A stretch of 64,000 nucleotides of DNA, taken from assembly GCF_006874425.1 (NCBI RefSeq), contig NZ_VIJZ01000001.1, forward strand, positions 310,001-374,000, given 5' to 3'. Shown in pieces: positions 1-64,000 of the stretch (the stretch's first letter is position 1; each line of letters begins with the position of its first letter). The notes under the pieces were generated by a model that was not told where the DNA came from, searched no databases, and saw only the letters and a program-made list of their open reading frames with translations. The position numbers and the translations under genes are program-made. The stretch comes from Paenibacillus ottowii (GTDB lineage Bacteria; Bacillota; Bacilli; Paenibacillales; Paenibacillaceae).

Positions 1-182
1 GAGCAATGGTAATCGCAGCCTGCGGTACGCACAAACATCGTTTTACGACCAATGACCATCCCTTCGCCCTGAACGGTGGGACCAAACACCTCCAGTACAG
101 GAATAGAGGCTGCTTTAGCCTTGTCGGGTGTAGTCATAGGTTGGTGCGTATTTATGGTATTAGCAGTTATAGTATTACTCAT
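1..182 (-). CDS. queE: QueE, 7-carboxy-7-deazaguanine synthase (5' part, cut by window edge)
   Basis: QueE is a radical-SAM enzyme that turns 6-carboxytetrahydropterin into 7-carboxy-7-deazaguanine, the step after QueD in preQ0/queuosine synthesis. Only about 60 residues are present. After a variable N-terminus the protein reads VLEVFGPTVQGEGMVIGRKT and then VRTAGCDYHC, the start of the QueE substrate loop and radical-SAM cysteine motif. The ATG at 182 overlaps the queD stop by 8 bases (ATGAGTAA) and has GGGAG about 9 bases upstream, so translation is probably coupled to queD. An in-frame ATG at 137 is a weaker alternative. The C-terminal part lies outside the window. Confidence 0.9.
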   Translation of the reverse strand, partial: MSNTITANTINTHQPMTTPDKAKAASIPVLEVFGPTVQGEGMVIGRKTMFVRTAGCDYHC

Positions 183-666
183 CGAACATCCACTCCCGTC
201 GGAACTCGGCGTAGCTGGTAGGTGTCTCGAACAGCCGTACAAACTCGGTACGTCCCCCTTCAACACGATTGCAATATACATCCGAGGTCAAGGCTGACTC
301 CATTTGTTCAAAGATCCAGACGACCATATTTTCCGCCGTTGTATTCATTGGAGGAAGCGTCTCATTCAAGTAACGGTGGTCCAGAAAAGGCTCAATTCGC
401 TCTTTCCAGATCGTTTTGATATCGCCAAAATCCAGCGTCAGCCCTGTTTCTCCTGGTATACCGCTTATGCCGAATACGACGACATAGGTGTGACCATGCA
501 GATTTTTGCATTTGCCTTCATAACAGTGCAAATGGTGTGCTGCATCGAACGTAAACTGTTTGCTGACGAGTACACGTTTGCGGTGATACCGGAGCTGAGA
601 GCGCTCAATGTCTGTCCCAAACTGCTGAAGCTTGTCGACAATACGAAAGGTACCTGGCTCACGCAT
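175..666 (-). CDS. queD: QueD, 6-carboxy-5,6,7,8-tetrahydropterin synthase
   Basis: QueD converts dihydroneopterin triphosphate to 6-carboxytetrahydropterin, the second step of 7-deazaguanine synthesis. The 163-aa protein shows the family signature FTFDAAHHL (residues 38-46), catalytic Cys53 in EGKCKN, and the zinc histidines of LHGHTY (57 and 59); a later LDHRYLNE also fits. A longer open frame reaches back to 768, but the ATG at 666 overlaps the queC stop in ATGCGTGA and starts at the right place for the family, so I chose it. It lies in the queC-queD-queE operon under the preQ1 riboswitch. The N-terminus is some 35 residues longer before the core than in the shortest bacterial QueD proteins. 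Confidence 0.92.
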
Positions 667-1342
667 GGCCTTCAACTCCCTGGGATGAAGCGCCGCGAAC
701 CGTGAGATACTGCTCCAGTCCAGCACGACGGAGATTGCAGGCAGGACATTCCCCACAGCCATCGCCAATGATGCCGTTATAGCATGTTAATGTACGGGTT
801 CTCACAAATTCAAAAGCCTTCAGCTCATCGGCCATTTGCCAGGTTTCGGCCTTATTCAACCACATGAGCGGGGTATGAATCACAAAGGGATAGTCCATTG
901 AAAGGTTCAGTGTAACGTTCAGCGATTTAATAAAGGAATCCCGGCAATCGGGATAGCCGCTGAAATCTGTTTCGCATACGCCTGTAATGATGTGGCGCGC
1001 TCCTTTTTGCTTGGCGAGAACCGCTGCAAAGCTCAGGAACAATAGGTTGCGACCGTCTACAAATGTGCTAGGCAGTTCGCCTTCCTCTTGAGTAATGTCA
1101 ATGTCGGAACGTGTGAGGGCATTCGGGGCAAGTTGGTTGAGCAGGCTCATATCCAGTACCGTTTGCGGAACACCTAGCTCTTTGGCAATTCCGGCGGCAA
1201 CTTCGATTTCCTGCTTGTGGCGTTGACCGTAATCGAACGTCACAGTTTCTACTTCGGCAAAATGTTTTTTTGCCCAAAATAAACAGGTTGTGCTGTCTTG
1301 GCCGCCGCTGAATACGACGACTGCTTTTTCGTTTGCAAACAT
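659..1342 (-). CDS. queC: QueC, 7-cyano-7-deazaguanine (preQ0) synthase
   Basis: QueC uses ATP and ammonia to convert 7-carboxy-7-deazaguanine to preQ0. The 227-aa protein has the PP-loop [11 protein letters not shown] near residues 9-19 and a C-terminal zinc-binding cysteine set, [16 protein letters not shown]. The open frame can be read upstream to 1381, but the ATG at 1342 has GAGAGG seven bases before it and begins directly before the PP-loop strand. It is the first gene of the operon; queD begins 8 bases inside its end. Expression should fall when preQ1 accumulates, given the riboswitch and terminator at 1429-1518. Confidence 0.95.
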
Positions 1343-1428
1343 AAAAAAACCTCTCGATCTTCTTGGAATGGTGTAAGACACAGCGTCTTGTCACTTGGAA
1401 GAAAGAGAGTTCTTGAACCGGCTTCAAC

Positions 1429-1479
1429 AAAAAACAGGCCTTGCCCCGCAAATTCATTTTTCAATGCGGAGGACAAAGC
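1429..1479 (-). terminator. Riboswitch-controlled intrinsic terminator ahead of queC
   Basis: On the minus strand GCTTTG-TC-CTCCGCA pairs with TGCGGGG-CAAGGC (one G-U in each half and a two-base bulge), followed by CTG and six T. It starts immediately after the preQ1 aptamer and is about 85 bases before the queC start, the arrangement expected for a transcriptional OFF switch. The remaining bases to queC (1343-1428) hold only the ribosome-binding site. Confidence 0.75.
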
Positions 1480-1480
1480 A

Positions 1481-1518
1481 TCGTTAGTTTTTTATAGAGG
1501 GAGTTCGCGAACCTCTCC
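1481..1518 (-). promoter_or_regulatory. preQ1-I riboswitch aptamer
   Basis: Read on the minus strand this contains AGAGGTTCGCGAAC, then TCCCTCT and ATAAAAAACTAA. That is the compact class I preQ1 aptamer: P1 is AGAGG with CCTCT, and the A-rich tail ending in CTAA folds back into the loop as an H-type pseudoknot. Position directly before the queCDE operon supports the call. Compared with the B. subtilis queC aptamer, the P1 and tail bases are the same and the hairpin loop differs. Confidence 0.93.
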
Positions 1519-1589
1519 CATGCGCTAAGCATGGATTTTCTTCATTAGCATCTGTCACGAGGACAGACCGCTTCATTGATAGCATTGCC

Positions 1590-1618
1590 ATTATAGCATG
1601 GCAGGGCTATTTGATAAA
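1590..1618 (-). promoter_or_regulatory. Probable queCDE promoter
   Basis: A perfect minus-strand TATAAT lies at 1590-1595; 17 bases upstream is TTTATC, a weak -35. Transcription would start near 1582, about 65 bases before the preQ1 aptamer. The -35 falls inside the last codons of the next gene upstream. Confidence 0.45.
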
Positions 1619-2311
1619 CACTCCACCAAATGGAATGACTTCCCTTAAAAATCGTTTGATCACACCATCGTCGTTCATATCCTGCTGGAGCCGCCGATGA
1701 TGCTCACCTGCATGAAATAGTACGGTACCGTGTCCCGTCATTTTAAACTGATAGTTCATATGCTGGCTGGCCAGATGGTTACCGTATACGGTTAACTCCA
1801 GCTTGGCATTTTCGGGATAGGCTATGACGCTGCTTGCATCGACATAGATCGGCTCTGACGGATGAAGCTGTTCTTGACATACCAATCCCTGTGTCAAAAT
1901 ACCGATGTGACCTGTCCCGTCAAATTTCATTTTAATGACATCACGGCTAAACAGCATGTTTTTCATGCTTAACAGCTTGGTACGCATCTGGATGCCGGAG
2001 CTGTACCAGAACAGGTTGCGAAAATCGTATAAGAGATCATCGCTTCCTTCAAGCTTGATCATCTTCAGACTAAAGCCAGGAGGAAGGGCGGCAATTAGCC
2101 GACAAGCCCCTGTGAAATCAGCTTGAATCAGTTTGTGCTTGCGATACATGCCTTTAATATTCATCAGCTTATCACTGCGGCCTGAACTGGGTCCGCGATA
2201 TGCGATGATTTGCTGCGGATGCAGAACATGCAGCTTCTCTCCTTCAGCCAGATCGAGCGTTATGACCGAACCGACACTTTCATCATGGTGTTGTCCTGCT
2301 TGTATGTCCAT
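1607..2311 (-). CDS. AIM24-family protein
   Basis: A 234-aa soluble protein rich in beta strands. The order of segments (LHVLHPQQIIAYRG, LEGSDDLLYDF, a DGTGHIGILTQG block, then VYVDASSVIAYPENAKLELT-like and GTVLFHAGEH) fits the AIM24/DUF124 family, which folds like a tryptophan-RNA-binding attenuation protein but whose biochemical role in bacteria is not settled. The ATG at 2311 has GGATGAAAGG eight bases upstream. It lies 24 bases after the coiled-coil membrane protein at 2336-2776 and is probably co-transcribed with it. The family call is from memory of its sequence pattern. Confidence 0.7.
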   Translation of the reverse strand: MDIQAGQHHDESVGSVITLDLAEGEKLHVLHPQQIIAYRGPSSGRSDKLMNIKGMYRKHKLIQADFTGACRLIAALPPGFSLKMIKLEGSDDLLYDFRNLFWYSSGIQMRTKLLSMKNMLFSRDVIKMKFDGTGHIGILTQGLVCQEQLHPSEPIYVDASSVIAYPENAKLELTVYGNHLASQHMNYQFKMTGHGTVLFHAGEHHRRLQQDMNDDGVIKRFLREVIPFGGVFIK

Positions 2312-2335
2312 GCAGACCTTTCATCCTTTCAGGTG

Positions 2336-2776
2336 TTAGTATCTTCCCGAACGTCGACGCATCCCGTAACGCAATAGTCGGATACCGATAAAATAACCAG
2401 CCAGCAGAATGATAGCCGTGATGATGAGCATTTTATTTCGGTGTGAAGCCTGATCGCGCTGGGCTTGAAGATTTTTTAGTTCTGTAACGGTGTCATTCAG
2501 CTTGCGGTTTTGCTCCAGCAGTTGGGCGTTTTGCTTCTGATAGGTTTCAATGCTGGAACGGGCCTTTTCCAGATCTTCCCGGGTTTGGCGATAGCTTTCC
2601 TTGAGCTGGTACACATCGCCGGGCAGGCGTGAAAACTGCTCAAAGCCTTGATATACATCATCCCAATAAGCAGCATGAACTTCGGGTACACGGGTGACTC
2701 CAAAAATAAACAAAAGCGCTATAGCAGCGCAGATAATGCGGCGGTATAAGGCAAAGTGACAAGTTGCTCGTGCCAA
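2336..2776 (-). CDS. Membrane protein with signal sequence and coiled coil, function unknown
   Basis: A 146-aa protein. Residues about 10-35 form a hydrophobic signal or first membrane helix (ICAAIALLFIFGVTRV) ending in VHAAYWDD, a possible signal-peptidase site. Residues about 60-112 are a heptad-like, Gln/Glu/Lys-rich coiled coil, followed by a second membrane helix (LIITAIILLAGYFIGIRLL) and a short basic tail. The start is TTG at 2776, with GGGGGA six bases upstream; no in-frame ATG serves better. Topology suggests an extracytoplasmic coiled coil anchored at one or both ends. I do not recognise the family. Confidence 0.7.
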   Translation of the reverse strand: MARATCHFALYRRIICAAIALLFIFGVTRVPEVHAAYWDDVYQGFEQFSRLPGDVYQLKESYRQTREDLEKARSSIETYQKQNAQLLEQNRKLNDTVTELKNLQAQRDQASHRNKMLIITAIILLAGYFIGIRLLRYGMRRRSGRY

Positions 2777-3090
2777 GAGATGTCCCCCTTTTGATAAACC
2801 AGGATGTTAGATGATATAGATCATTACCCACATCACATGGTTACGTACAATATCATGGTTTGGGTGCAGATTTTAGAATATACTGACGACAAAGACGGGA
2901 AAAGATGATCAAAAAAACTCGATATATTAGTTTAAGTGTACCCTAAAACGGGTATATCAAGGAAGCGGCAACCTTCCGGCATTTTTCCCAGCAAACCAGT
3001 CAAGAATAATCCGCACCTGATCAGGGCTTGGATAGGAATATGAATGAATTGAAATATATAAAAAATGGATATAAAAGGAGATTTTGGAAT
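2777..3090. other. Gene-free stretch, divergent upstream region
   Basis: Between the minus-strand membrane protein and the small plus-strand gene at 3091. It is AT-rich and carries a small inverted repeat TACCC-TAAAA-CGGGTA near 2939-2955. A frame from 3028 is open into the next gene but has no ribosome-binding site at its first ATG. Nothing else was recognised. Confidence 0.5.
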
Positions 3091-3246
3091 ATGAACGAAA
3101 GAGAACAAAACTATACCATTTTAAAAATTACTGTCAATGGAAAACCATTATCAAAGGAGCTCATTGTGGACAGCACTACTTTTGCTCCTATATCCGATGT
3201 TTGCACAAAAACGAATATTTCTTTAACAGAAACCTCAATTTCATAA
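3091..3246 (+). CDS. Small protein, 51 aa, stalk-domain-like motif
   Basis: An upstream ATG at 3028 is in frame, but AAAAGGAG sits ten bases before the ATG at 3091, so I take that as the start. The product contains ILKITVNGKPLSKELIVDST followed by TFAPISDVC. This pattern (V-N-G-K, then a residue pair, then T-x-x-P-x-x-x-V) resembles one strand-turn-strand unit of the copper-amine-oxidase N-terminal or stalk-like domains common in Paenibacillus surface proteins, but there is no signal peptide and only one unit. It has its own terminator at 3275. Function unknown; the motif resemblance is inference. Confidence 0.6.
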   Translation: MNEREQNYTILKITVNGKPLSKELIVDSTTFAPISDVCTKTNISLTETSIS

Positions 3247-3274
3247 GTTTAAATATATGAAGTAGACTATCATG

Positions 3275-3301
3275 TAGCCCGGCATACGCCGGGCTATTTT
3301 T
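3275..3301 (+). terminator. Intrinsic terminator after the 51-aa gene
   Basis: TAGCCCGGC-atac-GCCGGGCTA is a perfect nine-base stem followed by TTTTTG, 28 bases after the stop of the small gene. Confidence 0.9.
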
Positions 3302-3470
3302 GCGTATTTATGCAATTTGAAAGGATTAAAATGTTATTTCGCGAATTAGGTCCCCTTTCATAAAGATTACCATGTATAATTTTCACAATCAAACATATGT
3401 TCCCTGACAATATAGTGTCAGATAACACTGTTAATTTAGAGTTACATGTTCTTTTAGGGGGAATTTACCA

Positions 3471-4238
3471 GTGGTGAAGTCAATGCTCAATGTAACGTAT
3501 ACATGGGACAGAGAGTCTATATCTGCGAATGGGTCCAAACAAGTAAATCTACTGATAGAATGGGGCTATGGAGCTATACGTAAAAGAAAAGGGAACCTAA
3601 TACCGAAGGCATCGGGATGTGACCTTCAACTTCAGTTCAGTCCAGAAAACGGGGTAAATTTATTAAAAGCTGAAGGGGTGAGACTTGGATTTAAAAAATC
3701 AGAAAACGGTGATTGCATGTTTGTTCACTGTGGGGATGTGCGGCGGGGCAAATATAGACAAGCTATTTTGACGTTTTCTATCCCTGCTCACGCGTCCGGA
3801 AGACATACGATTGGAATGATCGAGTGGAGCTGGCGCAAGCCATCGCAGGAAAAGCGAACGCTGATCCGGACGGACCAGCTCTATATCCATTACACGCATC
3901 ATCTTGGTTTGCTGAGCATGCCATCCAACCCGAAGGTGGAAAAATACATAAAGCTGAATGAGACGTCCCCAATTGTGAAAAAGGCGTTGCGTATGTACGA
4001 GAAAGGGGAACCTGAGCGAGGAGCGTTCATCCTTACGAGACAAGCAGATGAATTGCTTATATATGCAGCCAGAAGCGAAGACATGGATTATCTGGAGGAA
4101 GCCGAGTTACTTTTGTCCATACGCAATAAATGGAGTGGGTCTTTTGTATCGTTTAAAGCGTATAGCTCTAAAGTCTTTTTTAATAAGGAAATATTGATAG
4201 GAGATGTTCATTTTACGGAGAATGATAGGTTGAGATAG
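3471..4238 (+). CDS. Hypothetical protein, 255 aa
   Basis: Start is GTG at 3471 with AGGGGGA eight bases upstream; GTG at 3474 is possible. No signal peptide and no membrane segment. The first ~150 residues look like beta sandwich (alternating hydrophobic strands, including ILTFSIPAHASGRHTIGMIE and LIRTDQLYIHYTHHLG). Residues about 165-235 look helical with the pattern ALRMYEKGEPERGAFILTRQ and ADELLIYAAR, reminiscent of the C-terminal helical hairpin that follows von Willebrand A domains in some bacterial proteins, but no VWA metal site is present. It is AT-rich compared with neighbours. Just upstream (3404-3430) overlapping short inverted repeats CTGACA..TGTCAG and AGTGT..ACACT may be an operator. 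Function not recognised. Confidence 0.65.
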   Translation: MVKSMLNVTYTWDRESISANGSKQVNLLIEWGYGAIRKRKGNLIPKASGCDLQLQFSPENGVNLLKAEGVRLGFKKSENGDCMFVHCGDVRRGKYRQAILTFSIPAHASGRHTIGMIEWSWRKPSQEKRTLIRTDQLYIHYTHHLGLLSMPSNPKVEKYIKLNETSPIVKKALRMYEKGEPERGAFILTRQADELLIYAARSEDMDYLEEAELLLSIRNKWSGSFVSFKAYSSKVFFNKEILIGDVHFTENDRLR

Positions 4239-4262
4239 ATAATTATGCTAGTTTATTTGTGC

Positions 4263-4281
4263 AAATTAGTCAGTCTAATTT
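4263..4281 (+). promoter_or_regulatory. Inverted repeat, possible operator of the WYL regulator
   Basis: AAATTAG-tcagt-CTAATTT is a perfect 7-bp inverted repeat with a 5-bp spacer, 28 bases before the start of the WYL-type regulator. Size and place fit autoregulation by a dimeric HTH protein; this is inference. Confidence 0.4.
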
Positions 4282-4309
4282 ACTATCTTTTTGTAAAGGA
4301 GAGACTTCC

Positions 4310-5293
4310 TTGACTGATCGGTTGATACGTTTAATGCGGATTATTACTATTGTTCAGGCAAATCCGGGGATATTGGCAAGAGAGCTTGCCGAACGTTGTG
4401 AAACATCAGAACGTACCATATACCGAGATATGGAGGCGCTAAGCGCCATGCATATTCCGATCGCGAATATGGGGCATGGCAAGGGGTACATCTTTATTAG
4501 CAATTTTGCTTTGTATCCTCTAAATTGGACAGAAGAAGAGGCAGAGGCTTTTACCAAGCTGGGAGAGATTATGGAAACGATCAAGCCTCTCTTACCGCCA
4601 GCTTTTGAAAGTGCTTATGAGAAAGTGATGGCCTCTAGTCAGAAAAAAAAGATGGACCAGACGAGCTTCGCGCAGGAAATGAAAAATATCATCCGGCTCG
4701 GCTCGACACTTGATCGGGAAAACCAGCCCTATCTGCTCAGGCTGATTGTTTTGGCGAGTCTTACGCAGCAGACAATTGAAGCGGAGTACAGCTCGCCTCA
4801 AAACGAAGATGTGTCATTGGTGCAAGTAGATCCTTATTGTTTGGTTCCTCAAGACCGGCGATTCTATATGCTTGGTTTTTGTCATAAGCAATCCGCTATG
4901 AGAACCTTTCGGATCAGCCGCTTTCGGAATATGAGGATTTTGCCGTATACGTTTCAAAAAAATACATCTGAAATGGAAATGTTTTTTAAAGGTACCTGGT
5001 CGGTGACCAAAGGAAACCAGAATATTCGGTTTGTGGTACGTTTTTCCGCCAATTCTGTATATCGGGTTAAAGAAGAGGAACTGTTCATCAAGCCTCTTCT
5101 CAAGGACTTGCCGGATGGTAGCTTGTTGTTTGAGGTGACGGTCAATCATGACCGTGAGTTTCTGGATTGGCTCACATCTTATGGAGCTGAGGCTGAAATT
5201 CTGGAACCTTTACGTTACCGCAAACGTATGCAAGAAATGCTGCGAACCTGGGGGGCGTTTTATTTCGACAAAAAGGCAGGAAATCAGGAATAA
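4310..5293 (+). CDS. HTH/WYL-domain transcriptional regulator (YafY-like)
   Basis: A 327-aa DNA-binding protein. The N-terminal winged helix-turn-helix includes ELAERCETSERTIYRDMEAL and ends in HGKGYIFISN, the usual layout of HTH_11-WYL proteins. A helical linker (TEEEAEAFTKL) follows, then the WYL-type ligand-binding domain with VDPYCLVPQDRRFYMLGFC and FRISRFRNMRIL, and a C-terminal extension ending in LEPLRYRKRMQEML. Start is TTG at 4310, eight bases after AAAGGAG; an in-frame GTG at 4259 has no such site. Such proteins often control their own promoter or nearby genes in response to a small ligand or nucleic acid. Its target is not evident from the neighbours. Confidence 0.88.
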   Translation: MTDRLIRLMRIITIVQANPGILARELAERCETSERTIYRDMEALSAMHIPIANMGHGKGYIFISNFALYPLNWTEEEAEAFTKLGEIMETIKPLLPPAFESAYEKVMASSQKKKMDQTSFAQEMKNIIRLGSTLDRENQPYLLRLIVLASLTQQTIEAEYSSPQNEDVSLVQVDPYCLVPQDRRFYMLGFCHKQSAMRTFRISRFRNMRILPYTFQKNTSEMEMFFKGTWSVTKGNQNIRFVVRFSANSVYRVKEEELFIKPLLKDLPDGSLLFEVTVNHDREFLDWLTSYGAEAEILEPLRYRKRMQEMLRTWGAFYFDKKAGNQE

Positions 5294-5301
5294 CAGGGGG
5301 G

Positions 5302-5330
5302 GATACCCCGGAACGGGCCGGGGAGCTATC
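5302..5330. terminator. Hairpin between convergent genes
   Basis: GATA-c-CCCCGG-like stem: GATAcCCCGG pairs with CCGGGGagcTATC around AACGGG. It lies between the ends of the WYL regulator (plus) and the exonuclease (minus). No T run follows on either strand, so termination would be weak or factor-assisted. Confidence 0.4.
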
Positions 5331-5333
5331 TGC

Positions 5334-6005
5334 TTAACGGTCCTTAAACAGGTTGGCGAGATTGCCGAAGGGACTGTACTGTTCCTGTTCTTCTTCTGGT
5401 GAAGAGTAGACGAGCTTCGAGCCGCGGCTTTCCTCATCGTCAGCAGCATTATGAACTAAAGTAATACGATCAAAATGGTGCATGAAAACCTGAGCGGTGT
5501 TCACAGCATCATCCAATGCCCGATGCTGTTGACCGTCAAAGTCAATGTTGCACAATTCCAACGCCTGAGACAAGCTCAATTGACGATACTTTCCATTGGA
5601 ACTAAACAGACGGGAAATTTGCTTCTGTATATCATTTGTATTATGAATCCAGCCGAGATCTACATGATGGGTACGACAATGGGACACCAGCTTCTGACGG
5701 TCATCCGGACCCCATGCGCATAAATAATAAGGCGAATCCGTACCGAGCCAGGCAATAAATTGCTTCACGGCTTCAGGAAAGAGTGGAGCAGCATCAATGT
5801 CTCGTTGAGTAATACCCGTGAATTGAACGGTATCTGTAGAGAGCACAGGCCGATTCGATGGTCTTACAAAACTGTGAAATGTATCTGCAACGAATAGGCC
5901 ATCGTCTCCCTGAATAACTTTGACGGCACCGATATCAATGATTTCAGAGGAATATCTGGCGTTACGGCTAACAGTAAATTCAAGATCATAAATAATGTAT
6001 TGCAT
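5334..6005 (-). CDS. DEDDh-type 3'-5' exonuclease (KapD/ERI-1-like)
   Basis: A 223-aa cytoplasmic nuclease. The Exo I motif is IIYDLEF with Asp7 and Glu9; the mid region QFTGITQRDIDAAP and WGPDDRQKL supplies Exo II-type acidic residues; HRALDDA near residue 162 is the HxxxxD Exo III motif. This set defines the DEDDh family, close in look to the inhibitor-type exonuclease KapD. The last ~40 residues (acidic, Glu-Gln-rich) are probably disordered. It stands alone, convergent with the WYL regulator; the substrate (RNA or DNA) cannot be read from sequence. Confidence 0.85.
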   Translation of the reverse strand: MQYIIYDLEFTVSRNARYSSEIIDIGAVKVIQGDDGLFVADTFHSFVRPSNRPVLSTDTVQFTGITQRDIDAAPLFPEAVKQFIAWLGTDSPYYLCAWGPDDRQKLVSHCRTHHVDLGWIHNTNDIQKQISRLFSSNGKYRQLSLSQALELCNIDFDGQQHRALDDAVNTAQVFMHHFDRITLVHNAADDEESRGSKLVYSSPEEEQEQYSPFGNLANLFKDR

Positions 6006-6130
6006 TTAATGAACTCCTTCCACACATAACTGATCCCGACGGATAACAGGACAAATGTTTTCTGCCCGAATGACTCTTCTCCATCATACCTCTCGCTTCA
6101 CAACTTGTCAGCGGTTAAAAGGCTTGCTTT

Positions 6131-6175
6131 CAAAAAAAATATGCGATGTCCAAATGGGCTTGGACTATCGCATAT
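6131..6175 (-). terminator. Intrinsic terminator of the 5'-nucleotidase gene
   Basis: On the minus strand ATATGCGAT-ag-TCCAA pairs with TTGGA-c-ATCGCATAT around a 6-base loop, followed by eight T (6132-6139). It lies about 75 bases after the 5'-nucleotidase stop. A second, T-less hairpin sits between them. Confidence 0.85.
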
Positions 6176-6193
6176 CTATAAACTCCCTGACAT

Positions 6194-6234
6194 ACAGCAG
6201 CATCCAAAATCACTTGGATTTCGAATGCTGCTTA
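6194..6234. repeat. Stem-loop between the 5'-nucleotidase stop and its terminator
   Basis: AGCAGCAT..AAATC pairs with GATTT..ATGCTGCT with two internal mismatches. It could protect the 3' end of the transcript from exonucleases or act as a first, weak terminator. Confidence 0.5.
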
Positions 6235-6248
6235 TACTAGCTATGGAG

Positions 6249-8171
6249 TTAGGCCGGGAGGTCTAACTTTTGTCCTGGATAAATACGGTGAGGATTTTTC
6301 AATTTATTCAACTGCTGAAGCTGTTGCCAGGTGGTACCGTGTTTGCGAGAAATGGCATACAGTGTATCCCCGGATTTTACAACATATACATGGCTATTTG
6401 CAGCTTGTGCAGCAGTCGATGCCTGCTGTGGCTTGGCGGTTTGAGGCTTTGCAGGTGCCGATTTCGCAGGTGTCGATTTCGCAGGTGCTGGTTTTACAGC
6501 CGCTGTGGAATCGGATTGTGGTTTCTCCTGCTGAGGTGCTGGTGTCGCGGCTGGAGCAGACGGTACAGTTTGTGTGGCAGGGACAATAGCTTTTCCATCT
6601 GCCTTGGCTTCTTGAATACGGCCGTCCGCTTGTACTTGCAGGCTAGTAGAGCCGGTCTTTTGCATATAGCGGATTAACGCTTCATCCAACGATCCGAACA
6701 TACCTGCTTGTGGATATTTAGCGAACATCGTATATTGGTCACCGCCTACGGCAGTAAAATCATTGGTAGCCAGTGTATAGGTTGCCTCAGGATCAAGGGC
6801 CTTTCCACCAATCAGGATGGAGTGAACACGGCTGCCTTTGGCTGCGGAGGTGTCTATTTTGAACGAGATACCGGACACCTGTGGGAAACCCCCGCTTGGT
6901 TCCGGGTAGGCGGCTGTGCCATTTTCCAGTGCAGCCTGAAGGTCAGAGCCCTTTACTTTCAAGGTAACAATTTGGTTGCCGAAAGGCAATACAGTGATGA
7001 TGTCTCCCTTGGTAACCGTGCCTGCTTTGATGGAAGCGCGGATACCGCCACCATTCGTTAAAGCCACATCTGCCCCCGAAACGTCACGCATAGCATCGGT
7101 AAGCAAGTCGCCAAGATTGGTTTCACCCGCACGCACCTTTTCGCGTGCTCCTTCCAGATTTACACTCGTTTGTGCTACCACCTCTTTAAGAATAGGTTCT
7201 TGATCTTTCTGAATGGAGGAGATTAATGCAGCAATTTCAGCATTCGGCTGAACGCCGGCAGCTTGAGTCGAATCGATCAGCTTCGCTTGCTTTTGGACAA
7301 CCTTACCGCCGTCTACCCATAGATCCACCACACCCAGATACTTGGTGTATTCACCTGCACTGGCGATCAACGTGCCGTTATCACCGATCAGGCCTTTTTC
7401 GAGTACGGTATGGCTGTGTCCGTCGATGAAAATATCAATGCCGGGCACTTCCTTCACGATCTTGAGGCTGGTATCTTTGCTGGACGCATCTTGCCCCAGA
7501 TGACCCAGAGCCACGACGACATCTACTTTGCTGCGAATTTCGTCTACGGCCGCCTTGGCTTCCGCCGCAGGGTCAGTGAACTGAATGCCTTCCACATTTT
7601 TAGGGTTGGTTTTATATGCCGTTTCAGGTGTAGTCAGACCGATAATGCCGATTTTAACGCCATCGACTTCTTTAATAGTATACGGTTGGAACAAACGTGT
7701 TCCGTCCGTTTGCTTAATGTTGGCGCTCAGCACAGGGAACTGAATCTCCTTGCTCAATTCAACCAGATGCTTCCAGCCGTAATTAAACTCATGGTTCCCC
7801 GGAACCATTGCATCATAGCGCAGCTTGTTAATTACTTTCACAATACTCTCACCGTTAACCAGGGTAGCAAAGGTCGTTCCATGAACGGTATCCCCGTCAT
7901 CCAGCAGCAATGTATTGGGATTAGCAGCGCGGTATTGGTCGATGATTCCTGCCAGCTTGGCGAAGCCCATTTCCTTGTCATTGGCCACCACGTGAGCATG
8001 GGTATCATTCGTATGTAGGATGGTGATGTGTTTGCCGCTGACTGGAGTCGTTGTTGTCCCCGTTCCCGCTGTCCCCGCATTGGTAGCTGGGTCCGCTGCT
8101 GCAGTGCCGAGACATCCGAACAGAAGCGCGGCGGTCGTCAAGATCGACGAGAGTTTTTTCCATGAGTTCAT
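6249..8171 (-). CDS. Secreted 5'-nucleotidase/2',3'-cyclic phosphodiesterase with C-terminal LysM
   Basis: A 640-aa exported phosphoesterase. Residues 1-26 are a signal peptide (KKLSSILTTAALLFGCLG, ending ..TAAADPAT). Residues ~48-260 form the calcineurin-like metallophosphatase domain: HTNDTHAH, DDGDTVHG, GNHEFNYG, VALGHLG and GHSH give the two-metal site. Residues ~330-490 are the 5'-nucleotidase C-terminal substrate domain with NGGGIRASI and NDFTAVGGD. A Pro/Ala/Lys linker with KS-x-PA repeats (encoded by imperfect 15-bp repeats near 6450-6490) leads to one LysM unit (VVKSGDTLYAISRKHGTTWQ) that should tether the enzyme to peptidoglycan. It likely releases nucleosides and phosphate outside the cell. 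Monocistronic, with GGAGG about 14 bases and AAGGAA 4 bases before the ATG. Confidence 0.93.
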   Translation of the reverse strand: MNSWKKLSSILTTAALLFGCLGTAAADPATNAGTAGTGTTTTPVSGKHITILHTNDTHAHVVANDKEMGFAKLAGIIDQYRAANPNTLLLDDGDTVHGTTFATLVNGESIVKVINKLRYDAMVPGNHEFNYGWKHLVELSKEIQFPVLSANIKQTDGTRLFQPYTIKEVDGVKIGIIGLTTPETAYKTNPKNVEGIQFTDPAAEAKAAVDEIRSKVDVVVALGHLGQDASSKDTSLKIVKEVPGIDIFIDGHSHTVLEKGLIGDNGTLIASAGEYTKYLGVVDLWVDGGKVVQKQAKLIDSTQAAGVQPNAEIAALISSIQKDQEPILKEVVAQTSVNLEGAREKVRAGETNLGDLLTDAMRDVSGADVALTNGGGIRASIKAGTVTKGDIITVLPFGNQIVTLKVKGSDLQAALENGTAAYPEPSGGFPQVSGISFKIDTSAAKGSRVHSILIGGKALDPEATYTLATNDFTAVGGDQYTMFAKYPQAGMFGSLDEALIRYMQKTGSTSLQVQADGRIQEAKADGKAIVPATQTVPSAPAATPAPQQEKPQSDSTAAVKPAPAKSTPAKSAPAKPQTAKPQQASTAAQAANSHVYVVKSGDTLYAISRKHGTTWQQLQQLNKLKNPHRIYPGQKLDLPA

Positions 8172-8370
8172 GTTGTTCCTTCAACCTCCCATAAAATGAA
8201 TGAATTAGAGAAACCGCTTACGTCCACATTTTATCAGATGATTGTAAAAATAACTTCTATTTTATATCAAAGCACTACATTTTTTTGATCTATCGGTTGT
8301 TAAAGCTATCGTCAAATTACCTACTATTATAGAGGAGTAATAAAATGAACAGGAATTCATAGAACGAGAA

Positions 8371-8796
8371 CTAACGTTCTGTTTTGTAGTCAAAAAAAAG
8401 GGCGGTTTCTTTAGGCAGCCCGATCCGCGGTAAATAGTGATCCAATGTTTCGTCAGCCAGCGGCGGATTCCCTTCACTCAGCAACAGTACGGCAAAGCGA
8501 TTGGCCTGCTGTTCAAATTTGCCGGGGGAAAAGTAGGAATGCTCTTCCATAAAAAAGCGGCTAATCCCTTTATGCAGTCGATCATGGCCCAATTCATGCG
8601 CACAGACAAAACGTTCCCATTCTGGTGTAAGTCCATTGTGAATGACGATAAATCTCCTGCGTAGCTTGTGATAATACAACCCTTTGGTTGTGGAGCCCAG
8701 ATCGCAGTAGCGGATATGGATGCCTAGGGCATTCGCGATATCGAAAGGGCAATTGGTACGGTATTTTCGGACAAGTTTGTGAATGAGTTCGTTCAT
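8371..8796 (-). CDS. ImmA/IrrE-family metallo-endopeptidase (tail-cluster regulator)
   Basis: A 141-aa zinc protease of the ImmA/IrrE (DUF955) family, with the active-site helix containing HELGH (residues 67-71) and a downstream FEQQANRFAV segment that carries the third acidic ligand region. In ICEBs1 and related phages ImmA cleaves the partner repressor after DNA damage; PBSX has a comparable gene, xkdA, next to its Xre repressor. Here it lies 11 bases downstream of an XRE-type repressor on the same strand, so it probably cleaves that protein and thereby derepresses the tail cluster. Specific target is inference from position. Confidence 0.87.
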   Translation of the reverse strand: MNELIHKLVRKYRTNCPFDIANALGIHIRYCDLGSTTKGLYYHKLRRRFIVIHNGLTPEWERFVCAHELGHDRLHKGISRFFMEEHSYFSPGKFEQQANRFAVLLLSEGNPPLADETLDHYLPRIGLPKETALFFDYKTER

Positions 8797-8807
8797 ACGT
8801 TCACCTA

Positions 8808-9281
8808 CTATCCCTGATCTTTGCTCGCACCGGGGTCGGCGGGCTTTTTATGTTTGTTCATTTGCTTGGCTTCCCAGAACAGGCCTGTCAGTACGTCCTT
8901 GATCCGTTGACGGTCTTTTTCATCCAGTGGAATGCCATCAAACATTAATTCGTCGTCTTCCTCCAGCATTTTTTTAAAATCCCGGCGGTCTTTGGAAGTT
9001 GCCCATTCCGGCACAGTAGAACGATAAAGTTCATGCGGATTTTGCTCGATTGAATCATCGTCGGTCCAATATCCAGCCGCCTTCATCATTTCAGTATAGG
9101 GTACGCTGAGTGCGTCTGCTATTTTACGGAGGGTGGAGGGTTTGGGAACGCCGCGGAGTCCATTTTCGATGCGGGAAATTTGTGAATTACTAATGCCTGC
9201 GGCATCTGCTAATTGGTTGATGCTCAATTGCTTGTGCTCACGCTGCTGTTTTAAGTAAGTTCCGAATGCTGGCTGTTCCAC
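8808..9281 (-). CDS. XRE-family repressor of the tail cluster
   Basis: A 157-aa protein with an N-terminal lambda-repressor-type HTH: FGTYLKQQREHKQLSINQLA, then GISNSQISRIENGLRG and ALSVPYTEMM (residues ~6-70). The rest is charged and Lys/Asp-rich, ending in a likely flexible tail (KHKKPADPGASKDQG). Start is GTG at 9281, seven bases after GAAAGGAG. It is divergent from the ArpU-type activator, with palindromic sites between them that are good candidate operators. By analogy to PBSX Xre it should hold the cluster silent until SOS induction. Followed by the ImmA-type protease. Confidence 0.88.
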   Translation of the reverse strand: MEQPAFGTYLKQQREHKQLSINQLADAAGISNSQISRIENGLRGVPKPSTLRKIADALSVPYTEMMKAAGYWTDDDSIEQNPHELYRSTVPEWATSKDRRDFKKMLEEDDELMFDGIPLDEKDRQRIKDVLTGLFWEAKQMNKHKKPADPGASKDQG

Positions 9282-9356
9282 AATGGAGCTCCTTTCTGCA
9301 TTAGAATCATAGGTTTAGCTTTATTATACCATTAGGCAAATAGTAAAAGCACGTAA

Positions 9357-9372
9357 TATGCCAAAAGGCATA
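9357..9372. promoter_or_regulatory. Palindromic operator candidate O1
   Basis: TATGCC-AAAA-GGCATA is a perfect 6-bp palindrome with a 4-bp centre, 76 bases upstream of the XRE gene. The same core recurs at 9526-9538. A related half, ACCATTAGGCA, lies at 9328-9338. Confidence 0.6.
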
Positions 9373-9525
9373 GAAAAATAGAGCGAATATCCTGTTTTTG
9401 GGGCTATATTGCTTTTTTTCACGATGGATACCTATCCTAAATAATGTTATGTTATACTCAAGATGCGAACAAAAGGGGAACACAATGTAAACAAATGCGT
9501 TTTTCTATTTTAAAAATACATCATT

Positions 9526-9538
9526 GTCAAAAGGCATA
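9526..9538. promoter_or_regulatory. Operator candidate O2 ahead of the ArpU gene
   Basis: GTC-AAAA-GGCATA repeats 11 of 13 bases in O1's arrangement and lies 22 bases before the arpU-type start, where it would block transcription of the activator. The stretch between O1 and O2 (9373-9525) holds the divergent promoters; TATGTTATACT near 9447-9457 is a possible -10 region for the rightward one. Confidence 0.5.
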
Positions 9539-9559
9539 ATATAAGGAGTGTTGCTTTTT

Positions 9560-10048
9560 ATGAGAAATAACTTACCCGAATTAGACCGTCGCAAAACGCA
9601 GAATGCATTGGAGGGTGTGTTTGAGAAATACCGGATTTATAAAACAATAACCTTTATGGATCGGGAAAGCTTTATCACTGCTGGCTATACGGATCGCCCG
9701 AACGGACCCACAAATGTGACAAGCGACCCAACGGCCCGGACTGCCGTATATAATGTAGATGCTCCTGCCGCCCGCTTGGCCTATTGCCAAATGGTGGATG
9801 CGGTAGTGAGCCGCTTGAATGAACGTGAACAGCTGCTTATCCGTGAGCGTTATTTAAAGGATGACGATGTGTTCGATTACAAGGTCTACAATTATGTGTT
9901 GGACCCGCCAGTCAGCAAGGATACGTATACGAAGCTTCGTACGCGTGCTTTTTACAAAATGGCGCTAGCGCTGGCAGACCAAGGTGTTTTGAATCTGGCA
10001 GGCTTGCAGAAGAGTGCGGATCGAAGACTGGGTTCGGTAAATGCATAG
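9560..10048 (+). CDS. ArpU-family phage transcriptional regulator
   Basis: A 162-aa protein of the ArpU type, found at the end of early regions in many Gram-positive phages where it controls late genes. The N-terminal half contains RKTQNALEGVFEKYRIYK; the C-terminal half, LNEREQLLIRERYLKDDDVF then VSKDTYTKLRTRAFYKMALA, looks like a sigma-factor region 4 helix-turn-helix. In PBSX the corresponding position is taken by the sigma-like Xpf. I chose ATG 9560, eleven bases after AAGGAG. It is the first rightward gene and is separated from the structural operon by an unrelated adenylyltransferase gene. Confidence 0.8.
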   Translation: MRNNLPELDRRKTQNALEGVFEKYRIYKTITFMDRESFITAGYTDRPNGPTNVTSDPTARTAVYNVDAPAARLAYCQMVDAVVSRLNEREQLLIRERYLKDDDVFDYKVYNYVLDPPVSKDTYTKLRTRAFYKMALALADQGVLNLAGLQKSADRRLGSVNA

Positions 10049-10155
10049 GGGTCATAGCCTGTGGCTCTATTAACCTAGATAGCAAGGAGTATGCACCACA
10101 ACGGCGAATAAGAAGCATAGGTTCGTAATTAAGATGGGAACGGAGGAAGGATGCA

Positions 10156-11010
10156 TTGAGAAGTGAACAAGAAATGCTGGATATGCTTGTAAAGTTTGCT
10201 ATGAACGATGAAAGAATACGCTTGGTCACGCTGGAAGGATCGCGTACAAACTTCAATATTCCTCCCGATTCATTTCAAGATTATGATATTTCTTACTTTG
10301 TAACAGATATGGATTCTTTCAGGGAGAGTGATCAATGGCTTCACGTTTTTGGGAATAGACTTATGATGCAAAAACCCGAGGATATGGAGCTTTTTCCATC
10401 AGAACTAGGCAGCTGGTTTTCATATATCATTCTTTTTGAGGACGGGAACAAATTAGATCTGACACTGATCCCCATGAACGAGGTAGAGGATTATTTTACG
10501 AATAGCGATGGTTTAGTAGAGGTTTTGCTTGATAAGGATGCACTGATCCAAGAGGAAGTGATCGCAAACGATCGTCAATATTGGATTAAAAAGCCGACGG
10601 CAAGGGAATTTGATGATTGCTGTAATGAGTTTTGGATGGTCTCGACTTATATCGTAAAAGGATTGGCGAGAAAGGAAATCCTGTTTGCTATCGACCATTT
10701 AAACGAGATTGCACGACCTAATTTGCTGCGCATGATGGCTTGGAAGATTGGATCAGAGCAAGGGTACACCTTTAGTGTAGGAAAAAACTATAAATTTATA
10801 AATCAGTATCTTCCTAATGAAGATTGGGAAAGCCTACTATCTACTTACTCTGAGAACGGCTATCGCGAAATGTGGCAGTCTTTACTTACTTGCTATGCAT
10901 TGTTTAGAACATACGCTAAGGCTGTGGCCAGCAGTTTGAAATATGAGTATCCAGATTACGATGAAGCCATTACTAGATATACTGAAAATATTTATAATTC
11001 ATTAAATTGA
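10156..11010 (+). CDS. Aminoglycoside 6-adenylyltransferase-like protein (ANT(6)/AadK family)
   Basis: A 284-aa nucleotidyltransferase. The GS..D-x-D signature of the polymerase-beta fold is present as LEGSRTN (residues 26-32) and DYDIS (Asp42, Asp44); further blocks KLDLTLIP, RQYWIKKPTAREFDDCCNEF and FAIDHLNEIARPNLLRMMAW match the streptomycin adenylyltransferase family of B. subtilis AadK. Start is TTG at 10156, nine bases after GGAGG. Base composition is AT-richer than the flanking tail genes, and the gene has its own terminator at 11021, so it looks like inserted cargo. Whether it confers resistance to streptomycin or acts on another substrate cannot be told. Confidence 0.85.
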   Translation: MRSEQEMLDMLVKFAMNDERIRLVTLEGSRTNFNIPPDSFQDYDISYFVTDMDSFRESDQWLHVFGNRLMMQKPEDMELFPSELGSWFSYIILFEDGNKLDLTLIPMNEVEDYFTNSDGLVEVLLDKDALIQEEVIANDRQYWIKKPTAREFDDCCNEFWMVSTYIVKGLARKEILFAIDHLNEIARPNLLRMMAWKIGSEQGYTFSVGKNYKFINQYLPNEDWESLLSTYSENGYREMWQSLLTCYALFRTYAKAVASSLKYEYPDYDEAITRYTENIYNSLN

Positions 11011-11020
11011 ATGATATCAA

Positions 11021-11053
11021 TAACCGCTCTTTTTAAAGGGCGGTTATTTTTTT
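11021..11053 (+). terminator. Intrinsic terminator after the adenylyltransferase gene
   Basis: AACCGC-t-C..G-g-GCGGTT stem with an A/T loop, followed by ATTTTTTTTG. It isolates the regulator/cargo genes from the structural operon. Confidence 0.88.
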
Positions 11054-11095
11054 GTGTGCAGTATCAACAATGAGATTAAGCGTGTTTTAATGATA

Positions 11096-11109
11096 GGAAC
11101 AAATGTTCG
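11096..11109. promoter_or_regulatory. LexA (DinR) SOS-box-like site
   Basis: GGAACAAATGTTCG matches 13 of 14 positions of the Gram-positive SOS box CGAACRNRYGTTYG; only the first base differs. It lies upstream of the tail structural operon, a place where DNA-damage control makes sense. Binding is inferred, not shown. Confidence 0.55.
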
Positions 11110-11250
11110 CAAAATACCACCTAACTTCATCCCTAGTCTCTGCTTTTATCGTCCATTTCCCCGGCAGCGCATTCGTTATTAGGGTGTAAGATTATATCAT
11201 CGGGAATCAAGACAAGAGGACATACCGAAGACACACACAGTCAAACGTTA

Positions 11251-11276
11251 GCCGGCCAAAAGGGCCGGTTTTTTCA
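11251..11276 (+). terminator. Intrinsic terminator just ahead of the structural operon
   Basis: CCGGCC-aaaag-GGCCGG followed by six T. It sits between the SOS-like box and the first structural-operon gene, 56 bases before GTG 11332. Either the operon promoter lies in the short gap after it or transcripts must read through it. The remaining bases from 11054 to 11331 show no gene. Confidence 0.85.
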
Positions 11277-11331
11277 TGCGGTCATCGTCTTTGTCACTTC
11301 CCGGGAATTCGATGTATAGAAAGGAGGAGTC

Positions 11332-11469
11332 GTGTTGCCTAAGCAAGGGATGCTGCAATGCATGAGTACAAGGCTGCGCCGGATGAGAACATGGAACTGG
11401 AAAAAAGCCTGGCTAAACAGTTACAACATGCGAGCACAAGATACGCAAGGGTGGCATGCCACAGAATGA
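11332..11469 (+). CDS. Small leader protein of the tail operon, 45 aa, hypothetical
   Basis: GTG at 11332 lies after a very strong AAAGGAGG (spacing 5 to 6 bases). The frame runs 45 codons; the product is basic and tryptophan-rich (RRMRTWNWKKAWLNSYN). Its TGA overlaps the ATG of the next gene (ATGA at 11466-11469), so its translation probably feeds ribosomes to the tail-completion gene. It may be a genuine small phage protein or mainly a coupling leader. An overlapping frame beginning ATG 11358 is the 5' extension of the next gene and lacks its own ribosome-binding site. Confidence 0.5.
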   Translation: MLPKQGMLQCMSTRLRRMRTWNWKKAWLNSYNMRAQDTQGWHATE

Positions 11470-12326
11470 GACAGGCCTTTAAGCAAAAGCTCATTGACAT
11501 TATTCCAGCGCTGCAAGGGCGTGTATACGATGTTCAGCCACCCTCGCAGACGGCAGAGGAGCCGTATGCGGTTATGGCACTGGGCGAGGAAATCTGGAAA
11601 TCTTCCTGGGCCGGTTATCGGCAGGTTGTCCGCATCAAGCTGTACGCAGGACAAGCTGGGCTGGCGCAGGCGGATGTATGGGCGAATGCCCTGATTGCCG
11701 GGCTGCACCGGACACCGGTGACAGGCAAAGGTGAGGACATGTCAGCTTTTACCGCACATTATTTGGGCGTGCGGGATGCAGAAAAGCTGGACACAGTTAC
11801 GGGTAAGGCCTATAGAACGCTGCGTTTTGGCGTGTATGTGCCTGAAACCGAAGGCGGTTCTGCTACTTCAGCATCTAATGCAGCACAGCCGGAAGAGTGG
11901 CTGGCAGCGCTGGTCCACTGGACGCAGAAGCAACTGGGCGAATCGTGGTCGGTATACGCCGACGCATGGCCTGCTCAGCCGCTCGGCCACGCGGTATTAT
12001 GGCGGCTGAGCGGCTGTGAAACCCGGATGGCGGGAGCTTCCATGTATGAGCTCCGCAAACGGTTTATCGGGCATATCATCGCCCCGGATACCACCGAGGA
12101 AAACCACGCAGCTTCCGCGCTGGTTGAAGGCTTTGCCGCTCAAATCCAGCTTCCTCTGGAGCAGGACAAGGGCCGTTATATGTCTATGGCTGAAGCTTCA
12201 GCCGATTTACAGGCAGATGCCATTTTAGACGGTCAGCTTCGGTTGATGCTGGTGCAGCGGCGTATGCGTCCGGCTGAGGAAGCGGCGTTGATTCGTAGAG
12301 TGGAAATTCATCCTATTTTGAAATGA
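11466..12326 (+). CDS. Tail completion/terminator-type protein, two-domain
   Basis: A 286-aa protein if started at the ATG overlapping the preceding stop; the frame is open back to 11358. The first half (FKQKLIDIIPALQGRVYDVQ, then EEPYAVMALGEEIWKSSWAG) looks like the Gp17/DUF3168-type tail completion fold that caps phage tails; the second half (residues ~155-286) is another alpha/beta region ending LMLVQRRMRPAEEAALIRR, which may be a second copy-like domain. It precedes the sheath gene as tail-terminator genes do in Myoviridae-type clusters. In a headless particle it would close the top of the tube. Family assignment is moderate. Confidence 0.6.
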   Translation: MRQAFKQKLIDIIPALQGRVYDVQPPSQTAEEPYAVMALGEEIWKSSWAGYRQVVRIKLYAGQAGLAQADVWANALIAGLHRTPVTGKGEDMSAFTAHYLGVRDAEKLDTVTGKAYRTLRFGVYVPETEGGSATSASNAAQPEEWLAALVHWTQKQLGESWSVYADAWPAQPLGHAVLWRLSGCETRMAGASMYELRKRFIGHIIAPDTTEENHAASALVEGFAAQIQLPLEQDKGRYMSMAEASADLQADAILDGQLRLMLVQRRMRPAEEAALIRRVEIHPILK

Positions 12327-12336
12327 GGTGGTCTGA

Positions 12337-12555
12337 GTGACCTTGGAAAACCATGAGAAAAGCCTGCTAAATGCAGGGCAGGAAGCAAGTGACCCACGCT
12401 ACACGCTGGAGGAACTAAAGGAGCACGCAGAATCATTGTTTTCTGTAAAAGAAGAAGTGCTGGCAGGCGCCTTTTTTGGCACACAGGACAAGCAGTTTAC
12501 GGTAGCAGAAGCACACATTAAAATCGAACAATTTATGAAAGCGAAGGTGGATTAA
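12337..12555 (+). CDS. Small tail-operon protein, YqzN/YkzM-like
   Basis: A 72-aa acidic protein beginning with GTG at 12337 (GAGGTGG seven bases upstream). The conserved-looking part is LFSVKEEVLAGAFFGTQDKQ followed by FTVAEAHIKIEQFMK. Small proteins of this look precede the sheath gene in PBSX- and skin-type clusters of Bacillus (YkzM/YqzN). Function unknown. It ends two bases before the sheath start and is certainly co-transcribed. Confidence 0.65.
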   Translation: MTLENHEKSLLNAGQEASDPRYTLEELKEHAESLFSVKEEVLAGAFFGTQDKQFTVAEAHIKIEQFMKAKVD

Positions 12556-12557
12556 TT

Positions 12558-14024
12558 ATGGCAGGCGGAACATGGGAAAACACGAATAAACCGGTATTAC
12601 CGGGTTTGTATATGAATTTTCAGGCAGCAGCAGCTTCAGCGATTCAAGGTGGATCGCGCGGTACGGTCGTTGTACCCGTTAAGGCGAATTGGGGCCCTGT
12701 ACGTGAGTTTGTAGAGGTTGGCAGTGAAACGGCTATTAGCCAAATCTTCTCCGGTGACAGTGAGAATGGTGCGACAGCATATTCCACGTTGTATCTGGCT
12801 TTGCTGGGAGGTCCAAAAAAACTGCTCGCTTACCGCTTGGCAGATGACACGGCTGCTGAGGCGTCTGTAACGCTAAAAAGTGGTGGCGAGACCCCAACCG
12901 ATGTGCTGCGTTTGAAGGCTTTGTACACAGGTAGCCGCGGTAATGGTTTTGCCGTAACGGTACAGCCGACTTTGGGCGACGAACAAGCTCGAGAGGTGCG
13001 CCTCTATGAAGGAACCAAGCTGCTCGGTACGTACAAAGGCAGCGACGGCACGGCTGCTTCGATTGCCAAGGCGATGAACGAGAACAGCGAAAACGTATGG
13101 GTGAAGGCTGAGGTTGTCGGCGAAGGCGGCATTCCAGTGGATGTTAGCGGCGTTCACCTGACAGGCGGCAATAGCGGCAACAGCAAGCTGGTTAATGCCG
13201 ATTACATCGCGATGCAGGAAGCACTTGAAGGACAGGATTTTAATGTGCTGGCCCTGGATTATGCAGCCGATCTGGCGTTGCTGCAAAGCTTTGCTGCCTG
13301 GATCAAACGTGTCCGGAATGAAGGCAAAGGCGTCATCGCTGTATTCGGCGGTTCTGCCGCAGATGATGTGTCCAAAACGGCTGTCAGCTTGGCTTCCGCA
13401 CGTTCCCTGGCACTCAATCATGAAGGCATCGTGAACGTGGGCACAGGCGTACGTCTGGCAGGTACAGACTATAGCTCTGCCCAAACGGCTGTCTATGTAG
13501 CCGGACTGATTGCAGGCCAACGGTTGAACCAATCCGCAACGTATGCAGTTACGCCTTTTGAGGATGTAACCCGCCGCTGGACACGTTCCGAGCAGGAACA
13601 GGCTGTCCGTAACGGGGTTTTCCTCCTGTTCTTCGACGGTCGTCAGGTCAAAGCGCTGCGTGGAATCAACAGCTTGGTGAACCCGACGGCCGGACAAAAC
13701 AACGCATGGAAGAAAATCCGTTCCATCCGTGTTATGGATGCCATTAACGCTGACTTGCAGCGTGCAGCCGAAGAAACTTATATTGGCAAAATCAACAACA
13801 CAGTAGAAGGCCGTTTGGCACTCATCGGTGCGATCAAAGAATACCTGGCACAGCTGTCCCTGAGCAACGTAATCGAGGCAGATGGCTACGATGTCATTCT
13901 TGACCCAGCCTACTACGGTGATGCGCCAGTCATCAAACCAGAGCCGGACCAAGTGTTCCTGCAATGGAATGTGAAGCTCACCGACGTGATGGAGCAGCTG
14001 TTCGGCACATTTTACGTGCAATAA
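12558..14024 (+). CDS. xkdK: Contractile tail sheath protein (XkdK-like)
   Basis: A 488-aa protein with the hallmarks of PBSX-type sheaths: an N-terminal PVLPGLYMNFQAAAASAIQG, GTVVVPVKANWGPVREFVEV, an inserted beta domain (~residues 100-200), and the C-terminal subtilisin-like polymerisation domain with NNTVEGRLALIGAIKEYL and the final ..QVFLQWNVKLTDVMEQLFGT. Six-fold rings of this protein form the contractile outer tube. It proves that the particle is of the contractile (R-type) class. Start ATG follows the preceding stop by 2 bases with AAGGTGG upstream. A 382-codon open antisense frame lies inside and is a shadow. Confidence 0.95.
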   Translation: MAGGTWENTNKPVLPGLYMNFQAAAASAIQGGSRGTVVVPVKANWGPVREFVEVGSETAISQIFSGDSENGATAYSTLYLALLGGPKKLLAYRLADDTAAEASVTLKSGGETPTDVLRLKALYTGSRGNGFAVTVQPTLGDEQAREVRLYEGTKLLGTYKGSDGTAASIAKAMNENSENVWVKAEVVGEGGIPVDVSGVHLTGGNSGNSKLVNADYIAMQEALEGQDFNVLALDYAADLALLQSFAAWIKRVRNEGKGVIAVFGGSAADDVSKTAVSLASARSLALNHEGIVNVGTGVRLAGTDYSSAQTAVYVAGLIAGQRLNQSATYAVTPFEDVTRRWTRSEQEQAVRNGVFLLFFDGRQVKALRGINSLVNPTAGQNNAWKKIRSIRVMDAINADLQRAAEETYIGKINNTVEGRLALIGAIKEYLAQLSLSNVIEADGYDVILDPAYYGDAPVIKPEPDQVFLQWNVKLTDVMEQLFGTFYVQ

Positions 14025-14146
14025 ATAAGCATTTTACGCGCATAAGCATTTCGCAGGTGATCAGTAGGATTGCAATAGCATTTTAACAACGAGGATTTTG
14101 TGAAATCTCGAACTATATTATGAATTATTTTGAGGAGGAAAAAGAA

Positions 14147-14554
14147 ATGTTGGATGCTTCAAGAGTTATTTTAGGTACGTTTGGTCAGGCATATATTGAT
14201 GGGGTATGGCAGACACATATTAACAAGCTGGAAGCTAGCGTGGAAATTGATAAAAGAGAACTGAATTTGGTAGGTAATACGTGGAAAGTCCATAAAAATG
14301 GAGCTAAAAAAGGTACTGGAACGATGAGTGGTTACAAAGTAACTTCCGATATGATTCGTCGTGGTTTTGAGAAATTCGATATTATTTCCAAGCTGGACGA
14401 TCCCGAATCTTTTGGACATGAACGTGTTCGTTTGATTCGCTGCATGCCGGATAAAATTCAATTGGCTAACTGGACTGCAGGGGAAGAAGTACCAGAAGAA
14501 ACGACTTTCACCTTCGAAGGCTATGAGCTGCTTGACCCGATTGTAGCGAACTAA
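14147..14554 (+). CDS. xkdM: Tail tube protein (XkdM-like)
   Basis: A 135-aa protein, the inner tube subunit: MLDASRVILGTFGQAYIDG, VNKL-like repeat strands, VHKNGAKKGTGTMSGYKVTS and RLIRCMPDKIQLANW match XkdM/DUF2001-type tubes. ATG 14147 follows GAGGAGG at 14131-14138; an in-frame ATG at 14120 has no such site. The gap before it (14025-14146) has short AAGCATTT repeats and a small stem CGAGgATTT/AAATcTCG. Confidence 0.93.
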   Translation: MLDASRVILGTFGQAYIDGVWQTHINKLEASVEIDKRELNLVGNTWKVHKNGAKKGTGTMSGYKVTSDMIRRGFEKFDIISKLDDPESFGHERVRLIRCMPDKIQLANWTAGEEVPEETTFTFEGYELLDPIVAN

Positions 14555-14564
14555 ATTGGTTAAC

Positions 14565-14598
14565 GGGGAATGGGATGTTGTCAGGTGTCCCGTTCCCC
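14565..14598 (+). other. Stem-loop between tube and chaperone genes
   Basis: GGGGAA-t-GGGA pairs with TCCC-g-TTCCCC around an 12-base loop, with no T run after it. It could stabilise the sheath/tube mRNA or lower read-through so that tube and sheath are made in excess over the chaperone and tape measure. Confidence 0.5.
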
Positions 14599-14652
14599 AA
14601 ATGTATATAAGAATTGTGAAATTCTGAAATAAACAATAAGGGAGAATGACTT

Positions 14653-15087
14653 ATGAGCTTGAATGAGAATATGACAGAAGAACAAATTTTGGACAGTCTG
14701 TTTGAAGCCGCTGAAAAACTTCCAGAAGAAACAGTTCGTATCAAGCGCCTCGATATGAAAATTGTGCTGCACGGTCTGACCTCCAGTAAGGTAGACAGCA
14801 TTCGTGAACGTTGCACGATTCGTCGAACCGTGAAGGGCGCCGTTGATGAAAAAGTAGATACCGAAACGTTCAACGCCTTGTTGATTTCGGAAGCTACCGG
14901 AAAGCTGGAAGTGAAGGGTCTATCCCTTAACGGTTGGGGCGATCCTCGGATTACAAGCCGCTTGAAGCTGTCCGGTGGCGAGCAGTCTGTCCGTCGTATG
15001 CTGCTGGCGGGTGAACTGGACGCAGTAGGGGATAAAGTGCTGGAACTGTCCGGTTTTGGCGTTGAGATTGCTGATCTAAAAAACTAA
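14653..15087 (+). CDS. Tail assembly chaperone, short form (XkdN-like)
   Basis: A 144-aa protein equal in position and look to PBSX XkdN and lambda gpG: acidic N-terminus (MTEEQILDSLFEAAEKLPEE), then KRLDMKIVLHGLTSSKVDSI and ISEATGKLEVKGLSLNGWGD. Such proteins coat the tape measure and recruit tube subunits. Its end overlaps a -1 slippery heptamer, A AAA AAC, set in the zero frame just before the TAA stop, so a fraction of ribosomes should make a longer form ending at 15239. GGGAG lies seven to eight bases before the ATG. Confidence 0.88.
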   Translation: MSLNENMTEEQILDSLFEAAEKLPEETVRIKRLDMKIVLHGLTSSKVDSIRERCTIRRTVKGAVDEKVDTETFNALLISEATGKLEVKGLSLNGWGDPRITSRLKLSGGEQSVRRMLLAGELDAVGDKVLELSGFGVEIADLKN

Positions 15088-15153
15088 TCAGCTCCGGGGG
15101 AATGACGACGATGCTGTACCATTTGTGGGTCCGGCACCACCTTCGTCCCGGAG
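15078..15153 (+). other. Programmed -1 ribosomal frameshift signal
   Basis: The heptamer A-AAA-AAC occupies 15078-15084 in the correct phase (zero frame CTA AAA AAC TAA). After a 7-base spacer, CTCCGGG (15092-15098) is perfectly complementary to CCCGGAG (15147-15153), giving a 7-bp stem that encloses a ~48-base loop able to hold more structure. Slippery site, spacer and stem all fit the lambda G/GT type of frameshift used by tail chaperones. Confidence 0.82.
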
Positions 15154-15239
15154 ACTTTTGGCGGCTTCCTCGCGGTGAGCGCATGCTGCTGCTGGCGTTT
15201 GCTGAAGAAGAACTAGATGCTCTAGCAGATAATACGTAG
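15102..15239 (+). CDS. -1 frame extension of the tail assembly chaperone
   Basis: In the -1 frame relative to the short chaperone, reading continues without stop from the slippery site through KLISSGG to a TAG at 15237. The part from ATG 15102 encodes about 45 residues: LYHLWVRHHLRPGDFWRLPR then GERMLLLAFAEEELDAL. The pattern P-G-D-F-W-x-L-P-x-x-E-R is typical of the T half of gpGT-like chaperones and of the small ORF before the tape measure in PBSX-type clusters. GGGGGA lies directly before 15102, too close for efficient independent initiation; ATG 15111 is possible. The fusion product would run 14653-15239 and be 195 residues. Confidence 0.78.
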   Translation: MTTMLYHLWVRHHLRPGDFWRLPRGERMLLLAFAEEELDALADNT

Positions 15240-15259
15240 TAGTAAAAGGAGGTGTAGGT

Positions 15260-17137
15260 GTGGATGATATTTTGGATATAAGAAGTTTAAGTAGAGTTAA
15301 TAAAGAATTAAAAGCTATGGATCGATACTTTGAGAGTATCCAGAAGAGGGCAAGAAATTTTGGGCTTAGTAGTTTCCAAAGACAAAAGATAGTTATTGAC
15401 CAAACTACGGAGTCAGTTAAGCGACTTTCTAATGCGTTGAGTAATTTAACTTCACGTTTATATAAAATAAATCGCCTGGCCCGAAATTTATCTGGAATTA
15501 AGATTGCTGTTAAATGTGCCTGTTCTAAGGATTGCTCGAAATGTAGATCAACATGTCACAGTAAGATGGGCAGTTCTAATGGGATCAACCATTCTTTGAC
15601 TAATTTACAAAAAAAGATCACGTCTCAACTTGGTTTACAAAACAAAGTAAACATTAACAAGTCCTCAGCTCCTGGCGTGCCCTTAAAAACTAGCACATCT
15701 AATTCTCCCAGCAAATCTGTAATTTCTCAGAGCTCTGCGACTAAAAATACTGAAAAAGAAAAGATAGTTGTAATAAAGCCTGTTATGAATACTATGGCTT
15801 TCATTAAGAAATTTAGTAAGGTGAATGATGCTGTAGAATCACTAAATAAAACTATTAAAGCCTACAAGGCCATTACTCCGTCACAAGTTGCTGCAATGCC
15901 TTCATGGTTACAAACTGCTAAAACTAAAATTGACGATGTAGTAAATCGAATTAAAACATCTACTATTTACACACGAGCAGCCTCTATGTACTCGGGTGCG
16001 CCATCTTGGGTAAAAACAGGTTTGAAGGGTGCAGGTAAAATAGCCAAAAGCGCCATTGTTGTTGCAGATGTTGTATATGATGCTTCTGAAATACTCAATG
16101 CTACTGGAGAAGAAAAGTATAAACTAATAGGTGAATTTGTTGGCTCAAAAATAGGTAATATAGTAGGTAAAAGTGTAGGTGGAGCTACCGTGGCTATTCC
16201 TTATGTGGGACCAGTTATCGCTCCTATTGCCTCATTAGTTCTTGGGGCGGCAGGAGAGTGGTTAGGTGGTATAGGTGGGGGCAAAATTATGGAAAAAGTC
16301 TGGTATGCTAAAACGCATCTTAAAGGCTGGACTAAATCCTTAAATGAAGGCATTGATACTACTACCAAAGATTTTAAACAAAGTATGAATGGTTTTAACA
16401 ATGAAGTGGCTAATAAAACGAATAATATAAAGACTACTGCTCCTGTAACAATTGATTCTTGGAGTAATAAAATTGTCAATTTCATTGGGAACAAAAGTGA
16501 AAGTGCTATCGGAATTGTTGAGAATATAACAGGGAAACTCTCAAAAGGAATACCTTTATCTAGTGATTTGACTAATAATATGAAGGGAGCACTTGAAAAC
16601 AAGATTAATGGTGTGAGTAATCGATTAAAAGGTTATGTTCCAGGGTTGGCAGAAGGGGTCAAGGAGAAAATCAACAATATTAGTGAAGGGACTAAAAATT
16701 TCTCTAATAAATTGAATAACTTTGTTCAGAAAAATGCTGACCCTTTTAAAGAAAAAGTTAAAAAAGCAACATCAAAAACAAGCGATTTCCTTCAAATGAT
16801 CTTGGATTCTCCAGAGAAATTGAACTGGGAGCTTATTCAGAGCACAGAGAAAACTGCTGCTAAAAAAAGTACTCCGAATAAATATTCTCGGACTTTAGTT
16901 GCAAGTTCTAGAACATATCGTGCAAATGATAGACACAGAACGGCAGCAGTCCATTCAGTAAAGAACACAAATAGAAATAAATCAAACATGCAAGTGAATA
17001 TGCCAACAGGAGCAATTCAGGTGGCTGTTGGTGAACGTGTTAATTTTGATGCTTTGGCTTCAGAAGTAGGCAAACGCTTCGTAGCAGGATTCCGTCAAGC
17101 TATGGATAACAACAAGACAGCTAGGGCCCTAGTGTGA
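15260..17137 (+). CDS. Tail tape measure protein
   Basis: A 625-aa protein placed between chaperone and LysM gene, where the tape measure (XkdO) lies in PBSX. It is Lys/Asn/Ser-rich, largely helical, with a hydrophobic central stretch (~residues 285-345; VGGATVAIPYVGPVIAPIAS) and a conserved-looking C-terminus (GERVNFDALASEVGKRFVAG). It is about half as long as PBSX XkdO, so if the usual ~0.15 nm per residue holds the tail would be near 90-100 nm. Unusual are a cysteine group, Cys86, 88, 92, 95, 99 with His100, and a base composition far more AT-rich than the genes on either side, suggesting recent acquisition. Start GTG 15260 has AAAAGGAGG eight bases upstream. Confidence 0.82.
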   Translation: MDDILDIRSLSRVNKELKAMDRYFESIQKRARNFGLSSFQRQKIVIDQTTESVKRLSNALSNLTSRLYKINRLARNLSGIKIAVKCACSKDCSKCRSTCHSKMGSSNGINHSLTNLQKKITSQLGLQNKVNINKSSAPGVPLKTSTSNSPSKSVISQSSATKNTEKEKIVVIKPVMNTMAFIKKFSKVNDAVESLNKTIKAYKAITPSQVAAMPSWLQTAKTKIDDVVNRIKTSTIYTRAASMYSGAPSWVKTGLKGAGKIAKSAIVVADVVYDASEILNATGEEKYKLIGEFVGSKIGNIVGKSVGGATVAIPYVGPVIAPIASLVLGAAGEWLGGIGGGKIMEKVWYAKTHLKGWTKSLNEGIDTTTKDFKQSMNGFNNEVANKTNNIKTTAPVTIDSWSNKIVNFIGNKSESAIGIVENITGKLSKGIPLSSDLTNNMKGALENKINGVSNRLKGYVPGLAEGVKEKINNISEGTKNFSNKLNNFVQKNADPFKEKVKKATSKTSDFLQMILDSPEKLNWELIQSTEKTAAKKSTPNKYSRTLVASSRTYRANDRHRTAAVHSVKNTNRNKSNMQVNMPTGAIQVAVGERVNFDALASEVGKRFVAGFRQAMDNNKTARALV

Positions 17138-17153
17138 GTAGGAGGTGAATAGT

Positions 17154-17795
17154 ATGGAGTTTAGTTTGACGGATGGTAAGGGGAAAAAGTTTCAGTTTCC
17201 AGTAAATCCTGAGGAAGTAACGATTTCACGACAAAAAGGATTTGATACAACAACGATTTTATCCTATGGGGAGTTTGACTTCCCACAAGGGGAGAAGGTG
17301 AAGGAAATCTCCTTCTCTTCTTTTTTTCCAAAAGAGTACAATCCAGCGTATTGCACATACGAAGACATCCCTGATCCGCAGGAGGCCATGAACACGTTGA
17401 ATGGCTTTTTGTTATCCAAGAGCCCGCTACGCTTTATCATTACAGAGACAGCCGTGAATGTACCTGTAATTGTGGCTTCTCATAATTCAACCTTTCGGGG
17501 CGGGGAATATGGGGATGTGAATTTTGATTTGTCACTGCGAACCTGGAGTGAAATGAAAGTGGCCAAAAAAGCCGGCAGTGGGGCGAAGTCTGCTACAGTC
17601 AACAAAAAGCCTCGCACGGATATGAAAGAAAAAAAGAAGACTTACACGGTTAAATCGGGAGATTCCTTGTCCAAAATTGCCAAGCTGGAGTTAGGGGACA
17701 GCTCGCAATGGAGTCGCATTTATCAGCTTAACAAAAAGGTCATTGGACAAAATCCAAATTCTATTAAACCGGGTCAAAAGCTGGTGTTATCATGA
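17154..17795 (+). CDS. xkdP: LysM-containing tail protein (XkdP-like)
   Basis: A 213-aa protein. The N-terminal ~145 residues (FSLTDGKGKKFQFPVNPEEV, SYGEFDFPQGEKVKEISFSS, FLLSKSPLRFIIT) match the XkdP/T4 gp53-like baseplate-hub cap; after a Lys-rich linker a single LysM repeat (YTVKSGDSLSKIAKLELGDS..WSRIYQLNK) ends the protein and should bind peptidoglycan. ATG 17154 lies nine bases after GGAGG; the upstream in-frame GTG at 17145 overlaps that site. It ends in ATGA overlap with the next gene. Confidence 0.92.
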   Translation: MEFSLTDGKGKKFQFPVNPEEVTISRQKGFDTTTILSYGEFDFPQGEKVKEISFSSFFPKEYNPAYCTYEDIPDPQEAMNTLNGFLLSKSPLRFIITETAVNVPVIVASHNSTFRGGEYGDVNFDLSLRTWSEMKVAKKAGSGAKSATVNKKPRTDMKEKKKTYTVKSGDSLSKIAKLELGDSSQWSRIYQLNKKVIGQNPNSIKPGQKLVLS

Positions 17796-18769
17796 GCTAC
17801 AAAGTCATTTTACAGGATAAATATGATTTATCACCTCTCGTAGAGAACATTAATTTGAGGGATTCGCTGGAGCAAATCGCTTATCAGGGCACGGTCAATT
17901 TGGTGGTTACGCCGGATATGCCGCCCATTTCTCCAGGGATGTCGATTCGGGTAAGTGGGATTCCTTATGGTAAAAAGGATTATGTCCCGTTGCTGTCTCC
18001 AGCCGTTATTTGGGAAGTAGAAACTTCGAACAATGGGCTCAAACGTATGACGCTGACGATATATGATCGCACCGTATATTTGGACAAGTCCGAGGATGAA
18101 TATTTGCTCCCTGCCAAGCAGACAGCTACCCAGCGTTTTCAGAAGTATGCGAGGGACTGGAAACTAAAAATCGCTTCATTGCCAGACACAAGAAAGCAGC
18201 TCGGGCGCGCTGTATACCGAACACAGTCCATTTACTCCATGATGCTGGGAGATCTGCGGGAAACGGCAAAAGCGGGAGGCAAGCTGTATCATCCACGGAT
18301 GGTTACTTCCGGTTTGGAGCTTTATGAACTGGGCACGAACAAAGATGTGTACATTTTGGAAAGAGTGACCGATACGACACAATCCCGTACGCTGGAAGGT
18401 GCGGCCACGAGAGTGAAGGTGCTGGCTACAACGGCAAGCGAGACGGGCAAAGAGGTTCCTTCCAAAGTGATGGCACTTGAAGAAAAGGACATTGCCAAAT
18501 ATGGAACCCTTCAGGTAATCGTGCAGGATGACGAGGTGAAGTCGGGTGCAGCGGCACGCGAGTTGGCCAAAAGTAAGCTGAGAGGCATACAACAAACGAT
18601 ATCGGTAAATGCGCCAGATATGAACACGATTCGAGCAGGAGACGCGGTAATGTTAGGGGCCATGAAGCTGCTGGTGATTTCAGTGAGCAGGGAATTGGGC
18701 AACCCGGGCAGTATGTCGCTGGAGCTCGGAACGTATGGCGATGTAAAAAGGAGGTTTTACCTTGAATAA
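17792..18769 (+). CDS. xkdQ: Tail hub protein (XkdQ-like)
   Basis: A 325-aa protein of the XkdQ/YqbQ type, similar in fold to gpD-like baseplate hubs (late control protein D). Motifs visible are YDLSPLVENINLRDSLEQIA, DMPPISPGMSIRVSG, LTIYDRTVYLDKSEDEYLLP and a C-terminal oligonucleotide-binding-like part with KVMALEEKDIAKYGTLQVIV and IRAGDAVMLGAMKLLV. It forms the central trimer at the tail tip. It overlaps the preceding gene by four bases and the next by eight. Confidence 0.92.
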   Translation: MSYKVILQDKYDLSPLVENINLRDSLEQIAYQGTVNLVVTPDMPPISPGMSIRVSGIPYGKKDYVPLLSPAVIWEVETSNNGLKRMTLTIYDRTVYLDKSEDEYLLPAKQTATQRFQKYARDWKLKIASLPDTRKQLGRAVYRTQSIYSMMLGDLRETAKAGGKLYHPRMVTSGLELYELGTNKDVYILERVTDTTQSRTLEGAATRVKVLATTASETGKEVPSKVMALEEKDIAKYGTLQVIVQDDEVKSGAAARELAKSKLRGIQQTISVNAPDMNTIRAGDAVMLGAMKLLVISVSRELGNPGSMSLELGTYGDVKRRFYLE

Positions 18770-19169
18770 GGACCCCTACGGGCATTTAGCCACTGCGCTG
18801 CAATCCTCATTTCATAAACATACCAAGCAAGCGCTGAGTGGAGTAGGTGCAGTATTAGGTACTATCACCTCCACAGGACTCAAGCTGGACGATTTTAAAC
18901 ATGAGCTCCAGGATTATCTGGTCGCCGAGCTGCCGGGGCTGCTATCTGTACCGCGCCATATGTACAAAGGCACCTCAACCTCGGTGGAATCAGAAAATTG
19001 GGAAGGCAAAGAGCTAAAAACTTCCTTTTATATCGGGGAAGATGAGCTGGAGGATGTAAATCTGAGCCTGAACAAAGGACTTAAGCCTGGGGATCGGGTA
19101 CTGGCGGTGCGGGTGAATAGCGGTAACGATGTGGTTGTCGTGTGCAAGGTGGTGAATGGACGTGGCTAA
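18762..19169 (+). CDS. Baseplate protein, DUF2577 (XkdR-like)
   Basis: A 135-aa protein starting with TTG at 18762, eight bases after AAAAGGAGG, overlapping the end of the hub gene. Features such as LATALQSSFHKHTKQALSGV, LDDFKHELQDYLVAELPGLL and LKPGDRVLAVRVNSGNDVVV correspond to DUF2577, the OB-fold-like component linked with the hub in PBSX-type baseplates. Its end overlaps the next gene by 14 bases. Confidence 0.85.
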   Translation: MNKDPYGHLATALQSSFHKHTKQALSGVGAVLGTITSTGLKLDDFKHELQDYLVAELPGLLSVPRHMYKGTSTSVESENWEGKELKTSFYIGEDELEDVNLSLNKGLKPGDRVLAVRVNSGNDVVVVCKVVNGRG

Positions 19170-19626
19170 TTTATTTCCCGAAACAGATGATATGATTTGG
19201 ACAGATGCAGATGTGACCGATCCAGATGTGCTGGAGGATAACCGTGCAGTATTTGGGCGAAGCTGGAGGTTTGATTTTGAAGCCGGGGAGTTTGTTATGA
19301 GCCCTAGTCGTAAAATCGTGACTACAGGCGAGAAAGAAGCCTGGGTACAGTGGTGTGAAAAAGCCATACGCACTCCTCGCTATCGGCATGTGATTTATTC
19401 GCCTGACTATGGAAGTGAGCTGGAGGAGCTGATTGGCAGCAGCTATGGGCACGGGGTGCAGGAAAGTGAAATTAAACGCATGGTCACAGAGGCGTTGCTA
19501 GCGGATGCACGTACGGCTAGTGTGGACCAGTTTACGTTTCGCTGGGAAGGTGAGGCATGCTATTTTAGCTGCCAGATTACGAACGTGCGAGATGAAACGG
19601 AAATTGTGGAAAGTGTGGTGATCTAA
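19156..19626 (+). CDS. xkdS: Baseplate wedge protein, DUF2634 (XkdS-like)
   Basis: A 156-aa protein with GRSWRFDFEAGEFVMSPSRK, EAWVQWCEKAIRTPRYRHVI and YSPDYGSELEELIGS, the pattern of the gpW/gp25-like DUF2634 family that builds the wedge around the hub. ATG at 19156 lies within the end of the preceding gene, with GGTGGTG upstream. It ends one base into the next gene's ATG (TAATG). Confidence 0.9.
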   Translation: MDVANLFPETDDMIWTDADVTDPDVLEDNRAVFGRSWRFDFEAGEFVMSPSRKIVTTGEKEAWVQWCEKAIRTPRYRHVIYSPDYGSELEELIGSSYGHGVQESEIKRMVTEALLADARTASVDQFTFRWEGEACYFSCQITNVRDETEIVESVVI

Positions 19627-20777
19627 TGGTAGACTTGCCGGAATATTTGGTAGACCAGACGGAAGAGGAAATCTTAAATCGAATGCTGGAAAAAGTGCCT
19701 TCGGACATTGATAAGTCCGAGGGCTCTTTTATTTGGGATGCGCAGGCGCCGGTGGCGTTTATGCTTTCTGAAGCCGCAATCTGGGCGCAGGAGCTGCTGC
19801 GTCGAGGCTTTGCCAGCACAGCAGCCAGCGATAACCCGGATTTTCGCTCGCCAGAGCTGGATTTGCGGACAGCAGAGCATGGAGTGACACGGCGGGAAGC
19901 CGTTGCGGCCTCAGGGAAGGTCAAGTTCACAGGCACAGCGGGAACAACTGTCCCAGCGGGAACGTTGGTGGCGACTCCGGCAGATGATGTGTCCGGAGAA
20001 GCCTCGATTGAGTATGCGACTACGGCCTCGGTCACGCTGGATGAGCAGGGCACAGGGGAAGCAATCATCCGGGCGGTCAATCCCGGACGCCGCGGCAATG
20101 TTCCAGCAGGCGTCATCCAGGTGATGGCTACTCCGATTAGCGGGGTGTCCTCCGTGATCAATACGGAGGAAACCAAAAGCGGCACAGACGTTGAGAGCGA
20201 CCAGCTGCTGCTGGAGCGTTTTTATGCCAAGGTGCGGAACCAGGGCACAAGCGGCAACAAGGCGCAGTATACCCAGTGGGCAAATGAGATTGCTGGCGTG
20301 GGTGGCGTGGAGGTTGTTCCGCTCTGGAAAGGTCCAGGAACAGTGGGGCTATATGTGCTGGATACGGATAAACGCGCTGCCAGCCCGGATATTGTGGCTG
20401 CGGTGCAAAAGTATATCGATCCAACTCAGGATGGGCAAGGCGAAGGGCTAGCACCAGCGGGCCCCGTGGTGACGGTCATGCCAGCGGCTGAAGTAGTAAT
20501 AAACATTTCGGTCAAGGTACAGCGCACCAAAGAGAAGCCGTCCACTCTGGATGAAATCAAAAAGCTGATTGAAAACGGTGTGCGGACGTATTTGAAGCAG
20601 CTTGCTTTTTACAAGGCAGATCCGTTGGTACGGTACACCCGGATTTCCGCTGTGCTGCTGGACATTCCAATTATTATTGATTTCTCTGAACTGAAAATTA
20701 ATGGACTGAGCAATCAGAATATTGAGATTGGATCAGGTCAGGTGGCCGTACTGGGGACGGTGAGCGTCAGTGAGTAA
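19626..20777 (+). CDS. xkdT: Baseplate J-like wedge protein (XkdT-like)
   Basis: A 383-aa baseplate J/Mu gp47-type protein: LVDQTEEEILNRMLEKVPSD, DKSEGSFIWDAQAPVAFML, then FTGTAGTTVPAGTLVATPAD, NPGRRGNVPAG and QGTSGNKAQYTQWANEIAGV. With the DUF2634 and DUF2313 proteins it forms the wedges that link sheath to fibres. Composition is GC-rich compared with the tape measure. It overlaps both neighbours. Confidence 0.94.
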   Translation: MVDLPEYLVDQTEEEILNRMLEKVPSDIDKSEGSFIWDAQAPVAFMLSEAAIWAQELLRRGFASTAASDNPDFRSPELDLRTAEHGVTRREAVAASGKVKFTGTAGTTVPAGTLVATPADDVSGEASIEYATTASVTLDEQGTGEAIIRAVNPGRRGNVPAGVIQVMATPISGVSSVINTEETKSGTDVESDQLLLERFYAKVRNQGTSGNKAQYTQWANEIAGVGGVEVVPLWKGPGTVGLYVLDTDKRAASPDIVAAVQKYIDPTQDGQGEGLAPAGPVVTVMPAAEVVINISVKVQRTKEKPSTLDEIKKLIENGVRTYLKQLAFYKADPLVRYTRISAVLLDIPIIIDFSELKINGLSNQNIEIGSGQVAVLGTVSVSE

Positions 20778-21444
20778 CAGCGGAATGAACAGTTTTGAAG
20801 AGCTTTTGAATAACCCAGACGAGGGAAAACGTACAAATCGTAGTGACACTTTTGTTAATCGAGTAACTCTAGCGGAAGATGCAATGGGTCAAATGAGCAG
20901 CGAGCGGGGACGCGAGCTGCTTTCCTATTTGCCCGCCTATTATGAAACCTCACGTGTGATGCGTTCTGATATGGATGCTAAAGGAAGCGAACTGGACGCT
21001 TTGTATCTGGCAATGGACGCAACGGTGGGACAGTTTTTCGTACGTACTGCCACCTGGGGGTTGGAACGCTGGGAAATGGAGCTGGGGATCGAAACCGACC
21101 TGGCGAAGCCATTGGATCAACGGCGTGCCGTGGTGGAATCGAAGCTGCGAGGGGCAGGAACTTTTTCCGGCCGGCTTGTCAAAAATGTAGCTGAAGCGTA
21201 TGACGGAGGCACGGTAGAGGTTACTTTTCATCCTGCCGAATGGGGATTTACGGTCAAATTTATAGATACCATCGGGATTCCTCCCAACGTGGAGGATCTG
21301 AAAGCAGCCATTGAGGAAATCAAGCCCGCTCACATGGCAGTGGAGTATAAATTACGTTACCTGACCATTGCCGAAGTGGAGTCTATGACCCTCTATGAAA
21401 ATGAACATACAACACAGGATAGATATTTAGGAGGTGGCGCATAA
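20770..21444 (+). CDS. Fibre-adaptor baseplate protein, DUF2313 (XkdU/YmfQ-like), copy 1
   Basis: A 224-aa tail protein I/DUF2313-type adaptor. The core reads RGRELLSYLPAYYETSRVMR, DMDAKGSELDALYLAMDATV, then QFFVRTATWGLERWEMELGI and KPLDQRRAVVESKLRGAGTF, followed by a compact C-terminal domain. About 40 residues precede the core. Start GTG at 20770 overlaps the preceding stop. A diverged second copy lies at 25101-25931. The first is followed at once by the large fibre gene, so it likely mounts that fibre on the baseplate. Confidence 0.9.
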   Translation: MSNSGMNSFEELLNNPDEGKRTNRSDTFVNRVTLAEDAMGQMSSERGRELLSYLPAYYETSRVMRSDMDAKGSELDALYLAMDATVGQFFVRTATWGLERWEMELGIETDLAKPLDQRRAVVESKLRGAGTFSGRLVKNVAEAYDGGTVEVTFHPAEWGFTVKFIDTIGIPPNVEDLKAAIEEIKPAHMAVEYKLRYLTIAEVESMTLYENEHTTQDRYLGGGA

Positions 21445-21445
21445 C

Positions 21446-23989
21446 ATGGCAAGCGAAAAAACACCGAATCTTGGTTTAAATCAAATTGACCGCACATCAC
21501 CCAAAACGACGTATTTTGATTTGGAAAAGTATCTGGATCAAAACTGGCGGTCTGTTGATGAATTTGCTGGTGGTGTAAATGATAGTGTAAATGAGATTAA
21601 GAAGCGCCTGGATACGACGGAACGCAAGGCGGTAACTTTGGAACCCGGTGTACAGATTGTTCGTGCGGAAAAGGCCGCGCCATTTTCGTTGACGGGACTA
21701 AGCGGACGTACGTTGGTGAATTTGTTGGGGCGGGTAGGCTCTTGTGACCGAATTGACAGCCTTTTAGGTTGGGAAGCTGATCTTGCAGTGGATACATCTA
21801 ATAAGGCGCAGGGTACGGGATCTATCAAGGTTACTGCAAAGAATGCCTCCGGTGTGTATAACGTGTATAGTACCGAATTAAAGCTTACTGGTGGAAGATA
21901 CTATGTCGCCCTGGCTGATGTTAAAAACATCAATGCCTCAAGTAATATCTATGTAAACTTTTCTACAGGTGGTAATAAGGCGCTCAAACAGTCCAAAGAT
22001 CAGAGTCGATTTGTAACGATCTATACAAAATGTGTACCGACAAACGATACTGAGGTGAACTTAGAAGTTACATCAATTTCAACAGCAACTGGCCAAGCTT
22101 TTTATGTAGACGCTATTCGTCTTTATGAGATTAACGCTTCAGATTATGCTGCCTTAGACAGCATGACCGCTGAACAGGTAGCTATCAAATATCCATATGT
22201 GGATAGCATAATGCCTGTTCGTAATCCGTATGCGATTCGGTACGGAGAAAACCTGGCCCCGCATTCTTTTTATTCTTGGGATACTAAGGTTGGAACGCCT
22301 ATTATTAAAGACGGTCAAAATGTTGTCGTTTCTTCTTCGAATATAATGATAGCATCCATCTCCCCGCTAGTTCCTGGGCAAATTTACACTGTTTCCGGTC
22401 AGTCGAGTGGGGCAACGGGCAGAATACATGTAAATTCACAAAATGAGACTGCAGTTATCGGTAATGTAACAGGTAGTGGACGTATCTCGTACACATTCAC
22501 AGTTCCTGCGGGCACTAATGGTATAGTAATCCGTTTGTTAGGGACATCCACGGAAGAAATAACGCTTTCGGATATTATGCTCAACATTGGCAACACAGTA
22601 AAACCATTCAAGCCGCGAGAAGACTCCATGCTTGCTCTGCAAACAGATTTGCACGCAGATCCGGTGTCAGGTGGTAATGCCGATAGAATTTTTGTGCAAG
22701 AGGGGCAGTGTTTTAAAAGTAAGATATGGAGAAATTTGGTGCTAGATGGGTCATTACCTTGGTCTTTTTTTTCATCAGCAACGGGATATAAAGTTGTTCG
22801 ACTACCTATCACTAACGGCAGGGTTGATAGTGAGAGAATAACTAAGTTTGATGGTAAGTTGATTCAACATGTTTTCCCACTGGGTGGGTCAGATCAATCG
22901 CACCTTAGTCCGGATTCTGGCGTTGTTGGTCTGTCCATCTCGAGCGCAGATAGCGGATGGGGAGACAACTATACGCCAACAACGGATGAAATTAAAGTGT
23001 ATTTTATGGGTTGGAAAATGTATGATGCTGGAACGTATACTCCAGAGGCGGCACAGGCAGCAACTATCGCCACATATAACGGCACAGGCACAAAATACTG
23101 GGTACATCGCGTTGGTACAGCTACCTATTCCAAGCCGTTACCTAGCAGCTCTTATGAAGAATACACGCCTTACCAACTTGTGTATCAGCTTGAGGCACCT
23201 ACTGTTGAACCTATCGTTAGCGAGGGACAGTTATCGTTTAACGAGGGGGATAATCAAGTTGAAGTAGGTACGGGGATTGTTCTGCGTGAAAGCTCTGGTG
23301 TTAACACGATTGCTGGTTTTTACGCCTATATAAATGCCGAACACCCTCTAAAGTACAAGCCGTGGAATATCCTTGGTGTGTACAGAAATGGGAAAAAGGA
23401 TTCTCGGTGGGAGGTTGTTATTAGACCAGCGACAGACCCTGCTATTTCAATAGGAAGAGCATTTGCGAGGTTAGCTGTAGGATTGTATGATCCAGCGGAT
23501 AGCTTTTCAACAACTTACGTTATGTCGGACCTATCACCAATTATACAGTTCATAGGCTCCTACGCAGCCAATGAAAAGACGCTGTTGACAGACTTGGTAA
23601 AAAGTGTACAGCAGGCTAACGCTCGTGTGTCTGTGGTTGAGAACAAGAAGGCTGACAAGGACAAACCTGAATGGATTACGCCTACGTTGCTTAATGGTTG
23701 GGTCAATTATGATACAGTTCGTAGACCACTGAGCTATTACAGAGATTCACAGGGGTGGGTTCACGTTCAAGGGTATATAAAGGGTGGTGTGGGTACTTTC
23801 GGTTCAGTCATTTTCAGCTTCCCAGAGGGGTATAAGCCCGAAAGTCCGATAGAGGTAAATGGAATTAGCAACAATGGCACTAACTCTACGCCTTGCACTC
23901 TTTACGTGGGGGTTAATAGCCTACAATGTGATACGGATGTTAAAAATTCCGCCTTGGTAGTTAACTTCTCATACCGCGTAAAACAATAA
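21446..23989 (+). CDS. Large tail fibre / receptor-binding protein
   Basis: An 847-aa protein. The N-terminus (PNLGLNQIDRTSPKTTYFDL then EKYLDQNWRSVDEFAGG) matches the attachment end of XkdV-type fibres, followed by a short coiled coil. Two jelly-roll-like beta domains (~residues 100-235 and 260-390) look like carbohydrate-binding modules. A coiled coil near residues 715-745 (LTDLVKSVQQANARVSVVEN) leads to a C-terminal tip domain of ~100 residues (GWVNYDTVRRPLSYYRDSQG) that probably binds the target-cell surface. ATG 21446 lies eleven bases after AGGAGG. Binding target unknown. Confidence 0.85.
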   Translation: MASEKTPNLGLNQIDRTSPKTTYFDLEKYLDQNWRSVDEFAGGVNDSVNEIKKRLDTTERKAVTLEPGVQIVRAEKAAPFSLTGLSGRTLVNLLGRVGSCDRIDSLLGWEADLAVDTSNKAQGTGSIKVTAKNASGVYNVYSTELKLTGGRYYVALADVKNINASSNIYVNFSTGGNKALKQSKDQSRFVTIYTKCVPTNDTEVNLEVTSISTATGQAFYVDAIRLYEINASDYAALDSMTAEQVAIKYPYVDSIMPVRNPYAIRYGENLAPHSFYSWDTKVGTPIIKDGQNVVVSSSNIMIASISPLVPGQIYTVSGQSSGATGRIHVNSQNETAVIGNVTGSGRISYTFTVPAGTNGIVIRLLGTSTEEITLSDIMLNIGNTVKPFKPREDSMLALQTDLHADPVSGGNADRIFVQEGQCFKSKIWRNLVLDGSLPWSFFSSATGYKVVRLPITNGRVDSERITKFDGKLIQHVFPLGGSDQSHLSPDSGVVGLSISSADSGWGDNYTPTTDEIKVYFMGWKMYDAGTYTPEAAQAATIATYNGTGTKYWVHRVGTATYSKPLPSSSYEEYTPYQLVYQLEAPTVEPIVSEGQLSFNEGDNQVEVGTGIVLRESSGVNTIAGFYAYINAEHPLKYKPWNILGVYRNGKKDSRWEVVIRPATDPAISIGRAFARLAVGLYDPADSFSTTYVMSDLSPIIQFIGSYAANEKTLLTDLVKSVQQANARVSVVENKKADKDKPEWITPTLLNGWVNYDTVRRPLSYYRDSQGWVHVQGYIKGGVGTFGSVIFSFPEGYKPESPIEVNGISNNGTNSTPCTLYVGVNSLQCDTDVKNSALVVNFSYRVKQ

Positions 23990-24001
23990 GGAGGTCACGC
24001 C

Positions 24002-24607
24002 ATGAAAGCAGCACCTAAAGTAAATACAAACGGCCTCTATCTTGAGGACGAGCTGGTGGACGATACCTTTTCAGGTATCGTCCCTTTTTATACTCCATTT
24101 TCACCTACGCTATCTGATACAAACCAGCAACTAGCCACCCATCGGCTTGCTGACAGTAGCTCTAGTACCACAGATGGAACAAGTTCAGAAAGCATCCCTG
24201 CTGGTTATACAGTAGGGATTCCAGTGCCATCTGGTCTATACCATCCTCGTTTTGACATCCAAGGTTGGCTGACCTATGAAGCGGAATATAATCAAAAGCT
24301 GATGGAAGCACAAAAAGCCTTTGATCAGTTGAACAACGAATCCCAAGTTTTATTTCAGAAGCAGCATGATGAATGGCGAAGCAAGCCGGAAAACGAACGT
24401 GGAGACGAGCCTGTATATTCTGCTCAGACATTCACGGCTCCAGAACGAAGAGAGCCGACGACATTCTGGAATGAAGGGTTGAGTGAGGAAGCAATTAAGG
24501 AACTGGCACAAAAAGCAGGGCAACAGCCAAGCGAGACAGATCAACTGAAGCAGCGGATTGCAGATCTCGAAGTGACGTTGACCCAGCTCATGCTTGGTAA
24601 CACATGA
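24002..24607 (+). CDS. Tail-fibre accessory protein (XkdW-position)
   Basis: A 201-aa protein of mixed character: an N-terminal region (NTNGLYLEDELVDDTFSGIV) followed by a Ser/Thr-rich stretch, a SGLYHPRFDIQGWLTYEAEY block, a helical Gln-rich part and a C-terminal coiled coil LKQRIADLEVTLTQLMLGN. That final pattern is typical of proteins encoded immediately after fibres in PBSX-like clusters (XkdW). It may be a fibre-assembly helper or a minor fibre part. AAGGAGG lies eight bases before the ATG. Confidence 0.6.
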   Translation: MKAAPKVNTNGLYLEDELVDDTFSGIVPFYTPFSPTLSDTNQQLATHRLADSSSSTTDGTSSESIPAGYTVGIPVPSGLYHPRFDIQGWLTYEAEYNQKLMEAQKAFDQLNNESQVLFQKQHDEWRSKPENERGDEPVYSAQTFTAPERREPTTFWNEGLSEEAIKELAQKAGQQPSETDQLKQRIADLEVTLTQLMLGNT

Positions 24608-24671
24608 AAATAACGTGTACTGACGATGATATGTAACAACAATCTTTATAAAAAGAGGTGAAGTCATAACC

Positions 24672-24938
24672 ATGGCAGCTTTAACAGAGGCTCAAATACG
24701 TATTTGTGCTCATGCTTGCATCACCCGCTATGATCGGGGAGAAGGCCATGTAGCAGCTATTATTGGAAACTATGCTTTAAATGAAGAACAACGTAAACAA
24801 GTGTTTGGAATGATTTTATCCAATCGCTCTGATCTGGTGTTGGATAACATAGAGGATTCGCCATCTATGGAGGTTTCGAGTGCACAGCGAGAAACGGTTA
24901 AATGGTATAGCTCAATTTTCCGTAAGAAGACAGTATAA
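24672..24938 (+). CDS. Small tail-operon protein, 88 aa, hypothetical
   Basis: The ATG at 24672 follows AGAGGTG by about ten bases. The product is helical (LTEAQIRICAHACITRYDRG, LNEEQRKQVFGMILSNRSDL) with a basic C-terminus, no membrane segment. I do not recognise the family. Position between two fibre sets suggests a fibre-related accessory role, but this is only context. Confidence 0.6.
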   Translation: MAALTEAQIRICAHACITRYDRGEGHVAAIIGNYALNEEQRKQVFGMILSNRSDLVLDNIEDSPSMEVSSAQRETVKWYSSIFRKKTV

Positions 24939-24979
24939 GTACAGAGCAAAAAATGCCTGTACTCAAAGGAGGAGTGAGC

Positions 24980-25111
24980 ATGTATGAAAGAGTGTTTTTA
25001 GTTTTGATGAGTTTCTCCAGGCTGAAAATGAAAAGACAAAGCAAACCTTTTATAAACATTCAGCCCGATCAGGTGGTAGAGCTGGGGATGGTGAGTATGG
25101 ATGGGTATTGA
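24980..25111 (+). CDS. Small protein, 43 aa, hypothetical
   Basis: ATG 24980 has AAAGGAGGAGTG directly upstream, one of the strongest ribosome-binding sites in the cluster. The 43 codons encode a hydrophobic N-terminus (MYERVFLVLMSFSRLKM) and a polar tail (FINIQPDQVVELGMVSMDGY). Its end overlaps the start of adaptor copy 2 by 11 bases, so it probably supports coupled translation of that gene. No family recognised. Confidence 0.5.
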   Translation: MYERVFLVLMSFSRLKMKRQSKPFINIQPDQVVELGMVSMDGY

Positions 25112-25931
25112 TGAAAAAAAGGAATCTGTTATCCAAGATATAACCGGAGAATTCAAAAATCGAATGTTCAGTTCGCGGGGACAAGAGCTATTCTCCTATC
25201 TGCCAGCCTATTATGAAACCTCTCGTGTAATGCATGTCGATATGGATGTAAAGGGTAGCGAACTAGATGTTCTATATCTTGCTTTGGATGATACATTAGC
25301 CCAATTTTTTGTTCGCACCGCCACTTGGGCGCTGGAAAGCTGGGAGATGGAGTTAGGTATCCCGATCAATTTGGGAAAGCCGTTGGAACAGCGACGTTCT
25401 GTCGTGGAGTCGAAACTCCGTGGGAGTGGTAAATTTTCAGGCAATTTAATACGGAAAATCATGAACTCTTTTGGTGTGGAAGGGGAAGTAGACTTTCATC
25501 CGACGGAATATAAGTTTGGTATAAGCTTTGAAAACCATATCCCCGAAAATATGATTGATTTCAAAAAGATTATCGAGGATATTAAACCTGCTCATCTTGC
25601 TTTTTATATGAATAATAAAACTAGGCTTGCATTTCTTCATGAGAATCTAATGGTTTCTCGTATTCGATTACGTTCGCGAGTTCGCTTTTTTGGTGGGAAG
25701 CCATGGTATCTAGATGGTGTCGAGTTACTGAACGGAATAGCCTCTTTGTCTGGGTGGACAGAGGAACCTATGCGTTATGTGAACCGTATGAAATTAGTCA
25801 CCAAATATCAAGTGATTCATCATCAGGAAGGCAACGTGAAAATTCGAAACCATTATTGGAAGTTAGATGGAAGTAGGAAGCTGGATGGAAGTCAGATGTT
25901 AAGCTCAACGGAGAAAGTCATTTCAATTTAA
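25101..25931 (+). CDS. Fibre-adaptor baseplate protein, DUF2313, copy 2 with C-terminal extension
   Basis: A 276-aa paralogue of the protein at 20770. The baseplate-facing core is well kept (RGQELFSYLPAYYETSRVMH, DMDVKGSELDVLYLALDDTL, QFFVRTATWALESWEMELGI, KPLEQRRSVVESKLRGSGKF) while the C-terminal domain differs, and about 75 extra residues follow (FGGKPWYLDGVELLNG, YWKLDGSRKLDGSQML). DNA identity between copies is clearly below that of a recent duplication. It should compete with or complement copy 1 at the baseplate and carry the second fibre set that follows. ATG 25101 lies within the end of the 43-aa gene. Confidence 0.88.
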   Translation: MGIDEKKESVIQDITGEFKNRMFSSRGQELFSYLPAYYETSRVMHVDMDVKGSELDVLYLALDDTLAQFFVRTATWALESWEMELGIPINLGKPLEQRRSVVESKLRGSGKFSGNLIRKIMNSFGVEGEVDFHPTEYKFGISFENHIPENMIDFKKIIEDIKPAHLAFYMNNKTRLAFLHENLMVSRIRLRSRVRFFGGKPWYLDGVELLNGIASLSGWTEEPMRYVNRMKLVTKYQVIHHQEGNVKIRNHYWKLDGSRKLDGSQMLSSTEKVISI

Positions 25932-25972
25932 ACAAACTAGCTTTTACTTTTAAAATAGAAAGGATGATAAGT

Positions 25973-26362
25973 GTGGCAGAACAAGTTCTGACAGTTACAA
26001 CTGCTTACGCAAGGGAACAAATGGCACGTGCCCGCGCTGAGGGAGGAACGCTGACAAAAGTGATAAAGATGGCGTTTGGTAGCGGAGGCGTAGATCAAGC
26101 GGGGAAACCACTGCCTTTGGACGGAGCAGAACAGGCCTTGAAAAAGGAATTGATCCAAAAGGAAATTACTAGTTTTGAATTCATTGCGCCTGCGACGATC
26201 CGTTATATTTGTTCACTAGCAGAAAATGAACTGGCGGGTGAGACGATTAATGAGCTTGCGCTGGTAGACTCGACGGGTAAGCTGACAGCTGTTCGTACAA
26301 TGACTAATAAAGTGAAAGATAGTGATATGGAATTTGTATTCGAAATTGATGACATTTATTAA
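25973..26362 (+). CDS. Tail-collar-type fibre protein
   Basis: A 129-aa protein (GTG start at 25973, nine bases after AAAGG; an ATG at 25964 abuts that site). It reads LTVTTAYAREQMARARAEGG, KMAFGSGGVDQAGKPLPLDG and ELAGETINELALVDSTGKL, the look of the phage tail-collar fibre domain (DUF3751-like) that joins adaptor and distal fibre. It ends 15 bases before the next fibre gene. Confidence 0.72.
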   Translation: MAEQVLTVTTAYAREQMARARAEGGTLTKVIKMAFGSGGVDQAGKPLPLDGAEQALKKELIQKEITSFEFIAPATIRYICSLAENELAGETINELALVDSTGKLTAVRTMTNKVKDSDMEFVFEIDDIY

Positions 26363-26377
26363 GGAGGATGAAGAAGT

Positions 26378-27397
26378 ATGAGTATACAACAACCACGCAG
26401 ATTTGTTACTACTGATCAGGGACATGCGGACGTTCTGAATGTCCCCATTGATACTCTTTACGCAAACGATCAGGAATTGGCCGCACAGGTTGAAAATATT
26501 AAAAAGGATCCGGCTGGAAACGGGGTTGCTTCTAAGGAAGCGTTAGACAGCCATGCCAGTAATACAGATCTCCACGTTACGGCAGCCAAACAAGCGGCAT
26601 GGAGTGCAGCTGAGGGAAATGCCAAAAAGTATACAGAGCAATATGCAGCACCAAAGCAGCATAGTCACCCGGCATCAGATTTGCCTTCTGCATCCACACA
26701 GGCGAGAGGGATTGTGCAGCTTAATACCTCTACCGGCAGCACAGCTACAGATCAGGCAGCTACTCCCAGTGCGGTAAAGGCGGCTAATGATAGAGCGAAT
26801 GAAGCTTACAACCGGGCTGAACAGGCTTTTCAATCTGGCAATGACTACAAGCAACGCTTGGTAGCCGAAATCATTGCCAATGGAGGATCGGCTACAATGT
26901 CAGAGGACTTTAATAGTCTCATCTCGAAAATAGCACAATCTGCACAAATGAAATATAAGGTTCAAACGATTCAGCGCGGGACGGCTAACGGCGACCTATT
27001 CACGATGCCTGCTGGGTTTAACAGCCTGGCTTCCGGTTCACTCCTGTCATATGGTCCCGGAGTCAGTTCGGCTTTTTATATGTCTATGAGTCAGGACGCT
27101 ACTGTTTTATTCTACATGCTGGATGGTTCCGGTAGACGATTTGACTTTCCGGTACACCGTGAGCCTTGGAAAAGCGGTTCTACCTACTACTGTACCGGAT
27201 TCAAAATCGACAAGGCAGTAGGAACAGCTAGTGTTATTTTTTATACAGGATCGGCACAGCAGGGGACGGGTGGCCCGACGATATCAATCAACATCCCAGG
27301 AGACTTTAACCTAAAAGGTGGGGTCAAATTGCGCTGTGATATTACGGGCAGCATCACTTGGTACTATCAAGGTTATCTTACAGCTATCGGGTGGTAG
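26378..27397 (+). CDS. Second tail fibre protein
   Basis: A 339-aa protein. The N-terminal third carries a helical stretch with DSHASNTDLHVTAAKQAAWS and a phage tail-fibre repeat, STQARGIVQLNTSTGSTATD..ATPSAVKAAND; a coiled coil follows. The C-terminal ~140 residues (from MKYKVQTIQRGTANGDLF to WYYQGYLTAIGW) are a beta-rich tip unlike that of the first fibre. GGAGGATG lies before the ATG. It is the last structural gene; a terminator follows at 27428. Confidence 0.85.
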   Translation: MSIQQPRRFVTTDQGHADVLNVPIDTLYANDQELAAQVENIKKDPAGNGVASKEALDSHASNTDLHVTAAKQAAWSAAEGNAKKYTEQYAAPKQHSHPASDLPSASTQARGIVQLNTSTGSTATDQAATPSAVKAANDRANEAYNRAEQAFQSGNDYKQRLVAEIIANGGSATMSEDFNSLISKIAQSAQMKYKVQTIQRGTANGDLFTMPAGFNSLASGSLLSYGPGVSSAFYMSMSQDATVLFYMLDGSGRRFDFPVHREPWKSGSTYYCTGFKIDKAVGTASVIFYTGSAQQGTGGPTISINIPGDFNLKGGVKLRCDITGSITWYYQGYLTAIGW

Positions 27398-27427
27398 GTG
27401 GTTGTTATGAGTAAAAGATTAACCAGC

Positions 27428-27453
27428 GTATCCAAACCGGATACTCTTTTTTT
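27428..27453 (+). terminator. Intrinsic terminator between fibre and lysis genes
   Basis: GTATCC-aaacc-GGATAC followed by TCTTTTTTT. A second stem, GCCCCC-aaccgtggtc-GGGGGC at 27456-27477, follows without a T run. Together they should separate or dampen transcription into the holin/lysozyme pair. Confidence 0.85.
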
Positions 27454-27527
27454 CTGCCCCCAACCGTGGTCGGGGGCTTATATTACGTCGGGAAATTTTT
27501 CCTGACCAACAGATCGGGGGAACAAAC

Positions 27528-27974
27528 ATGCATGAAAAGATCGATCAGATTTGGCTGGGGTTTTCCACGGGGACCTTGATCGGTTATTTTTTCGGGGGGT
27601 GGACCACAATGTTGACGTTGCTGTGGTGGATGGTCGTGATCGACTTTTTCACCGGATGGGCAGCGGCCTGGATTAATGGAGAGCTGAAAAGCCGCCAAGG
27701 GTATTACGGTATTTTTCGCAAGGTTACCGTGTTTCTACTCATTACGGTAGCTCATCTGATCGACGGTATTCTCGGGGATGCACATTACTTCCGGGATGCC
27801 GTCGTTTTCTTTTATTTAGCGAACGAGCTGTTGTCCATTATAGAAAATGTGGGCAGAATGGGAGTGCCGATGCCGGATATTTTGCGGAATGCGGTAGCCA
27901 TTTTTGAGTCCAAATCGAGTGGGGAAAAAATAAAGCCACCCGACCCTTCCGACAAAGAAAATAAAGCTTCATAA
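27528..27974 (+). CDS. Holin, TcdE/phage holin 4 family
   Basis: A 148-aa membrane protein with three or four hydrophobic segments (IGYFFGGWTTMLTLLWWMVV, FFTGWAAAWI, VTVFLLITVAHLIDG, VVFFYLANELLSIIENVGRM). The D-F-F-T-G and Y-L-A-N-E-x-L-S-I-I-E-N-x-G motifs, then GVPMPDILRNAV, are those of the holin family that includes C. difficile TcdE. It should open the membrane so the endolysin can reach the wall and tail particles be released. GGGGGA lies seven bases before the ATG. Confidence 0.92.
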   Translation: MHEKIDQIWLGFSTGTLIGYFFGGWTTMLTLLWWMVVIDFFTGWAAAWINGELKSRQGYYGIFRKVTVFLLITVAHLIDGILGDAHYFRDAVVFFYLANELLSIIENVGRMGVPMPDILRNAVAIFESKSSGEKIKPPDPSDKENKAS

Positions 27975-28127
27975 AGTGCTGACCGTCGCCCTTGCAAAAA
28001 AAAGGAAGATGGTCTTTTCGCCTTTTTTCGGCATAAAAGTGGAAAAGCCCATACCGGCTCCTTGGTCCAAGCATATATAACAGAGACAGAGTGCTACAAC
28101 ATTATGAATGACAGGGGGGAGCGCCTT

Positions 28128-29096
28128 ATGCAAAGTCGCAGCCCTAACGCGGCCGAAGGCATTGACGTGTCCCGATATCAGGGAACGATTGATTGGAAAC
28201 GTGTGCGAGCCGATGGCAAATCATTTGCATTTATTAAAGCAAGTCAAGGACAGCGTTACATTGATCCGACATTTATCACGAATGCAAAAGGGATCAGGGC
28301 AGCCGGAATTTTACTTGGAGCTTACCATTTTGTAGATGCGACCACTGTAAACGCAGCCAAAGCGGAAGCCAGGCATTTCGCCGAGGTGCTGGATCAGGTA
28401 GGGGGTGCGAAAGCGCTAGACTTGCCAGCGGTCATGGATTATGAAAACAATCCGGGAGGGCTTAGCTCAGCCGCAATTCATGAGATTGCACTGGCATTTT
28501 TGACGGAATTTGAGCGAGTCAGCGGTTGCAAGCCGATGGTATATACGGGCAATGCTTTTGCTGCCCATTTCAAAGCCCCGTTGGGTAGTTATAAGCTATG
28601 GATTGCGCGTTACAGTAGTACACGAGTGCCTAGTGATACCACACCATGGAAGAATTGGGATTTCTGGCAATACAGTGATAGTGGACGGGTTGAAGGCATC
28701 CAAGGGCCAGTTGATCTGAATGTATATGCTGGAACAGAGGCTGAGTTACGCCAAGCATTTGCAAGAGAAGAGGGGGAAGAACCCATGACAGCGGAGGAAA
28801 AAGCAGTATTTAAGGCCCTGCAGCAGCAGGTGGCCGCCCTTGAAAACAGCAGAGATGTGCTCAAGCAAACATTAAATGAACAGAGCGCTTATATTAAAAA
28901 GGTGGATCAGCGAGTAGCTGAACTGGAGGCGCGTCAGGCTATGCCTGTACCAGCCTGGGCCAAGGAAGCGATGGCTGCTGCTGTTGCAGTTAATCCGGCA
29001 AGCCCGATTGTGGATACGAAACTGCCAAGCAGTTATGATTTTTATCGTTTGCTGGTCGTGTTGAACCGTCTAGGTGTGTTTAAAATCACCAAGTAA
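28128..29096 (+). CDS. GH25 lysozyme endolysin
   Basis: A 322-aa muramidase. Residues ~10-205 are glycoside hydrolase family 25: EGIDVSRYQGTIDW, FAFIKASQGQRYIDP, GAYHFVDA and the catalytic PAVMDYENN (Asp104, Glu106), then YTGNAFAAHF and DFWQYSDSG. A coiled coil follows (~residues 225-285) and a C-terminal motif SSYDFYRLLVVLNRLGVFK that may target the wall. No signal peptide, so export depends on the holin. I chose ATG 28128, seven bases after AGGGGGGAG; the frame is open to 28062. In the 153-base gap after the holin only a weak GACC/GGTC hairpin is visible. Confidence 0.93.
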   Translation: MQSRSPNAAEGIDVSRYQGTIDWKRVRADGKSFAFIKASQGQRYIDPTFITNAKGIRAAGILLGAYHFVDATTVNAAKAEARHFAEVLDQVGGAKALDLPAVMDYENNPGGLSSAAIHEIALAFLTEFERVSGCKPMVYTGNAFAAHFKAPLGSYKLWIARYSSTRVPSDTTPWKNWDFWQYSDSGRVEGIQGPVDLNVYAGTEAELRQAFAREEGEEPMTAEEKAVFKALQQQVAALENSRDVLKQTLNEQSAYIKKVDQRVAELEARQAMPVPAWAKEAMAAAVAVNPASPIVDTKLPSSYDFYRLLVVLNRLGVFKITK

Positions 29097-29348
29097 TTTA
29101 CTAGAGCGTTTATAAAGTGTGAGTCATTGGGTGAAAATGCAGCATATCTATCAGCAGGACCGAGCTGCGACGGCCCCTGTATGTTTCTTTATTTTAGAAC
29201 ATAGCTGGGAGTTGGGATTTAAAGGATGGAAGCGGTGTTGTAAGAGGCAGATGTTTACTTATAAAGTTTCTGTGGCATTTTTTCATCGTAAAAGGAGTCA
29301 GGCCGTGTCTGTAGGTTCAGTGATGAATGCTTCTTTGAGAAAGATCAT

Positions 29349-29391
29349 ACTCCTGCTTGTAGGTTTACGACCACAAGCAGGAGTTTTATTT
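29349..29391 (+). terminator. Intrinsic terminator at the end of the tail cluster
   Basis: ACTCCTGCTTGT (29349-29360) pairs perfectly with ACAAGCAGGAGT (29373-29384), then TTTATTT. It closes the lysis unit about 250 bases after the lysozyme stop. Confidence 0.9.
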
Positions 29392-29841
29392 GATATGAAC
29401 GTGTAAGTTGATTTGTGATGTTAATTAACATGATGCATAAAAACATATCGTAATGTATGAAGAACCCCCTTGTCTGCTTCCAGATTTTATAGTAAAGTAT
29501 CCAATAATCAACTTATTTTGAAACAAGTATTCACTATCTGTGAGTATATATCACACATTCTCCATGATCTAACATAATCCTCTCTTTTATGACATTACAT
29601 CTATTCAATTTTCCTACTACATCTCTTACATACACCACTAGATTATGAGTGCTTCTGCCAGTATTTTACGATAAAAGCCTGTCCAGAACCCCCATACTTT
29701 CCCTACTACTACACCTATTGGATGAACTCTGAACTTGGGACTACAGCTTGAGGACAAGCTTGTCATACCAATCCATAGGACTTGGTATTCATCCGGTATC
29801 AACGAATTAACAATATATAAGGTGTGAAAGGGGCTTGCTGC
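29392..29841. other. Gene-free upstream region of the peptide transporter
   Basis: Very AT-rich to about 29640. Two palindromes stand out: TGTGA-gtatata-TCACA at 29539-29555, which resembles a CRP/FNR- or GntR-type site, and ATACCAA/TTGGTAT at 29765-29788, preceded by ACAAGCTTGT. No gene is supported; an open frame at 29119-29406 overlaps the terminator and is rejected. Confidence 0.5.
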
Positions 29842-31497
29842 ATGGGCAAAAAATACGCAAAACACAACATCTGGACAGTACTGCTGGTACTTGCGCTAGG
29901 AGCTGTTTTGGCGCTTTCCGGTTGTGGAGGAGCAGGTGAAGGTGCAAAACCAGAGGCAGGAAAATCGCCAGGCGGAGCGGGGGAAGGTGTGCAGGACACG
30001 TTAATTTATGGGCGAGGTGGGGATTCCGTGGCACTGGATCCTGCCATTGTAACAGATAGCGAATCCCTAAAGATTGGACATCAGGTATTTGATTCCCTAT
30101 TGGAGTACAAGGACGGTACAACCACAGTACAACCCGGATTAGCTGAGAGCTGGGAAGTGTCTCCAGATGGTTTGGTGTACACATTCAAGCTGCGGCAGGG
30201 TGTGAAATTCCACGACGGGACTGACTTTAATGCAGAGGCGGTCGTGTTTAACTTCGAGCGCTGGGCTAATACGAAAAGTCCATATAAATATGAGGGAGAC
30301 TCATTTGACTATTATGACTCCATGTTTGGTTCCGAAAAAAGCCGGGTGATCAAATCGGTCAAGGCAGTAGATGCCAGCACCGTTCAATTTACATTAAATA
30401 AACCGCAGGCTCCTTTTCTGCAAAATTTAGCTATGACTTCATTTGGGATTGCTAGTCCCAAGGCTGTGCAGGAGAAAAAGGCTGATTTCAAAAGCAATCC
30501 GGTGGGTACAGGACCGTTTGTATTTAAAGAATGGAAGCGGAATGACTCCATTACACTGGAGAAAAATCCGAATTATTGGAAGAAGGGACAGCCCAAGCTG
30601 GCTAAGGTCATTGTGCGCTCTATCCCCGACAATACTGCACGATATAATGCGCTGCAAAACGGGGAAATTGATCTGATGGAAGATATGAACCCGGATGATG
30701 TGAAGCAGTTAGAAGGTAACAGTGAGTTGGTGAAAATTGAACGTCCACCTTTCAATATTGCGTACATTGGGTTTAATTTGAAGAAAAAGAAATTCGATAA
30801 TCCCAAGGTGCGGCAGGCATTGAACCACGCAGTAAACAAGCAAGCTATTATTGATGCACTATTTGCCGGACAGGCTAAGCCAGCGGTTAATCCGATGCCA
30901 CCTACGTTATGGGGATACAATGATGGCATTCAGGACTACGCCTATGATCTGAATAAGGCTAAATCTTTGCTGGCGGAAGCGGGCTTCCCTAACGGGCTTC
31001 CAGAGCCACTAATCTTCTATGCCATGCCTGTATCTCGTCCATACATGCCTGACGGCAAAAAGGTAGCAGAGGCCATTCAGGCGGATTTTGAGAAAATAGG
31101 CGTCAAAGTCAACATTCAATCTCCGGAATGGGCTACGTATCTGGATGATCTTAAGGCTGGGGAGAAGGATGATTTGTACATGCTGGGCTGGAACGGGGAC
31201 AATGGCGATCCGGATAACTTCCTGTACACCCTATTGGACAAGGATACAATTCCAGGTAATAACCGCAGTTTCTATGCGAACGAGGAGCTGCATAAAATTC
31301 TAGTAAAAGCTCAAACGGAAGTGGATCAGGACAAACGTACTGAGCTGTACAAGCAAGCGCAGGAAATCATCAAAAAGGATGCGCCATGGATTCCACTGGT
31401 ACACACGACACCTTTAATGGCCGGGAAAACTAACCTTAAAGGGTTTGTTCCTTCTCCAACAGGCACCGAATCGTACAGTAATGTTTATTTTGAATAG
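29842..31497 (+). CDS. Peptide ABC transporter substrate-binding lipoprotein (DppA/OppA family)
   Basis: A 551-aa lipoprotein. The N-terminal signal ends in the lipobox LALSGC (Cys28), then a Gly/Ala/Glu-rich spacer. The body is a family 5 solute-binding protein: LDPAIVTDSESLKIGHQVFD, LAESWEVSPDGLVYTFKLRQ, GVKFHDGTDFNAEAVVFNFE, NPVGTGPFVFKEW and RYNALQNGEIDLMEDMNPDD. It should capture di- or oligopeptides outside the membrane and hand them to the two permeases encoded next. ATG 29842 follows GAAAGGGG by nine bases. Confidence 0.92.
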   Translation: MGKKYAKHNIWTVLLVLALGAVLALSGCGGAGEGAKPEAGKSPGGAGEGVQDTLIYGRGGDSVALDPAIVTDSESLKIGHQVFDSLLEYKDGTTTVQPGLAESWEVSPDGLVYTFKLRQGVKFHDGTDFNAEAVVFNFERWANTKSPYKYEGDSFDYYDSMFGSEKSRVIKSVKAVDASTVQFTLNKPQAPFLQNLAMTSFGIASPKAVQEKKADFKSNPVGTGPFVFKEWKRNDSITLEKNPNYWKKGQPKLAKVIVRSIPDNTARYNALQNGEIDLMEDMNPDDVKQLEGNSELVKIERPPFNIAYIGFNLKKKKFDNPKVRQALNHAVNKQAIIDALFAGQAKPAVNPMPPTLWGYNDGIQDYAYDLNKAKSLLAEAGFPNGLPEPLIFYAMPVSRPYMPDGKKVAEAIQADFEKIGVKVNIQSPEWATYLDDLKAGEKDDLYMLGWNGDNGDPDNFLYTLLDKDTIPGNNRSFYANEELHKILVKAQTEVDQDKRTELYKQAQEIIKKDAPWIPLVHTTPLMAGKTNLKGFVPSPTGTESYSNVYFE

Positions 31498-31526
31498 CCT
31501 AAACGCAAGCAGGCGGTGAATAGCAT

Positions 31527-32531
31527 ATGAACTCATATATTGTAAAAAGGCTGGCTATATTGATTCCGGTATTGCTGGGTATGACGCTTATCGTGTTTTC
31601 GATTATTCATGCTATTCCCGGTGATCCGGCGGAAACGATACTGGGGGACAAGGCCACGGAGCAGTCCAAACAGGCGCTGCGCGGGCAATTAGGGCTGGAT
31701 AAGCCGTGGTTACAGCAGTATGGGACCTATCTAAGTGAGCTGGCACGAGGGGACTTGGGCGATTCCATTCGCACCAGGCAGCCGATTGCCCGGGAAATGG
31801 TCCCTTATCTGGCGGCTACGCTGGAGTTGACGGTCGCAAGCATGTTTTTTGCCGTTGTCGTGGGTATGAATGCAGGCATTGTGAGTGCCTGGAAGCGAAA
31901 TTCCTGGTTTGACTATGTCAGTATGGTGATTGCCCTGGTCGGAGTATCGATGCCGATTTTTTGGCTGGGCTTGATGGAGCAGTGGATCTTTGCTAATAAG
32001 CTGCATTGGCTCCCTTCCATCGGACGCATGAATTCCCGTGATCCAGTGGAAGCTGTGACGAATTTAGCCGTGATTGATGCGTTCATAGGTGGACGTATGG
32101 ACCAAGTGTGGACCGTCATCAAGCATTTGATCCTGCCCAGTATCGCACTGGGCACGATTCCAATGGCGGTCATAGCGCGTATTACCCGTTCCAGCATGCT
32201 GGAGGTGATGGATGCGGACTATATCCGCACCGCTCGGGCGAAGGGGCTGGCATCTTTTCAAGTGGTGTACAAACATGCACTTAAAAATGCCGCTATCCCC
32301 GTGCTTACTGTCATCGGTCTTCAGACCGGCTCTCTACTGGGAGGCGCCGTACTGACAGAGACCATATTTGCCTGGCCTGGCATTGGGCGGTACATTTTTG
32401 AAGCGATAAGCTCGCGGGACTATCCGGTTATCCAAAGCGGAATTTTGATCATTGCGTTCCTGTTCGTCATCATTAATCTGATTGTCGATTTGCTGTATGC
32501 CGTTCTTGACCGGCGTATCCATTATCATTAA
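31527..32531 (+). CDS. Peptide ABC transporter permease (DppB/OppB type)
   Basis: A 334-aa membrane protein with six predicted helices. N-terminus IVKRLAILIPVLLGMTLIVF and GDPAETILGDKAT are typical of DppB. The EAA loop that contacts the ATPase is ADYIRTARAKGLASFQVVYK, followed by GLQTGSLLGGAVLTETIFAW and PGIGRYIFEAISSRDYPVIQ. It forms a heterodimer with the next gene's product. GGCGGTG lies eight bases before the ATG. Confidence 0.93.
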   Translation: MNSYIVKRLAILIPVLLGMTLIVFSIIHAIPGDPAETILGDKATEQSKQALRGQLGLDKPWLQQYGTYLSELARGDLGDSIRTRQPIAREMVPYLAATLELTVASMFFAVVVGMNAGIVSAWKRNSWFDYVSMVIALVGVSMPIFWLGLMEQWIFANKLHWLPSIGRMNSRDPVEAVTNLAVIDAFIGGRMDQVWTVIKHLILPSIALGTIPMAVIARITRSSMLEVMDADYIRTARAKGLASFQVVYKHALKNAAIPVLTVIGLQTGSLLGGAVLTETIFAWPGIGRYIFEAISSRDYPVIQSGILIIAFLFVIINLIVDLLYAVLDRRIHYH

Positions 32532-32566
32532 TCAAGTCGTCAATGGGTCAGAGGGGAGGTTGTCCG

Positions 32567-33478
32567 ATGTCACAATTTTCAATGCAACCCAATAACATAC
32601 CGACAACACGCAGTCCATTGGCGTATTCGCCTGTCGTGTCAGGCCCTTGGAGAGATGCGTGGAGAGCTTTTCGCCACAACAAGATGGCATTAGTTGGTCT
32701 GAGCATTATTATCTTCTTTGTCATCATTGCTTTGATCGCGCCCTGGATTGCTCCTTTTGACTATAAAGAGCAAAATTTGGTAAGCCGCTTGCAGCCTCCT
32801 TCCGCAGAGCATTGGTTCGGTACCGATGATCTGGGTCGAGATTTACTGACTCGTACGCTGTATGGCGCCAGAATCTCGTTATGGGTCGGTTTCTTGTCCG
32901 TTATTGGTTCGATGATTGTAGGAACTGCTCTGGGATTAATCGCGGGCTTTTACGGAAAATGGGCTGATATGATCATCTCGCGCCTATTCGATATCTTGCT
33001 GGCGTTTCCGGGCATTTTGCTGGCAATTGCTATTGTGGCGATTCTCGGGCCGTCGTTGGAAAATGCATTATACGCTATTGCCATTGTCAATGTGCCTACG
33101 TATGGACGTTTGGTTCGCTCCAAGGTGCTGAGTGTTAAAACGGAGGAGTATATAACTTCTGCGCGGGCGCTCGGGGCTAATAATCGGCGCATCATACTCC
33201 GTTATATTTTGCCTAATAGCCTGACACCGATCATCGTACAGGGAACATTGGGGATTGGAACGGCCATCATTGAAGCAGCAGCGCTCGGATTTCTCGGTTT
33301 GGGTGCACAACCTCCTGAGCCTGAGTGGGGCAAAATGTTATCCGATTCGCGGCAATATATCCAAAATGCACCTTGGACGGTTATTTTTCCGGGTGTATCC
33401 ATTATGCTAACTGTTTTGGGCTTTAATCTGATGGGGGATGGCCTGCGGGATGTTTTGGACCCGAAAGCAAAGCATTAG
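32567..33478 (+). CDS. Peptide ABC transporter permease (DppC/OppC type)
   Basis: A 303-aa permease with the DppC N-terminal segment (WRAFRHNKMALVGLSIIIFF), EHWFGTDDLGRDLLTRTLYG, and the EAA loop EEYITSARALGANNRRIILR. It ends LGFNLMGDGLRDVLDPKAK. ATG 32567 lies six bases after GGGGAGG; the longer frame from 32543 includes the ribosome-binding site. No ATPase genes follow, so the transporter must borrow OppD/OppF-like subunits encoded elsewhere. Confidence 0.93.
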   Translation: MSQFSMQPNNIPTTRSPLAYSPVVSGPWRDAWRAFRHNKMALVGLSIIIFFVIIALIAPWIAPFDYKEQNLVSRLQPPSAEHWFGTDDLGRDLLTRTLYGARISLWVGFLSVIGSMIVGTALGLIAGFYGKWADMIISRLFDILLAFPGILLAIAIVAILGPSLENALYAIAIVNVPTYGRLVRSKVLSVKTEEYITSARALGANNRRIILRYILPNSLTPIIVQGTLGIGTAIIEAAALGFLGLGAQPPEPEWGKMLSDSRQYIQNAPWTVIFPGVSIMLTVLGFNLMGDGLRDVLDPKAKH

Positions 33479-33495
33479 AACTTGGTTTCGTTTTC

Positions 33496-33544
33496 TGAGG
33501 TGTTCCCTGGCCTGAATATGCGGCTGGAGGGACACCTCTTTATT
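33496..33544 (+). terminator. Intrinsic terminator after the permease operon
   Basis: GAGGTGT-t-CCCT pairs with AGGG-a-CACCTC across a ~24-base loop, followed by TTTATT. It ends the binding protein-permease operon. Confidence 0.78.
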
Positions 33545-33688
33545 ATGATATTTCTTGATGTTTCGGTAAGATCACTGTCTGTGCAATGGCGCCAAAAATA
33601 ATTTTCATTGCTGAAAGTCATGTGAACTTTCCTGAGGCGTGAAAAAAATGTATAATCACTCCAATTGAGTACGTAGGGAGTGGGCTTT

Positions 33689-35104
33689 ATGACATGGCAA
33701 AACAAGAGAGAACATCGGCAATTTGCGGAGCAGACACGAAGCGACGCTTCACGGGCGGCATATGAACGGGATTATTCCCGATTGATCCATTCACCGACTT
33801 TCCGTCGGTTGCAGGGTAAATCACAAGTATTTGGCGCAGGCACAGGCGACTATTATCGCACACGGTTGACACATTCTTTGGAGGTAGCGCAAATTGCCCG
33901 TGAGGCAGCACGAAGCTTGCTGCGCCGTCATCCAGAGGTAGAGTTGGAACAGGCGGATAATGCAGGACTGATCATTGACCCTGAGGTGGTGGAGTGTGCG
34001 TCGATCGCACATGACTTTGGACATCCACCGTTCGGGCACAAGGGAGAAGAGGTACTGGACGGGATTTTGGATCAACTGATAGAGACAAAGGTAGAAAAGA
34101 TATCCGCAGCTGGCGGCTTTACGCCAGAGTCCAAGCGTGGACTTGAGGCCTATGCGCGTGAGCGACAAATTTATGAGCATTTTGAAGGGAATGCGCACAA
34201 TTTTCGGCTGATAATGTTTTTGGAGAAGCGTGAAAATGTGGATGGTTTGAATTTGTCGGACGCGGTGTTGCTCGGAATCAACAAATACCCGTATCCAGGA
34301 ATTTTGAATAAAAAAGGGTTGTACCTGCATGAGTGGGAATATATACGTTCGATCCGTGAGGATTGGGGCATCCCTGACGGTAAAAAAACGCTGGAGGCCC
34401 AGCTCATGGACCTGTGCGACGATATTGCTTATTCCGCGCATGATCTGGAGGATGGGATTAAGGCAGGGAAAATTGAAGTGCACGAACATTTCTTATATGA
34501 TCCATACTTAATTCGTCTGATTACGGAGAAGATCACTACGCTGGAGGATAGCTTCTGGCAAGGCTGGCAACTGACTGAGATTGAACAGAAGGTAGCGGCA
34601 GTGCTAAGCGAATTTTTGAAGGTGTGGAATGGCAAGATGCCGATATGCGAACACGACTATTCTCGCACCCGCCGTGAGGTGAAGGCATACTGGGTCAGTC
34701 TGTTTGTCAGTAGTTTAGGTGTAATTGATGATGGAAATTGGAAGAAGGTAACCTTTGTACGGGATGGAAGCGAGGATTTGGATATGCTGCGCACGGTGAG
34801 TGTGTTAAAAAGCTTCGCTTGGGTCACCATGATCCGCGATCTGCGCGTGCAGCGTCTGCAAAAACGCAGTGAATGGATGCTCAGACGGTTATGGTTGGCT
34901 TTCCTGGACCCTGAAACATCCAAGTCCATTATTCCAACCGATTGGCTCCAGCGCTATGAGCGCGACCAAGCCAAGGCAAAACCGATCTGGACATGGGAGC
35001 ATATGGTCATCGATTATATTGCAGGCATGACCGATGCGTTTGCTGAAAAAATTTATAATGAGTTATATGGTCTGAAGGTGGGTTCCATTTATGACCTGGA
35101 CTAA
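33689..35104 (+). CDS. dGTP triphosphohydrolase-like HD-domain protein
   Basis: A 471-aa protein of the dGTPase family, which cleaves dGTP (or other dNTPs) to the nucleoside and tripolyphosphate. It has DYSRLIHSPTFRRLQGKSQV, GDYYRTRLTHSLEVAQIARE (His62) and the HD pair in SIAHDFGHPPFGHKGEEVLD (His108, Asp109); EGNAHNFR and DDIAYSAHDLEDG supply further metal and substrate residues. Size matches long-form Dgt proteins with a C-terminal helical domain. ATG 33689 follows AGGGAGTGG; GTG 33680 is in frame but overlaps that site. It stands alone. Confidence 0.9.
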   Translation: MTWQNKREHRQFAEQTRSDASRAAYERDYSRLIHSPTFRRLQGKSQVFGAGTGDYYRTRLTHSLEVAQIAREAARSLLRRHPEVELEQADNAGLIIDPEVVECASIAHDFGHPPFGHKGEEVLDGILDQLIETKVEKISAAGGFTPESKRGLEAYARERQIYEHFEGNAHNFRLIMFLEKRENVDGLNLSDAVLLGINKYPYPGILNKKGLYLHEWEYIRSIREDWGIPDGKKTLEAQLMDLCDDIAYSAHDLEDGIKAGKIEVHEHFLYDPYLIRLITEKITTLEDSFWQGWQLTEIEQKVAAVLSEFLKVWNGKMPICEHDYSRTRREVKAYWVSLFVSSLGVIDDGNWKKVTFVRDGSEDLDMLRTVSVLKSFAWVTMIRDLRVQRLQKRSEWMLRRLWLAFLDPETSKSIIPTDWLQRYERDQAKAKPIWTWEHMVIDYIAGMTDAFAEKIYNELYGLKVGSIYDLD

Positions 35105-35175
35105 CACTTTTATTTAACCCTATATAGTAGAAGAAACTCGTTTAGAACGGATATAAGGGAGGGGGGAAGGCGTAT

Positions 35176-36120
35176 ATGCAACCTCAATCTTTAGCTATTA
35201 ACTCGTTGAATCTTGGTGTACTTGATATGGTACCGCTGCTGCCCGGCACTCGCCCGGAGCAAGCGGTTCAATGGGCAGCGGAGTTGGCGAGACAGGCGGA
35301 AGCGTGGGGATATACACGCTACTGGACCTCCGAGCATCATGATATGGAGGGGCTGGCTTCCTCCAGTCCAGAAGTGCTGTTGTCTCATATCGGGGCGGTG
35401 ACGACAACAATCCGACTGGGTGCGGGAGCTATATTGCTTCCGCATTATAGTCCAGTCAAGGTCGCCGAATGGTTTCATCTGCTGGCCGCTCTATATCCGG
35501 GCAGAGTCGAATTGGGGCTGGGGAGAGCCCCTGGCGGGGGACCTCATGCTTCGATGGCACTAAGTGGCAATTTTCTTCAACATGTGACCGAGCTGCCACA
35601 GAAGATGGAAGCTCTATTGGCTTTATTGGAAGGCACATATGAATATGAGCAGACCCCTGTGATTGCCCGTCCGATGCCAGATCAGCCGCCAGCACTGTGG
35701 ATGCTGGGTACCAACCGAAAAAGTGCCGAATATGCTGCAAGGTATTCAACAGGCTATGTATTTGGCCAATTTATGAGTGAACAGCAAACGGAAGAAATGC
35801 TAAGCATTTACCGCTCTCACTTTCAGCCATCCACCCGGATGGACAAGCCGCGTACTATGGTTGCTGTAGGAGCAGTATGTGCTTTGACGGATGAGTTGGC
35901 GCAGCAATGGGCTGCTCAGATTTCATTAGGCGATCCGGCGGTACGGGCCAGTTGGTTGGTGGGGACACCAGCGGTTATTGCTGATCAGTTGCGTAGTTTG
36001 CAGATCAAATATGATAATAATGAGTTTCTACTGGTCACACCCATTCCCGATTATGAGCAGCGGCTTCTTTCCTACCGACTCATAGCGGAGGCGATGAATT
36101 CCAGTCTGGAATCCAAATGA
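35176..36120 (+). CDS. Luciferase-like flavin monooxygenase (MsnO8-type LLM family)
   Basis: A 314-aa protein of the bacterial luciferase fold. NSLNLGVLDMVPLLPGTRPE, YTRYWTSEHHDMEGLASSSP, IRLGAGAILLPHYSPVKVAE and LYPGRVELGLGRAPGG are diagnostic for the LLM subfamily labelled MsnO8. Such enzymes use FMNH2 (or F420 in other phyla) to oxidise small molecules; the substrate is not known. Preceded by GGGAGGGGGGAAGG. The next gene begins one base after its stop. Confidence 0.88.
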   Translation: MQPQSLAINSLNLGVLDMVPLLPGTRPEQAVQWAAELARQAEAWGYTRYWTSEHHDMEGLASSSPEVLLSHIGAVTTTIRLGAGAILLPHYSPVKVAEWFHLLAALYPGRVELGLGRAPGGGPHASMALSGNFLQHVTELPQKMEALLALLEGTYEYEQTPVIARPMPDQPPALWMLGTNRKSAEYAARYSTGYVFGQFMSEQQTEEMLSIYRSHFQPSTRMDKPRTMVAVGAVCALTDELAQQWAAQISLGDPAVRASWLVGTPAVIADQLRSLQIKYDNNEFLLVTPIPDYEQRLLSYRLIAEAMNSSLESK

Positions 36121-36121
36121 A

Positions 36122-37129
36122 ATGATGAAAAGAGATTCTAACATGAATAAACACGAAACGAATATGAGTGAAATGAAATCAAGCTACATTTATACCTATG
36201 CGTGTCATGAAACCGAGCGTGAGCTGTGCCTTTTGGAACTAAAATGCTTATTTGGTCAGGAGCCCATGCATAGTTCCATGCTGTTGTCCCATCTTCGGCT
36301 GGAGCCGGGAGTCAGCCCGTTTATCCATCTTCGTCTGGATATCACCATCAATGCGGACACGCTGGAGGAACTATGTGAAGCGGCTTCTATGTTACAGTTG
36401 GAGCAAGGAAAGACTTTTAAGGTGCTGTGCCTTAAAGAAGGGGACAATGGGGCCGACTATGATGAACGACGCGGGATAGAACGCCGGATTGGCGCACGTA
36501 TTCAGGGGCAGGCGCAAATGAAGATGCCGGATGTCACCCTAGGAGTCATACGGGTAGGAGAACGGTGGCTAATGGGCAAGTGCGAGTATAGCGACAGATC
36601 ATGGCAGGAACGTCGTCAGAAGCCGCAAAATTATTCTACTGGACTCCCCGTTTTGGTAGCTAGAGCACTTGTGAATTTGGCAGCAACAGATCTAACTGCC
36701 TCTAAGGAAAAATCAAGCCCCTTAAAACTGTTGGACCCGTGTTGTGGTATGGGCAATGTAATGATTGAGGCATTGAGTATGGGCAAAGATATTCGCGGCT
36801 GTGACATCAATCCGTTGGCAGTACGTGGGGCACGAGTGAATTTACGTCATTTTGGATATGAAGAGGATCTGGTGAAGCTCGGAGATATGAATATGCTCAC
36901 AGGCGCTTACGATGCAGCTATATTGGATATGCCCTATAACCTGTGTTCCGTGCTCCCTGCTGATGAACAAAAAAGGATGCTGCGCAGTCTGAGACGTCTG
37001 GCCGCGCGGGCAGTGATCGTGAGCACGGAGCCGATGGCAACATTGCTATCCGAGTCAGGCTGGGTCGTTACGGAGCAATGCCGCATCCATAAGACAGGTA
37101 TGAGTCGGGAAATCTGGATCTGTGAGTAG
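36122..37129 (+). CDS. Trm11/UPF0020-type RNA methyltransferase-like protein
   Basis: A 335-aa SAM-dependent methyltransferase. The N-terminal ~180 residues form a THUMP-like or substrate-binding region starting SSYIYTYACHETERELCLLE. The Rossmann domain begins with LLDPCCGMGNVMIEALSMGK, then GCDINPLAVRGARVNLRHFG, and has a catalytic motif ILDMPYN in place of the usual DPPY. This fits guanine-N2 or related RNA methylases of the UPF0020 group. ATG 36122 (or 36125) is used; ATG 36143 is an alternative after AAAAGAG. Likely co-transcribed with the LLM gene, though no functional link is evident. Confidence 0.8.
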   Translation: MMKRDSNMNKHETNMSEMKSSYIYTYACHETERELCLLELKCLFGQEPMHSSMLLSHLRLEPGVSPFIHLRLDITINADTLEELCEAASMLQLEQGKTFKVLCLKEGDNGADYDERRGIERRIGARIQGQAQMKMPDVTLGVIRVGERWLMGKCEYSDRSWQERRQKPQNYSTGLPVLVARALVNLAATDLTASKEKSSPLKLLDPCCGMGNVMIEALSMGKDIRGCDINPLAVRGARVNLRHFGYEEDLVKLGDMNMLTGAYDAAILDMPYNLCSVLPADEQKRMLRSLRRLAARAVIVSTEPMATLLSESGWVVTEQCRIHKTGMSREIWICE

Positions 37130-37133
37130 GTTG

Positions 37134-38090
37134 TTAATACTGAGTTTTATAGTTAACCAAATTCAGCGGCAGCTTTTGACCCGTAGCATAGGCTTTTAAA
37201 TTCGTAAGAAAAATGTCCACCGCTCGTTCAGCATATCGGTCTGTATCCCCTGCAATATGCGGTGTAATTAGCACATGCTCCAGGCTCCATAGTGGATGTG
37301 ACGCAGGTAGCGGTTCTTCCTCAAATACATCCAGTCCGGCAAAGGCAATATGTTTCTGCTCCAGTGAACGTACCAGGGCATCTGTATGAACAGTCTTGCC
37401 ACGACCGACATTAATGAAGAAGGCTCCTTTGCGCATAGCTGCAAATGCTTTTTCGTCAAAGAAGTGATGGGTCTCTTCTGTGAATGGCAAAATATTTACC
37501 ACAATATCCGCCACGCCCAATGCTTCATGCAATTGTTCGTTGGTGTACATGCGTTCTACATGGGGAGCTTCCTTGCCGGAACGGCGAACCCCGATCACAC
37601 GCATGCCGAAGGCTTCTGCGATCCGGGCGGTTTCACGCCCGATTTCGCCAACGCCTGTAATCAGCAGCGTTTTACCACGTAATTCCGTCAGTTGACCTGC
37701 CGGTGGTTGCCATGTTTTCTGACGCTGCAAGAGAGCTGCTTGCTGTAAATAACGGGTATGCGATAGCAGCATGCCAAAGATCTGCTCCGTGATTGGAATC
37801 GCATGCACACCGCTCGTATTCGTGAGTGCAATGTCGCGCTTTTCCAGTTCGGCAAGCGGCAGCTTATCAATCCCAGCCGACCAGGTTTGTATCCATTTCA
37901 GTTTGCTGTCTGGATGTAATGCCTCCTCGGCAATATGCTTGGACCAGCCTAAAATAATCTCGGCCTCACGGATTTGTTCAGACTTCAGTTCTTGAGCCTT
38001 GCCAATAATCAACTCGTAGCCTGGAGCCGCTGCATGAACCTGTATTTTTTGATCTTCCGTCAGTTGATGTAAACTTAAAATGCTTCCCAT
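37134..38090 (-). CDS. D-2-hydroxyacid dehydrogenase (NAD-binding)
   Basis: A 318-aa oxidoreductase. Catalytic-domain N-terminus, then KWIQTWSAGIDKLP, the Rossmann signature LLITGVGEIGRETARIAEAF, ADIVVNILPFTEETHHFFDE, FINVGRGKTVHTDAL (catalytic Arg), AGLDVFEEEPLPASHPLWSL (Glu) and VLITPHIAGDT (His). It probably reduces 2-keto acids or phosphonate-like acids; the substrate is not readable. Convergent with the methyltransferase gene, whose stop lies four bases away, so no terminator fits between them. Confidence 0.92.
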   Translation of the reverse strand: MGSILSLHQLTEDQKIQVHAAAPGYELIIGKAQELKSEQIREAEIILGWSKHIAEEALHPDSKLKWIQTWSAGIDKLPLAELEKRDIALTNTSGVHAIPITEQIFGMLLSHTRYLQQAALLQRQKTWQPPAGQLTELRGKTLLITGVGEIGRETARIAEAFGMRVIGVRRSGKEAPHVERMYTNEQLHEALGVADIVVNILPFTEETHHFFDEKAFAAMRKGAFFINVGRGKTVHTDALVRSLEQKHIAFAGLDVFEEEPLPASHPLWSLEHVLITPHIAGDTDRYAERAVDIFLTNLKAYATGQKLPLNLVNYKTQY

Positions 38091-38316
38091 GATTCATTGC
38101 CTCCTCGATGTTTGAATTCTTTGGAGTTTCCAATATATTCTGGCGAACCATCCCTTCAAGGATAACAGATTGCCGGAAAATTTGCATAAGAAGGGTAGAA
38201 ACAAGCTTGTGGTGTCATTATATATAACAACAAGTGGCTTACCCTGATTAGGGACCAACCAAACAGCTATTTTTTGGAATATCCACGGGATAATCATAAG
38301 AAAGGAGAAGCGGTTG

Positions 38317-38883
38317 ATGAAAAATGAATCGCAAAGGCTTTTTACAGCGATTGCTTTGCCGAACGAGCACAAGAAGAAGTTACGTCATTGGGTGGAGCAG
38401 GATTTGAATCATTTGTCTTTTCGCAAATGGAGTGACTTCAGAGATTACCACGTGACCCTACAGTTTCTGGGTGATGTGGCGACCTCGGTTATTCCACAAC
38501 TTGAGCAGGCCCTAGCTCATGCTGCGGCTGAGCATCGTCCGTTCACGCTCGGCATAGGTGAGGCAGGCTTTTTTGGACGTGAACAATTTCCGCGTGTACT
38601 GTGGAGAGGAGTGACCGGGCAGCGAGAGCCGCTAGATCAGCTATACCAGTCCATACTTCGGGCTACCGAACCGCTGGGTTTTAAACCCGAGCAAAGGCCT
38701 TATCGACCCCATATCACCGTAGCGCGTTCGTATACAGGAGAAGAGCCCGTTTCAGCGTCAGTGTGGCAGTCAAATGGCCGAAGCGGCGAGTCTTGGGTAG
38801 TGGGGGAATTTGTGTTATATGCAACACGAATGGGGCAAAAACCGATGTACCAAATAATTCAAACATTCCCATTAATGAGGTGA
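38317..38883 (+). CDS. thpR: RNA 2',3'-cyclic phosphodiesterase ThpR
   Basis: A 188-aa 2H phosphoesterase. RLFTAIALPNEHKKKLRHWV opens the fold and the two catalytic HxTx motifs are present as HVTLQFLGDV (~residue 45) and HITVARS (~residue 134). The enzyme opens 2',3'-cyclic phosphates on RNA ends; the old name 2'-5' RNA ligase describes the reverse activity. ATG 38317 lies nine bases after AAAGGAG; TTG 38314 is an alternative. The 226-base region before it, shared with the divergent dehydrogenase, must hold both promoters. Confidence 0.93.
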   Translation: MKNESQRLFTAIALPNEHKKKLRHWVEQDLNHLSFRKWSDFRDYHVTLQFLGDVATSVIPQLEQALAHAAAEHRPFTLGIGEAGFFGREQFPRVLWRGVTGQREPLDQLYQSILRATEPLGFKPEQRPYRPHITVARSYTGEEPVSASVWQSNGRSGESWVVGEFVLYATRMGQKPMYQIIQTFPLMR

Positions 38884-38994
38884 AACCCTTGATCTATCAG
38901 CGAATTTAGTGATATAGTGTTTCAGCGTTATTCAAAAAGCGCATTTTGGGTTACATATCAGAGGAATGTGCTTAAAGTTAACGGGAGGAACATT

Positions 38995-39807
38995 ATGGAA
39001 ATTATTAAAGAACATCGTTGGTTTGCACCTCTTTTGAGTGTGCTGCTTGTTTGTATATTGGGGATAGGCCTCTACGCTGAGGTTCAGCAAACACAGAATA
39101 ATCATAAAAATGCACCTATGAAATCTCTGAGTTGGTCAGGAAACACTTCAGTTCCTACATATGGCGACAGGATGGGGACCCGTAACGGGTCAAACAGGAC
39201 AAGCCCCATCTTTGTCGCTGCTCATGGGCAGCCAAGCTGGAAAGAAATCATGCCGACTCCGTTACCCGCTTCCCAGATGAAGCAGGTGGAACAAGCTCGG
39301 AATAACGCTGTTACAGGCAAGAAAAAGCCTGAGGTCCAGCATAGCAAGTCCGCAATCCTAACCCCTCCTACAACCATCTACTTTACGAAGACAAAAATGC
39401 TCACTCAGAACGACAAGGCGTTGTCTACCTGGAGCTATCCTGTCTCCGCTAAAGAACTGCTCCTGCTGCAAAAAATAGTAATGGCAGAAGCAGAAGGCGA
39501 ACCGTACGAAGGCAAAGTGGCAGTTGCCAACGTTGTCTTAAACCGGCTGCGGTCAGCCTCATTTCCCGATACGATTCAGGCAGTGATTTATCAAAAAGCG
39601 CAATTTAGTCCGGTTGCGAACGGGCGTCTTCGTCGTGTTCAGCCTAATCAGGACAGCATCCGTGCAGTTACAGCTGCTTTGAATGGCCATAAAGCCGTGC
39701 CTGATAACACCTGTTTTTTCCTTTCGCTTACGTTGGCCCAGGACCTTACGGTTCATCATTCGCGTACCAAGGTAAAGACAATCGGTCATCATACCTTTTA
39801 TAAATGA
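38995..39807 (+). CDS. Membrane-anchored cell-wall hydrolase (SleB/Hydrolase_2 type)
   Basis: A 270-aa protein. Residues ~11-32 (FAPLLSVLLVCILGIGLYAE) are an uncleaved signal anchor. A long Ser/Asn/Pro-rich linker follows. The C-terminal ~120 residues are the SleB-like lytic transglycosylase/amidase domain with the catalytic Glu in VMAEAEGEPYEGKVAVANVV, then NRLRSASFPDTIQAVIYQKA and FSPVANGRLRR. Family members act in spore cortex or wall turnover. ATG 38995 lies seven bases after GGGAGG; the frame extends upstream without a site. Confidence 0.88.
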   Translation: MEIIKEHRWFAPLLSVLLVCILGIGLYAEVQQTQNNHKNAPMKSLSWSGNTSVPTYGDRMGTRNGSNRTSPIFVAAHGQPSWKEIMPTPLPASQMKQVEQARNNAVTGKKKPEVQHSKSAILTPPTTIYFTKTKMLTQNDKALSTWSYPVSAKELLLLQKIVMAEAEGEPYEGKVAVANVVLNRLRSASFPDTIQAVIYQKAQFSPVANGRLRRVQPNQDSIRAVTAALNGHKAVPDNTCFFLSLTLAQDLTVHHSRTKVKTIGHHTFYK

Positions 39808-39973
39808 GTATTTTGCATAAATCCCAAAAGCGACAAATAACAGCCCTTTCTAAACAACGGGTTCAGCTTCGTGAACGTATTTTGTGTGTGCGTGAAGCTG
39901 GCATGCAAAATAGGTATAATAGGTAAAGGAAGGTAATCTTAATCATGAAAGTGACAAAGGAGGCGTAAATGTT

Positions 39974-40657
39974 ATGAAAATCACATATTATGGACATTCA
40001 GTTGTTTTGGTGGAGGCAGAGGGAAAACGGATTATTATCGATCCTTTTTTGACAGGTAATCCTAAAGCAACCGTACAGGCCGAAGATATTCAGGTCGATG
40101 CAGTGTTGTTGACACACGGTCATGCCGATCATTTTGGGGATGCAGTTGATATTGCCAAGCGCAATGATTGCCCTGTGATTGCGGTGGCGGAACTGGCTGA
40201 ATATTGTTCATCTCTGGGGACCAAAGCTCACGGTATGAACCTGGGGGGTGGTCACCAATTTGACGGTTTTCATGTGAAATTTACGCTGGCGTTCCACAGC
40301 TCCTCTTTGACAGTGAATGGACAGACGATCTATATGGGAGAGCCAGCAGGGATTTTGTTGACCATGGGAGGCAAAACATTTTTCCATGCAGGGGATACTG
40401 GCTTGTTTGGCGATATGCGTCTTATTGGGGAAACCAACTCCATCGATGCCGCAGTATTGCCAATCGGTGATGGTTATACAATGGGACCGGAGGATGCCTT
40501 ATTGGCAGCGAAATGGCTACGGGCAAGCCGCGTGATACCGGTGCATTACAATACTTTCCCCGGTATAGAGCAGGATGGAGATGGCTTCTGTGACCGTCTT
40601 CATAAAGAAGGTATTGAAGGGAAAGCATTGAAGCCAGGCGAAAGTCTCGAATTTTAA
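39974..40657 (+). CDS. UPF0173 metal-dependent hydrolase (YtkL-like)
   Basis: A 227-aa metallo-beta-lactamase-fold protein. MKITYYGHSVVLVEAEGKRI, IDPFLTGNP, LLTHGHADHFGDAVDIA (metal-binding HxHxDH), FHAGDTGLFGDMRL and VIPVHYNTFPGIEQD match UPF0173/YtkL. It probably hydrolyses a small ester or phosphodiester; no substrate is known. GGAGG lies ten bases before the ATG. A likely promoter has TATAAT at 39916-39921, and a stem CAGCTTC/GAAGCTG (39869-39901) precedes it. Confidence 0.92.
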   Translation: MKITYYGHSVVLVEAEGKRIIIDPFLTGNPKATVQAEDIQVDAVLLTHGHADHFGDAVDIAKRNDCPVIAVAELAEYCSSLGTKAHGMNLGGGHQFDGFHVKFTLAFHSSSLTVNGQTIYMGEPAGILLTMGGKTFFHAGDTGLFGDMRLIGETNSIDAAVLPIGDGYTMGPEDALLAAKWLRASRVIPVHYNTFPGIEQDGDGFCDRLHKEGIEGKALKPGESLEF

Positions 40658-40682
40658 TACGAATTCTCAATTTGCAGGCATA

Positions 40683-40764
40683 CACTTGATGAATCGCAGG
40701 TTCATCAAGTCTCCTTATGTCAGCCTTTTCTGTTCCCTGGAGGGATAGAAAAGGCTGATTTTTT
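40683..40764 (+). terminator. Tandem hairpins and terminator after the UPF0173 gene
   Basis: First stem ACTTGATGAA/TTCATCAAGT (40685-40710) without T run; second stem TCAGCCTTTTCT/AGAAAAGGCTGA (40720-40758), perfect 12 bp, followed by TTTTTT. The second is a strong intrinsic terminator. Confidence 0.88.
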
Positions 40765-40920
40765 AATGAATATTTATACATAAAAATGATACATTTTTGC
40801 ATTGGTACGTTGAAGCTGTAATGTAAAAGATTTATTATCACAACCATAAAAACTTTGAATTGCTAACACAATAGGTCAATGATAAAATGATAGAACTAAT
40901 TAGATTCATCAGTGGAATCG

Positions 40921-41012
40921 ACGTGTTTTTCAAGTCAAGCCATTGCATAATTATTGAAAAACATGCGTATCGGCGGACCGTACCGCCTTGAATACGTCTT
41001 ATGTTTTTGTCC
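40921..41012 (+). promoter_or_regulatory. Structured leader upstream of gltB, possible attenuator
   Basis: GTTTTTCAA (40924-40932) pairs with TTGAAAAAC near 40955-40963, and immediately after it CGTAT-c-GGCGG pairs with CCGCC-ttg-ATACG, then CTTATGTTTTTG. The second hairpin resembles a terminator and the first could compete at its base. The region 40765-41119 has no gene. Regulation of gltB by such a switch is inference. Confidence 0.35.
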
Positions 41013-41119
41013 CCCATTCCTCGTAGTTGTTCTTTGCTTTACCTCTTGTTGCCACTGTCTTCTATTCGGCCGCCTGTATTTCAGGCCAGCATGACTTTAT
41101 AACAGAAAGGTTGCGTTCC

Positions 41120-44100
41120 ATGAGACAGACAGGTTTACCACCCAAACAGGGACTATATGATCCCCAATTCGAAAAAGATGCCTGCGGCATGGGCTTTGTT
41201 GCCCACATCAAGGGAAAACCATCGCACGATATTGTAAGTCAGGCTTTGACCATGCTCGTAAATATGGAGCATCGGGGCGGTCAGGGAAGTGAACCAAACT
41301 CCGGTGACGGAGCAGGGGTCATGATTCAGGTTCCTCATCTGTTTTTTCAAGAGGAAGCGGAGCGATTGGGCTTCAAATTGCCAAAGTCCGGACATTACGG
41401 CGTGGGTATGCTTTTTGTATCCAATGATCCAGAAGTTCGTGAGATGCATGAGCAAAAGCTTAGAGACATCATTATGGACGAAGGTCAAAACTGTTTGGGT
41501 TTCCGCGATGTACCTACCTATGACGAAATGCTGGGTAAATCGGCCAAAGCAGCCAAACCTGGCGTGCGTCAGGTGTTCATCGGCCGCAGTAGCGATTTGA
41601 AGGAAGAACTGGACTTTGAACGGAAACTGTATGTCATTCGTAAACGTGCAGAGCTTGCTATTCGCTATAACCAAGAGGATCAGAATGGTGAGTCGTTCTA
41701 TATTCCAAGTTTGTCCTGTCGCAAGGTTGTATACAAAGGAATGCTGACAACGGAGCAGGTAGGGAAATTTTATTTGGATTTGCAGGATGAGCGGGTAACA
41801 TCGGCGATCGCGCTGGTCCATTCCCGTTTTAGCACGAATACGTTCCCGAGCTGGGATCGTGCGCATCCTTATCGTTTTATGATTCACAACGGTGAAATTA
41901 ATACCATGCGCGGCAACGTAAACTGGATGCATGCACGTCAGGCACAATTTGAAAGCGAAGCGTTTGGCAGCGACATCAAGAAGGTTAAACCAGTCATCAA
42001 CCCAGACGGCTCGGATACAGCCATGTTTGATAATACGCTGGAGTTTCTGTATTTGAGCGGACGTTCGCTTCCTCATGTAGCCATGATGATGGTGCCTGAG
42101 CCGTGGAACAAGCATGAAACTATGGACCCGAAAAAGCGGGCATTTTATGAATATCACAGCACTTTGATGGAGCCGTGGGATGGACCTGCTGCGATGGCGT
42201 TTACAGACGGTATCCAAATCGGGGCCATTCTCGACCGTAACGGTCTGCGTCCTGCACGCTACTATGTGACCAAGGATGATCTGATTGCACTGTCATCTGA
42301 GGCGGGCGTATTGGACATTGCACCTGAAAATGTGCTTTATAAGGATCGTCTCCGTCCAGGACGTATGCTGCTGGTGGATACCCAAGAAGGCCGCATCGTC
42401 TCTGATGAAGAGTTAAAGGAACGTATCGCATCCGAAGAACCTTATCAGCAGTGGTTGGATGAGCATTTGATTGATCTGGATGATCTGCCTGAAGCACTGG
42501 AGCAGCCAGAGCCGAAACATGAAAATGTAAATCAGTTGCAACTCGCATTTGGTTATACGTTTGAGGAACTGCGCAAACTTCTGGAGCCAATGGCACTTAC
42601 GGGTGCGGAACCAATTGGCTCAATGGGGTACGATGCTCCACTGGCGGTATTATCTGACCGTCCGCAACGTTTGTACAATTACTTTAAACAAATGTTTGCT
42701 CAGGTTACCAACCCGCCAATTGATGCCATTCGTGAAGAGATCGTGACGTCTACTGCAACGACGATTGGACCAGAGCGCAATTTGTTGCACCCAGAGCCAG
42801 AAAGCTGTCGTCAAATTCGGTTGGATTCGCCGGTGTTGTCGAATGAAGAGTTTGCCAAAATTCGTCACGTACACCGTCCAGGCTTCAAATCCATGACCAT
42901 TCCGATCTTCTTTGAAGCTAAGAAAGGTGCTGAGGGTTTAAACCAAGCACTGAAAGGACTGTTTGAGGCAGCCGACCGTGTCATTGACAAAGGTCATAAT
43001 ATTCTGATTCTGTCTGACCGTGGAGTGGATGCGGAAAATGCAGCCATTCCGGCGTTGCTGGCTGTTTCCAGCCTGCATCACCATCTGATTAAGCAGGGTA
43101 CACGCACACGTGTGAGCATTTTACTGGAATCCGGTGAGCCAAGGGATATTCACCATTATGCGGTGCTGCTGGGCTACGGTGTGAGTGCAGTTAATCCGTA
43201 TCTGGCATTTGAAACGCTGGATGTTATGATTCAACAGGGTTTGCTGCGCGGCATCTCGCACGAGAAGGCAGTTAAAAATTATATTAAAGCGGCCACCAAG
43301 GGTGTCGTTAAAATATTGTCCAAAATGGGTATATCCACGATTCAATCCTATCGTGGAGCGCAAATTTTCGAGGCCGTAGGTTTGAAACAGGATTTTGTTG
43401 ACCGTTATTTCACCTGGACCCCTTCCCGTATCGGCGGTATTGGTCTGGAGGAAGTGACAATGGAATCATTGGCCCACCATAACCGTGCTTTCACGGATAA
43501 GGACGGCAACGACAAGGTGCTTGATTCGGGCGGTGAATACCAATGGCGTAACGATGGAGAAGAGCATTTGTTTAACCCGCAAACAGTGCATTTGCTCCAG
43601 CAGGCGGTACGCTCGGGAGACTACGAGCTTTACAAGAAGTACGCCAAGCTGGTACAGGGTGAATCTGAACAGTATTTGACGATTCGCTCCATGCTTCAAT
43701 TGAAGCCTGCTGGTGGGCCTGTGCCACTAGATGAAGTGGAATCTGCTGCATCGATTATGCGCCGCTTTAAAACGGGGGCTATGTCTTTCGGCTCGATTAG
43801 CCAGGAAGCGCATGAAGATTTGGCGATTGCGATGAATCGAATCGGCGGCAAGAGCAACACGGGCGAGGGCGGGGAGAACCCTGCGCGTTTCATCCCGGAT
43901 GCTAATGGTGATTCACGCCGCAGTTCGATCAAGCAGGTGGCCTCTGGCCGATTTGGTGTAACGTCGAACTACCTGGTGAATGCCGACGAAATTCAGATCA
44001 AAATGGCGCAAGGCGCGAAGCCGGGCGAAGGTGGTCAACTGCCAGGACGCAAGGTGTATCCTTGGGTCGCCGAGGTACGCGGTTCAACGCCGGGGGTAGG

Positions 44101-45718
44101 CCTGATTTCGCCACCGCCGCATCATGATATTTATTCTATCGAGGATTTGGCAGAGCTCATCTACGATCTCAAAAACGCCAATCCACGTGCTGACATTAAC
44201 GTAAAGCTGGTATCAGAGGTAGGCGTGGGCACGATTGCTACAGGGGTAGCCAAAGGCCGTGCTGACATTATTCTGGTCAGCGGTTATGACGGTGGTACAG
44301 GCGCTTCTCCGCAAGGCTCCATCCGCCATGCGGGTATGCCTTGGGAGCTGGGGCTGGCTGAGACGCATCAGACGCTCATGCTGAACAACCTGCGCGACCG
44401 CGTAGTATTGGAGACAGACGGTAAAATGCTGTCCGGACGCGATTTGGTCGTAGCTGCCCTGTTGGGTGCGGAAGAATATGGCTTTTCCACAGCGCCGCTC
44501 GTGGCGTTGGGCTGTATTATGATGCGGGTATGCCAAATGGATACCTGTCCGGTTGGTGTGGCTACTCAAAATCCGGAGCTGCGCAAAAATTATATGGGTG
44601 ACCCTGCCCATGTGGTGAATTTTATGCGCTTCATCGCAGAAGATGTCCGTGAAATTATGGCAGAGTTGGGATTCCGTACGATTCAGGAAATGATTGGCCG
44701 TACGGATTGCCTGGATACTGTGAATGCTGATTCACACTGGAAGAAGAAAGGCGTAGATCTGAGCTTGCTGCTGCATGTTCCTGAGCTGGAAGACGGAAGT
44801 GTACGTTACCGTGTACAGCGCCAAAACCACGGACTGGAAGAAACACTCGATATGCTGAAGCTGGTACCGATGGCAGCGGAAGCACTGGAGAGCGGAACGC
44901 CTGTTGAGGGTACCTTGCCTATTACCAACGTAAATCGTGCAGTAGGTACGATTCTGGGCAGCGAGGTCACACGTAAATATGGGGCGGCAGGTCTTCCTGA
45001 GGATACGATTCGCTTTAACTTTATTGGATCGGCAGGTCAAAGCTTCGGGGCCTTTATTCCGAAAGGCATCACGCTGAGCGTGGAAGGCGATAGCAATGAC
45101 TATGTTGGTAAAGGCCTATCTGGCGGTAAAGTTATTGTAAAAAAATCTCCCAAAGCGACCTTTAAGGCAGAAGAGAACATTATTATCGGAAATACAGCCT
45201 TGTATGGAGCGACCAGCGGTGAAGCTTACATTAACGGAATCGCAGGCGAGCGCTTTGCCGTTCGTAACTCCGGCGCACGTATTGTTGTTGAGGGCGTTGG
45301 TGATCACGGTTGCGAATACATGACGGGCGGACGTGTAGCTGTACTGGGTGGAACCGGACGGAACTTTGGAGCCGGGATGTCCGGAGGTATTGCATACGTC
45401 CATGATCCAGAGGGAACGTTCCTAAGCCGTTGTAATCTGGAAATGGTGTTGCTGGAAGATGTGGAAGACCCTGCGGAAGCAGCGGAATTGCGCGGCATGA
45501 TTCAGCGCCATGTTACTTACACAGGTAGTGAAGCAGGCCAACGTATTTTGGATGAATGGCAGACTGCGATTCAGCAATTTGTACGGGTGATTCCAAAGGA
45601 TTACAAGCGTATGGTTGAACAGATCCAAAAAGAAGAGGCGACCGGTTTGAGCGGAGATGAAGCTCTACTGGCAGCGTTTGAAGCCAATATGCGTGAATTG
45701 GCGCGTACCGGGGGCTAA
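41120..45718 (+). CDS. gltB: Glutamate synthase (NADPH) large subunit GltB/GltA
   Basis: A 1532-aa enzyme that makes glutamate from glutamine and 2-oxoglutarate. Mature catalytic Cys22 follows a short propeptide (..[18 protein letters not shown]); residues 22-430 are the class II glutaminase with [18 protein letters not shown] and [14 protein letters not shown]. The central domain leads to the FMN synthase domain ([57 protein letters not shown]) and the 3Fe-4S cysteines 1132, 1138 and 1143 in [15 protein letters not shown]. The C-terminal beta-helix has repeated GxxGxxxG. ATG 41120 was chosen by the short propeptide; the open frame starts at 41027. No gltD follows; a terminator does. Confidence 0.97.
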
Positions 45719-45740
45719 AAAGTAGACCGCCAAATTCAAT

Positions 45741-45800
45741 AAAAAGGACTTGTTGAATACCGCTGTTATAGTCACGGCGGTACCAGCAAGTCCCTTTTTC
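45741..45800 (+). terminator. Intrinsic terminator after gltB
   Basis: AAAAGGACTTG pairs with CAAGTCC..TTTT across an internal CCGC/GGCGG stem, then TTTTTC. It lies 22 bases after the gltB stop. Confidence 0.8.
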
Positions 45801-45916
45801 AGGTTGATCAAAAAATGTGATTTATTACCTTGACAAACGTCATAAATTCTGACATTACCCCCAAAATGTTTTCCTGAAACGGTAAATATGTTATAAAAAG
45901 TACCAAATTTTTTGGA

Positions 45917-45932
45917 ATGTAACCGTTTACGT
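45917..45932. promoter_or_regulatory. cre-like site (CcpA) upstream of the two-component genes
   Basis: ATGTAACCGTTTACGT fits the catabolite-response consensus WTGNAARCGNWWWCAW at 14 of 16 positions. It lies 110 bases before the sensor kinase start. The rest of the gap 45801-46041 holds AT-rich promoter-like sequence and no gene. Binding is inference. Confidence 0.35.
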
Positions 45933-46041
45933 AAGAGTTTATGTCTTGTTATTTATTTTTGGATTGGTTATGATTTTTTAGAGTACACAAACAAACCTAA
46001 TATGCCCACCGTCCCTTCAAAACACAGAATAGGGTGACAGG

Positions 46042-47679
46042 ATGAAGTTGAAGAAGTCAGCAGAAGACAAAATGATTTTTTTATACCGTTATGTATCTTT
46101 ATCTTTAACATCACTTGTTTTTCTGTTCGAAACATCTAGATTAATGGTATGGCAAAAGCTATTACTAATTGTTTTTCTATTTTTATCCGTTACAGCCTTT
46201 ACTTGGATTTACCGTAAATACAGACTTCATGATATGGTATTGAAATGTAGTATTGCACTAGAAACGGCAGGGATTATTTTGCTGCTGTTCCCGACCGGAG
46301 GGATCAATAGCCCGTTCAAATGGTATGTGATTACTCCCATGTTGGTAGCTTGTGCTCATCTATCTATGAGATACAGCTGGACGCTCCTACTTTCTTATAT
46401 CGGTTTGGTGCTCACATTTTGTTATATCTTTTTTACACCAGGTCAATATTTTTTGTGGGATCTTATATTGCAGAACATTAATTTGTTTCTGGTATTGATC
46501 GTAACCACGATGGCAATGCAGGTTATTCGCGTCATGAAGGACGAACTGAAGGTGGCTAAAGATCAAGCCAATGAGACGATGGATCATATCAAGTCGATTT
46601 ACCACATTATGGAGACGACCAGCCATAATGAGGCACTAAATCTGGGGCAGGTCATCTCGGATTATACTGTCAAGCTAACCAAGCAGAGCCGTGCATTTTT
46701 CTGGCTGGACAGTCAGGAGGAGGATGCACCGGCAAGCAGCCAGACAGGCTGGACAGTAGAGGAAGAGGAGCAGCTATTTGAGGAACTGGGGAATTACCGG
46801 GAGGAGTTCAGGGAAGAACGCGAGCCATTCTTTCGACATCTGCCGGAATGGGGCGACTTCCTTATGATCACTGTACCGATGACGACCCGCTTTGTAGCGA
46901 CGATTGGCCTTAAGCTGGGACCGGATCAAAGTTTGACGGGGAGACGCTGGCTCGTACAGCAACTGATATTCCTAGCTGAGCTGAGTGCTGTGTTTTTGGA
47001 GCGGTATGAACTGGAGCGTATCGAGAATCAGTTGATTGTGACGAATGAGCAGAACCGGATCGCCAATGAAATGCATGACAATGTCTCACAAAGTCTTTTT
47101 GGTATTGTGTACGCAACGCATTCTCTCCGGCAGACTTGGTGCCATCAGCCTAAGGAGCAGGTGGAGGAACAAATTGATTTAATCCAGCAATCTGCAAACC
47201 AAGCGGTTAGAGAGCTGAAAGGGGCAATTCATAGTCTAAGCTCGAAAAAAAGCGGAGGCTCAACTTGGTTGGGGTCAGTGAAAAGTCATCTGCATACACT
47301 CTCCAAGCTGAACCATGTACAAATTGATTTTGACATCCATGGTGATCATTATTCACTTCCGTATTTGTACCAAAAGGCTTTGTTCCGCATCATTTCCGAA
47401 GCGGCGGGGAACGCAATCCGTCATGGATTGGCCAAGCGAATTGATGTGAAGTTAAAATTGACGCCCCAAGTGATTAGACTGTCTATTCATGACGACGGAG
47501 TAGGATTTGAGACGGCGAGAATGGTAGCAGGAGGTGAGGCGGTCAGTGCAGGCGGGGGCCTGGGCATGATGAATATGGAATATTTAGCTCAATCGATGGG
47601 AGGCGAATTTGATATTTCAAGTCGAATCGGAGAGGGAACACAGATTCGATTGTCTATTCCGGTAAATGCTTATGAATGA
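46042..47679 (+). CDS. Sensor histidine kinase, NarL/DegS type (HisKA_3)
   Basis: A 545-aa membrane kinase. The first ~165 residues hold about six membrane helices (SLSLTSLVFLFETSRLMVW, LLLIVFLFLSVTAFTW, LLLSYIGLVLTFCYIFF, LFLVLIVTTMAMQVIRV). A coiled region and a GAF-like segment follow (~residues 190-320). The dimerisation helix has NRIANEMHDNVSQSLFG, with His345 as phosphoacceptor, then the HATPase with EAAGNAIRHGLAKRIDVKLK, DDGVGFET and GLGMMNMEYLAQSMGG. It must phosphorylate the regulator encoded 115 bases downstream. Located just before the exopolysaccharide operon, it may control that operon. Confidence 0.93.
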   Translation: MKLKKSAEDKMIFLYRYVSLSLTSLVFLFETSRLMVWQKLLLIVFLFLSVTAFTWIYRKYRLHDMVLKCSIALETAGIILLLFPTGGINSPFKWYVITPMLVACAHLSMRYSWTLLLSYIGLVLTFCYIFFTPGQYFLWDLILQNINLFLVLIVTTMAMQVIRVMKDELKVAKDQANETMDHIKSIYHIMETTSHNEALNLGQVISDYTVKLTKQSRAFFWLDSQEEDAPASSQTGWTVEEEEQLFEELGNYREEFREEREPFFRHLPEWGDFLMITVPMTTRFVATIGLKLGPDQSLTGRRWLVQQLIFLAELSAVFLERYELERIENQLIVTNEQNRIANEMHDNVSQSLFGIVYATHSLRQTWCHQPKEQVEEQIDLIQQSANQAVRELKGAIHSLSSKKSGGSTWLGSVKSHLHTLSKLNHVQIDFDIHGDHYSLPYLYQKALFRIISEAAGNAIRHGLAKRIDVKLKLTPQVIRLSIHDDGVGFETARMVAGGEAVSAGGGLGMMNMEYLAQSMGGEFDISSRIGEGTQIRLSIPVNAYE

Positions 47680-47769
47680 GGATTTTGCAAATCCTTGAAT
47701 ACAATGTGTGAACATTCTGCAATACAAAATCTGCGGTAACAATCGGATACATAGGGATTATGCAAATCC
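47680..47769. repeat. Two copies of GGATTWTGCAAATCC before the response regulator
   Basis: GGATTTTGCAAATCC at 47680-47694, overlapping the kinase stop, and GGATTATGCAAATCC at 47755-47769 are 14/15 identical and each contains an inverted repeat GGATTT/AAATCC (perfect in the first). They are 75 bases apart and frame the intergenic region, suggesting protein-binding sites or a small RNA structure. Confidence 0.5.
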
Positions 47770-47794
47770 TGAACTGTAGACAGGAGGCCGAATC

Positions 47795-48439
47795 ATGAAA
47801 ATTGTCATTGTCGATGATCATCCTTTAGTACGGAAAGGACTCGCTGCGGTTATATCCATGCAGCCCAATGTTCAGTTCGCGGGAGAGGCCCAGAATCAAC
47901 AGGAAGCGCTTGTAGTGATCGAGGAAACGAATCCAGATTTAGTGCTGCTGGATTTGAAATTAGCTGATGAATCAGGCCTGGATATTATCAAGATAGCGCG
48001 CGGACGCGGGTTCAAAAGCAAATTTATTTTGCTGACCTCTTCTGCAACACGTGAAGACTTTCTGAAAGCAGAGGAAGCCTCTGTGGACGGTTATGTACTT
48101 AAGGAGGCTTTGCCTGAGGAATTAATTTACGCGATTCATCTTGTCAACAAAGGACGCAAATATTATGATCCGGCTATTCTCGAAAATAAACTGCGTGAAG
48201 ATGCAGGTAATCTCACAGACGACCTGACACCCAAGGAAAGGGAAGTGCTGGTTGAGCTGGGGCAAGGGGCTTGCAATCGTGAAATAGCATCTCGGCTATT
48301 CATCAGTGAGTTCACCGTCAAAAAGCATGTTAGTCAGATCTTGGCCAAGCTGCGATTGGCAGATCGTACGCAGGCAGCATTATATGCGAATGCGATTGGT
48401 CTGGCGAAATACGAGCCGACCAATATGATGATGCGCTAA
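47795..48439 (+). CDS. Response regulator, NarL/LuxR family
   Basis: A 214-aa DNA-binding regulator. The receiver domain starts KIVIVDDHPLVRKGLAAVIS, with phospho-acceptor Asp53 in LVLLDLKL, Thr/Ser and Lys in LLTSSATRED and VLKEALPEEL. The LuxR-type HTH is LTPKEREVLVELGQGACNRE, then IASRLFISEFTVKKHVSQIL. AGGAGG lies before the ATG. It pairs with the kinase upstream. The repeated motif before the exopolysaccharide operon, 130 bases downstream of this gene, is a possible target. Confidence 0.94.
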   Translation: MKIVIVDDHPLVRKGLAAVISMQPNVQFAGEAQNQQEALVVIEETNPDLVLLDLKLADESGLDIIKIARGRGFKSKFILLTSSATREDFLKAEEASVDGYVLKEALPEELIYAIHLVNKGRKYYDPAILENKLREDAGNLTDDLTPKEREVLVELGQGACNREIASRLFISEFTVKKHVSQILAKLRLADRTQAALYANAIGLAKYEPTNMMMR

Positions 48440-48489
48440 TCCCATATGCAACGCTATAATTTCATATTCGAGTGGTATGGGAAAAGTAG

Positions 48490-48533
48490 AAAAAGCCATA
48501 AAATCACCAAAACTGGTGGTTTTATGGCTTTTT
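48490..48533 (+). terminator. Terminator between the two-component genes and the exopolysaccharide operon
   Basis: AAAAAGCCATAAAAtCACC pairs with GGTGgTTTTATGGCTTTTT, followed by CGCTTTC; the stem is nearly perfect and symmetrical, so it could work on both strands. Confidence 0.88.
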
Positions 48534-48564
48534 CGCTTTCATTTTTCCACAATCGACAAAGTAT

Positions 48565-48602
48565 GGTACAAAAGTATACCATGCCGTATCCAAAAGTATA
48601 CA
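48565..48602 (+). promoter_or_regulatory. Duplicated operator-like motif ahead of the exopolysaccharide operon
   Basis: CAAAAGTATAC occurs at 48569-48579 and again at 48591-48601, exactly 22 bp apart, which puts both on one face of the helix. The first is part of GGTACAAAAGTATACC, an imperfect palindrome. A possible promoter lies downstream (TTGTTA near 48663 and TAAAAT near 48684). This looks like a two-dimer regulator site for the operon starting at 48725. Confidence 0.5.
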
Positions 48603-48724
48603 TCCCCCTTCCCCTGTAGTGAGGGAGAAAGTGCCGTTCGGTTCCATGTCGTCCATACAACGGATTGTTACAATTAGATCATACTTAAAATAAGAAGAGA
48701 AATTGTATGGGAGGGAGGATTTTT

Positions 48725-49468
48725 GTGGAGAAAACCATTTTGGATTATTTAGTCCTGATCAAAAAAAGATTGTGGCTGATTGCGATTTTTGTCATTCTCT
48801 CATGTGTAACGACTTACATTGTGAGTGACAATGTCGTAAAGCCAGTCTACTCCGCTTCAAGCCAACTGCTGGTTAATCATATTTCCGCCAAGCAGGGGAG
48901 TAACAATCTGAATGACGTCAACACAAGTCTTAATTTGGTGGAAAGCTACAAGCAAATTCTCACTTCACCTAAAATTATGGACGCTGTGGTAGCGACTCAT
49001 CCTGAGTTCCATTTGACGTCGCAAAAGTTGGCAGAGAAACTGCAGATTAAATCCTCGGATAAAAGTCAGGTGATCGGCTTGACGTTTGAGGCAGGCAGTT
49101 ATTCTCAGGCCGCAGCGGTTGTAAATGCAGTAACCCAGAAATTCGTGCAGACGGTTCCGGGGTTGATGGAGTTAAATAATGTAAAAATTTTAAATGAAGC
49201 GGACCCGCAGGCCAATCCTGACCCGATTAATGGGAATCCGCTCATGAATATTGCGATTAGTTTTCTCGTATCGCTCATGATTGCGCTGGGCACGATTGTG
49301 TTCCTGGAAAGCATTAACGGCACGCTGCGCACGGAAAAAGAAGCGGATGCAGACATCGGCATTCCGGTAATTGCATCGATCCCTGTCATTCGCAAGAAGG
49401 ACATCGATGGAGTGGCCGGAAATTCCAAAGAACGGGTAGGGGAGCGTAAATATGCTGCGATTGAATGA
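48725..49468 (+). CDS. Polysaccharide chain-length regulator (Wzz/YveK/CapA type)
   Basis: A 247-aa membrane protein with an N-terminal helix (residues ~15-36, RLWLIAIFVILSCVTTYIVS), an extracytoplasmic helical domain (DVNTSLNLVESYKQILTSPK) and a second helix near residues 175-197 (MNIAISFLVSLMIALGTIVF), followed by a short cytoplasmic tail with INGTLRTEKEADADIGIPVI. This is the activator half of a Gram-positive Wzc system and sets polymer length with the ATPase encoded next. Start GTG 48725 lies six bases after GGGAGGGAGG. First gene of the operon; it overlaps the next by 17 bases. Confidence 0.9.
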   Translation: MEKTILDYLVLIKKRLWLIAIFVILSCVTTYIVSDNVVKPVYSASSQLLVNHISAKQGSNNLNDVNTSLNLVESYKQILTSPKIMDAVVATHPEFHLTSQKLAEKLQIKSSDKSQVIGLTFEAGSYSQAAAVVNAVTQKFVQTVPGLMELNNVKILNEADPQANPDPINGNPLMNIAISFLVSLMIALGTIVFLESINGTLRTEKEADADIGIPVIASIPVIRKKDIDGVAGNSKERVGERKYAAIE

Positions 49469-50090
49469 CATGTTGATTACAGAAAGTAATCCATCATCGT
49501 ATATCTCGGAATCATTTCGATCCCTCCGTACATACATCCGGCAGCAGGTGATTGGACAAAAGAACCGTGGGACGGTTCTTTTGCTAACCTCGCCGGAAAG
49601 CGGAGCGGGGAAAACAACACTGATTGCCAACATCGGAGTTTCCTTTGCTCAAGAAGGCAAAAAGGTAGCTCTGGTGGATTGCAATCTGCATAAGCCAGCG
49701 CTGCACGAGATATTCGGAATGGAGAATACCGGAGGTCTATCGGCTTATTTGCGCGGTGGGGCTTCTTCCAAATCTATCGTTAGGCATGGTGGACTGGAGC
49801 TATCGGTTATTCCCGGTGGGGACAGTCTGTATAACGCAGCAGATCTGCTTGGTAGCGAACGCATGGCAGAGCTGTTGGAAGAGCTCAAACGTGAATATGA
49901 CATCATCTTGCTCGATTCGGCGCCAGCGCTGAATTATACGGATGCCCGCCTGGTTGCAGGCTTGACGGATGGTGTGATTCTCGTGGCCAAGCATGGCCGG
50001 ACCAAGCGGGAAGATCTACGCAAAACAAAGCAACTCATGGAGCAGGCCAGTGCGACGCTGGTTGGAATTGTGATGAATCAGGTGAAGTAA
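49452..50090 (+). CDS. CpsD/YwqD-type capsular tyrosine-kinase-like ATPase, short form
   Basis: A 212-aa P-loop protein of the BY-kinase family. The N-terminal helix has SSYISESFRSLRTYIR; Walker A is SPESGAGKTT (residues ~47-56), the A' motif VALVDCNLHKPALHEIFG, and Walker B IILLDSAPAL. It ends ATLVGIVMNQVK with no C-terminal tyrosine cluster, which normal CpsD/YwqD proteins use for autophosphorylation, and its A' motif has Asn where Asp is usual. It still likely works with the chain-length regulator, perhaps as an ATPase without Tyr-tail control. Confidence 0.88.
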   Translation: MLRLNDMLITESNPSSYISESFRSLRTYIRQQVIGQKNRGTVLLLTSPESGAGKTTLIANIGVSFAQEGKKVALVDCNLHKPALHEIFGMENTGGLSAYLRGGASSKSIVRHGGLELSVIPGGDSLYNAADLLGSERMAELLEELKREYDIILLDSAPALNYTDARLVAGLTDGVILVAKHGRTKREDLRKTKQLMEQASATLVGIVMNQVK

Positions 50091-50129
50091 GCAACACCAA
50101 AATTCGATGAAGCAAGGAGAATGAGTGCG

Positions 50130-51023
50130 ATGATGAAAAAAGTGAAGAAGGCCATTATTCCAGCAGCAGGATTGGGAACGCGCTTCCTCCCTGCTACCAA
50201 GGCAATGCCTAAGGAAATGCTTCCAATTATCAATAAGCCTACGATTCAATATATCGTGGAAGAAGCGATTGCCTCTGGTATCGAGGACATTATTATCGTT
50301 ACGGGTAAAGGGAAACGGGCCATTGAGGACCACTTTGACAACGCATTTGAGCTGGAATCCAAATTGCTCGAGGACGGTAAGCTGAAGCTTCTGGAGGAAG
50401 TACAGCGTTCTTCGGGAGTGGAAATCCATTACATTCGCCAGAAAGAACCAAAGGGCCTTGGACATGCGGTATGGTGCGCAAGACGTTTTATCGGGGACGA
50501 GCCATTTGGTGTGCTGCTAGGTGACGATATCGTAACAGGCCAGACACCTTGCCTGCGCCAGCTGATGGATCAATATGAAGAAACACAAAATTCTGTTATC
50601 GGCGTACAGCGGGTACCCCAGGAATTTACGAACCGGTACGGCATCATTGAACCGGATCAGCAGGACGGACGATTGTACCGAGTGAATAATTTTATTGAAA
50701 AACCGGCTCCAGGCACAGCCCCATCCGATTTGGCTATTATGGGTCGTTATGTGTTCTCGCCGAAAATTTTCAAATATCTTGATCTTCAGGAAAAAGGAGC
50801 TGGCGGCGAAATTCAGTTGACGGACGCGATCCAAAAGCTGAATCAGAGTGAACGTGTATACGCCTATGACTTTGAAGGCACACGTTATGACGTAGGTGAA
50901 CGTCTTGGATATATTTTAACCACTCTTGAGTTTGCGCTTGCCAGTGATGATTTGAAGTATCCGGTTATGGAGGCTATGAATGAATGGCTAAAAAAGACCG
51001 AGAAAGCAACCACAGTGGGTTGA
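50130..51023 (+). CDS. galU: UTP-glucose-1-phosphate uridylyltransferase GalU
   Basis: A 297-aa nucleotidyltransferase that makes UDP-glucose, the precursor for UDP-glucuronate made by the last gene of the operon and for glucosyl transfer. [20 protein letters not shown] begins the fold with the nucleotide-binding loop; [30 protein letters not shown] and [20 protein letters not shown] follow. ATG 50130 or 50133 lies nine to twelve bases after AAGGAG; an ATG at 50121 abuts that site. Confidence 0.96.
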
Positions 51024-51039
51024 GAGGAGGTACGTCAGC

Positions 51040-51738
51040 ATGAGCATGGAAAATTTACCGGAGGATGGCGAGGCTGTCATGTCAGGTAAAGCGTTTTACA
51101 TGCCATACGGAAATACACAAATTCAGGATAAAACGTCCTACCTGGTCACAAAACGCCTCCTTGATATGCTGCTGTCTTTCGTGGGCTTAATCGTTTTGCT
51201 TCCGCTTTTTGCAGTGGTGGGCATTTTGATTAAGCTTGAAGACCCAAAGGGAAGCGTATTTTTCAAGCAGATTCGGGTGGGCAAGAATGAGAAGTTATTC
51301 AATATGTATAAATTCCGTTCAATGGTGTCCAATGCCGAGGAACTGAAAAAGGACTTGATGGAGCTGAATGAAGTGAGCGGCGCCATGTTCAAAATTAAGA
51401 ACGATCCTCGGATCACAAAAGTTGGCAGTTTTCTGCGCAAGACGAGTATTGATGAGATTCCGCAGCTGTGGAATGTGTTGGTTGGAGACATGACTTTAGT
51501 GGGTCCGCGGCCGCCGTTGCCCAGCGAGGTTGAGCAATACTCCGATTATGACAAGCAGCGCCTGATTGTAACACCAGGATGTACGGGTTACTGGCAGGTG
51601 AGCGCACGTAACAGTGTAGGCTTCGAAGAAATGGTGCAAATGGATTTGAAGTATATTCATGTTCGCAATACGTGGCTCGATCTGAAAATCATCATGAAAA
51701 CAGGCGTTAAAATGCTGTTCTCCAAGGATGCTTACTGA
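51040..51738 (+). CDS. Initiating phosphoglycosyltransferase (undecaprenyl-phosphate sugar transferase)
   Basis: A 232-aa monotopic membrane enzyme of the bacterial sugar transferase family (WcaJ/WbaP C-terminal type). One hydrophobic segment (LLSFVGLIVLLPLFAVVGIL) is followed by KQIRVGKNEKLFNMYKFRSM, TKVGSFLRKTSIDEIPQLWN, VLVGDMTLVGPRPPLPSEVE and CTGYWQVSARNSVGFEEMVQ. It transfers the first sugar phosphate to undecaprenyl phosphate. In the P. polymyxa paenan cluster the like-placed gene is pepC. GAGAGGAGG precedes the ATG by ten bases. Confidence 0.93.
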   Translation: MSMENLPEDGEAVMSGKAFYMPYGNTQIQDKTSYLVTKRLLDMLLSFVGLIVLLPLFAVVGILIKLEDPKGSVFFKQIRVGKNEKLFNMYKFRSMVSNAEELKKDLMELNEVSGAMFKIKNDPRITKVGSFLRKTSIDEIPQLWNVLVGDMTLVGPRPPLPSEVEQYSDYDKQRLIVTPGCTGYWQVSARNSVGFEEMVQMDLKYIHVRNTWLDLKIIMKTGVKMLFSKDAY

Positions 51739-52673
51739 TGGATGCATTTAAGCGAAGTCCCGCAGTGTCCGTCGTTATTTGCACCTATAACCGGGCGGAC
51801 CTGCTGGAGAAAACGTTAATGTCTCTGCTGAAGCTGGAAGACCTTGCACTGGCTGAGATCATTGTGGTCGATAACCGATCCACCGATCATACAGCTGCAA
51901 CGATCAAAAGATTTACCGTTGCACATGGCCAAGATATTCATCTTCGGTATCATTATGAGCGCGAACAAGGACTGTCTGCCGCTCGTAATGCCGGCATTAC
52001 GTTATCAAAAGCAGACGTCATTGCTTTTCTGGATGATGATGCAATTCCGTGTGTTACATGGCTGCAAACGATTATGTCGGCCTTTGGGAACAATCCCGAG
52101 CTGACGGCTATGGGTGGGAAAATTGATCCTAAGTTTGAGACGGAACGGCCGAGCTGGTTGACGGGTCCGCTTGAATTGCCTTACACGATTATTGATCTGG
52201 GGCAATCTGTCCGTGAATATCCGGCGGGGCTGAATCCATTTGGAGCGAATATGGCTATGCGCAAAACGGCTTTCGCCGCCGTCATGTTCCCGCTCCACTT
52301 GGGCAGAAAGGGAGATATCCTACTATCTGGCGAAGAATCGTGGGTGTTCGAGCAAATCCGTAAAAACGGTGGAACAATTATGTATCATCCGCACATGGCT
52401 GTAGAACATTTTGTTCCAGCTTCACGCTTAACAAGAGAATGGATTATGAACCGCTACTATTGTCAAGGCATGTCCAACGCTGCTCAGGCCGCAGGTCTGC
52501 GCGGGAACGCGATGCTGATGGCAAAAGTGGTAGCCAAAGCATTATACATCACGGTGGATTCCCTGCTGGCACGTACTGAGGGCAGGAAGCTGTTGAACCG
52601 GTGCAGGCTTGAAAATATCCGCGGAACGCTGGATACCCTGCGCAACCGGAAAAGCGAGTCAGCTGCGGGGTGA
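51738..52673 (+). CDS. Glycosyltransferase family 2
   Basis: A 311-aa GT-A fold transferase. VSVVICTYNRADLLEKTLMS, IIVVDNRSTDHTAATIKRFT, EREQGLSAARNAGITLSKAD and the DxD motif in VIAFLDDDAIPCVTWLQTIM are clear. It adds a sugar to the lipid-linked repeat unit on the inner membrane face. The ATG overlaps the preceding stop by one base (TGATG). Confidence 0.92.
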   Translation: MDAFKRSPAVSVVICTYNRADLLEKTLMSLLKLEDLALAEIIVVDNRSTDHTAATIKRFTVAHGQDIHLRYHYEREQGLSAARNAGITLSKADVIAFLDDDAIPCVTWLQTIMSAFGNNPELTAMGGKIDPKFETERPSWLTGPLELPYTIIDLGQSVREYPAGLNPFGANMAMRKTAFAAVMFPLHLGRKGDILLSGEESWVFEQIRKNGGTIMYHPHMAVEHFVPASRLTREWIMNRYYCQGMSNAAQAAGLRGNAMLMAKVVAKALYITVDSLLARTEGRKLLNRCRLENIRGTLDTLRNRKSESAAG

Positions 52674-52683
52674 AAAATTGAAC

Positions 52684-54021
52684 ATGAGTAACTATCCTTG
52701 GACTTCTAGAATAAACACTATACAGCATGTTTTTATTTTTCTATTGGGCGCTCTTGCTGTAGGAATTGCAGCTACCTATCAACCTGTGGTCAGTATTGCT
52801 GCGGTATGCTTACTACTTTTGTTGGCTGTGTCTATCCATCATCCTGAGCGCATCAGCTATGCGGTGTTGCTAAGCACAGCGGTCTCGGTCGATTCTCTGT
52901 ACCAGGGTGGCGTGTTTGGCATTGAGATCTTGTCATTGTACAAATTGGGCATTTTGGCTCTGCTAGTGCCATGCATGCTCGTATATGGCATTCGTCTCAA
53001 GTTCAGCTATCCGGTCTGGGCATTGGTGATCATGCTGGGGATTACATTTGGATTTTCGGCATGGCTGCCTTTGTTAACGACCTCGATTGCCGTCAAGGCG
53101 TTCGTGGGACTATCCCTTCCCTTCTTTTTTTTACTGATCCAGTGGAAAAAAGATGTGGCGGAAAAGCATATTCGACTGATTAGCCTGTTGCCGATTATTA
53201 GTGTGGTCATAGGATTAGGTTTGCAGGTTTTAGGGTTGCATTCCTTTACAGATGTGGAATTTACGGGCGCAGTCAGAGTACAAGGAGCGAATATACCGCC
53301 GCATTTGGCAATGCTCTCCTTTCTCGGAATTGCTGTCTCTCTGATTGAGGTCAAGCGCAAACCTAAGCAAGCTACCTTTTATTACACAGTATTGGCACTG
53401 AACTTTCTAATTTTAATCGCCACCGGTACACGTGGGCCGATTCTGGCGTTGTTATTAATGCTTGCTGTGTACCTGTTTGATATTGCCCGTCAGTACCTCA
53501 AGGGAAAAGTCAATTATTTGCTACCGCTGGCCGGATCGTTTTTGGTTGCTCTGGGGGCGGTGGCCCTGCAATGGAACAATTTGAAAAAACGCTCCTTCGA
53601 ACGGGAGACCGATACAGGCATTGACCTGTCGGGACGCTCGGAGGCATGGGAATATTTTTTGAACAGAGTACATGATTACCCTTGGTCAGGAAGAGGTCTT
53701 GGCGCGGTAACGGTTGCGAACGACGGGACGTTATTCAATGGCTTTGTTGTACCGCATAACGAGTATATACGCTTTTATTTTGATACCGGATATATCGGTT
53801 GCGGGCTATTAATGCTTTCATTGCTGATCGTGTTCGCTCTTATTTACCGGTCACTTGCCAAGTCTATCAAACCTTATTTTGCAAGTTTAATTGCAGGTTT
53901 TCTGATCTACTCGTTTTCAGATAATACGTTGTCGACGGTTCAGATGATTATTCCGTTTTGCTGGTATTTGAACGCATTATACCAGACATCTACTCAAACC
54001 GATTTTCGCAAAGAGAAGTGA
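52684..54021 (+). CDS. O-antigen ligase/polymerase-like membrane protein, copy 1
   Basis: A 445-aa protein with about eleven hydrophobic segments and a large outside loop containing TGIDLSGRSEAWEYFLNRVH and PHNEYIRFYFDTGYIGCGLL, the Wzy_C/WaaL-type signature. It probably polymerises repeat units or transfers chains. TTG 52678 is an alternative start nearer GGGGTG. A second protein of this class is encoded at 54793; in paenan terms these would be PepE and PepG. Confidence 0.85.
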   Translation: MSNYPWTSRINTIQHVFIFLLGALAVGIAATYQPVVSIAAVCLLLLLAVSIHHPERISYAVLLSTAVSVDSLYQGGVFGIEILSLYKLGILALLVPCMLVYGIRLKFSYPVWALVIMLGITFGFSAWLPLLTTSIAVKAFVGLSLPFFFLLIQWKKDVAEKHIRLISLLPIISVVIGLGLQVLGLHSFTDVEFTGAVRVQGANIPPHLAMLSFLGIAVSLIEVKRKPKQATFYYTVLALNFLILIATGTRGPILALLLMLAVYLFDIARQYLKGKVNYLLPLAGSFLVALGAVALQWNNLKKRSFERETDTGIDLSGRSEAWEYFLNRVHDYPWSGRGLGAVTVANDGTLFNGFVVPHNEYIRFYFDTGYIGCGLLMLSLLIVFALIYRSLAKSIKPYFASLIAGFLIYSFSDNTLSTVQMIIPFCWYLNALYQTSTQTDFRKEK

Positions 54022-54025
54022 TACG

Positions 54026-54796
54026 ATGAGCAGAGTGAACATGTTCGATGTCAACTTTGATAATTATGATTTTAATGATCTACTCGAATTTATAGATACT
54101 TCTATTGAGCATCAGCGTCATTCCTACATTTTGACCTGTAATGTCGACCATGTGATCAAGCTTCGCAAGGATGATGAATTCCGCAAGGTATATTCGGATG
54201 CCGGAGCCGTAGTGGCCGATGGAATGCCTATCATTTGGGCGTCTAAGTTACTGAAAAAGCCCCTCAAACAAAAGGTGTCAGGGTCCGATTTGTTCACCCG
54301 GCTTGGAGAGGCTTTTGAAGATCGAGGCTACCGTTTGTTTTTTCTGGGTGCAGCTGATGGTATTCCTGAAAAGGCAATGCGCAATCTCCAGGAATCCTAT
54401 CCGAACATGAATGTGGTGGGCTGCTATTCTCCCTCTTATGGTTTTGAGAAAAACGAAGAGGAGAACAGATACATTATCCAGTTGCTTCAAGAGGCTCGCC
54501 CAGACATCGTTTTTGTAGGTGTAGGAGCACCGAAGCAGGAAAAATGGATTTACAGATATTACGAGACTTACCGCGCTCCGATTTCGATTGGGGTAGGAGC
54601 GACCTTTGATTTCCTGTCAGGAAATGTAAAGAGAGCACCGGAGCTGATGCAGAAGACAGGATTTGAATGGTTTTGGAGATTGTCTCAGGAGCCTAAACGT
54701 TTGTGGAAAAGATATCTGATTGAGGATTCCCAGTTCCTCGTTCTGCTGTTTAAAGAGATGTTCAAGCGGAAACGGGTGAAGGGAGGCCAGGGGTGA
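54026..54796 (+). CDS. WecG/TagA/CpsF-family glycosyltransferase
   Basis: A 256-aa GT26 enzyme. YILTCNVDHVIKLRKDDEFR, VVADGMPIIWASKLLKKPLK, RLFFLGAADGIPEKAMRNLQ, DIVFVGVGAPKQEKWI and ISIGVGATFDFLSGNVKRAP are the family blocks. Related enzymes transfer ManNAc or ManNAcA/mannose-like sugars to undecaprenyl-linked acceptors. Its basic C-terminus (KEMFKRKRVKGG) could bind the membrane. AGAGAAG lies before the ATG; it overlaps the next gene by four bases. Confidence 0.92.
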   Translation: MSRVNMFDVNFDNYDFNDLLEFIDTSIEHQRHSYILTCNVDHVIKLRKDDEFRKVYSDAGAVVADGMPIIWASKLLKKPLKQKVSGSDLFTRLGEAFEDRGYRLFFLGAADGIPEKAMRNLQESYPNMNVVGCYSPSYGFEKNEEENRYIIQLLQEARPDIVFVGVGAPKQEKWIYRYYETYRAPISIGVGATFDFLSGNVKRAPELMQKTGFEWFWRLSQEPKRLWKRYLIEDSQFLVLLFKEMFKRKRVKGGQG

Positions 54797-56244
54797 GAAA
54801 CATAAGTCGGTTGGCAGATCAGCAGCTTTCCATCTGGCTAGGAAATCGGCGCGGAATTGGCATGATCGGCATAGGGGTGCTGGCTTGTATGCTGCCACTC
54901 GCCATCGGATTTGCCAGCGCCAAGATGAATCCCACCATGAGCCAACAGGGGGCCATATTGCTGGCGCTCGTTTTTCCGGCCTTCCTGCTGGCGATCTTGC
55001 AATCACGGCTTCTGATTCCTTACACATTGGTGGTGTGGGCAGTAGGCCCGGAAATCCGCCGAATTGCAGATTGGATGGAGGGAACGTATCACTCGGTGTC
55101 CCTGCTGAGCGTGGCGCCACTGCTGGTAAGCAGCATGTTGATTATTCCTGTGTTGCGGGGTATTCATCTGGCGGAAAAGCCATTAACCCGAATTGCTGTA
55201 TTTTTCGGCATAGAATTAGCCTACGGAAGTATGGTCGGGTTATTCAAAAATGGCATCGTTTTTGCATATGATTTGGCCAATTATGTGGTTCCTTTGCTTC
55301 TATTGCCTTATCTAGCGATTAAGCCTATGAAAGCAAGAGAGCTGGATCGTTTGCTGTATTCATATGCCAACATTGCTGTCTTTGTCGCGATATACGGCAT
55401 AATTCAGTACTTGATGGTACCGCCTTGGGATGCATTTTGGATGAATCACGTGGAGATGAATTCCATTGGTGTGCCAGAACCGCTTCAAATCAGAGTATTT
55501 TCTTCCCTGAATTCTCCTGGTCCATGCGCTATTTTCCTGGCAATGGCCCTTGTACCGATGCTGATGGAAAAACGGTGGCGAGGCACTTTGGGATGGGTTG
55601 GAGTCCTGCTGACAGTCGTGTGTCTCTTGGTCACGCTGGTACGTTCTGCCTGGCTGATTGCATTCGTCATGTTGCTGGCTTACATCCTCAGTTCATCCTC
55701 CAAAGGAAAGTGGAAGACCCTGTTTCAATTGGCTGTCGTCGGCCTTCTTCTCTACTTTATAGTTCCAAAACTTCCGGGGGCAGAAGGTTTGGTGGCTCGC
55801 ATGCAGACGTTGACAGATATTCAAGAGGATCATTCGTACAATGAACGTCTGGATTTACTGCATACGATGCTTCCGGCGATTACTAGCAATCCAGTCGGGC
55901 AGGGGATCGGGAGTGTAGGAATTGGAACCAAGCTTGATAACGGCGGCGATCTCGGTGAACTTGGGATTATGGATAATGGATATATAGCCATTTTCCTCAC
56001 CTTCGGTATTTGCGGAGCATTCTTTTTCTTCGGTGGTCTGTTCGTTATCATCAAGCGCCTTCTCGTCCGTATTGCCGAACGGAATTCCAGTCAGCCTTAT
56101 ATCAGACTGGCGTTGGCTACATGGGCCGGAGCTGTAGCCAGTCTCATATCGGATAACGGTTTCCCCGGTATGCGCGGCTATTTGATCTGGATGATGATCG
56201 GAATAGGACTATGGGCAAAAGACGTCATCGCGGAAAGAAGGTAA
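54793..56244 (+). CDS. O-antigen polymerase-like membrane protein, copy 2 (Wzy)
   Basis: A 483-aa protein with eleven or twelve membrane helices, starting GTG at 54793 after GGGAGGCCAGGG. The central loop has SSLNSPGPCAIFLAMALVPM and the C-terminal part QGIGSVGIGTKLDNGGDLGE, then LGIMDNGYIAIFLTFGICGA, the ligase/polymerase-like pattern. It probably joins repeat units outside the membrane. The short loop EDHSYNERLDLLHTMLPAIT resembles the Wzy_C site. Confidence 0.85.
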   Translation: MRNISRLADQQLSIWLGNRRGIGMIGIGVLACMLPLAIGFASAKMNPTMSQQGAILLALVFPAFLLAILQSRLLIPYTLVVWAVGPEIRRIADWMEGTYHSVSLLSVAPLLVSSMLIIPVLRGIHLAEKPLTRIAVFFGIELAYGSMVGLFKNGIVFAYDLANYVVPLLLLPYLAIKPMKARELDRLLYSYANIAVFVAIYGIIQYLMVPPWDAFWMNHVEMNSIGVPEPLQIRVFSSLNSPGPCAIFLAMALVPMLMEKRWRGTLGWVGVLLTVVCLLVTLVRSAWLIAFVMLLAYILSSSSKGKWKTLFQLAVVGLLLYFIVPKLPGAEGLVARMQTLTDIQEDHSYNERLDLLHTMLPAITSNPVGQGIGSVGIGTKLDNGGDLGELGIMDNGYIAIFLTFGICGAFFFFGGLFVIIKRLLVRIAERNSSQPYIRLALATWAGAVASLISDNGFPGMRGYLIWMMIGIGLWAKDVIAERR

Positions 56245-57629
56245 AGGCTGTGCAAAACTTACAAGCATTATCCGCACCTGTCCGGACACTATGGTCCACG
56301 GTGATTCGGTTTGCCAAAAGCAAAGATAACAGCTCTGCAGCAGTAAAAACGATGATATTCAGTATGCTGATTCTCGTCGTGAATATGCTGACTGGTGTGC
56401 TGACGGCACGATTCTTGGGTCCGACTGGACGCGGGGAACAGACAGCGATGGTGAACTGGTCCCAATTTCTTGCCTTCTGCATGAGCTTCGGTGTTCCGTC
56501 TGCGTTGATTTACAATGCCAAAAGGAAGCCAGAAGAAACAGGCAAGCTGTATGGTCTGGCTTTGCTGCTGGCCACGGTGTTTGGGGGAGTAGCGACACTC
56601 GTCGGAGTATTTCTAATTCCTTATTGGCTGCGCTCTTTCTCTTCATCGGTCATACTGTTCGCGCAATGCTCTATGATGATGTGTCCGCTCATAGCGATTT
56701 CACAGGTCAATAATGCATTGCTTCAAGTTCGCTCGGAATATAAACAATACAATTTATTCCGGTATCTGGTACCCCTAAGTACGCTGCTGGGTCTGGCGAT
56801 TCTGATCCTGACAGGGACGATGAATCCGTACACCTCAGCATTGGCCTATTTATTACCAGGCTTGCCGATCTATATCGGCGTTACGATACGAATGATTCGT
56901 CTGTACAAACCGAAGGTAAAGAACAGCTGGACGCAATTTAAAAATCTCTTTACCTACGGTATGGGTTCATACGGAAATGATCTGATGGGGCAAGTTTCCA
57001 CTTATATTGACCAGATTTTGATTGCGGGTCTATTGAGACCTGCTGATCTCGGGCTATATGCGGTAGCGGTCAGCCTGGCCCGGATGGTGAATGTATTTTC
57101 AACCTCAATCATTGTCGTGCTGTTTCCCAAAGCCTCCGGTCTGGATAAGGAAGAAGCGGTAGCCATTACCTTTCGGGCATTTCGAATAACTTCAACGGCA
57201 ACCATTTTGGCTGCGCTGATGTTAATGCTGATTGCTCCGTTCGTATTTACCTTGTTATATGGTCAAGAGTTTAAACAAGCGCTTACGGTATTCCGGTTTC
57301 TGGTGCTTGAGGTTGCTATCAGTGGAGGTACCATGGTGTTGGCACAACAATTTATGGCGTTGGGCAAGCCAAAGCTGGTTACCATTCTACAGGGTGTCGG
57401 ATTGGCGCTCGTCATTCCATTGCTGTCCATACTCGTGCCGAGATATGGATTGACGGGTGCAGGGATAGCAATGTTGTCTTCGGGGATTTTACGGTTCGTT
57501 TTCATTTTATGTAATGTTAAATTCGTTCTGAAAATGAAAATTCCAAGACTGCTTATTTCCAAACAAGATTTTCAATGGCTCCGATCAACGATGTCACATT
57601 ACATCCGGAAAAAGCCAGTTAACGGTTAG
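56211..57629 (+). CDS. Polysaccharide flippase (Wzx, MATE-like)
   Basis: A 472-aa protein with twelve to fourteen membrane helices (TMIFSMLILVVNMLTGVLTA, ARFLGPTGRGEQTAMVNWSQ, LYAVAVSLARMVNVFSTSII and so on), the Wzx/RfbX pattern that turns lipid-linked repeat units across the membrane. ATG 56211 overlaps the previous gene by 34 bases with a weak site; GTG 56250, after GAAGGTAAAGG, is an equally good start and would remove 13 basic residues. Confidence 0.9.
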   Translation: MGKRRHRGKKVKAVQNLQALSAPVRTLWSTVIRFAKSKDNSSAAVKTMIFSMLILVVNMLTGVLTARFLGPTGRGEQTAMVNWSQFLAFCMSFGVPSALIYNAKRKPEETGKLYGLALLLATVFGGVATLVGVFLIPYWLRSFSSSVILFAQCSMMMCPLIAISQVNNALLQVRSEYKQYNLFRYLVPLSTLLGLAILILTGTMNPYTSALAYLLPGLPIYIGVTIRMIRLYKPKVKNSWTQFKNLFTYGMGSYGNDLMGQVSTYIDQILIAGLLRPADLGLYAVAVSLARMVNVFSTSIIVVLFPKASGLDKEEAVAITFRAFRITSTATILAALMLMLIAPFVFTLLYGQEFKQALTVFRFLVLEVAISGGTMVLAQQFMALGKPKLVTILQGVGLALVIPLLSILVPRYGLTGAGIAMLSSGILRFVFILCNVKFVLKMKIPRLLISKQDFQWLRSTMSHYIRKKPVNG

Positions 57630-57651
57630 ATAAAGAAGGAGGCACCCGCTA

Positions 57652-58491
57652 ATGAACCACATGTCTAGCGTTCCCGCGGACAACCGGATATCCGTAGTTA
57701 TTATCGCTCAGGATGATGGCATTCGAATCACAGCTGCCATTAAATCCTGCCAGCCCTTTGCGGACGATATCGTCGTCATTGACGGAGGGAGCAAGGACAA
57801 TACGATTCAGGTAGCTGAATCATTGGGCTGTCGGGTGTTTTCCAACCCATGGCCCGGTTATGCCAAACAACGCATGTTTGGTGTTGATAAAGCGGAATTT
57901 GATTGGATTTTTCTGATTGATACAGACGAAGTAGTGGATGCAGAGTTGCTTGGTGAATTGTTGAAAGTAAAGGAAACGCTCCACGATCCTGCCAAAGCCT
58001 ATTCCGTATTTCGCATTGGCGATTTTCTCGGCAAATGGATGAACAAGGGCGAATATTTAGTTCGCTTGTACAATCGGCAGATTTATGGCATCACCAATAG
58101 CCTTGTTCATGAAATGCCAGATGTAGCCTCTTCCCAGATTGTCAATCTGGAGGGCGTGTTATGGCACTATGGCTTCCGCAGCATCAGTGATCACATGACA
58201 CGTTTTAACAAATATACAGATCTTGAAGCAGAGACGGCATTTAACAAAGGGAGATCCTTTCGGATTACCAGACTATTGTGGAGGCCTCCCGCTCGCTTTG
58301 TACAGAAGTATTTTGTTCAAGGCTTATATCGCAAGGGGTTGGCGGGTTTTGCCGTAGCCGTTTTCTGGGTCATGTATGAGTTTCTCGTCTGCTTCAAGCA
58401 TTATGAGCTAACCAAGCGGAGAAAAAAGATAGAAATTGTGAATGACGGACAGACCGAGCAGAAAGGAGAAACCAGCTATGTCGTACAATAA
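57652..58491 (+). CDS. Glycosyltransferase family 2 (KdtX/WaaE-like)
   Basis: A 279-aa GT2. ISVVIIAQDDGIRITAAIKS, DDIVVIDGGSKDNTIQVAES, FSNPWPGYAKQRMFGVDKAE, and DWIFLIDTDEVVDAELLGEL with a D-T-D-E metal motif. Later LVRLYNRQIYGITNSLVHEM matches the WaaE-type (beta-1,4-glucosyl/heptosyl) group. GAAGGAGG lies nine bases before the ATG. It overlaps the next gene by 14 bases. Confidence 0.92.
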   Translation: MNHMSSVPADNRISVVIIAQDDGIRITAAIKSCQPFADDIVVIDGGSKDNTIQVAESLGCRVFSNPWPGYAKQRMFGVDKAEFDWIFLIDTDEVVDAELLGELLKVKETLHDPAKAYSVFRIGDFLGKWMNKGEYLVRLYNRQIYGITNSLVHEMPDVASSQIVNLEGVLWHYGFRSISDHMTRFNKYTDLEAETAFNKGRSFRITRLLWRPPARFVQKYFVQGLYRKGLAGFAVAVFWVMYEFLVCFKHYELTKRRKKIEIVNDGQTEQKGETSYVVQ

Positions 58492-59665
58492 CGGATTTCG
58501 TATTGCCGCCACGGGGCTCAGCTGGCCGTCCTTGCAGGCGGGCGGTCTCAACACATATTTCAAGTCCATCTGTGAGCAGCTTACGCTAGAAGGCAATACG
58601 CTGGATGCTCTCATCTGTAGTGATGAGCAGCCGCAGGCGCAAGACCGTATTCGGATTCATTCGATTGGCAGCAAGCAGCAGTCCATCTGGAAGCGCAGAG
58701 ATCTGATGCAAAAATATGCAGCAGAGCTGTTCGACAAGCAGCCGATCGATGTGCTGTATTCCCACTTTGCTCCCTATGGTGTCGGGCCGGCACTAGAGGC
58801 GAAAAAAAGAGGAATCCCCGTCGTTACCACTTTCCATGGACCCTGGACGGAGGAATTAAAGATTGAAGGACAGGGAATTAAGCATTTTCTAAAAACGACG
58901 TTGGCCAAATCCATTGAAATGAAAGCTTATGGTTTGGCGGATAAATTTATAGTGCTAAGCGAGACGTTTCGCGATATTTTACATGAGCACTATAAAGTTC
59001 CACTTAGCAAAATCCATGTGATTCCCGGTGCGGCAAATGTGGAAAGATTCCATCCGGCAGAGGATCGGGCTGCCGTACGAAAGCAGCTGAATTTGCCACA
59101 AGATGCGACGATTGTGCTAACCGTTCGTCGTCTTGTGAATCGCATGGGACTGCTACAACTGCTCGAAGCATGGAGACGAGTAACCGAGCGACATCCTGAT
59201 CATCTGCTGCTGATTGGTGGGAGAGGTCCCTTGATGGAGGAATTGGCTTCCAAGGTGGCGGAATACAATCTTCATAACCATGTAAGGCTGCTTGGTTATG
59301 TGTCGGATGAGGAGCTGCCCCTGTACCATCAAGCCTCGAATTTGTTCGTTGTGCCAACACAGGCGCTAGAGGGTTTCGGTCTGATTACCGTCGAGGCGAT
59401 GGCCTCGGGGCTGCCCGTGCTGGCTACCCCTGTGGGCGGAAACAAGGAGATTTTAAGAGGATTCCGTCCTGAGCTACTGTTCCAGGGGACGGACAGTGAA
59501 GCCATTGCTGAAGGGCTGCTGCGTGTGCTGGATCATCGTGAATCTCTACCGAATGCACGGGAATGCCGGGACCATGTCCTGAGCAGATATACATGGGGAC
59601 ATGTGGCGGAGCAGGTGGAAGAAGTGTTCCGACTGGTCCTTGACAGAAAGGCGGCGGCAAAATGA
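58478..59665 (+). CDS. Glycosyltransferase family 4, first of three
   Basis: A 395-aa GT-B transferase. N-terminal GLSWPSLQAGGLNTYFKSIC is the acceptor-side glycine loop; VPLSKIHVIPGAANVERFHP and ILTVRRLVNRMGLLQLLEAW-like residues open the donor domain; EGFGLITVEAMASGLPVLAT is the E-x7-E nucleotide-sugar motif. ATG 58478 lies nine bases after AGAAAGGAG; the frame is open to 58442. Confidence 0.92.
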   Translation: MSYNNGFRIAATGLSWPSLQAGGLNTYFKSICEQLTLEGNTLDALICSDEQPQAQDRIRIHSIGSKQQSIWKRRDLMQKYAAELFDKQPIDVLYSHFAPYGVGPALEAKKRGIPVVTTFHGPWTEELKIEGQGIKHFLKTTLAKSIEMKAYGLADKFIVLSETFRDILHEHYKVPLSKIHVIPGAANVERFHPAEDRAAVRKQLNLPQDATIVLTVRRLVNRMGLLQLLEAWRRVTERHPDHLLLIGGRGPLMEELASKVAEYNLHNHVRLLGYVSDEELPLYHQASNLFVVPTQALEGFGLITVEAMASGLPVLATPVGGNKEILRGFRPELLFQGTDSEAIAEGLLRVLDHRESLPNARECRDHVLSRYTWGHVAEQVEEVFRLVLDRKAAAK

Positions 59666-60810
59666 TGAGAGTGGCTTATATTGACCATACGGCAAGATGG
59701 AGCGGTGGCGAAGTCGCTTTGTATAACATCCTGACGAATATCGGAGAACATATCGATCCGCTCGTTATTTTGGCGGAGGAGGGTGATTTGGCGGATCGGC
59801 TTCGCCAGCGTGATATTGATGTGCGTATCGTTCCCTTAGATGATTCGATTCGCAATCGGGGACGGAATGCCGTTAATCTGGGTGCGCCTGCAGCAGCCTT
59901 TCGCTTGCTGGCTTACGGCAGAAAACTCGCGCCTTTGCTGCGTGAGGAAAAAGTCGTGTGTGTCCACACGAACTCACTCAAGTCCGCACTATATGGTGCA
60001 GTAGCGGCCAAATCAGCGAAGTTGCCGTTGATCTGGCATATCCGTGACCATATCGGTCCGCCGTATCTGAAGCCGATTGTGGCCAAAGGGATTCGGCTGA
60101 TGTCCCGCTTTTTGCCCAACGGAGTGATCGCCAATTCCAAATCCACGCTGAGTGCGTTGGAATTACCTCCGGACAAAAAGACGCTCGTCGTCTACTCCGC
60201 TTTTGCCAAAGCAATTACAGCTCGTGATTCGGCTGCGCATGTACGTGGCGATGACTCGTTTAACGTTGTATTGGTTGGCAGATTGGCGGAATGGAAAGGA
60301 CAACATATTTTACTGGAAGCGGCCCGCTCTTTTTTACCAGATCAGCGTGTGAAATTCTGGCTGGCTGGAGATGCGTTGTTCGGAGAAGAGGAATACAAAC
60401 AACGATTGGAATCCACGATGCGCGAATACGGATTGACAAACGTCAATCTGATGGGACACGTCGATGACATTCAGGGTCTGATGCAGCGCTGTGATTTGCT
60501 CATTCATACCTCCATTACACCGGAACCATTCGGTCAGGTCATTATTGAGGGCATGGCTGCAGGCTTGCCCGTGATCGCTTCAAATGAAGGTGGTCCCAAG
60601 GAAACGGTAGTACCCAATGAAACCGGGCTGCTCATTGAACCGGGAGACCCAGCCAAGCTGGAAGCAGCCATCCGCTGGATGCTGGAGCATCCACAAGAAC
60701 GTCAGCAGATGGGTGAGAAAGGGATGGAACGGGTCAAGAAGCATTTTGTCATCGAGAACACGGTTAAGGATATAGTTCATTACTATAAGGGTTTGTTGGC
60801 AGGAGTCTGA
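59662..60810 (+). CDS. Glycosyltransferase family 4, second of three
   Basis: A 382-aa GT-B enzyme. RVAYIDHTARWSGGEVALYN forms the acceptor loop; LVGRLAEWKGQHILLEAARS and LIHTSITPEPFGQVIIEGMA (E-x7-E) then GLPVIASNEGGPKETVVPNE define GT4. ATG 59662 overlaps the previous stop; ATG 59665 is possible. Likely adds another sugar of the repeat unit or its branch. Confidence 0.92.
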   Translation: MMRVAYIDHTARWSGGEVALYNILTNIGEHIDPLVILAEEGDLADRLRQRDIDVRIVPLDDSIRNRGRNAVNLGAPAAAFRLLAYGRKLAPLLREEKVVCVHTNSLKSALYGAVAAKSAKLPLIWHIRDHIGPPYLKPIVAKGIRLMSRFLPNGVIANSKSTLSALELPPDKKTLVVYSAFAKAITARDSAAHVRGDDSFNVVLVGRLAEWKGQHILLEAARSFLPDQRVKFWLAGDALFGEEEYKQRLESTMREYGLTNVNLMGHVDDIQGLMQRCDLLIHTSITPEPFGQVIIEGMAAGLPVIASNEGGPKETVVPNETGLLIEPGDPAKLEAAIRWMLEHPQERQQMGEKGMERVKKHFVIENTVKDIVHYYKGLLAGV

Positions 60811-60838
60811 CCGACATTCGCGTTAAAGGATGATTCAG

Positions 60839-61939
60839 ATGAAAATAGCGATAGCACATGATTACTTAATCCAAATGGGCGGAGCGGAAAGGGTAGTGGA
60901 GGTATTCCATGATATGTATCCGGAGGCTCCCATCTTCACAACAGTGTTCAGCGATGAGCGTCTGTCGCGTAACTTGAAGGATGCGGATATTAGAGCCACT
61001 TGGCTACAAAACATCCCAGGAGTGAAGGCCAACTTCAAAGGAGTGCTGCCGCTGTATCCCATCGCTATCCGTGATTTTGATTTTAGGGATTTCGACATTG
61101 TTTTAAGCTCCAGCAGCGCATTTATGAAAAGCATCCAGGTACCCAAGCATACGTTTCACATTTGTTATTGTCACACACCGATGCGATTTGCCTGGGATTA
61201 CGATACATATATGGCCCGGCAGTCCAAATCCAACCTGCTCAAAAATATGCTAAAGCTGTACATGAACAGGCTGAAAACTTGGGATGCCAAAACTTCTCGC
61301 AACGTAGACCAGTTTGTCGCCAATTCTTCCGTCGTCAAGCGGAGAATTTTGCACTATTACCAACGGGAGGCAGATGTTATTTTCCCTCCTATCAATACAT
61401 CCCGTTTTAAACGTGCTACAAGCATCGGTGACTATTATTTGATCGTATCCCGTTTGGTATCCTACAAGCGCATTGATCTCGCGATTGAGGCATTCAAACG
61501 TAACGGTCTCAAGCTGCGCATCGTTGGCGAGGGACCGGATCGTAAACGACTCGAAGCCATGGCTGCCCCGAACATTGAGTTCCTCGGCAGACTTGAGGAC
61601 GAAGAGGTTAACAAGTTGATGGCGGAATGTCGTGCGCTCGTTTTTCCGGGCGAAGAGGACTTCGGTATTACCCCTCTGGAGGCGAATGCGGCCGGACGGC
61701 CCGTTATCGCTTTTCAGGGCGGGGGAGCACTGGATACGATTGTTCCTCATGTGAACGGCGTATTTTTCCGCAAGCATCAGGTAGACGATGTGCTGGAGGC
61801 CGTCGCAAAGGTTGAGCAACATGCATGGAATGTGGACGATATCATTAACCATGCTCGCAAATTTGATGAAGATAACTTCAAGGATCAATTGAAAAAGTAT
61901 GTAGAACAAGCCTATGTGAACTTTCTAAAAGGAGGATGA
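60839..61939 (+). CDS. Glycosyltransferase family 4, WbaZ-like mannosyltransferase type
   Basis: A 366-aa GT4. KIAIAHDYLIQMGGAERVVE, CYCHTPMRFAWDYDTYMARQ, VDQFVANSSVVKRRILHYYQ, YYLIVSRLVSYKRIDLAIEA and EEDFGITPLEANAAGRPVIA are blocks shared with WbaZ-like mannosyltransferases; substrate is inference. ATG 60839 lies nine bases after AAAGG; ATG 60830 abuts it. Ends a few bases before ugd with an AAAAGGAGG that serves the next start. Confidence 0.92.
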   Translation: MKIAIAHDYLIQMGGAERVVEVFHDMYPEAPIFTTVFSDERLSRNLKDADIRATWLQNIPGVKANFKGVLPLYPIAIRDFDFRDFDIVLSSSSAFMKSIQVPKHTFHICYCHTPMRFAWDYDTYMARQSKSNLLKNMLKLYMNRLKTWDAKTSRNVDQFVANSSVVKRRILHYYQREADVIFPPINTSRFKRATSIGDYYLIVSRLVSYKRIDLAIEAFKRNGLKLRIVGEGPDRKRLEAMAAPNIEFLGRLEDEEVNKLMAECRALVFPGEEDFGITPLEANAAGRPVIAFQGGGALDTIVPHVNGVFFRKHQVDDVLEAVAKVEQHAWNVDDIINHARKFDEDNFKDQLKKYVEQAYVNFLKGG

Positions 61940-61944
61940 ACGGA

Positions 61945-63273
61945 ATGAAGCTGGCTGTAATCGGTACTGGATACGTTGGGCTCGTCTCGGGTGTATGTTT
62001 TGCGCAAAAAGGTAATGAGGTGATTTGTGTCGATCTGGAGCAGTACAAAATCGACATGTTGAATCGTGCGGAATCTCCGATTTATGAACCGGGTATTGAA
62101 GAATTGATCGCGTTGAATCTGGAAGCTGGTCGTTTGGAGTTTACCTCGGATTTGGCCGATGCGGTACGTCGATCGGATGTTGTCATTTTAGCGGTAGGTA
62201 CACCTTCACTGGCTAACGGCGAGGCGAATTTGTCTTACATTGAACAGGCGGCCGCTGATGTCGGGAAAGCCATGAACGGGTACAAGATTATTATGACCAA
62301 AAGCACCGTACCTGTCGGAACAAACGAAAAGATTAAGGATGTAGTCGCTCGTCATACGAGCTTGTCATTTGATATTGTATCCGCGCCGGAGTTCCTGAGA
62401 GAAGGTTCAGCCATCAATGATACGCTTTATCCAGATCGCATCATTATTGGTTTGGACAATACAGGTTTGCGTGAAACAATGGTCACTCTGCATCAAGTTT
62501 TCACAGATAAAATCTATGTGACGGATATCCGCAGTGCTGAAATGATCAAATATGCCTCCAATGCGTTTCTGGCAACTAAAATATCGTTTATTAACGAGAT
62601 TGCTAATATTTGCGAAAAGGTTGGCGCAGATGTTACCTGCGTAGCTGAAGGTATGGGTATGGACAAACGGATCGGTTCCTCTTTCCTGCAAGCAGGGATC
62701 GGATATGGGGGCTCTTGCTTCCCGAAAGATACGAATGCGCTCATCCAAATTGCGGGTAATGTAGACTATGAGTTCAAGTTGTTAAAATCGGTGGTCGAAG
62801 TGAATACCGACCAACGCTTTATGATTGTATCCAAGCTGCGTGAATCGCTGGGTCAGCTAAACGGCGTATCGATTGGCATTTGGGGCCTCGCCTTCAAGCC
62901 TAATACAGATGATATCCGCGAAGCTCCAGCACTGGAAATCGTAGAAACGCTCATTCAGGCAGGAGCCATTGTCAAGCTGTATGATCCGATTGCGATGGAT
63001 AAATTCAAGGAGCGCGTGGATCATCCGAATATTGTATGGTGCTCCTCCCCGCAGCAAGCCGCCGAAAAAAGCGATGCTGTGTGCCTGCTAACGGATTGGG
63101 AAGAGTTCAAAAAAGTTGACCTCGTGCAACTGGGCTCCATTCTACACAAGCCAGTTCTGATTGACGGTCGTAACGTATTTACCGAGGAACAGATTCAAGG
63201 CTCTGGGCTGGAATACTATTCCGTAGGTCGTCCGCGGATGAGTGGGTGGAACAGAGATAAGGTGGAAGTTTAA
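61945..63273 (+). CDS. ugd: UDP-glucose 6-dehydrogenase
   Basis: A 442-aa enzyme that oxidises UDP-glucose to UDP-glucuronate, giving the acidic sugar of the polymer. KLAVIGTGYVGLVSGVCFAQ is the Rossmann GxGYVG motif; TKSTVPVGTNEKIKDVV, APEFLREGSAINDTLYPDRI, the lysine-bearing EMIKYASNAFLATKISFINE and catalytic Cys258 in GYGGSCFPKDTNAL are all in place. ATG 61945 lies nine bases after GGAGG. Last gene of the operon in this window; more cluster genes may lie beyond the edge. Confidence 0.97.
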   Translation: MKLAVIGTGYVGLVSGVCFAQKGNEVICVDLEQYKIDMLNRAESPIYEPGIEELIALNLEAGRLEFTSDLADAVRRSDVVILAVGTPSLANGEANLSYIEQAAADVGKAMNGYKIIMTKSTVPVGTNEKIKDVVARHTSLSFDIVSAPEFLREGSAINDTLYPDRIIIGLDNTGLRETMVTLHQVFTDKIYVTDIRSAEMIKYASNAFLATKISFINEIANICEKVGADVTCVAEGMGMDKRIGSSFLQAGIGYGGSCFPKDTNALIQIAGNVDYEFKLLKSVVEVNTDQRFMIVSKLRESLGQLNGVSIGIWGLAFKPNTDDIREAPALEIVETLIQAGAIVKLYDPIAMDKFKERVDHPNIVWCSSPQQAAEKSDAVCLLTDWEEFKKVDLVQLGSILHKPVLIDGRNVFTEEQIQGSGLEYYSVGRPRMSGWNRDKVEV

Positions 63274-63329
63274 AAAGTGACCGAAGTGACCGGTTAAAAA
63301 GTGACAGTGGCTGTGGCGGGGGTGAAGAC
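63274..63329. repeat. Short direct repeats after ugd
   Basis: TTAAAAAGTGAC occurs at about 63271-63282 and 63294-63305, with AGTGACCG also twice between them. No terminator with a T run is visible directly after ugd. Confidence 0.5.
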
Positions 63330-63460
63330 GCTACGCGTTCCATTTGATCTTCCGGTCGCTGTTGCAGTGGGATTCTCTGGATTATATAGAACATTCCAAG
63401 GTAAGAATCCCACTGCAAAGGCGAACGCTAGCGCTTCTCCAGATTCAAATGGACCGCTCC
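63330..63460 (+). repeat. Structured intergenic element, copy 1
   Basis: Outer stem TCCATTTGATCT (63339-63350) with AGATTCAAATGGA (63441-63453, one bulged T); inner TCGC/GCGA (63355-63358 with 63421-63424); inner hairpin TTGCAGTGGGATTCT (63362-63376) with AGAATCCCACTGCAA (63404-63418), a perfect 15-bp stem. A second copy in opposite orientation lies at 63840-63970. I know no named family for it. Confidence 0.7.
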
Positions 63461-63493
63461 GCTGCTTTTCCGCACAGAGTCACGGTTTTTAAC

Positions 63494-63592
63494 CTCCCAT
63501 CTTATGGGATGGGAGTAGGAAGGGTAGATCAGAAGGAGCGGCATGATTGAGCCGCTCCTTCTGATCAAGGACGCCATGCGGCAATGCCGCAC
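63494..63592. repeat. Cluster of palindromes
   Basis: CTCCCATC/GATGGGAG at 63494-63515; a perfect 16-bp inverted repeat with 8-base loop at 63527-63566 (GATCAGAAGGAGCGGC and its complement), no T run on either side; and TGCGGCA-a-TGCCGCA near 63576-63592. The big stem could end transcription weakly or be a REP-like unit. Confidence 0.65.
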
Positions 63593-63763
63593 GCCCCCCT
63601 GTGGAGCAAGCTTACCATGCGGATACGCTATGCTGCTCCTTGTAGAGCAAGACGCCATTGCAGTTGCCGCAGGCAATCTTGGCAAGACGTTACGAAACCT
63701 CGATTACTAAAAAGCTTGCAAGCACAGCGGGCAAGCACCGAAAGCGTGAGACTTTTACAGGCT

Positions 63764-63787
63764 GACCGGACTTAATAATGTCCGGTC
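63764..63787. repeat. Perfect inverted repeat
   Basis: GACCGGAC-ttaataat-GTCCGGTC, an 8-bp perfect stem with an 8-base loop, the same loop length as the larger palindrome at 63527. Confidence 0.7.
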
Positions 63788-63839
63788 GTGCCTTTTGCAC
63801 CACAAGGTATGATCGATATGATGCATTTTTGAGTAGCGC

Positions 63840-63970
63840 AGGAATGGATTTGAATCTGGAGAAGCGGAGCGGTCGCCTTTGACTTGGGATTCTTACATAT
63901 AAATGTCTTACACAATCCGAAGAATCCCACGGCAACAGCGATTATAAGATCAAATCCAGACCGTAGCGGG
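63840..63970 (-). repeat. Structured intergenic element, copy 2 (inverted)
   Basis: On the minus strand the outer stem is TGGATTTGATCT (63947-63958) with AGATTCAAATCCA (63845-63857); the inner stem is TGGGATTCTT with AAGAATCCCA (63920-63929 and 63885-63894). Compared with copy 1, the outer stem's CC/GG pairs have become GG/CC, so both strands changed together. GTGGGATTCT, GCTGTTGC and the GCTTCTCCAGATTC tail are conserved between copies. Confidence 0.7.
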
Positions 63971-64000
63971 TCACTCAACCTAGCCCCATTCGATCACCCA

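Follow-up and report, generated by a model that had tools for sequence, protein, structure and literature searches.

The window, a stretch of 64,000 nucleotides of DNA from the soil bacterium Paenibacillus ottowii, contains an island flanked by host-type QueD/QueC and 5'-nucleotidase genes on the left and by an oligopeptide ABC transporter on the right. Pfam and PHROG matches gave the following framework:

8371..29096, no single strand: whole island, regulators plus tail-lysis operon
8371-9281, minus strand, and 9548-10048, plus strand: island regulators
12558..14024, plus strand: tail sheath (PF04984, sole match in the genome)
14120..14554, plus strand: tail tube (PF09393)
19626..20777, plus strand: XkdT, baseplate J, wedge partner of the adaptors (phrog_6; PF04865)
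27528..27974, plus strand: holin (PF05105)
28062..29096, plus strand: GH25 lysin (PF01183)

By profile match, the regulatory genes encode a repressor, an M78 peptidase and an activator-like protein. Sheath, tube and contractile-type baseplate genes are all found in the island (Pfam/PHROG), and the holin and GH25 lysin come next after fibre 2, so that the island has lysis genes and regulators of its own. No capsid, portal or terminase was detected in the locus when the larger ORFs between positions 175 and 33478 were searched with Pfam and/or PHROGs; a head and packaging label appeared only in a few weak hits, obtained with the adaptor and the fibres. The whole genome holds one sheath gene, two PF10076 matches, both inside the island, and three Baseplate_J matches, one in the island and two elsewhere. 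This gene content predicts a headless contractile tail of tailocin type, and the locus is one of the Paenibacillus polymyxa/terrae group.

XkdT is followed by two adaptors, each with its own fibre genes:

20770..21444, plus strand: adaptor 1, 224 aa, XkdU-like, DUF2313 / Mu gp48 / diffocin Tri1 family (core 20890-21339; type-A fibre-facing tail 21334-21441)
21434..23989, plus strand: fibre 1, 851 aa (phrog_13022, E 6.5e-200)
24002..24607, plus strand: helper of fibre 1 (phrog_22769)
24058..24092, plus strand: terminator-like hairpin in the helper gene, between fibre 1 and cassette 2 (11-pair stem, then CTTTTTA)
24672..24938, plus strand: 88-aa ORF, which goes with cassette 1
24952..27515, plus strand: strain-variable cassette 2, from the 88-aa ORF to the holin
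24953..25111, plus strand: 52-aa ORF, similar at its end to the last ~33 XkdT residues
25101..25931, plus strand: adaptor 2, 276 aa, DUF2313/Mu-gp48-type (core 25161-25601; long type-D fibre-facing tail 25596-25928)
25964..26362, plus strand: collar protein of fibre 2 (PF12571; 73% identical to PBP180 ORF29)
26378..27397, plus strand: fibre 2, 339 aa (PF03406)

The phrog_22769 helper may have an assembly role for fibre 1. A PDB sequence search with the collar retrieved three weak matches under the entry name Rab family protein. Both adaptors exceeded the PF10076 (Phage_Mu_Gp48) cut-off of 37.4 bits, with 117.3 bits for adaptor 1 and 102.7 bits for adaptor 2. Residues 41-190 of adaptor 1 aligned with residues 21-167 of adaptor 2 at 63% identity (94/150; E 2e-66), a match too strong to be chance, and outside this core the comparison of the two proteins gave no other meaningful match. 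In the translations, the conserved PAH motif is followed by 36 residues in adaptor 1 and 111 in adaptor 2. The initial annotation had placed both adaptors here, with a common core, unlike C-terminal domains and some 75 additional residues in the second copy, all of which is borne out. Its layout of fibre and helper versus collar and fibre also stands; the length of 847 aa given for fibre 1 would correspond to another start codon, the ORF list giving 851 aa. Adaptor 1 overlaps the end of XkdT, and adaptor 2 sits after a remnant resembling that end. Two adaptors per baseplate gene set were found in the window and in 7 of the 80 stretches fetched. Adaptor pairs with a spacing of about 11 kb in other Paenibacillus were rejected as equivalents, being two tails in tandem in which each adaptor has its own XkdT; such tandem tails occur in 28 of the 80 fetched Paenibacillus stretches, with broken frames in L070 and L098.

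Under type rules that were written after the data had been seen, and widened once because 29 C and 2 D pairs had no type under a first version, the adaptor tail type fitted the type of the fibre N-terminus in 186 of 190 distinct adaptor-fibre pairs, contradicted it in none and was unclassified in four. This count omits L003 and IMG/VR copies of contigs already present, and then 12 of the 209 records, in which the adaptor was truncated or the PAH motif or the fibre was lacking. A rule-free test split 899 adaptor pairs with unlike cores by tail similarity: fibre-start similarity was 0.51-0.63 in the 15 pairs with a tail similarity of 0.5 or more, and 0.04-0.31 in the 880 pairs with one under 0.35. 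Rule-free clustering of 109 adaptors joined the A and C tails in one cluster facing two fibre clusters (43 and 7), and type D tails occur here on a single core lineage only. The match between tail and fibre partly reflects shared descent. With 186 of 190 pairs in agreement and none contrary, this co-variation of tail and fibre start makes the adaptor core look like a baseplate plug and its C-terminal tail like a fibre-specific socket.

Homologous loci provide a natural experiment. Counting one locus per species, with the window included, eight of 15 have two adaptors, six have cassette 1 only and one has cassette 2 only. IMG/VR added 12 two-cassette loci, one with another second cassette, three with cassette 1 only and one with cassette 2 only, besides 17 unscorable contigs; the cassette-2-only examples, L052 and L128, are thus one species locus and one contig. 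A scan of genome contigs returned one relative, P. terrae, which was dropped from the counts because its sequence is the same as G059/L042. Since relatives carry both cassettes, the first only or the second only, the two look interchangeable. In nine cassette-1-only relatives, similarity to the window stops at 24925-24954, and in two of them (L043 and L045) it picks up again at 27516. The 88-aa ORF is present in cassette-1-only loci and missing from both cassette-2-only loci. The 52-aa ORF looks like a decayed XkdT 3' end, and a remnant of this kind precedes adaptor 2 in 14 of the 21 two-cassette loci; cassette 2 probably arrived together with the end of an XkdT gene.

This apparently decayed XkdT end and the patchy distribution would suit cassette 2 (or 1) being a relict of past recombination whose function has been lost. 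Such a relict is hard to reconcile with an adaptor 2 frame that stays open in every one of the 21 loci compared (263-297 aa), with its low median dN/dS of 0.14, with a collar (0.065) that is among the most constrained genes, or with L052 and L128 being served by cassette 2 alone, and we consider it very improbable. Median dN/dS is 0.11 for adaptor 1, and by these ratios both adaptors are under purifying selection. Among relatives, fibre 1 has a conserved N-terminus and a varying distal part, and fibre 2 is conserved in its first 150 residues and variable in the remainder.

Both cassette-2-only loci carry an adaptor-1/adaptor-2 chimera, and the second adaptor of L034 is a mosaic. Cassette 2 probably comes, goes and changes shape through recombination within the core of the adaptor. 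Recent conversion of the whole adaptor gene was rejected: in polymyxa-type loci, adaptor 1 is 82-95% and adaptor 2 74-87% identical to its counterpart, compared with 63% to the other copy, and the longest exact DNA match between the adaptor genes is 17 nt, although local mosaics do exist. Inversion or phase variation was rejected as well. The inverted repeats in 19000-29200 are only 18-25 nt long at 72-83%, and no invertase was seen among the Pfam/PHROG matches of the cassette genes; in the Mu G segment and carotovoricin, opposite-facing fibre ends lie between long inverted repeats, whereas both cassettes here are on the plus strand.

The hairpin offers a different reading, in which the two cassettes would be expressed at unlike levels, the hairpin (24058-24083) limiting cassette 2 and making fibre 2 a minority or conditional fibre. 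It is kept in 45 of 45 polymyxa-type helpers (three hairpins are weak, at -11.6 to -13.9 kcal/mol), in 17 of 20 distinct stretches an equally good fold is reached by fewer than 1% of synonymous versions, and one stem pair is seen as G-C, A-U, U-A and G-U, all of which argues for such regulation. However, the hairpin is also present in cassette-1-only strains and so cannot have arisen to serve cassette 2; its place is inside a translated gene whose adjacent codons are about as conserved, and scans of the region for terminators (12 versus 7.8 expected, sd 3.2) and promoters (21 versus 16.0 expected, sd 4.5) were near chance overall. Regulated or unequal use is, in our estimation, unlikely.

The two Baseplate_J genes outside the island might suggest that adaptor 2 belongs to a different tail, with its genes at another place in the genome. 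Yet the genome has no second sheath gene, and the one J region examined (L295) has, in the adaptor position, a 213-aa ORF unlike both adaptors, and carries an 862-aa fibre and helper of its own. Adaptor 2, moreover, lies within the island operon, and for its core adaptor 1 is the closer relative (63%), the phage homologues compared reaching 28-29% across most of the protein. Service to another tail is improbable in the extreme.

Profile searches connected the adaptors to phiCD508 gp66 (E 2e-33), diffocin Tri1 (CD1372; 8e-28) and Mu gp48 (0.003), and the solved structures of all three have six chains per entry. AlphaFold models were weak (pLDDT 68 for adaptor 1 and 57 for adaptor 2, with a tail under 50); a fold search with the adaptor 1 model listed phiCD508 and diffocin first, with a TM-score of 0.27 and an rmsd of 13.9, a superposition so poor that homology rests on the sequence profiles. 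Mu has one gp48 per wedge and six wedges, the fibre being held by a gp48 docking loop (PMC11915804). In diffocin the Tri1 C-terminus joins the fibre, through a contact left unresolved in the structure (PMC10996793). The Mu loop comprises residues 133-155 of the 180-aa gp48, whereas the co-varying tail here follows the PAH motif, and the two sites need not be equivalent. Given six copies per baseplate in the solved relatives, the two paralogues would be expected to divide six sites between them or to compete for these.

Each adaptor would be the third wedge protein, as are Mu gp48 and diffocin Tri1, with its N-terminal core beside two XkdT copies and its C-terminal part holding the fibre. The two cores would fit the same XkdT and offer different sockets, the short type-A tail taking the 851-aa fibre with its helper and the long type-D tail the collar-based 339-aa fibre. 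Six positions open to two paralogues could yield particles carrying either set alone or both together, and mixed or alternative sets may in turn allow wider or two-step target recognition. We infer expression of both cassettes, shared use of the six sites, mixed particles and dual specificity. A headless tail whose one baseplate can take either of two adaptor-fibre cassettes, serving wider or two-step recognition, is the reading we consider probable; to mixed particles as such we give an even chance. Should both cassettes be made and assembly be all-or-none, two populations of homogeneous particles would arise, each particle with fibre 1 or fibre 2 only. Homogeneous particles must be possible, since each cassette suffices alone in relatives, but the cores are 63% identical and the sequence holds no feature that would distinguish wedges, which leaves separate populations somewhat unlikely. 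The initial annotation had suggested mixed or alternative specificity in a single particle, with only one cassette in particles and the other unexpressed or degenerate in relatives as the contrary case. The part on degeneration is removed, both cassettes being intact, under purifying selection and each found alone elsewhere; the suggestion itself agrees with the shared core, the differing tails and fibres, the single sheath and the single tailocin baseplate in the genome, although two homogeneous populations or regulated use fit the sequence equally. Returning to alternative cassettes on one baseplate, we tentatively extend this to a plug-and-socket system in which the tail on a conserved wedge adaptor dictates the fibre family and moves with its fibre between unlike cores; duplication of the adaptor would then make the six-fold machine a statistically mixed particle with two receptors, and an attenuator within a gene between the cassettes would govern the fibre ratio.

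Branched spikes, tandem tails and fibre inversion are the usual topics when the question is how one contractile tail acquires a second receptor specificity on an unchanged baseplate. In this island it is the adaptor that is duplicated, and controls are at hand in the strains that have both cassettes, the first alone or the second alone. From the pairing of adaptor tail and fibre start follows a docking rule that can be tested, for the contact left unresolved in the diffocin structure, and the two sets could enable one weapon to recognise two kinds of target.

Particles with Mu gp48, Tri1 or gp66 have one adaptor gene, whereas two paralogues with unlike tails and fibres accompany one baseplate gene set here. 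PBP180 of Bacillus pumilus and phiCD27 of C. difficile resemble the locus in the adaptor 2 tail and collar (collar 73% and 46% identical), but the adaptor 2 core differs, being the tailocin's own (63% to adaptor 1), and each has one such cassette by annotation in the stretches examined. PBSX forms phage-like particles with heads and has a single XkdU-XkdV pair, unlike the two adaptors here. PBSX-like elements of Bacillus and Brevibacillus have the same xkdK to xkdU order with the fibre gene next; the accessible part of that source names the XkdG capsid for them and does not mention a second adaptor (PMC9406221). Clusters of Pseudomonas and other tailocins contain several fibre genes, for which a wider target range has been proposed (PMC10598620, PMC13195805, citing earlier work), but in the accessible parts of these two papers there is no description of a baseplate served by duplicate adaptors that differ in their docking tails. 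In P. protegens CHA0, two R-tailocins have a tape measure each (PMC7815802); tandem tailocins also offer more than one specificity per locus, yet with a baseplate gene set for each adaptor, whereas here there is one XkdT for two. Two receptor-binding sets on one tail are found in Sf14 (PMC11821841) and, as branched spikes, in Ackermannviridae (PMC11414711). The latter branch at gp10-like spike domains with no duplication of a gp48-type adaptor, and by sequence profiles no gp10-like domain is named among the Pfam/PHROG matches of fibre 1 or fibre 2. Multi-fibre tailocins are already known; our literature search listed none in which the adaptor is duplicated and each copy has a fibre cassette of its own.

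Both cassettes sit on one island in a genome of Paenibacillus type (polymyxa/terrae group), whose nearest named relative in the searches is P. terrae. The island is flanked by host-type genes: QueD, QueC and a 5'-nucleotidase to its left and an oligopeptide ABC transporter to its right. It opens with two minus-strand genes, for an M78 peptidase and a phage-type repressor; an activator-like gene and a contractile-tail operon follow, the operon encoding sheath, tube, XkdN, tape measure and XkdP, Q, R, S and T. After XkdT come adaptor 1, fibre 1, a helper, small ORFs, adaptor 2, a collar protein, fibre 2, a holin and a GH25 lysin. No head or packaging genes were found among the ORFs scanned. Searches of the genome retrieved one sheath gene and two PF10076 adaptors, both at this locus; of three Baseplate_J genes, two lie outside the island. 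A streptomycin adenylyltransferase-type gene (PF04439; 10156-11010, plus strand) separates the activator-like gene from the tail operon, and a 322-aa protein (phrog_2146; 11358-12326, plus strand), to which its match assigns no function, is encoded directly upstream of the sheath gene. The genes around the two adaptors are:

19626-20777, xkdT, baseplate J wedge protein
20770-21444, adaptor 1
21434-23989, fibre 1
24002-24607, helper
24672-24938, 88-aa ORF
25101-25931, adaptor 2
25964-26362, collar
26378-27397, fibre 2

Adaptors 1 and 2 are 63% identical across ~150 residues and do not align outside them; the C-terminal tail of adaptor 1 has 36 residues, that of adaptor 2 has 111 with LDG repeats. 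The initial annotation, which had described a shared core with unlike C-terminal domains and a second copy longer by ~75 residues, is thereby borne out. The end of adaptor 2 resembles those of PBP180 ORF28 and phiCD27 orf23, and the collar encoded after it shares 73% identity with PBP180 ORF29 and 46% with phiCD27 orf24. Given this end and collar beside a core like that of adaptor 1, adaptor 2 is read as a composite of this tailocin's own kind of core and a fibre-facing part from another phage lineage.

The solved homologues that profile searches with the adaptor core matched are phiCD508 gp66 and diffocin TRI-1 and, with a weaker signal, Mu gp48; each of these entries contains six chains. The Mu baseplate has six wedges, every one built from two gp47 and a single gp48, and a docking loop of gp48 (residues 133-155) anchors the fibre (PMC11915804). 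The diffocin Tri1 C-terminus, not resolved in the structure, joins the fibre, and the contraction signal travels via Tri1 (PMC10996793). With one gp48-type adaptor per wedge and near-equivalent cores, adaptors 1 and 2 should share the six baseplate sites. Single mixed particles carrying both fibre sets have about an even chance; two homogeneous particle populations would be rather unlikely, and regulated or unequal cassette use, with lesser options, takes up what remains.

Adaptor tails past the PAH motif (types A-E) were typed against the beginning of the large ORF that follows (types a-e) in loci of the genus and of IMG/VR (best 80 of 82 in the second IMG/VR scan). The 209 records, 12 of them skipped, gave 190 distinct adaptor-fibre pairs: A/a 75, B/b 46, C/c 41, D/d 18, E/e 6 and four not classifiable. 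Tail and fibre types thus agreed cleanly in 186/190 pairs, under rules drawn up after the data were seen and with shared descent also contributing; the script total of 187 counts one unknown/unknown pair. None of the 190 pairs contradicted the match, the unclassifiable ones being L098 (chosen fibre ORF of no known type), L138 and L144 (D tails missed by the rule) and L115. When fibre types were shuffled within core lineages (50% cut), matches averaged 71 and reached at most 89 in 2000 shuffles. With the cores divided at 60% identity, types A, B and E each occur in two core lineages, C in three and D in one. An earlier rule-free comparison (109 adaptors, 899 unlike-core pairs) agrees in outline: fibre-start similarity was 0.51-0.63 at tail similarities of at least 0.5 (n=15), 0.19-0.22 at 0.35-0.5 (n=4) and 0.04-0.31 below 0.35 (n=880).

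Two further regions of the same genome, L295 (G000:C11:694000-712500) and L296 (732500-751000), are prophage-like, each with a Baseplate_J gene and a helper-type hairpin. L295, the one analysed in detail, has an ORF in the adaptor position, a fibre and a helper of its own. Its fibre shares 44% identity with fibre 1 over 808 residues, starting at about residue 54-60, and differs at the N-terminus, while the neighbouring adaptor-position ORF is unrelated to the window adaptors, as docking of the fibre start on the adaptor would predict.

Degeneration of one cassette in relatives had been named as part of the case that would speak against mixed or alternative specificity from two adaptors. Judged from dN/dS, both are under selection. 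Median pairwise values (simple NG86; pairs restricted to dS 0.05-1.5, near-copies kept) were 0.046 for XkdT, 0.065 for the collar, 0.112 for adaptor 1, 0.143 for adaptor 2, 0.263 for fibre 1 (296 usable pairs) and 0.286 for fibre 2 (137 pairs, in a set including two L034-type second fibres). Relatives of fibre 1 are 86-99% like the window in the first 90 residues and 12-79%, mostly <60%, beyond; for fibre 2 the values are 72-89% across 150 residues and 15-26% beyond. With a conserved start and a variable distal part, both look like receptor-binding fibres in use.

A PF10076 search across the genus, with one genome for each of 75 species, matched in 70; 80 stretches around matches were fetched, some weaker matches being omitted, and genes were mapped by similarity to the window. 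In fifteen loci, window counted, XkdT identity to the window's copy was 94% or more. Of these, eight encode one XkdT and two adaptors (window, L034, L035, L038, L040, L041, L042 and L050), the second cassette of L034 differing from the window's; six have cassette 1 alone (L036, L037, L039, L043, L045 and L047) and one, L052, cassette 2 alone, with a fibre 96% identical to fibre 2. IMG/VR contigs, collected in two scans (second scan best 80 of 82), included 34 distinct ones of this type: 12 with both cassettes, one with an L034-type second cassette, three with cassette 1 then holin, one with cassette 2 only (L128) and 17 not scorable, as they stop at or before the 88-aa ORF. On an XkdT tree of 32 rows of scored loci, presence of cassette 2 takes 9 changes, and the two-cassette state 10 (8 forced by starred branches) vs 10.4 in shuffles; in L133, the row closest to the window (98%), cassette 2 is absent. 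Going by these counts and L133, cassette 2 has a rapid turnover, provided that the XkdT tree is not blurred by recombination. The family's other genera were represented by 97 genomes, of which 61 had a match; none showed two adaptors <=6 kb apart on one contig (E <= 1e-12, by eye).

Locus L053 (G074) has a single adaptor followed by two consecutive fibre and helper pairs (fibres of 880 and 877 aa), with the hairpin in each helper, in what appears to be another route to two fibres. Two contractile-tail gene sets in tandem, with a separate XkdT and adaptor in either set, occur in 28 of the 80 fetched Paenibacillus stretches:

L054-L071, L077, L078, L086, L089, L091, L092, L095, L098, L103 and L104, tandem-tail stretches

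In the cassette-2-only L052 and L128, the adaptor starts adaptor-1-like and switches to adaptor 2 inside the shared core. Loop-out of cassette 1 between the direct repeats (283 nt, 72%) would yield such chimaeras, which may instead reflect an older common state. The second adaptor of L034 is adaptor-2-like to about alignment column 140 and adaptor-1-like beyond. Ahead of adaptor 2, where a real XkdT would end, 14/21 two-cassette loci carry a string like the last ~33 XkdT residues (E 9e-9 to 2e-3 within that small set, without shuffle control, near-copies L042/L160 and L034/L155 counted); it is missing in frame at seven, four of which have a similar string out of frame. From these strings, cassette 2 seems to have arrived together with the end of an XkdT gene. 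In nine cassette-1-only relatives, similarity to the window stops at 24925-24954, and resumption at 27516 was seen in two.

A terminator-like hairpin (24058-24092, plus strand; 11 pairs, then CTTTTTA) lies 56 nt into the helper gene, and recurs at G000:C11:701222 and C11:739198 and in 84 IMG/VR stretches. It folds in 45/45 polymyxa-type helpers, weakly in three (-11.6 to -13.9 kcal/mol), one of the 45 stretches being too short to display the T run. For 17/20 distinct stretches, under 1% of synonymous versions reach an equally good fold; some stretches of other genes also stand out, but less (z -4.3 in adaptor 1 and -3.8 in XkdT vs -5.3 for the helper hairpin). Across 55 distinct helper genes found by protein, non-standard pairs occupy 8/550 cells of the ten outer pairs, and pair 8 co-varies (G-C, A-U, U-A, G-U). 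The helpers of L092 and L202 lack the strict protein motif, and that of L202 looks unlike. The hairpin keeps a fixed early place in a helper that is otherwise only ~31% identical (median of 81 ORFs). Codons flanking the stem are also unusually conserved, so much of this conservation may reflect a DNA block rather than RNA. The hairpin could attenuate everything downstream, including cassette 2 and the lysis genes; an attenuator after the fibre gene and a recombination anchor are both possible roles. A second terminator-like hairpin (19697-19724, plus strand; 10 pairs, then TCTTTTATTT) lies ~70 nt into xkdT, at the same position in several relatives, and may arise as a side effect of protein-motif conservation.

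Titles and abstract openings on Paenibacillus/PBSX tails, tailocin adaptors and multiple tail fibres, mostly outside subscription journals, gave no description of duplicated adaptors with separate fibre cassettes. PBSX-like regions of Brevibacillus contain xkdT and xkdU, and the accessible text of that report mentions no second adaptor (PMC9406221). Several fibre genes within one tailocin cluster are already known (PMC10598620; PMC13195805), as is a single phage bearing two long-fibre types (PMC11821841).
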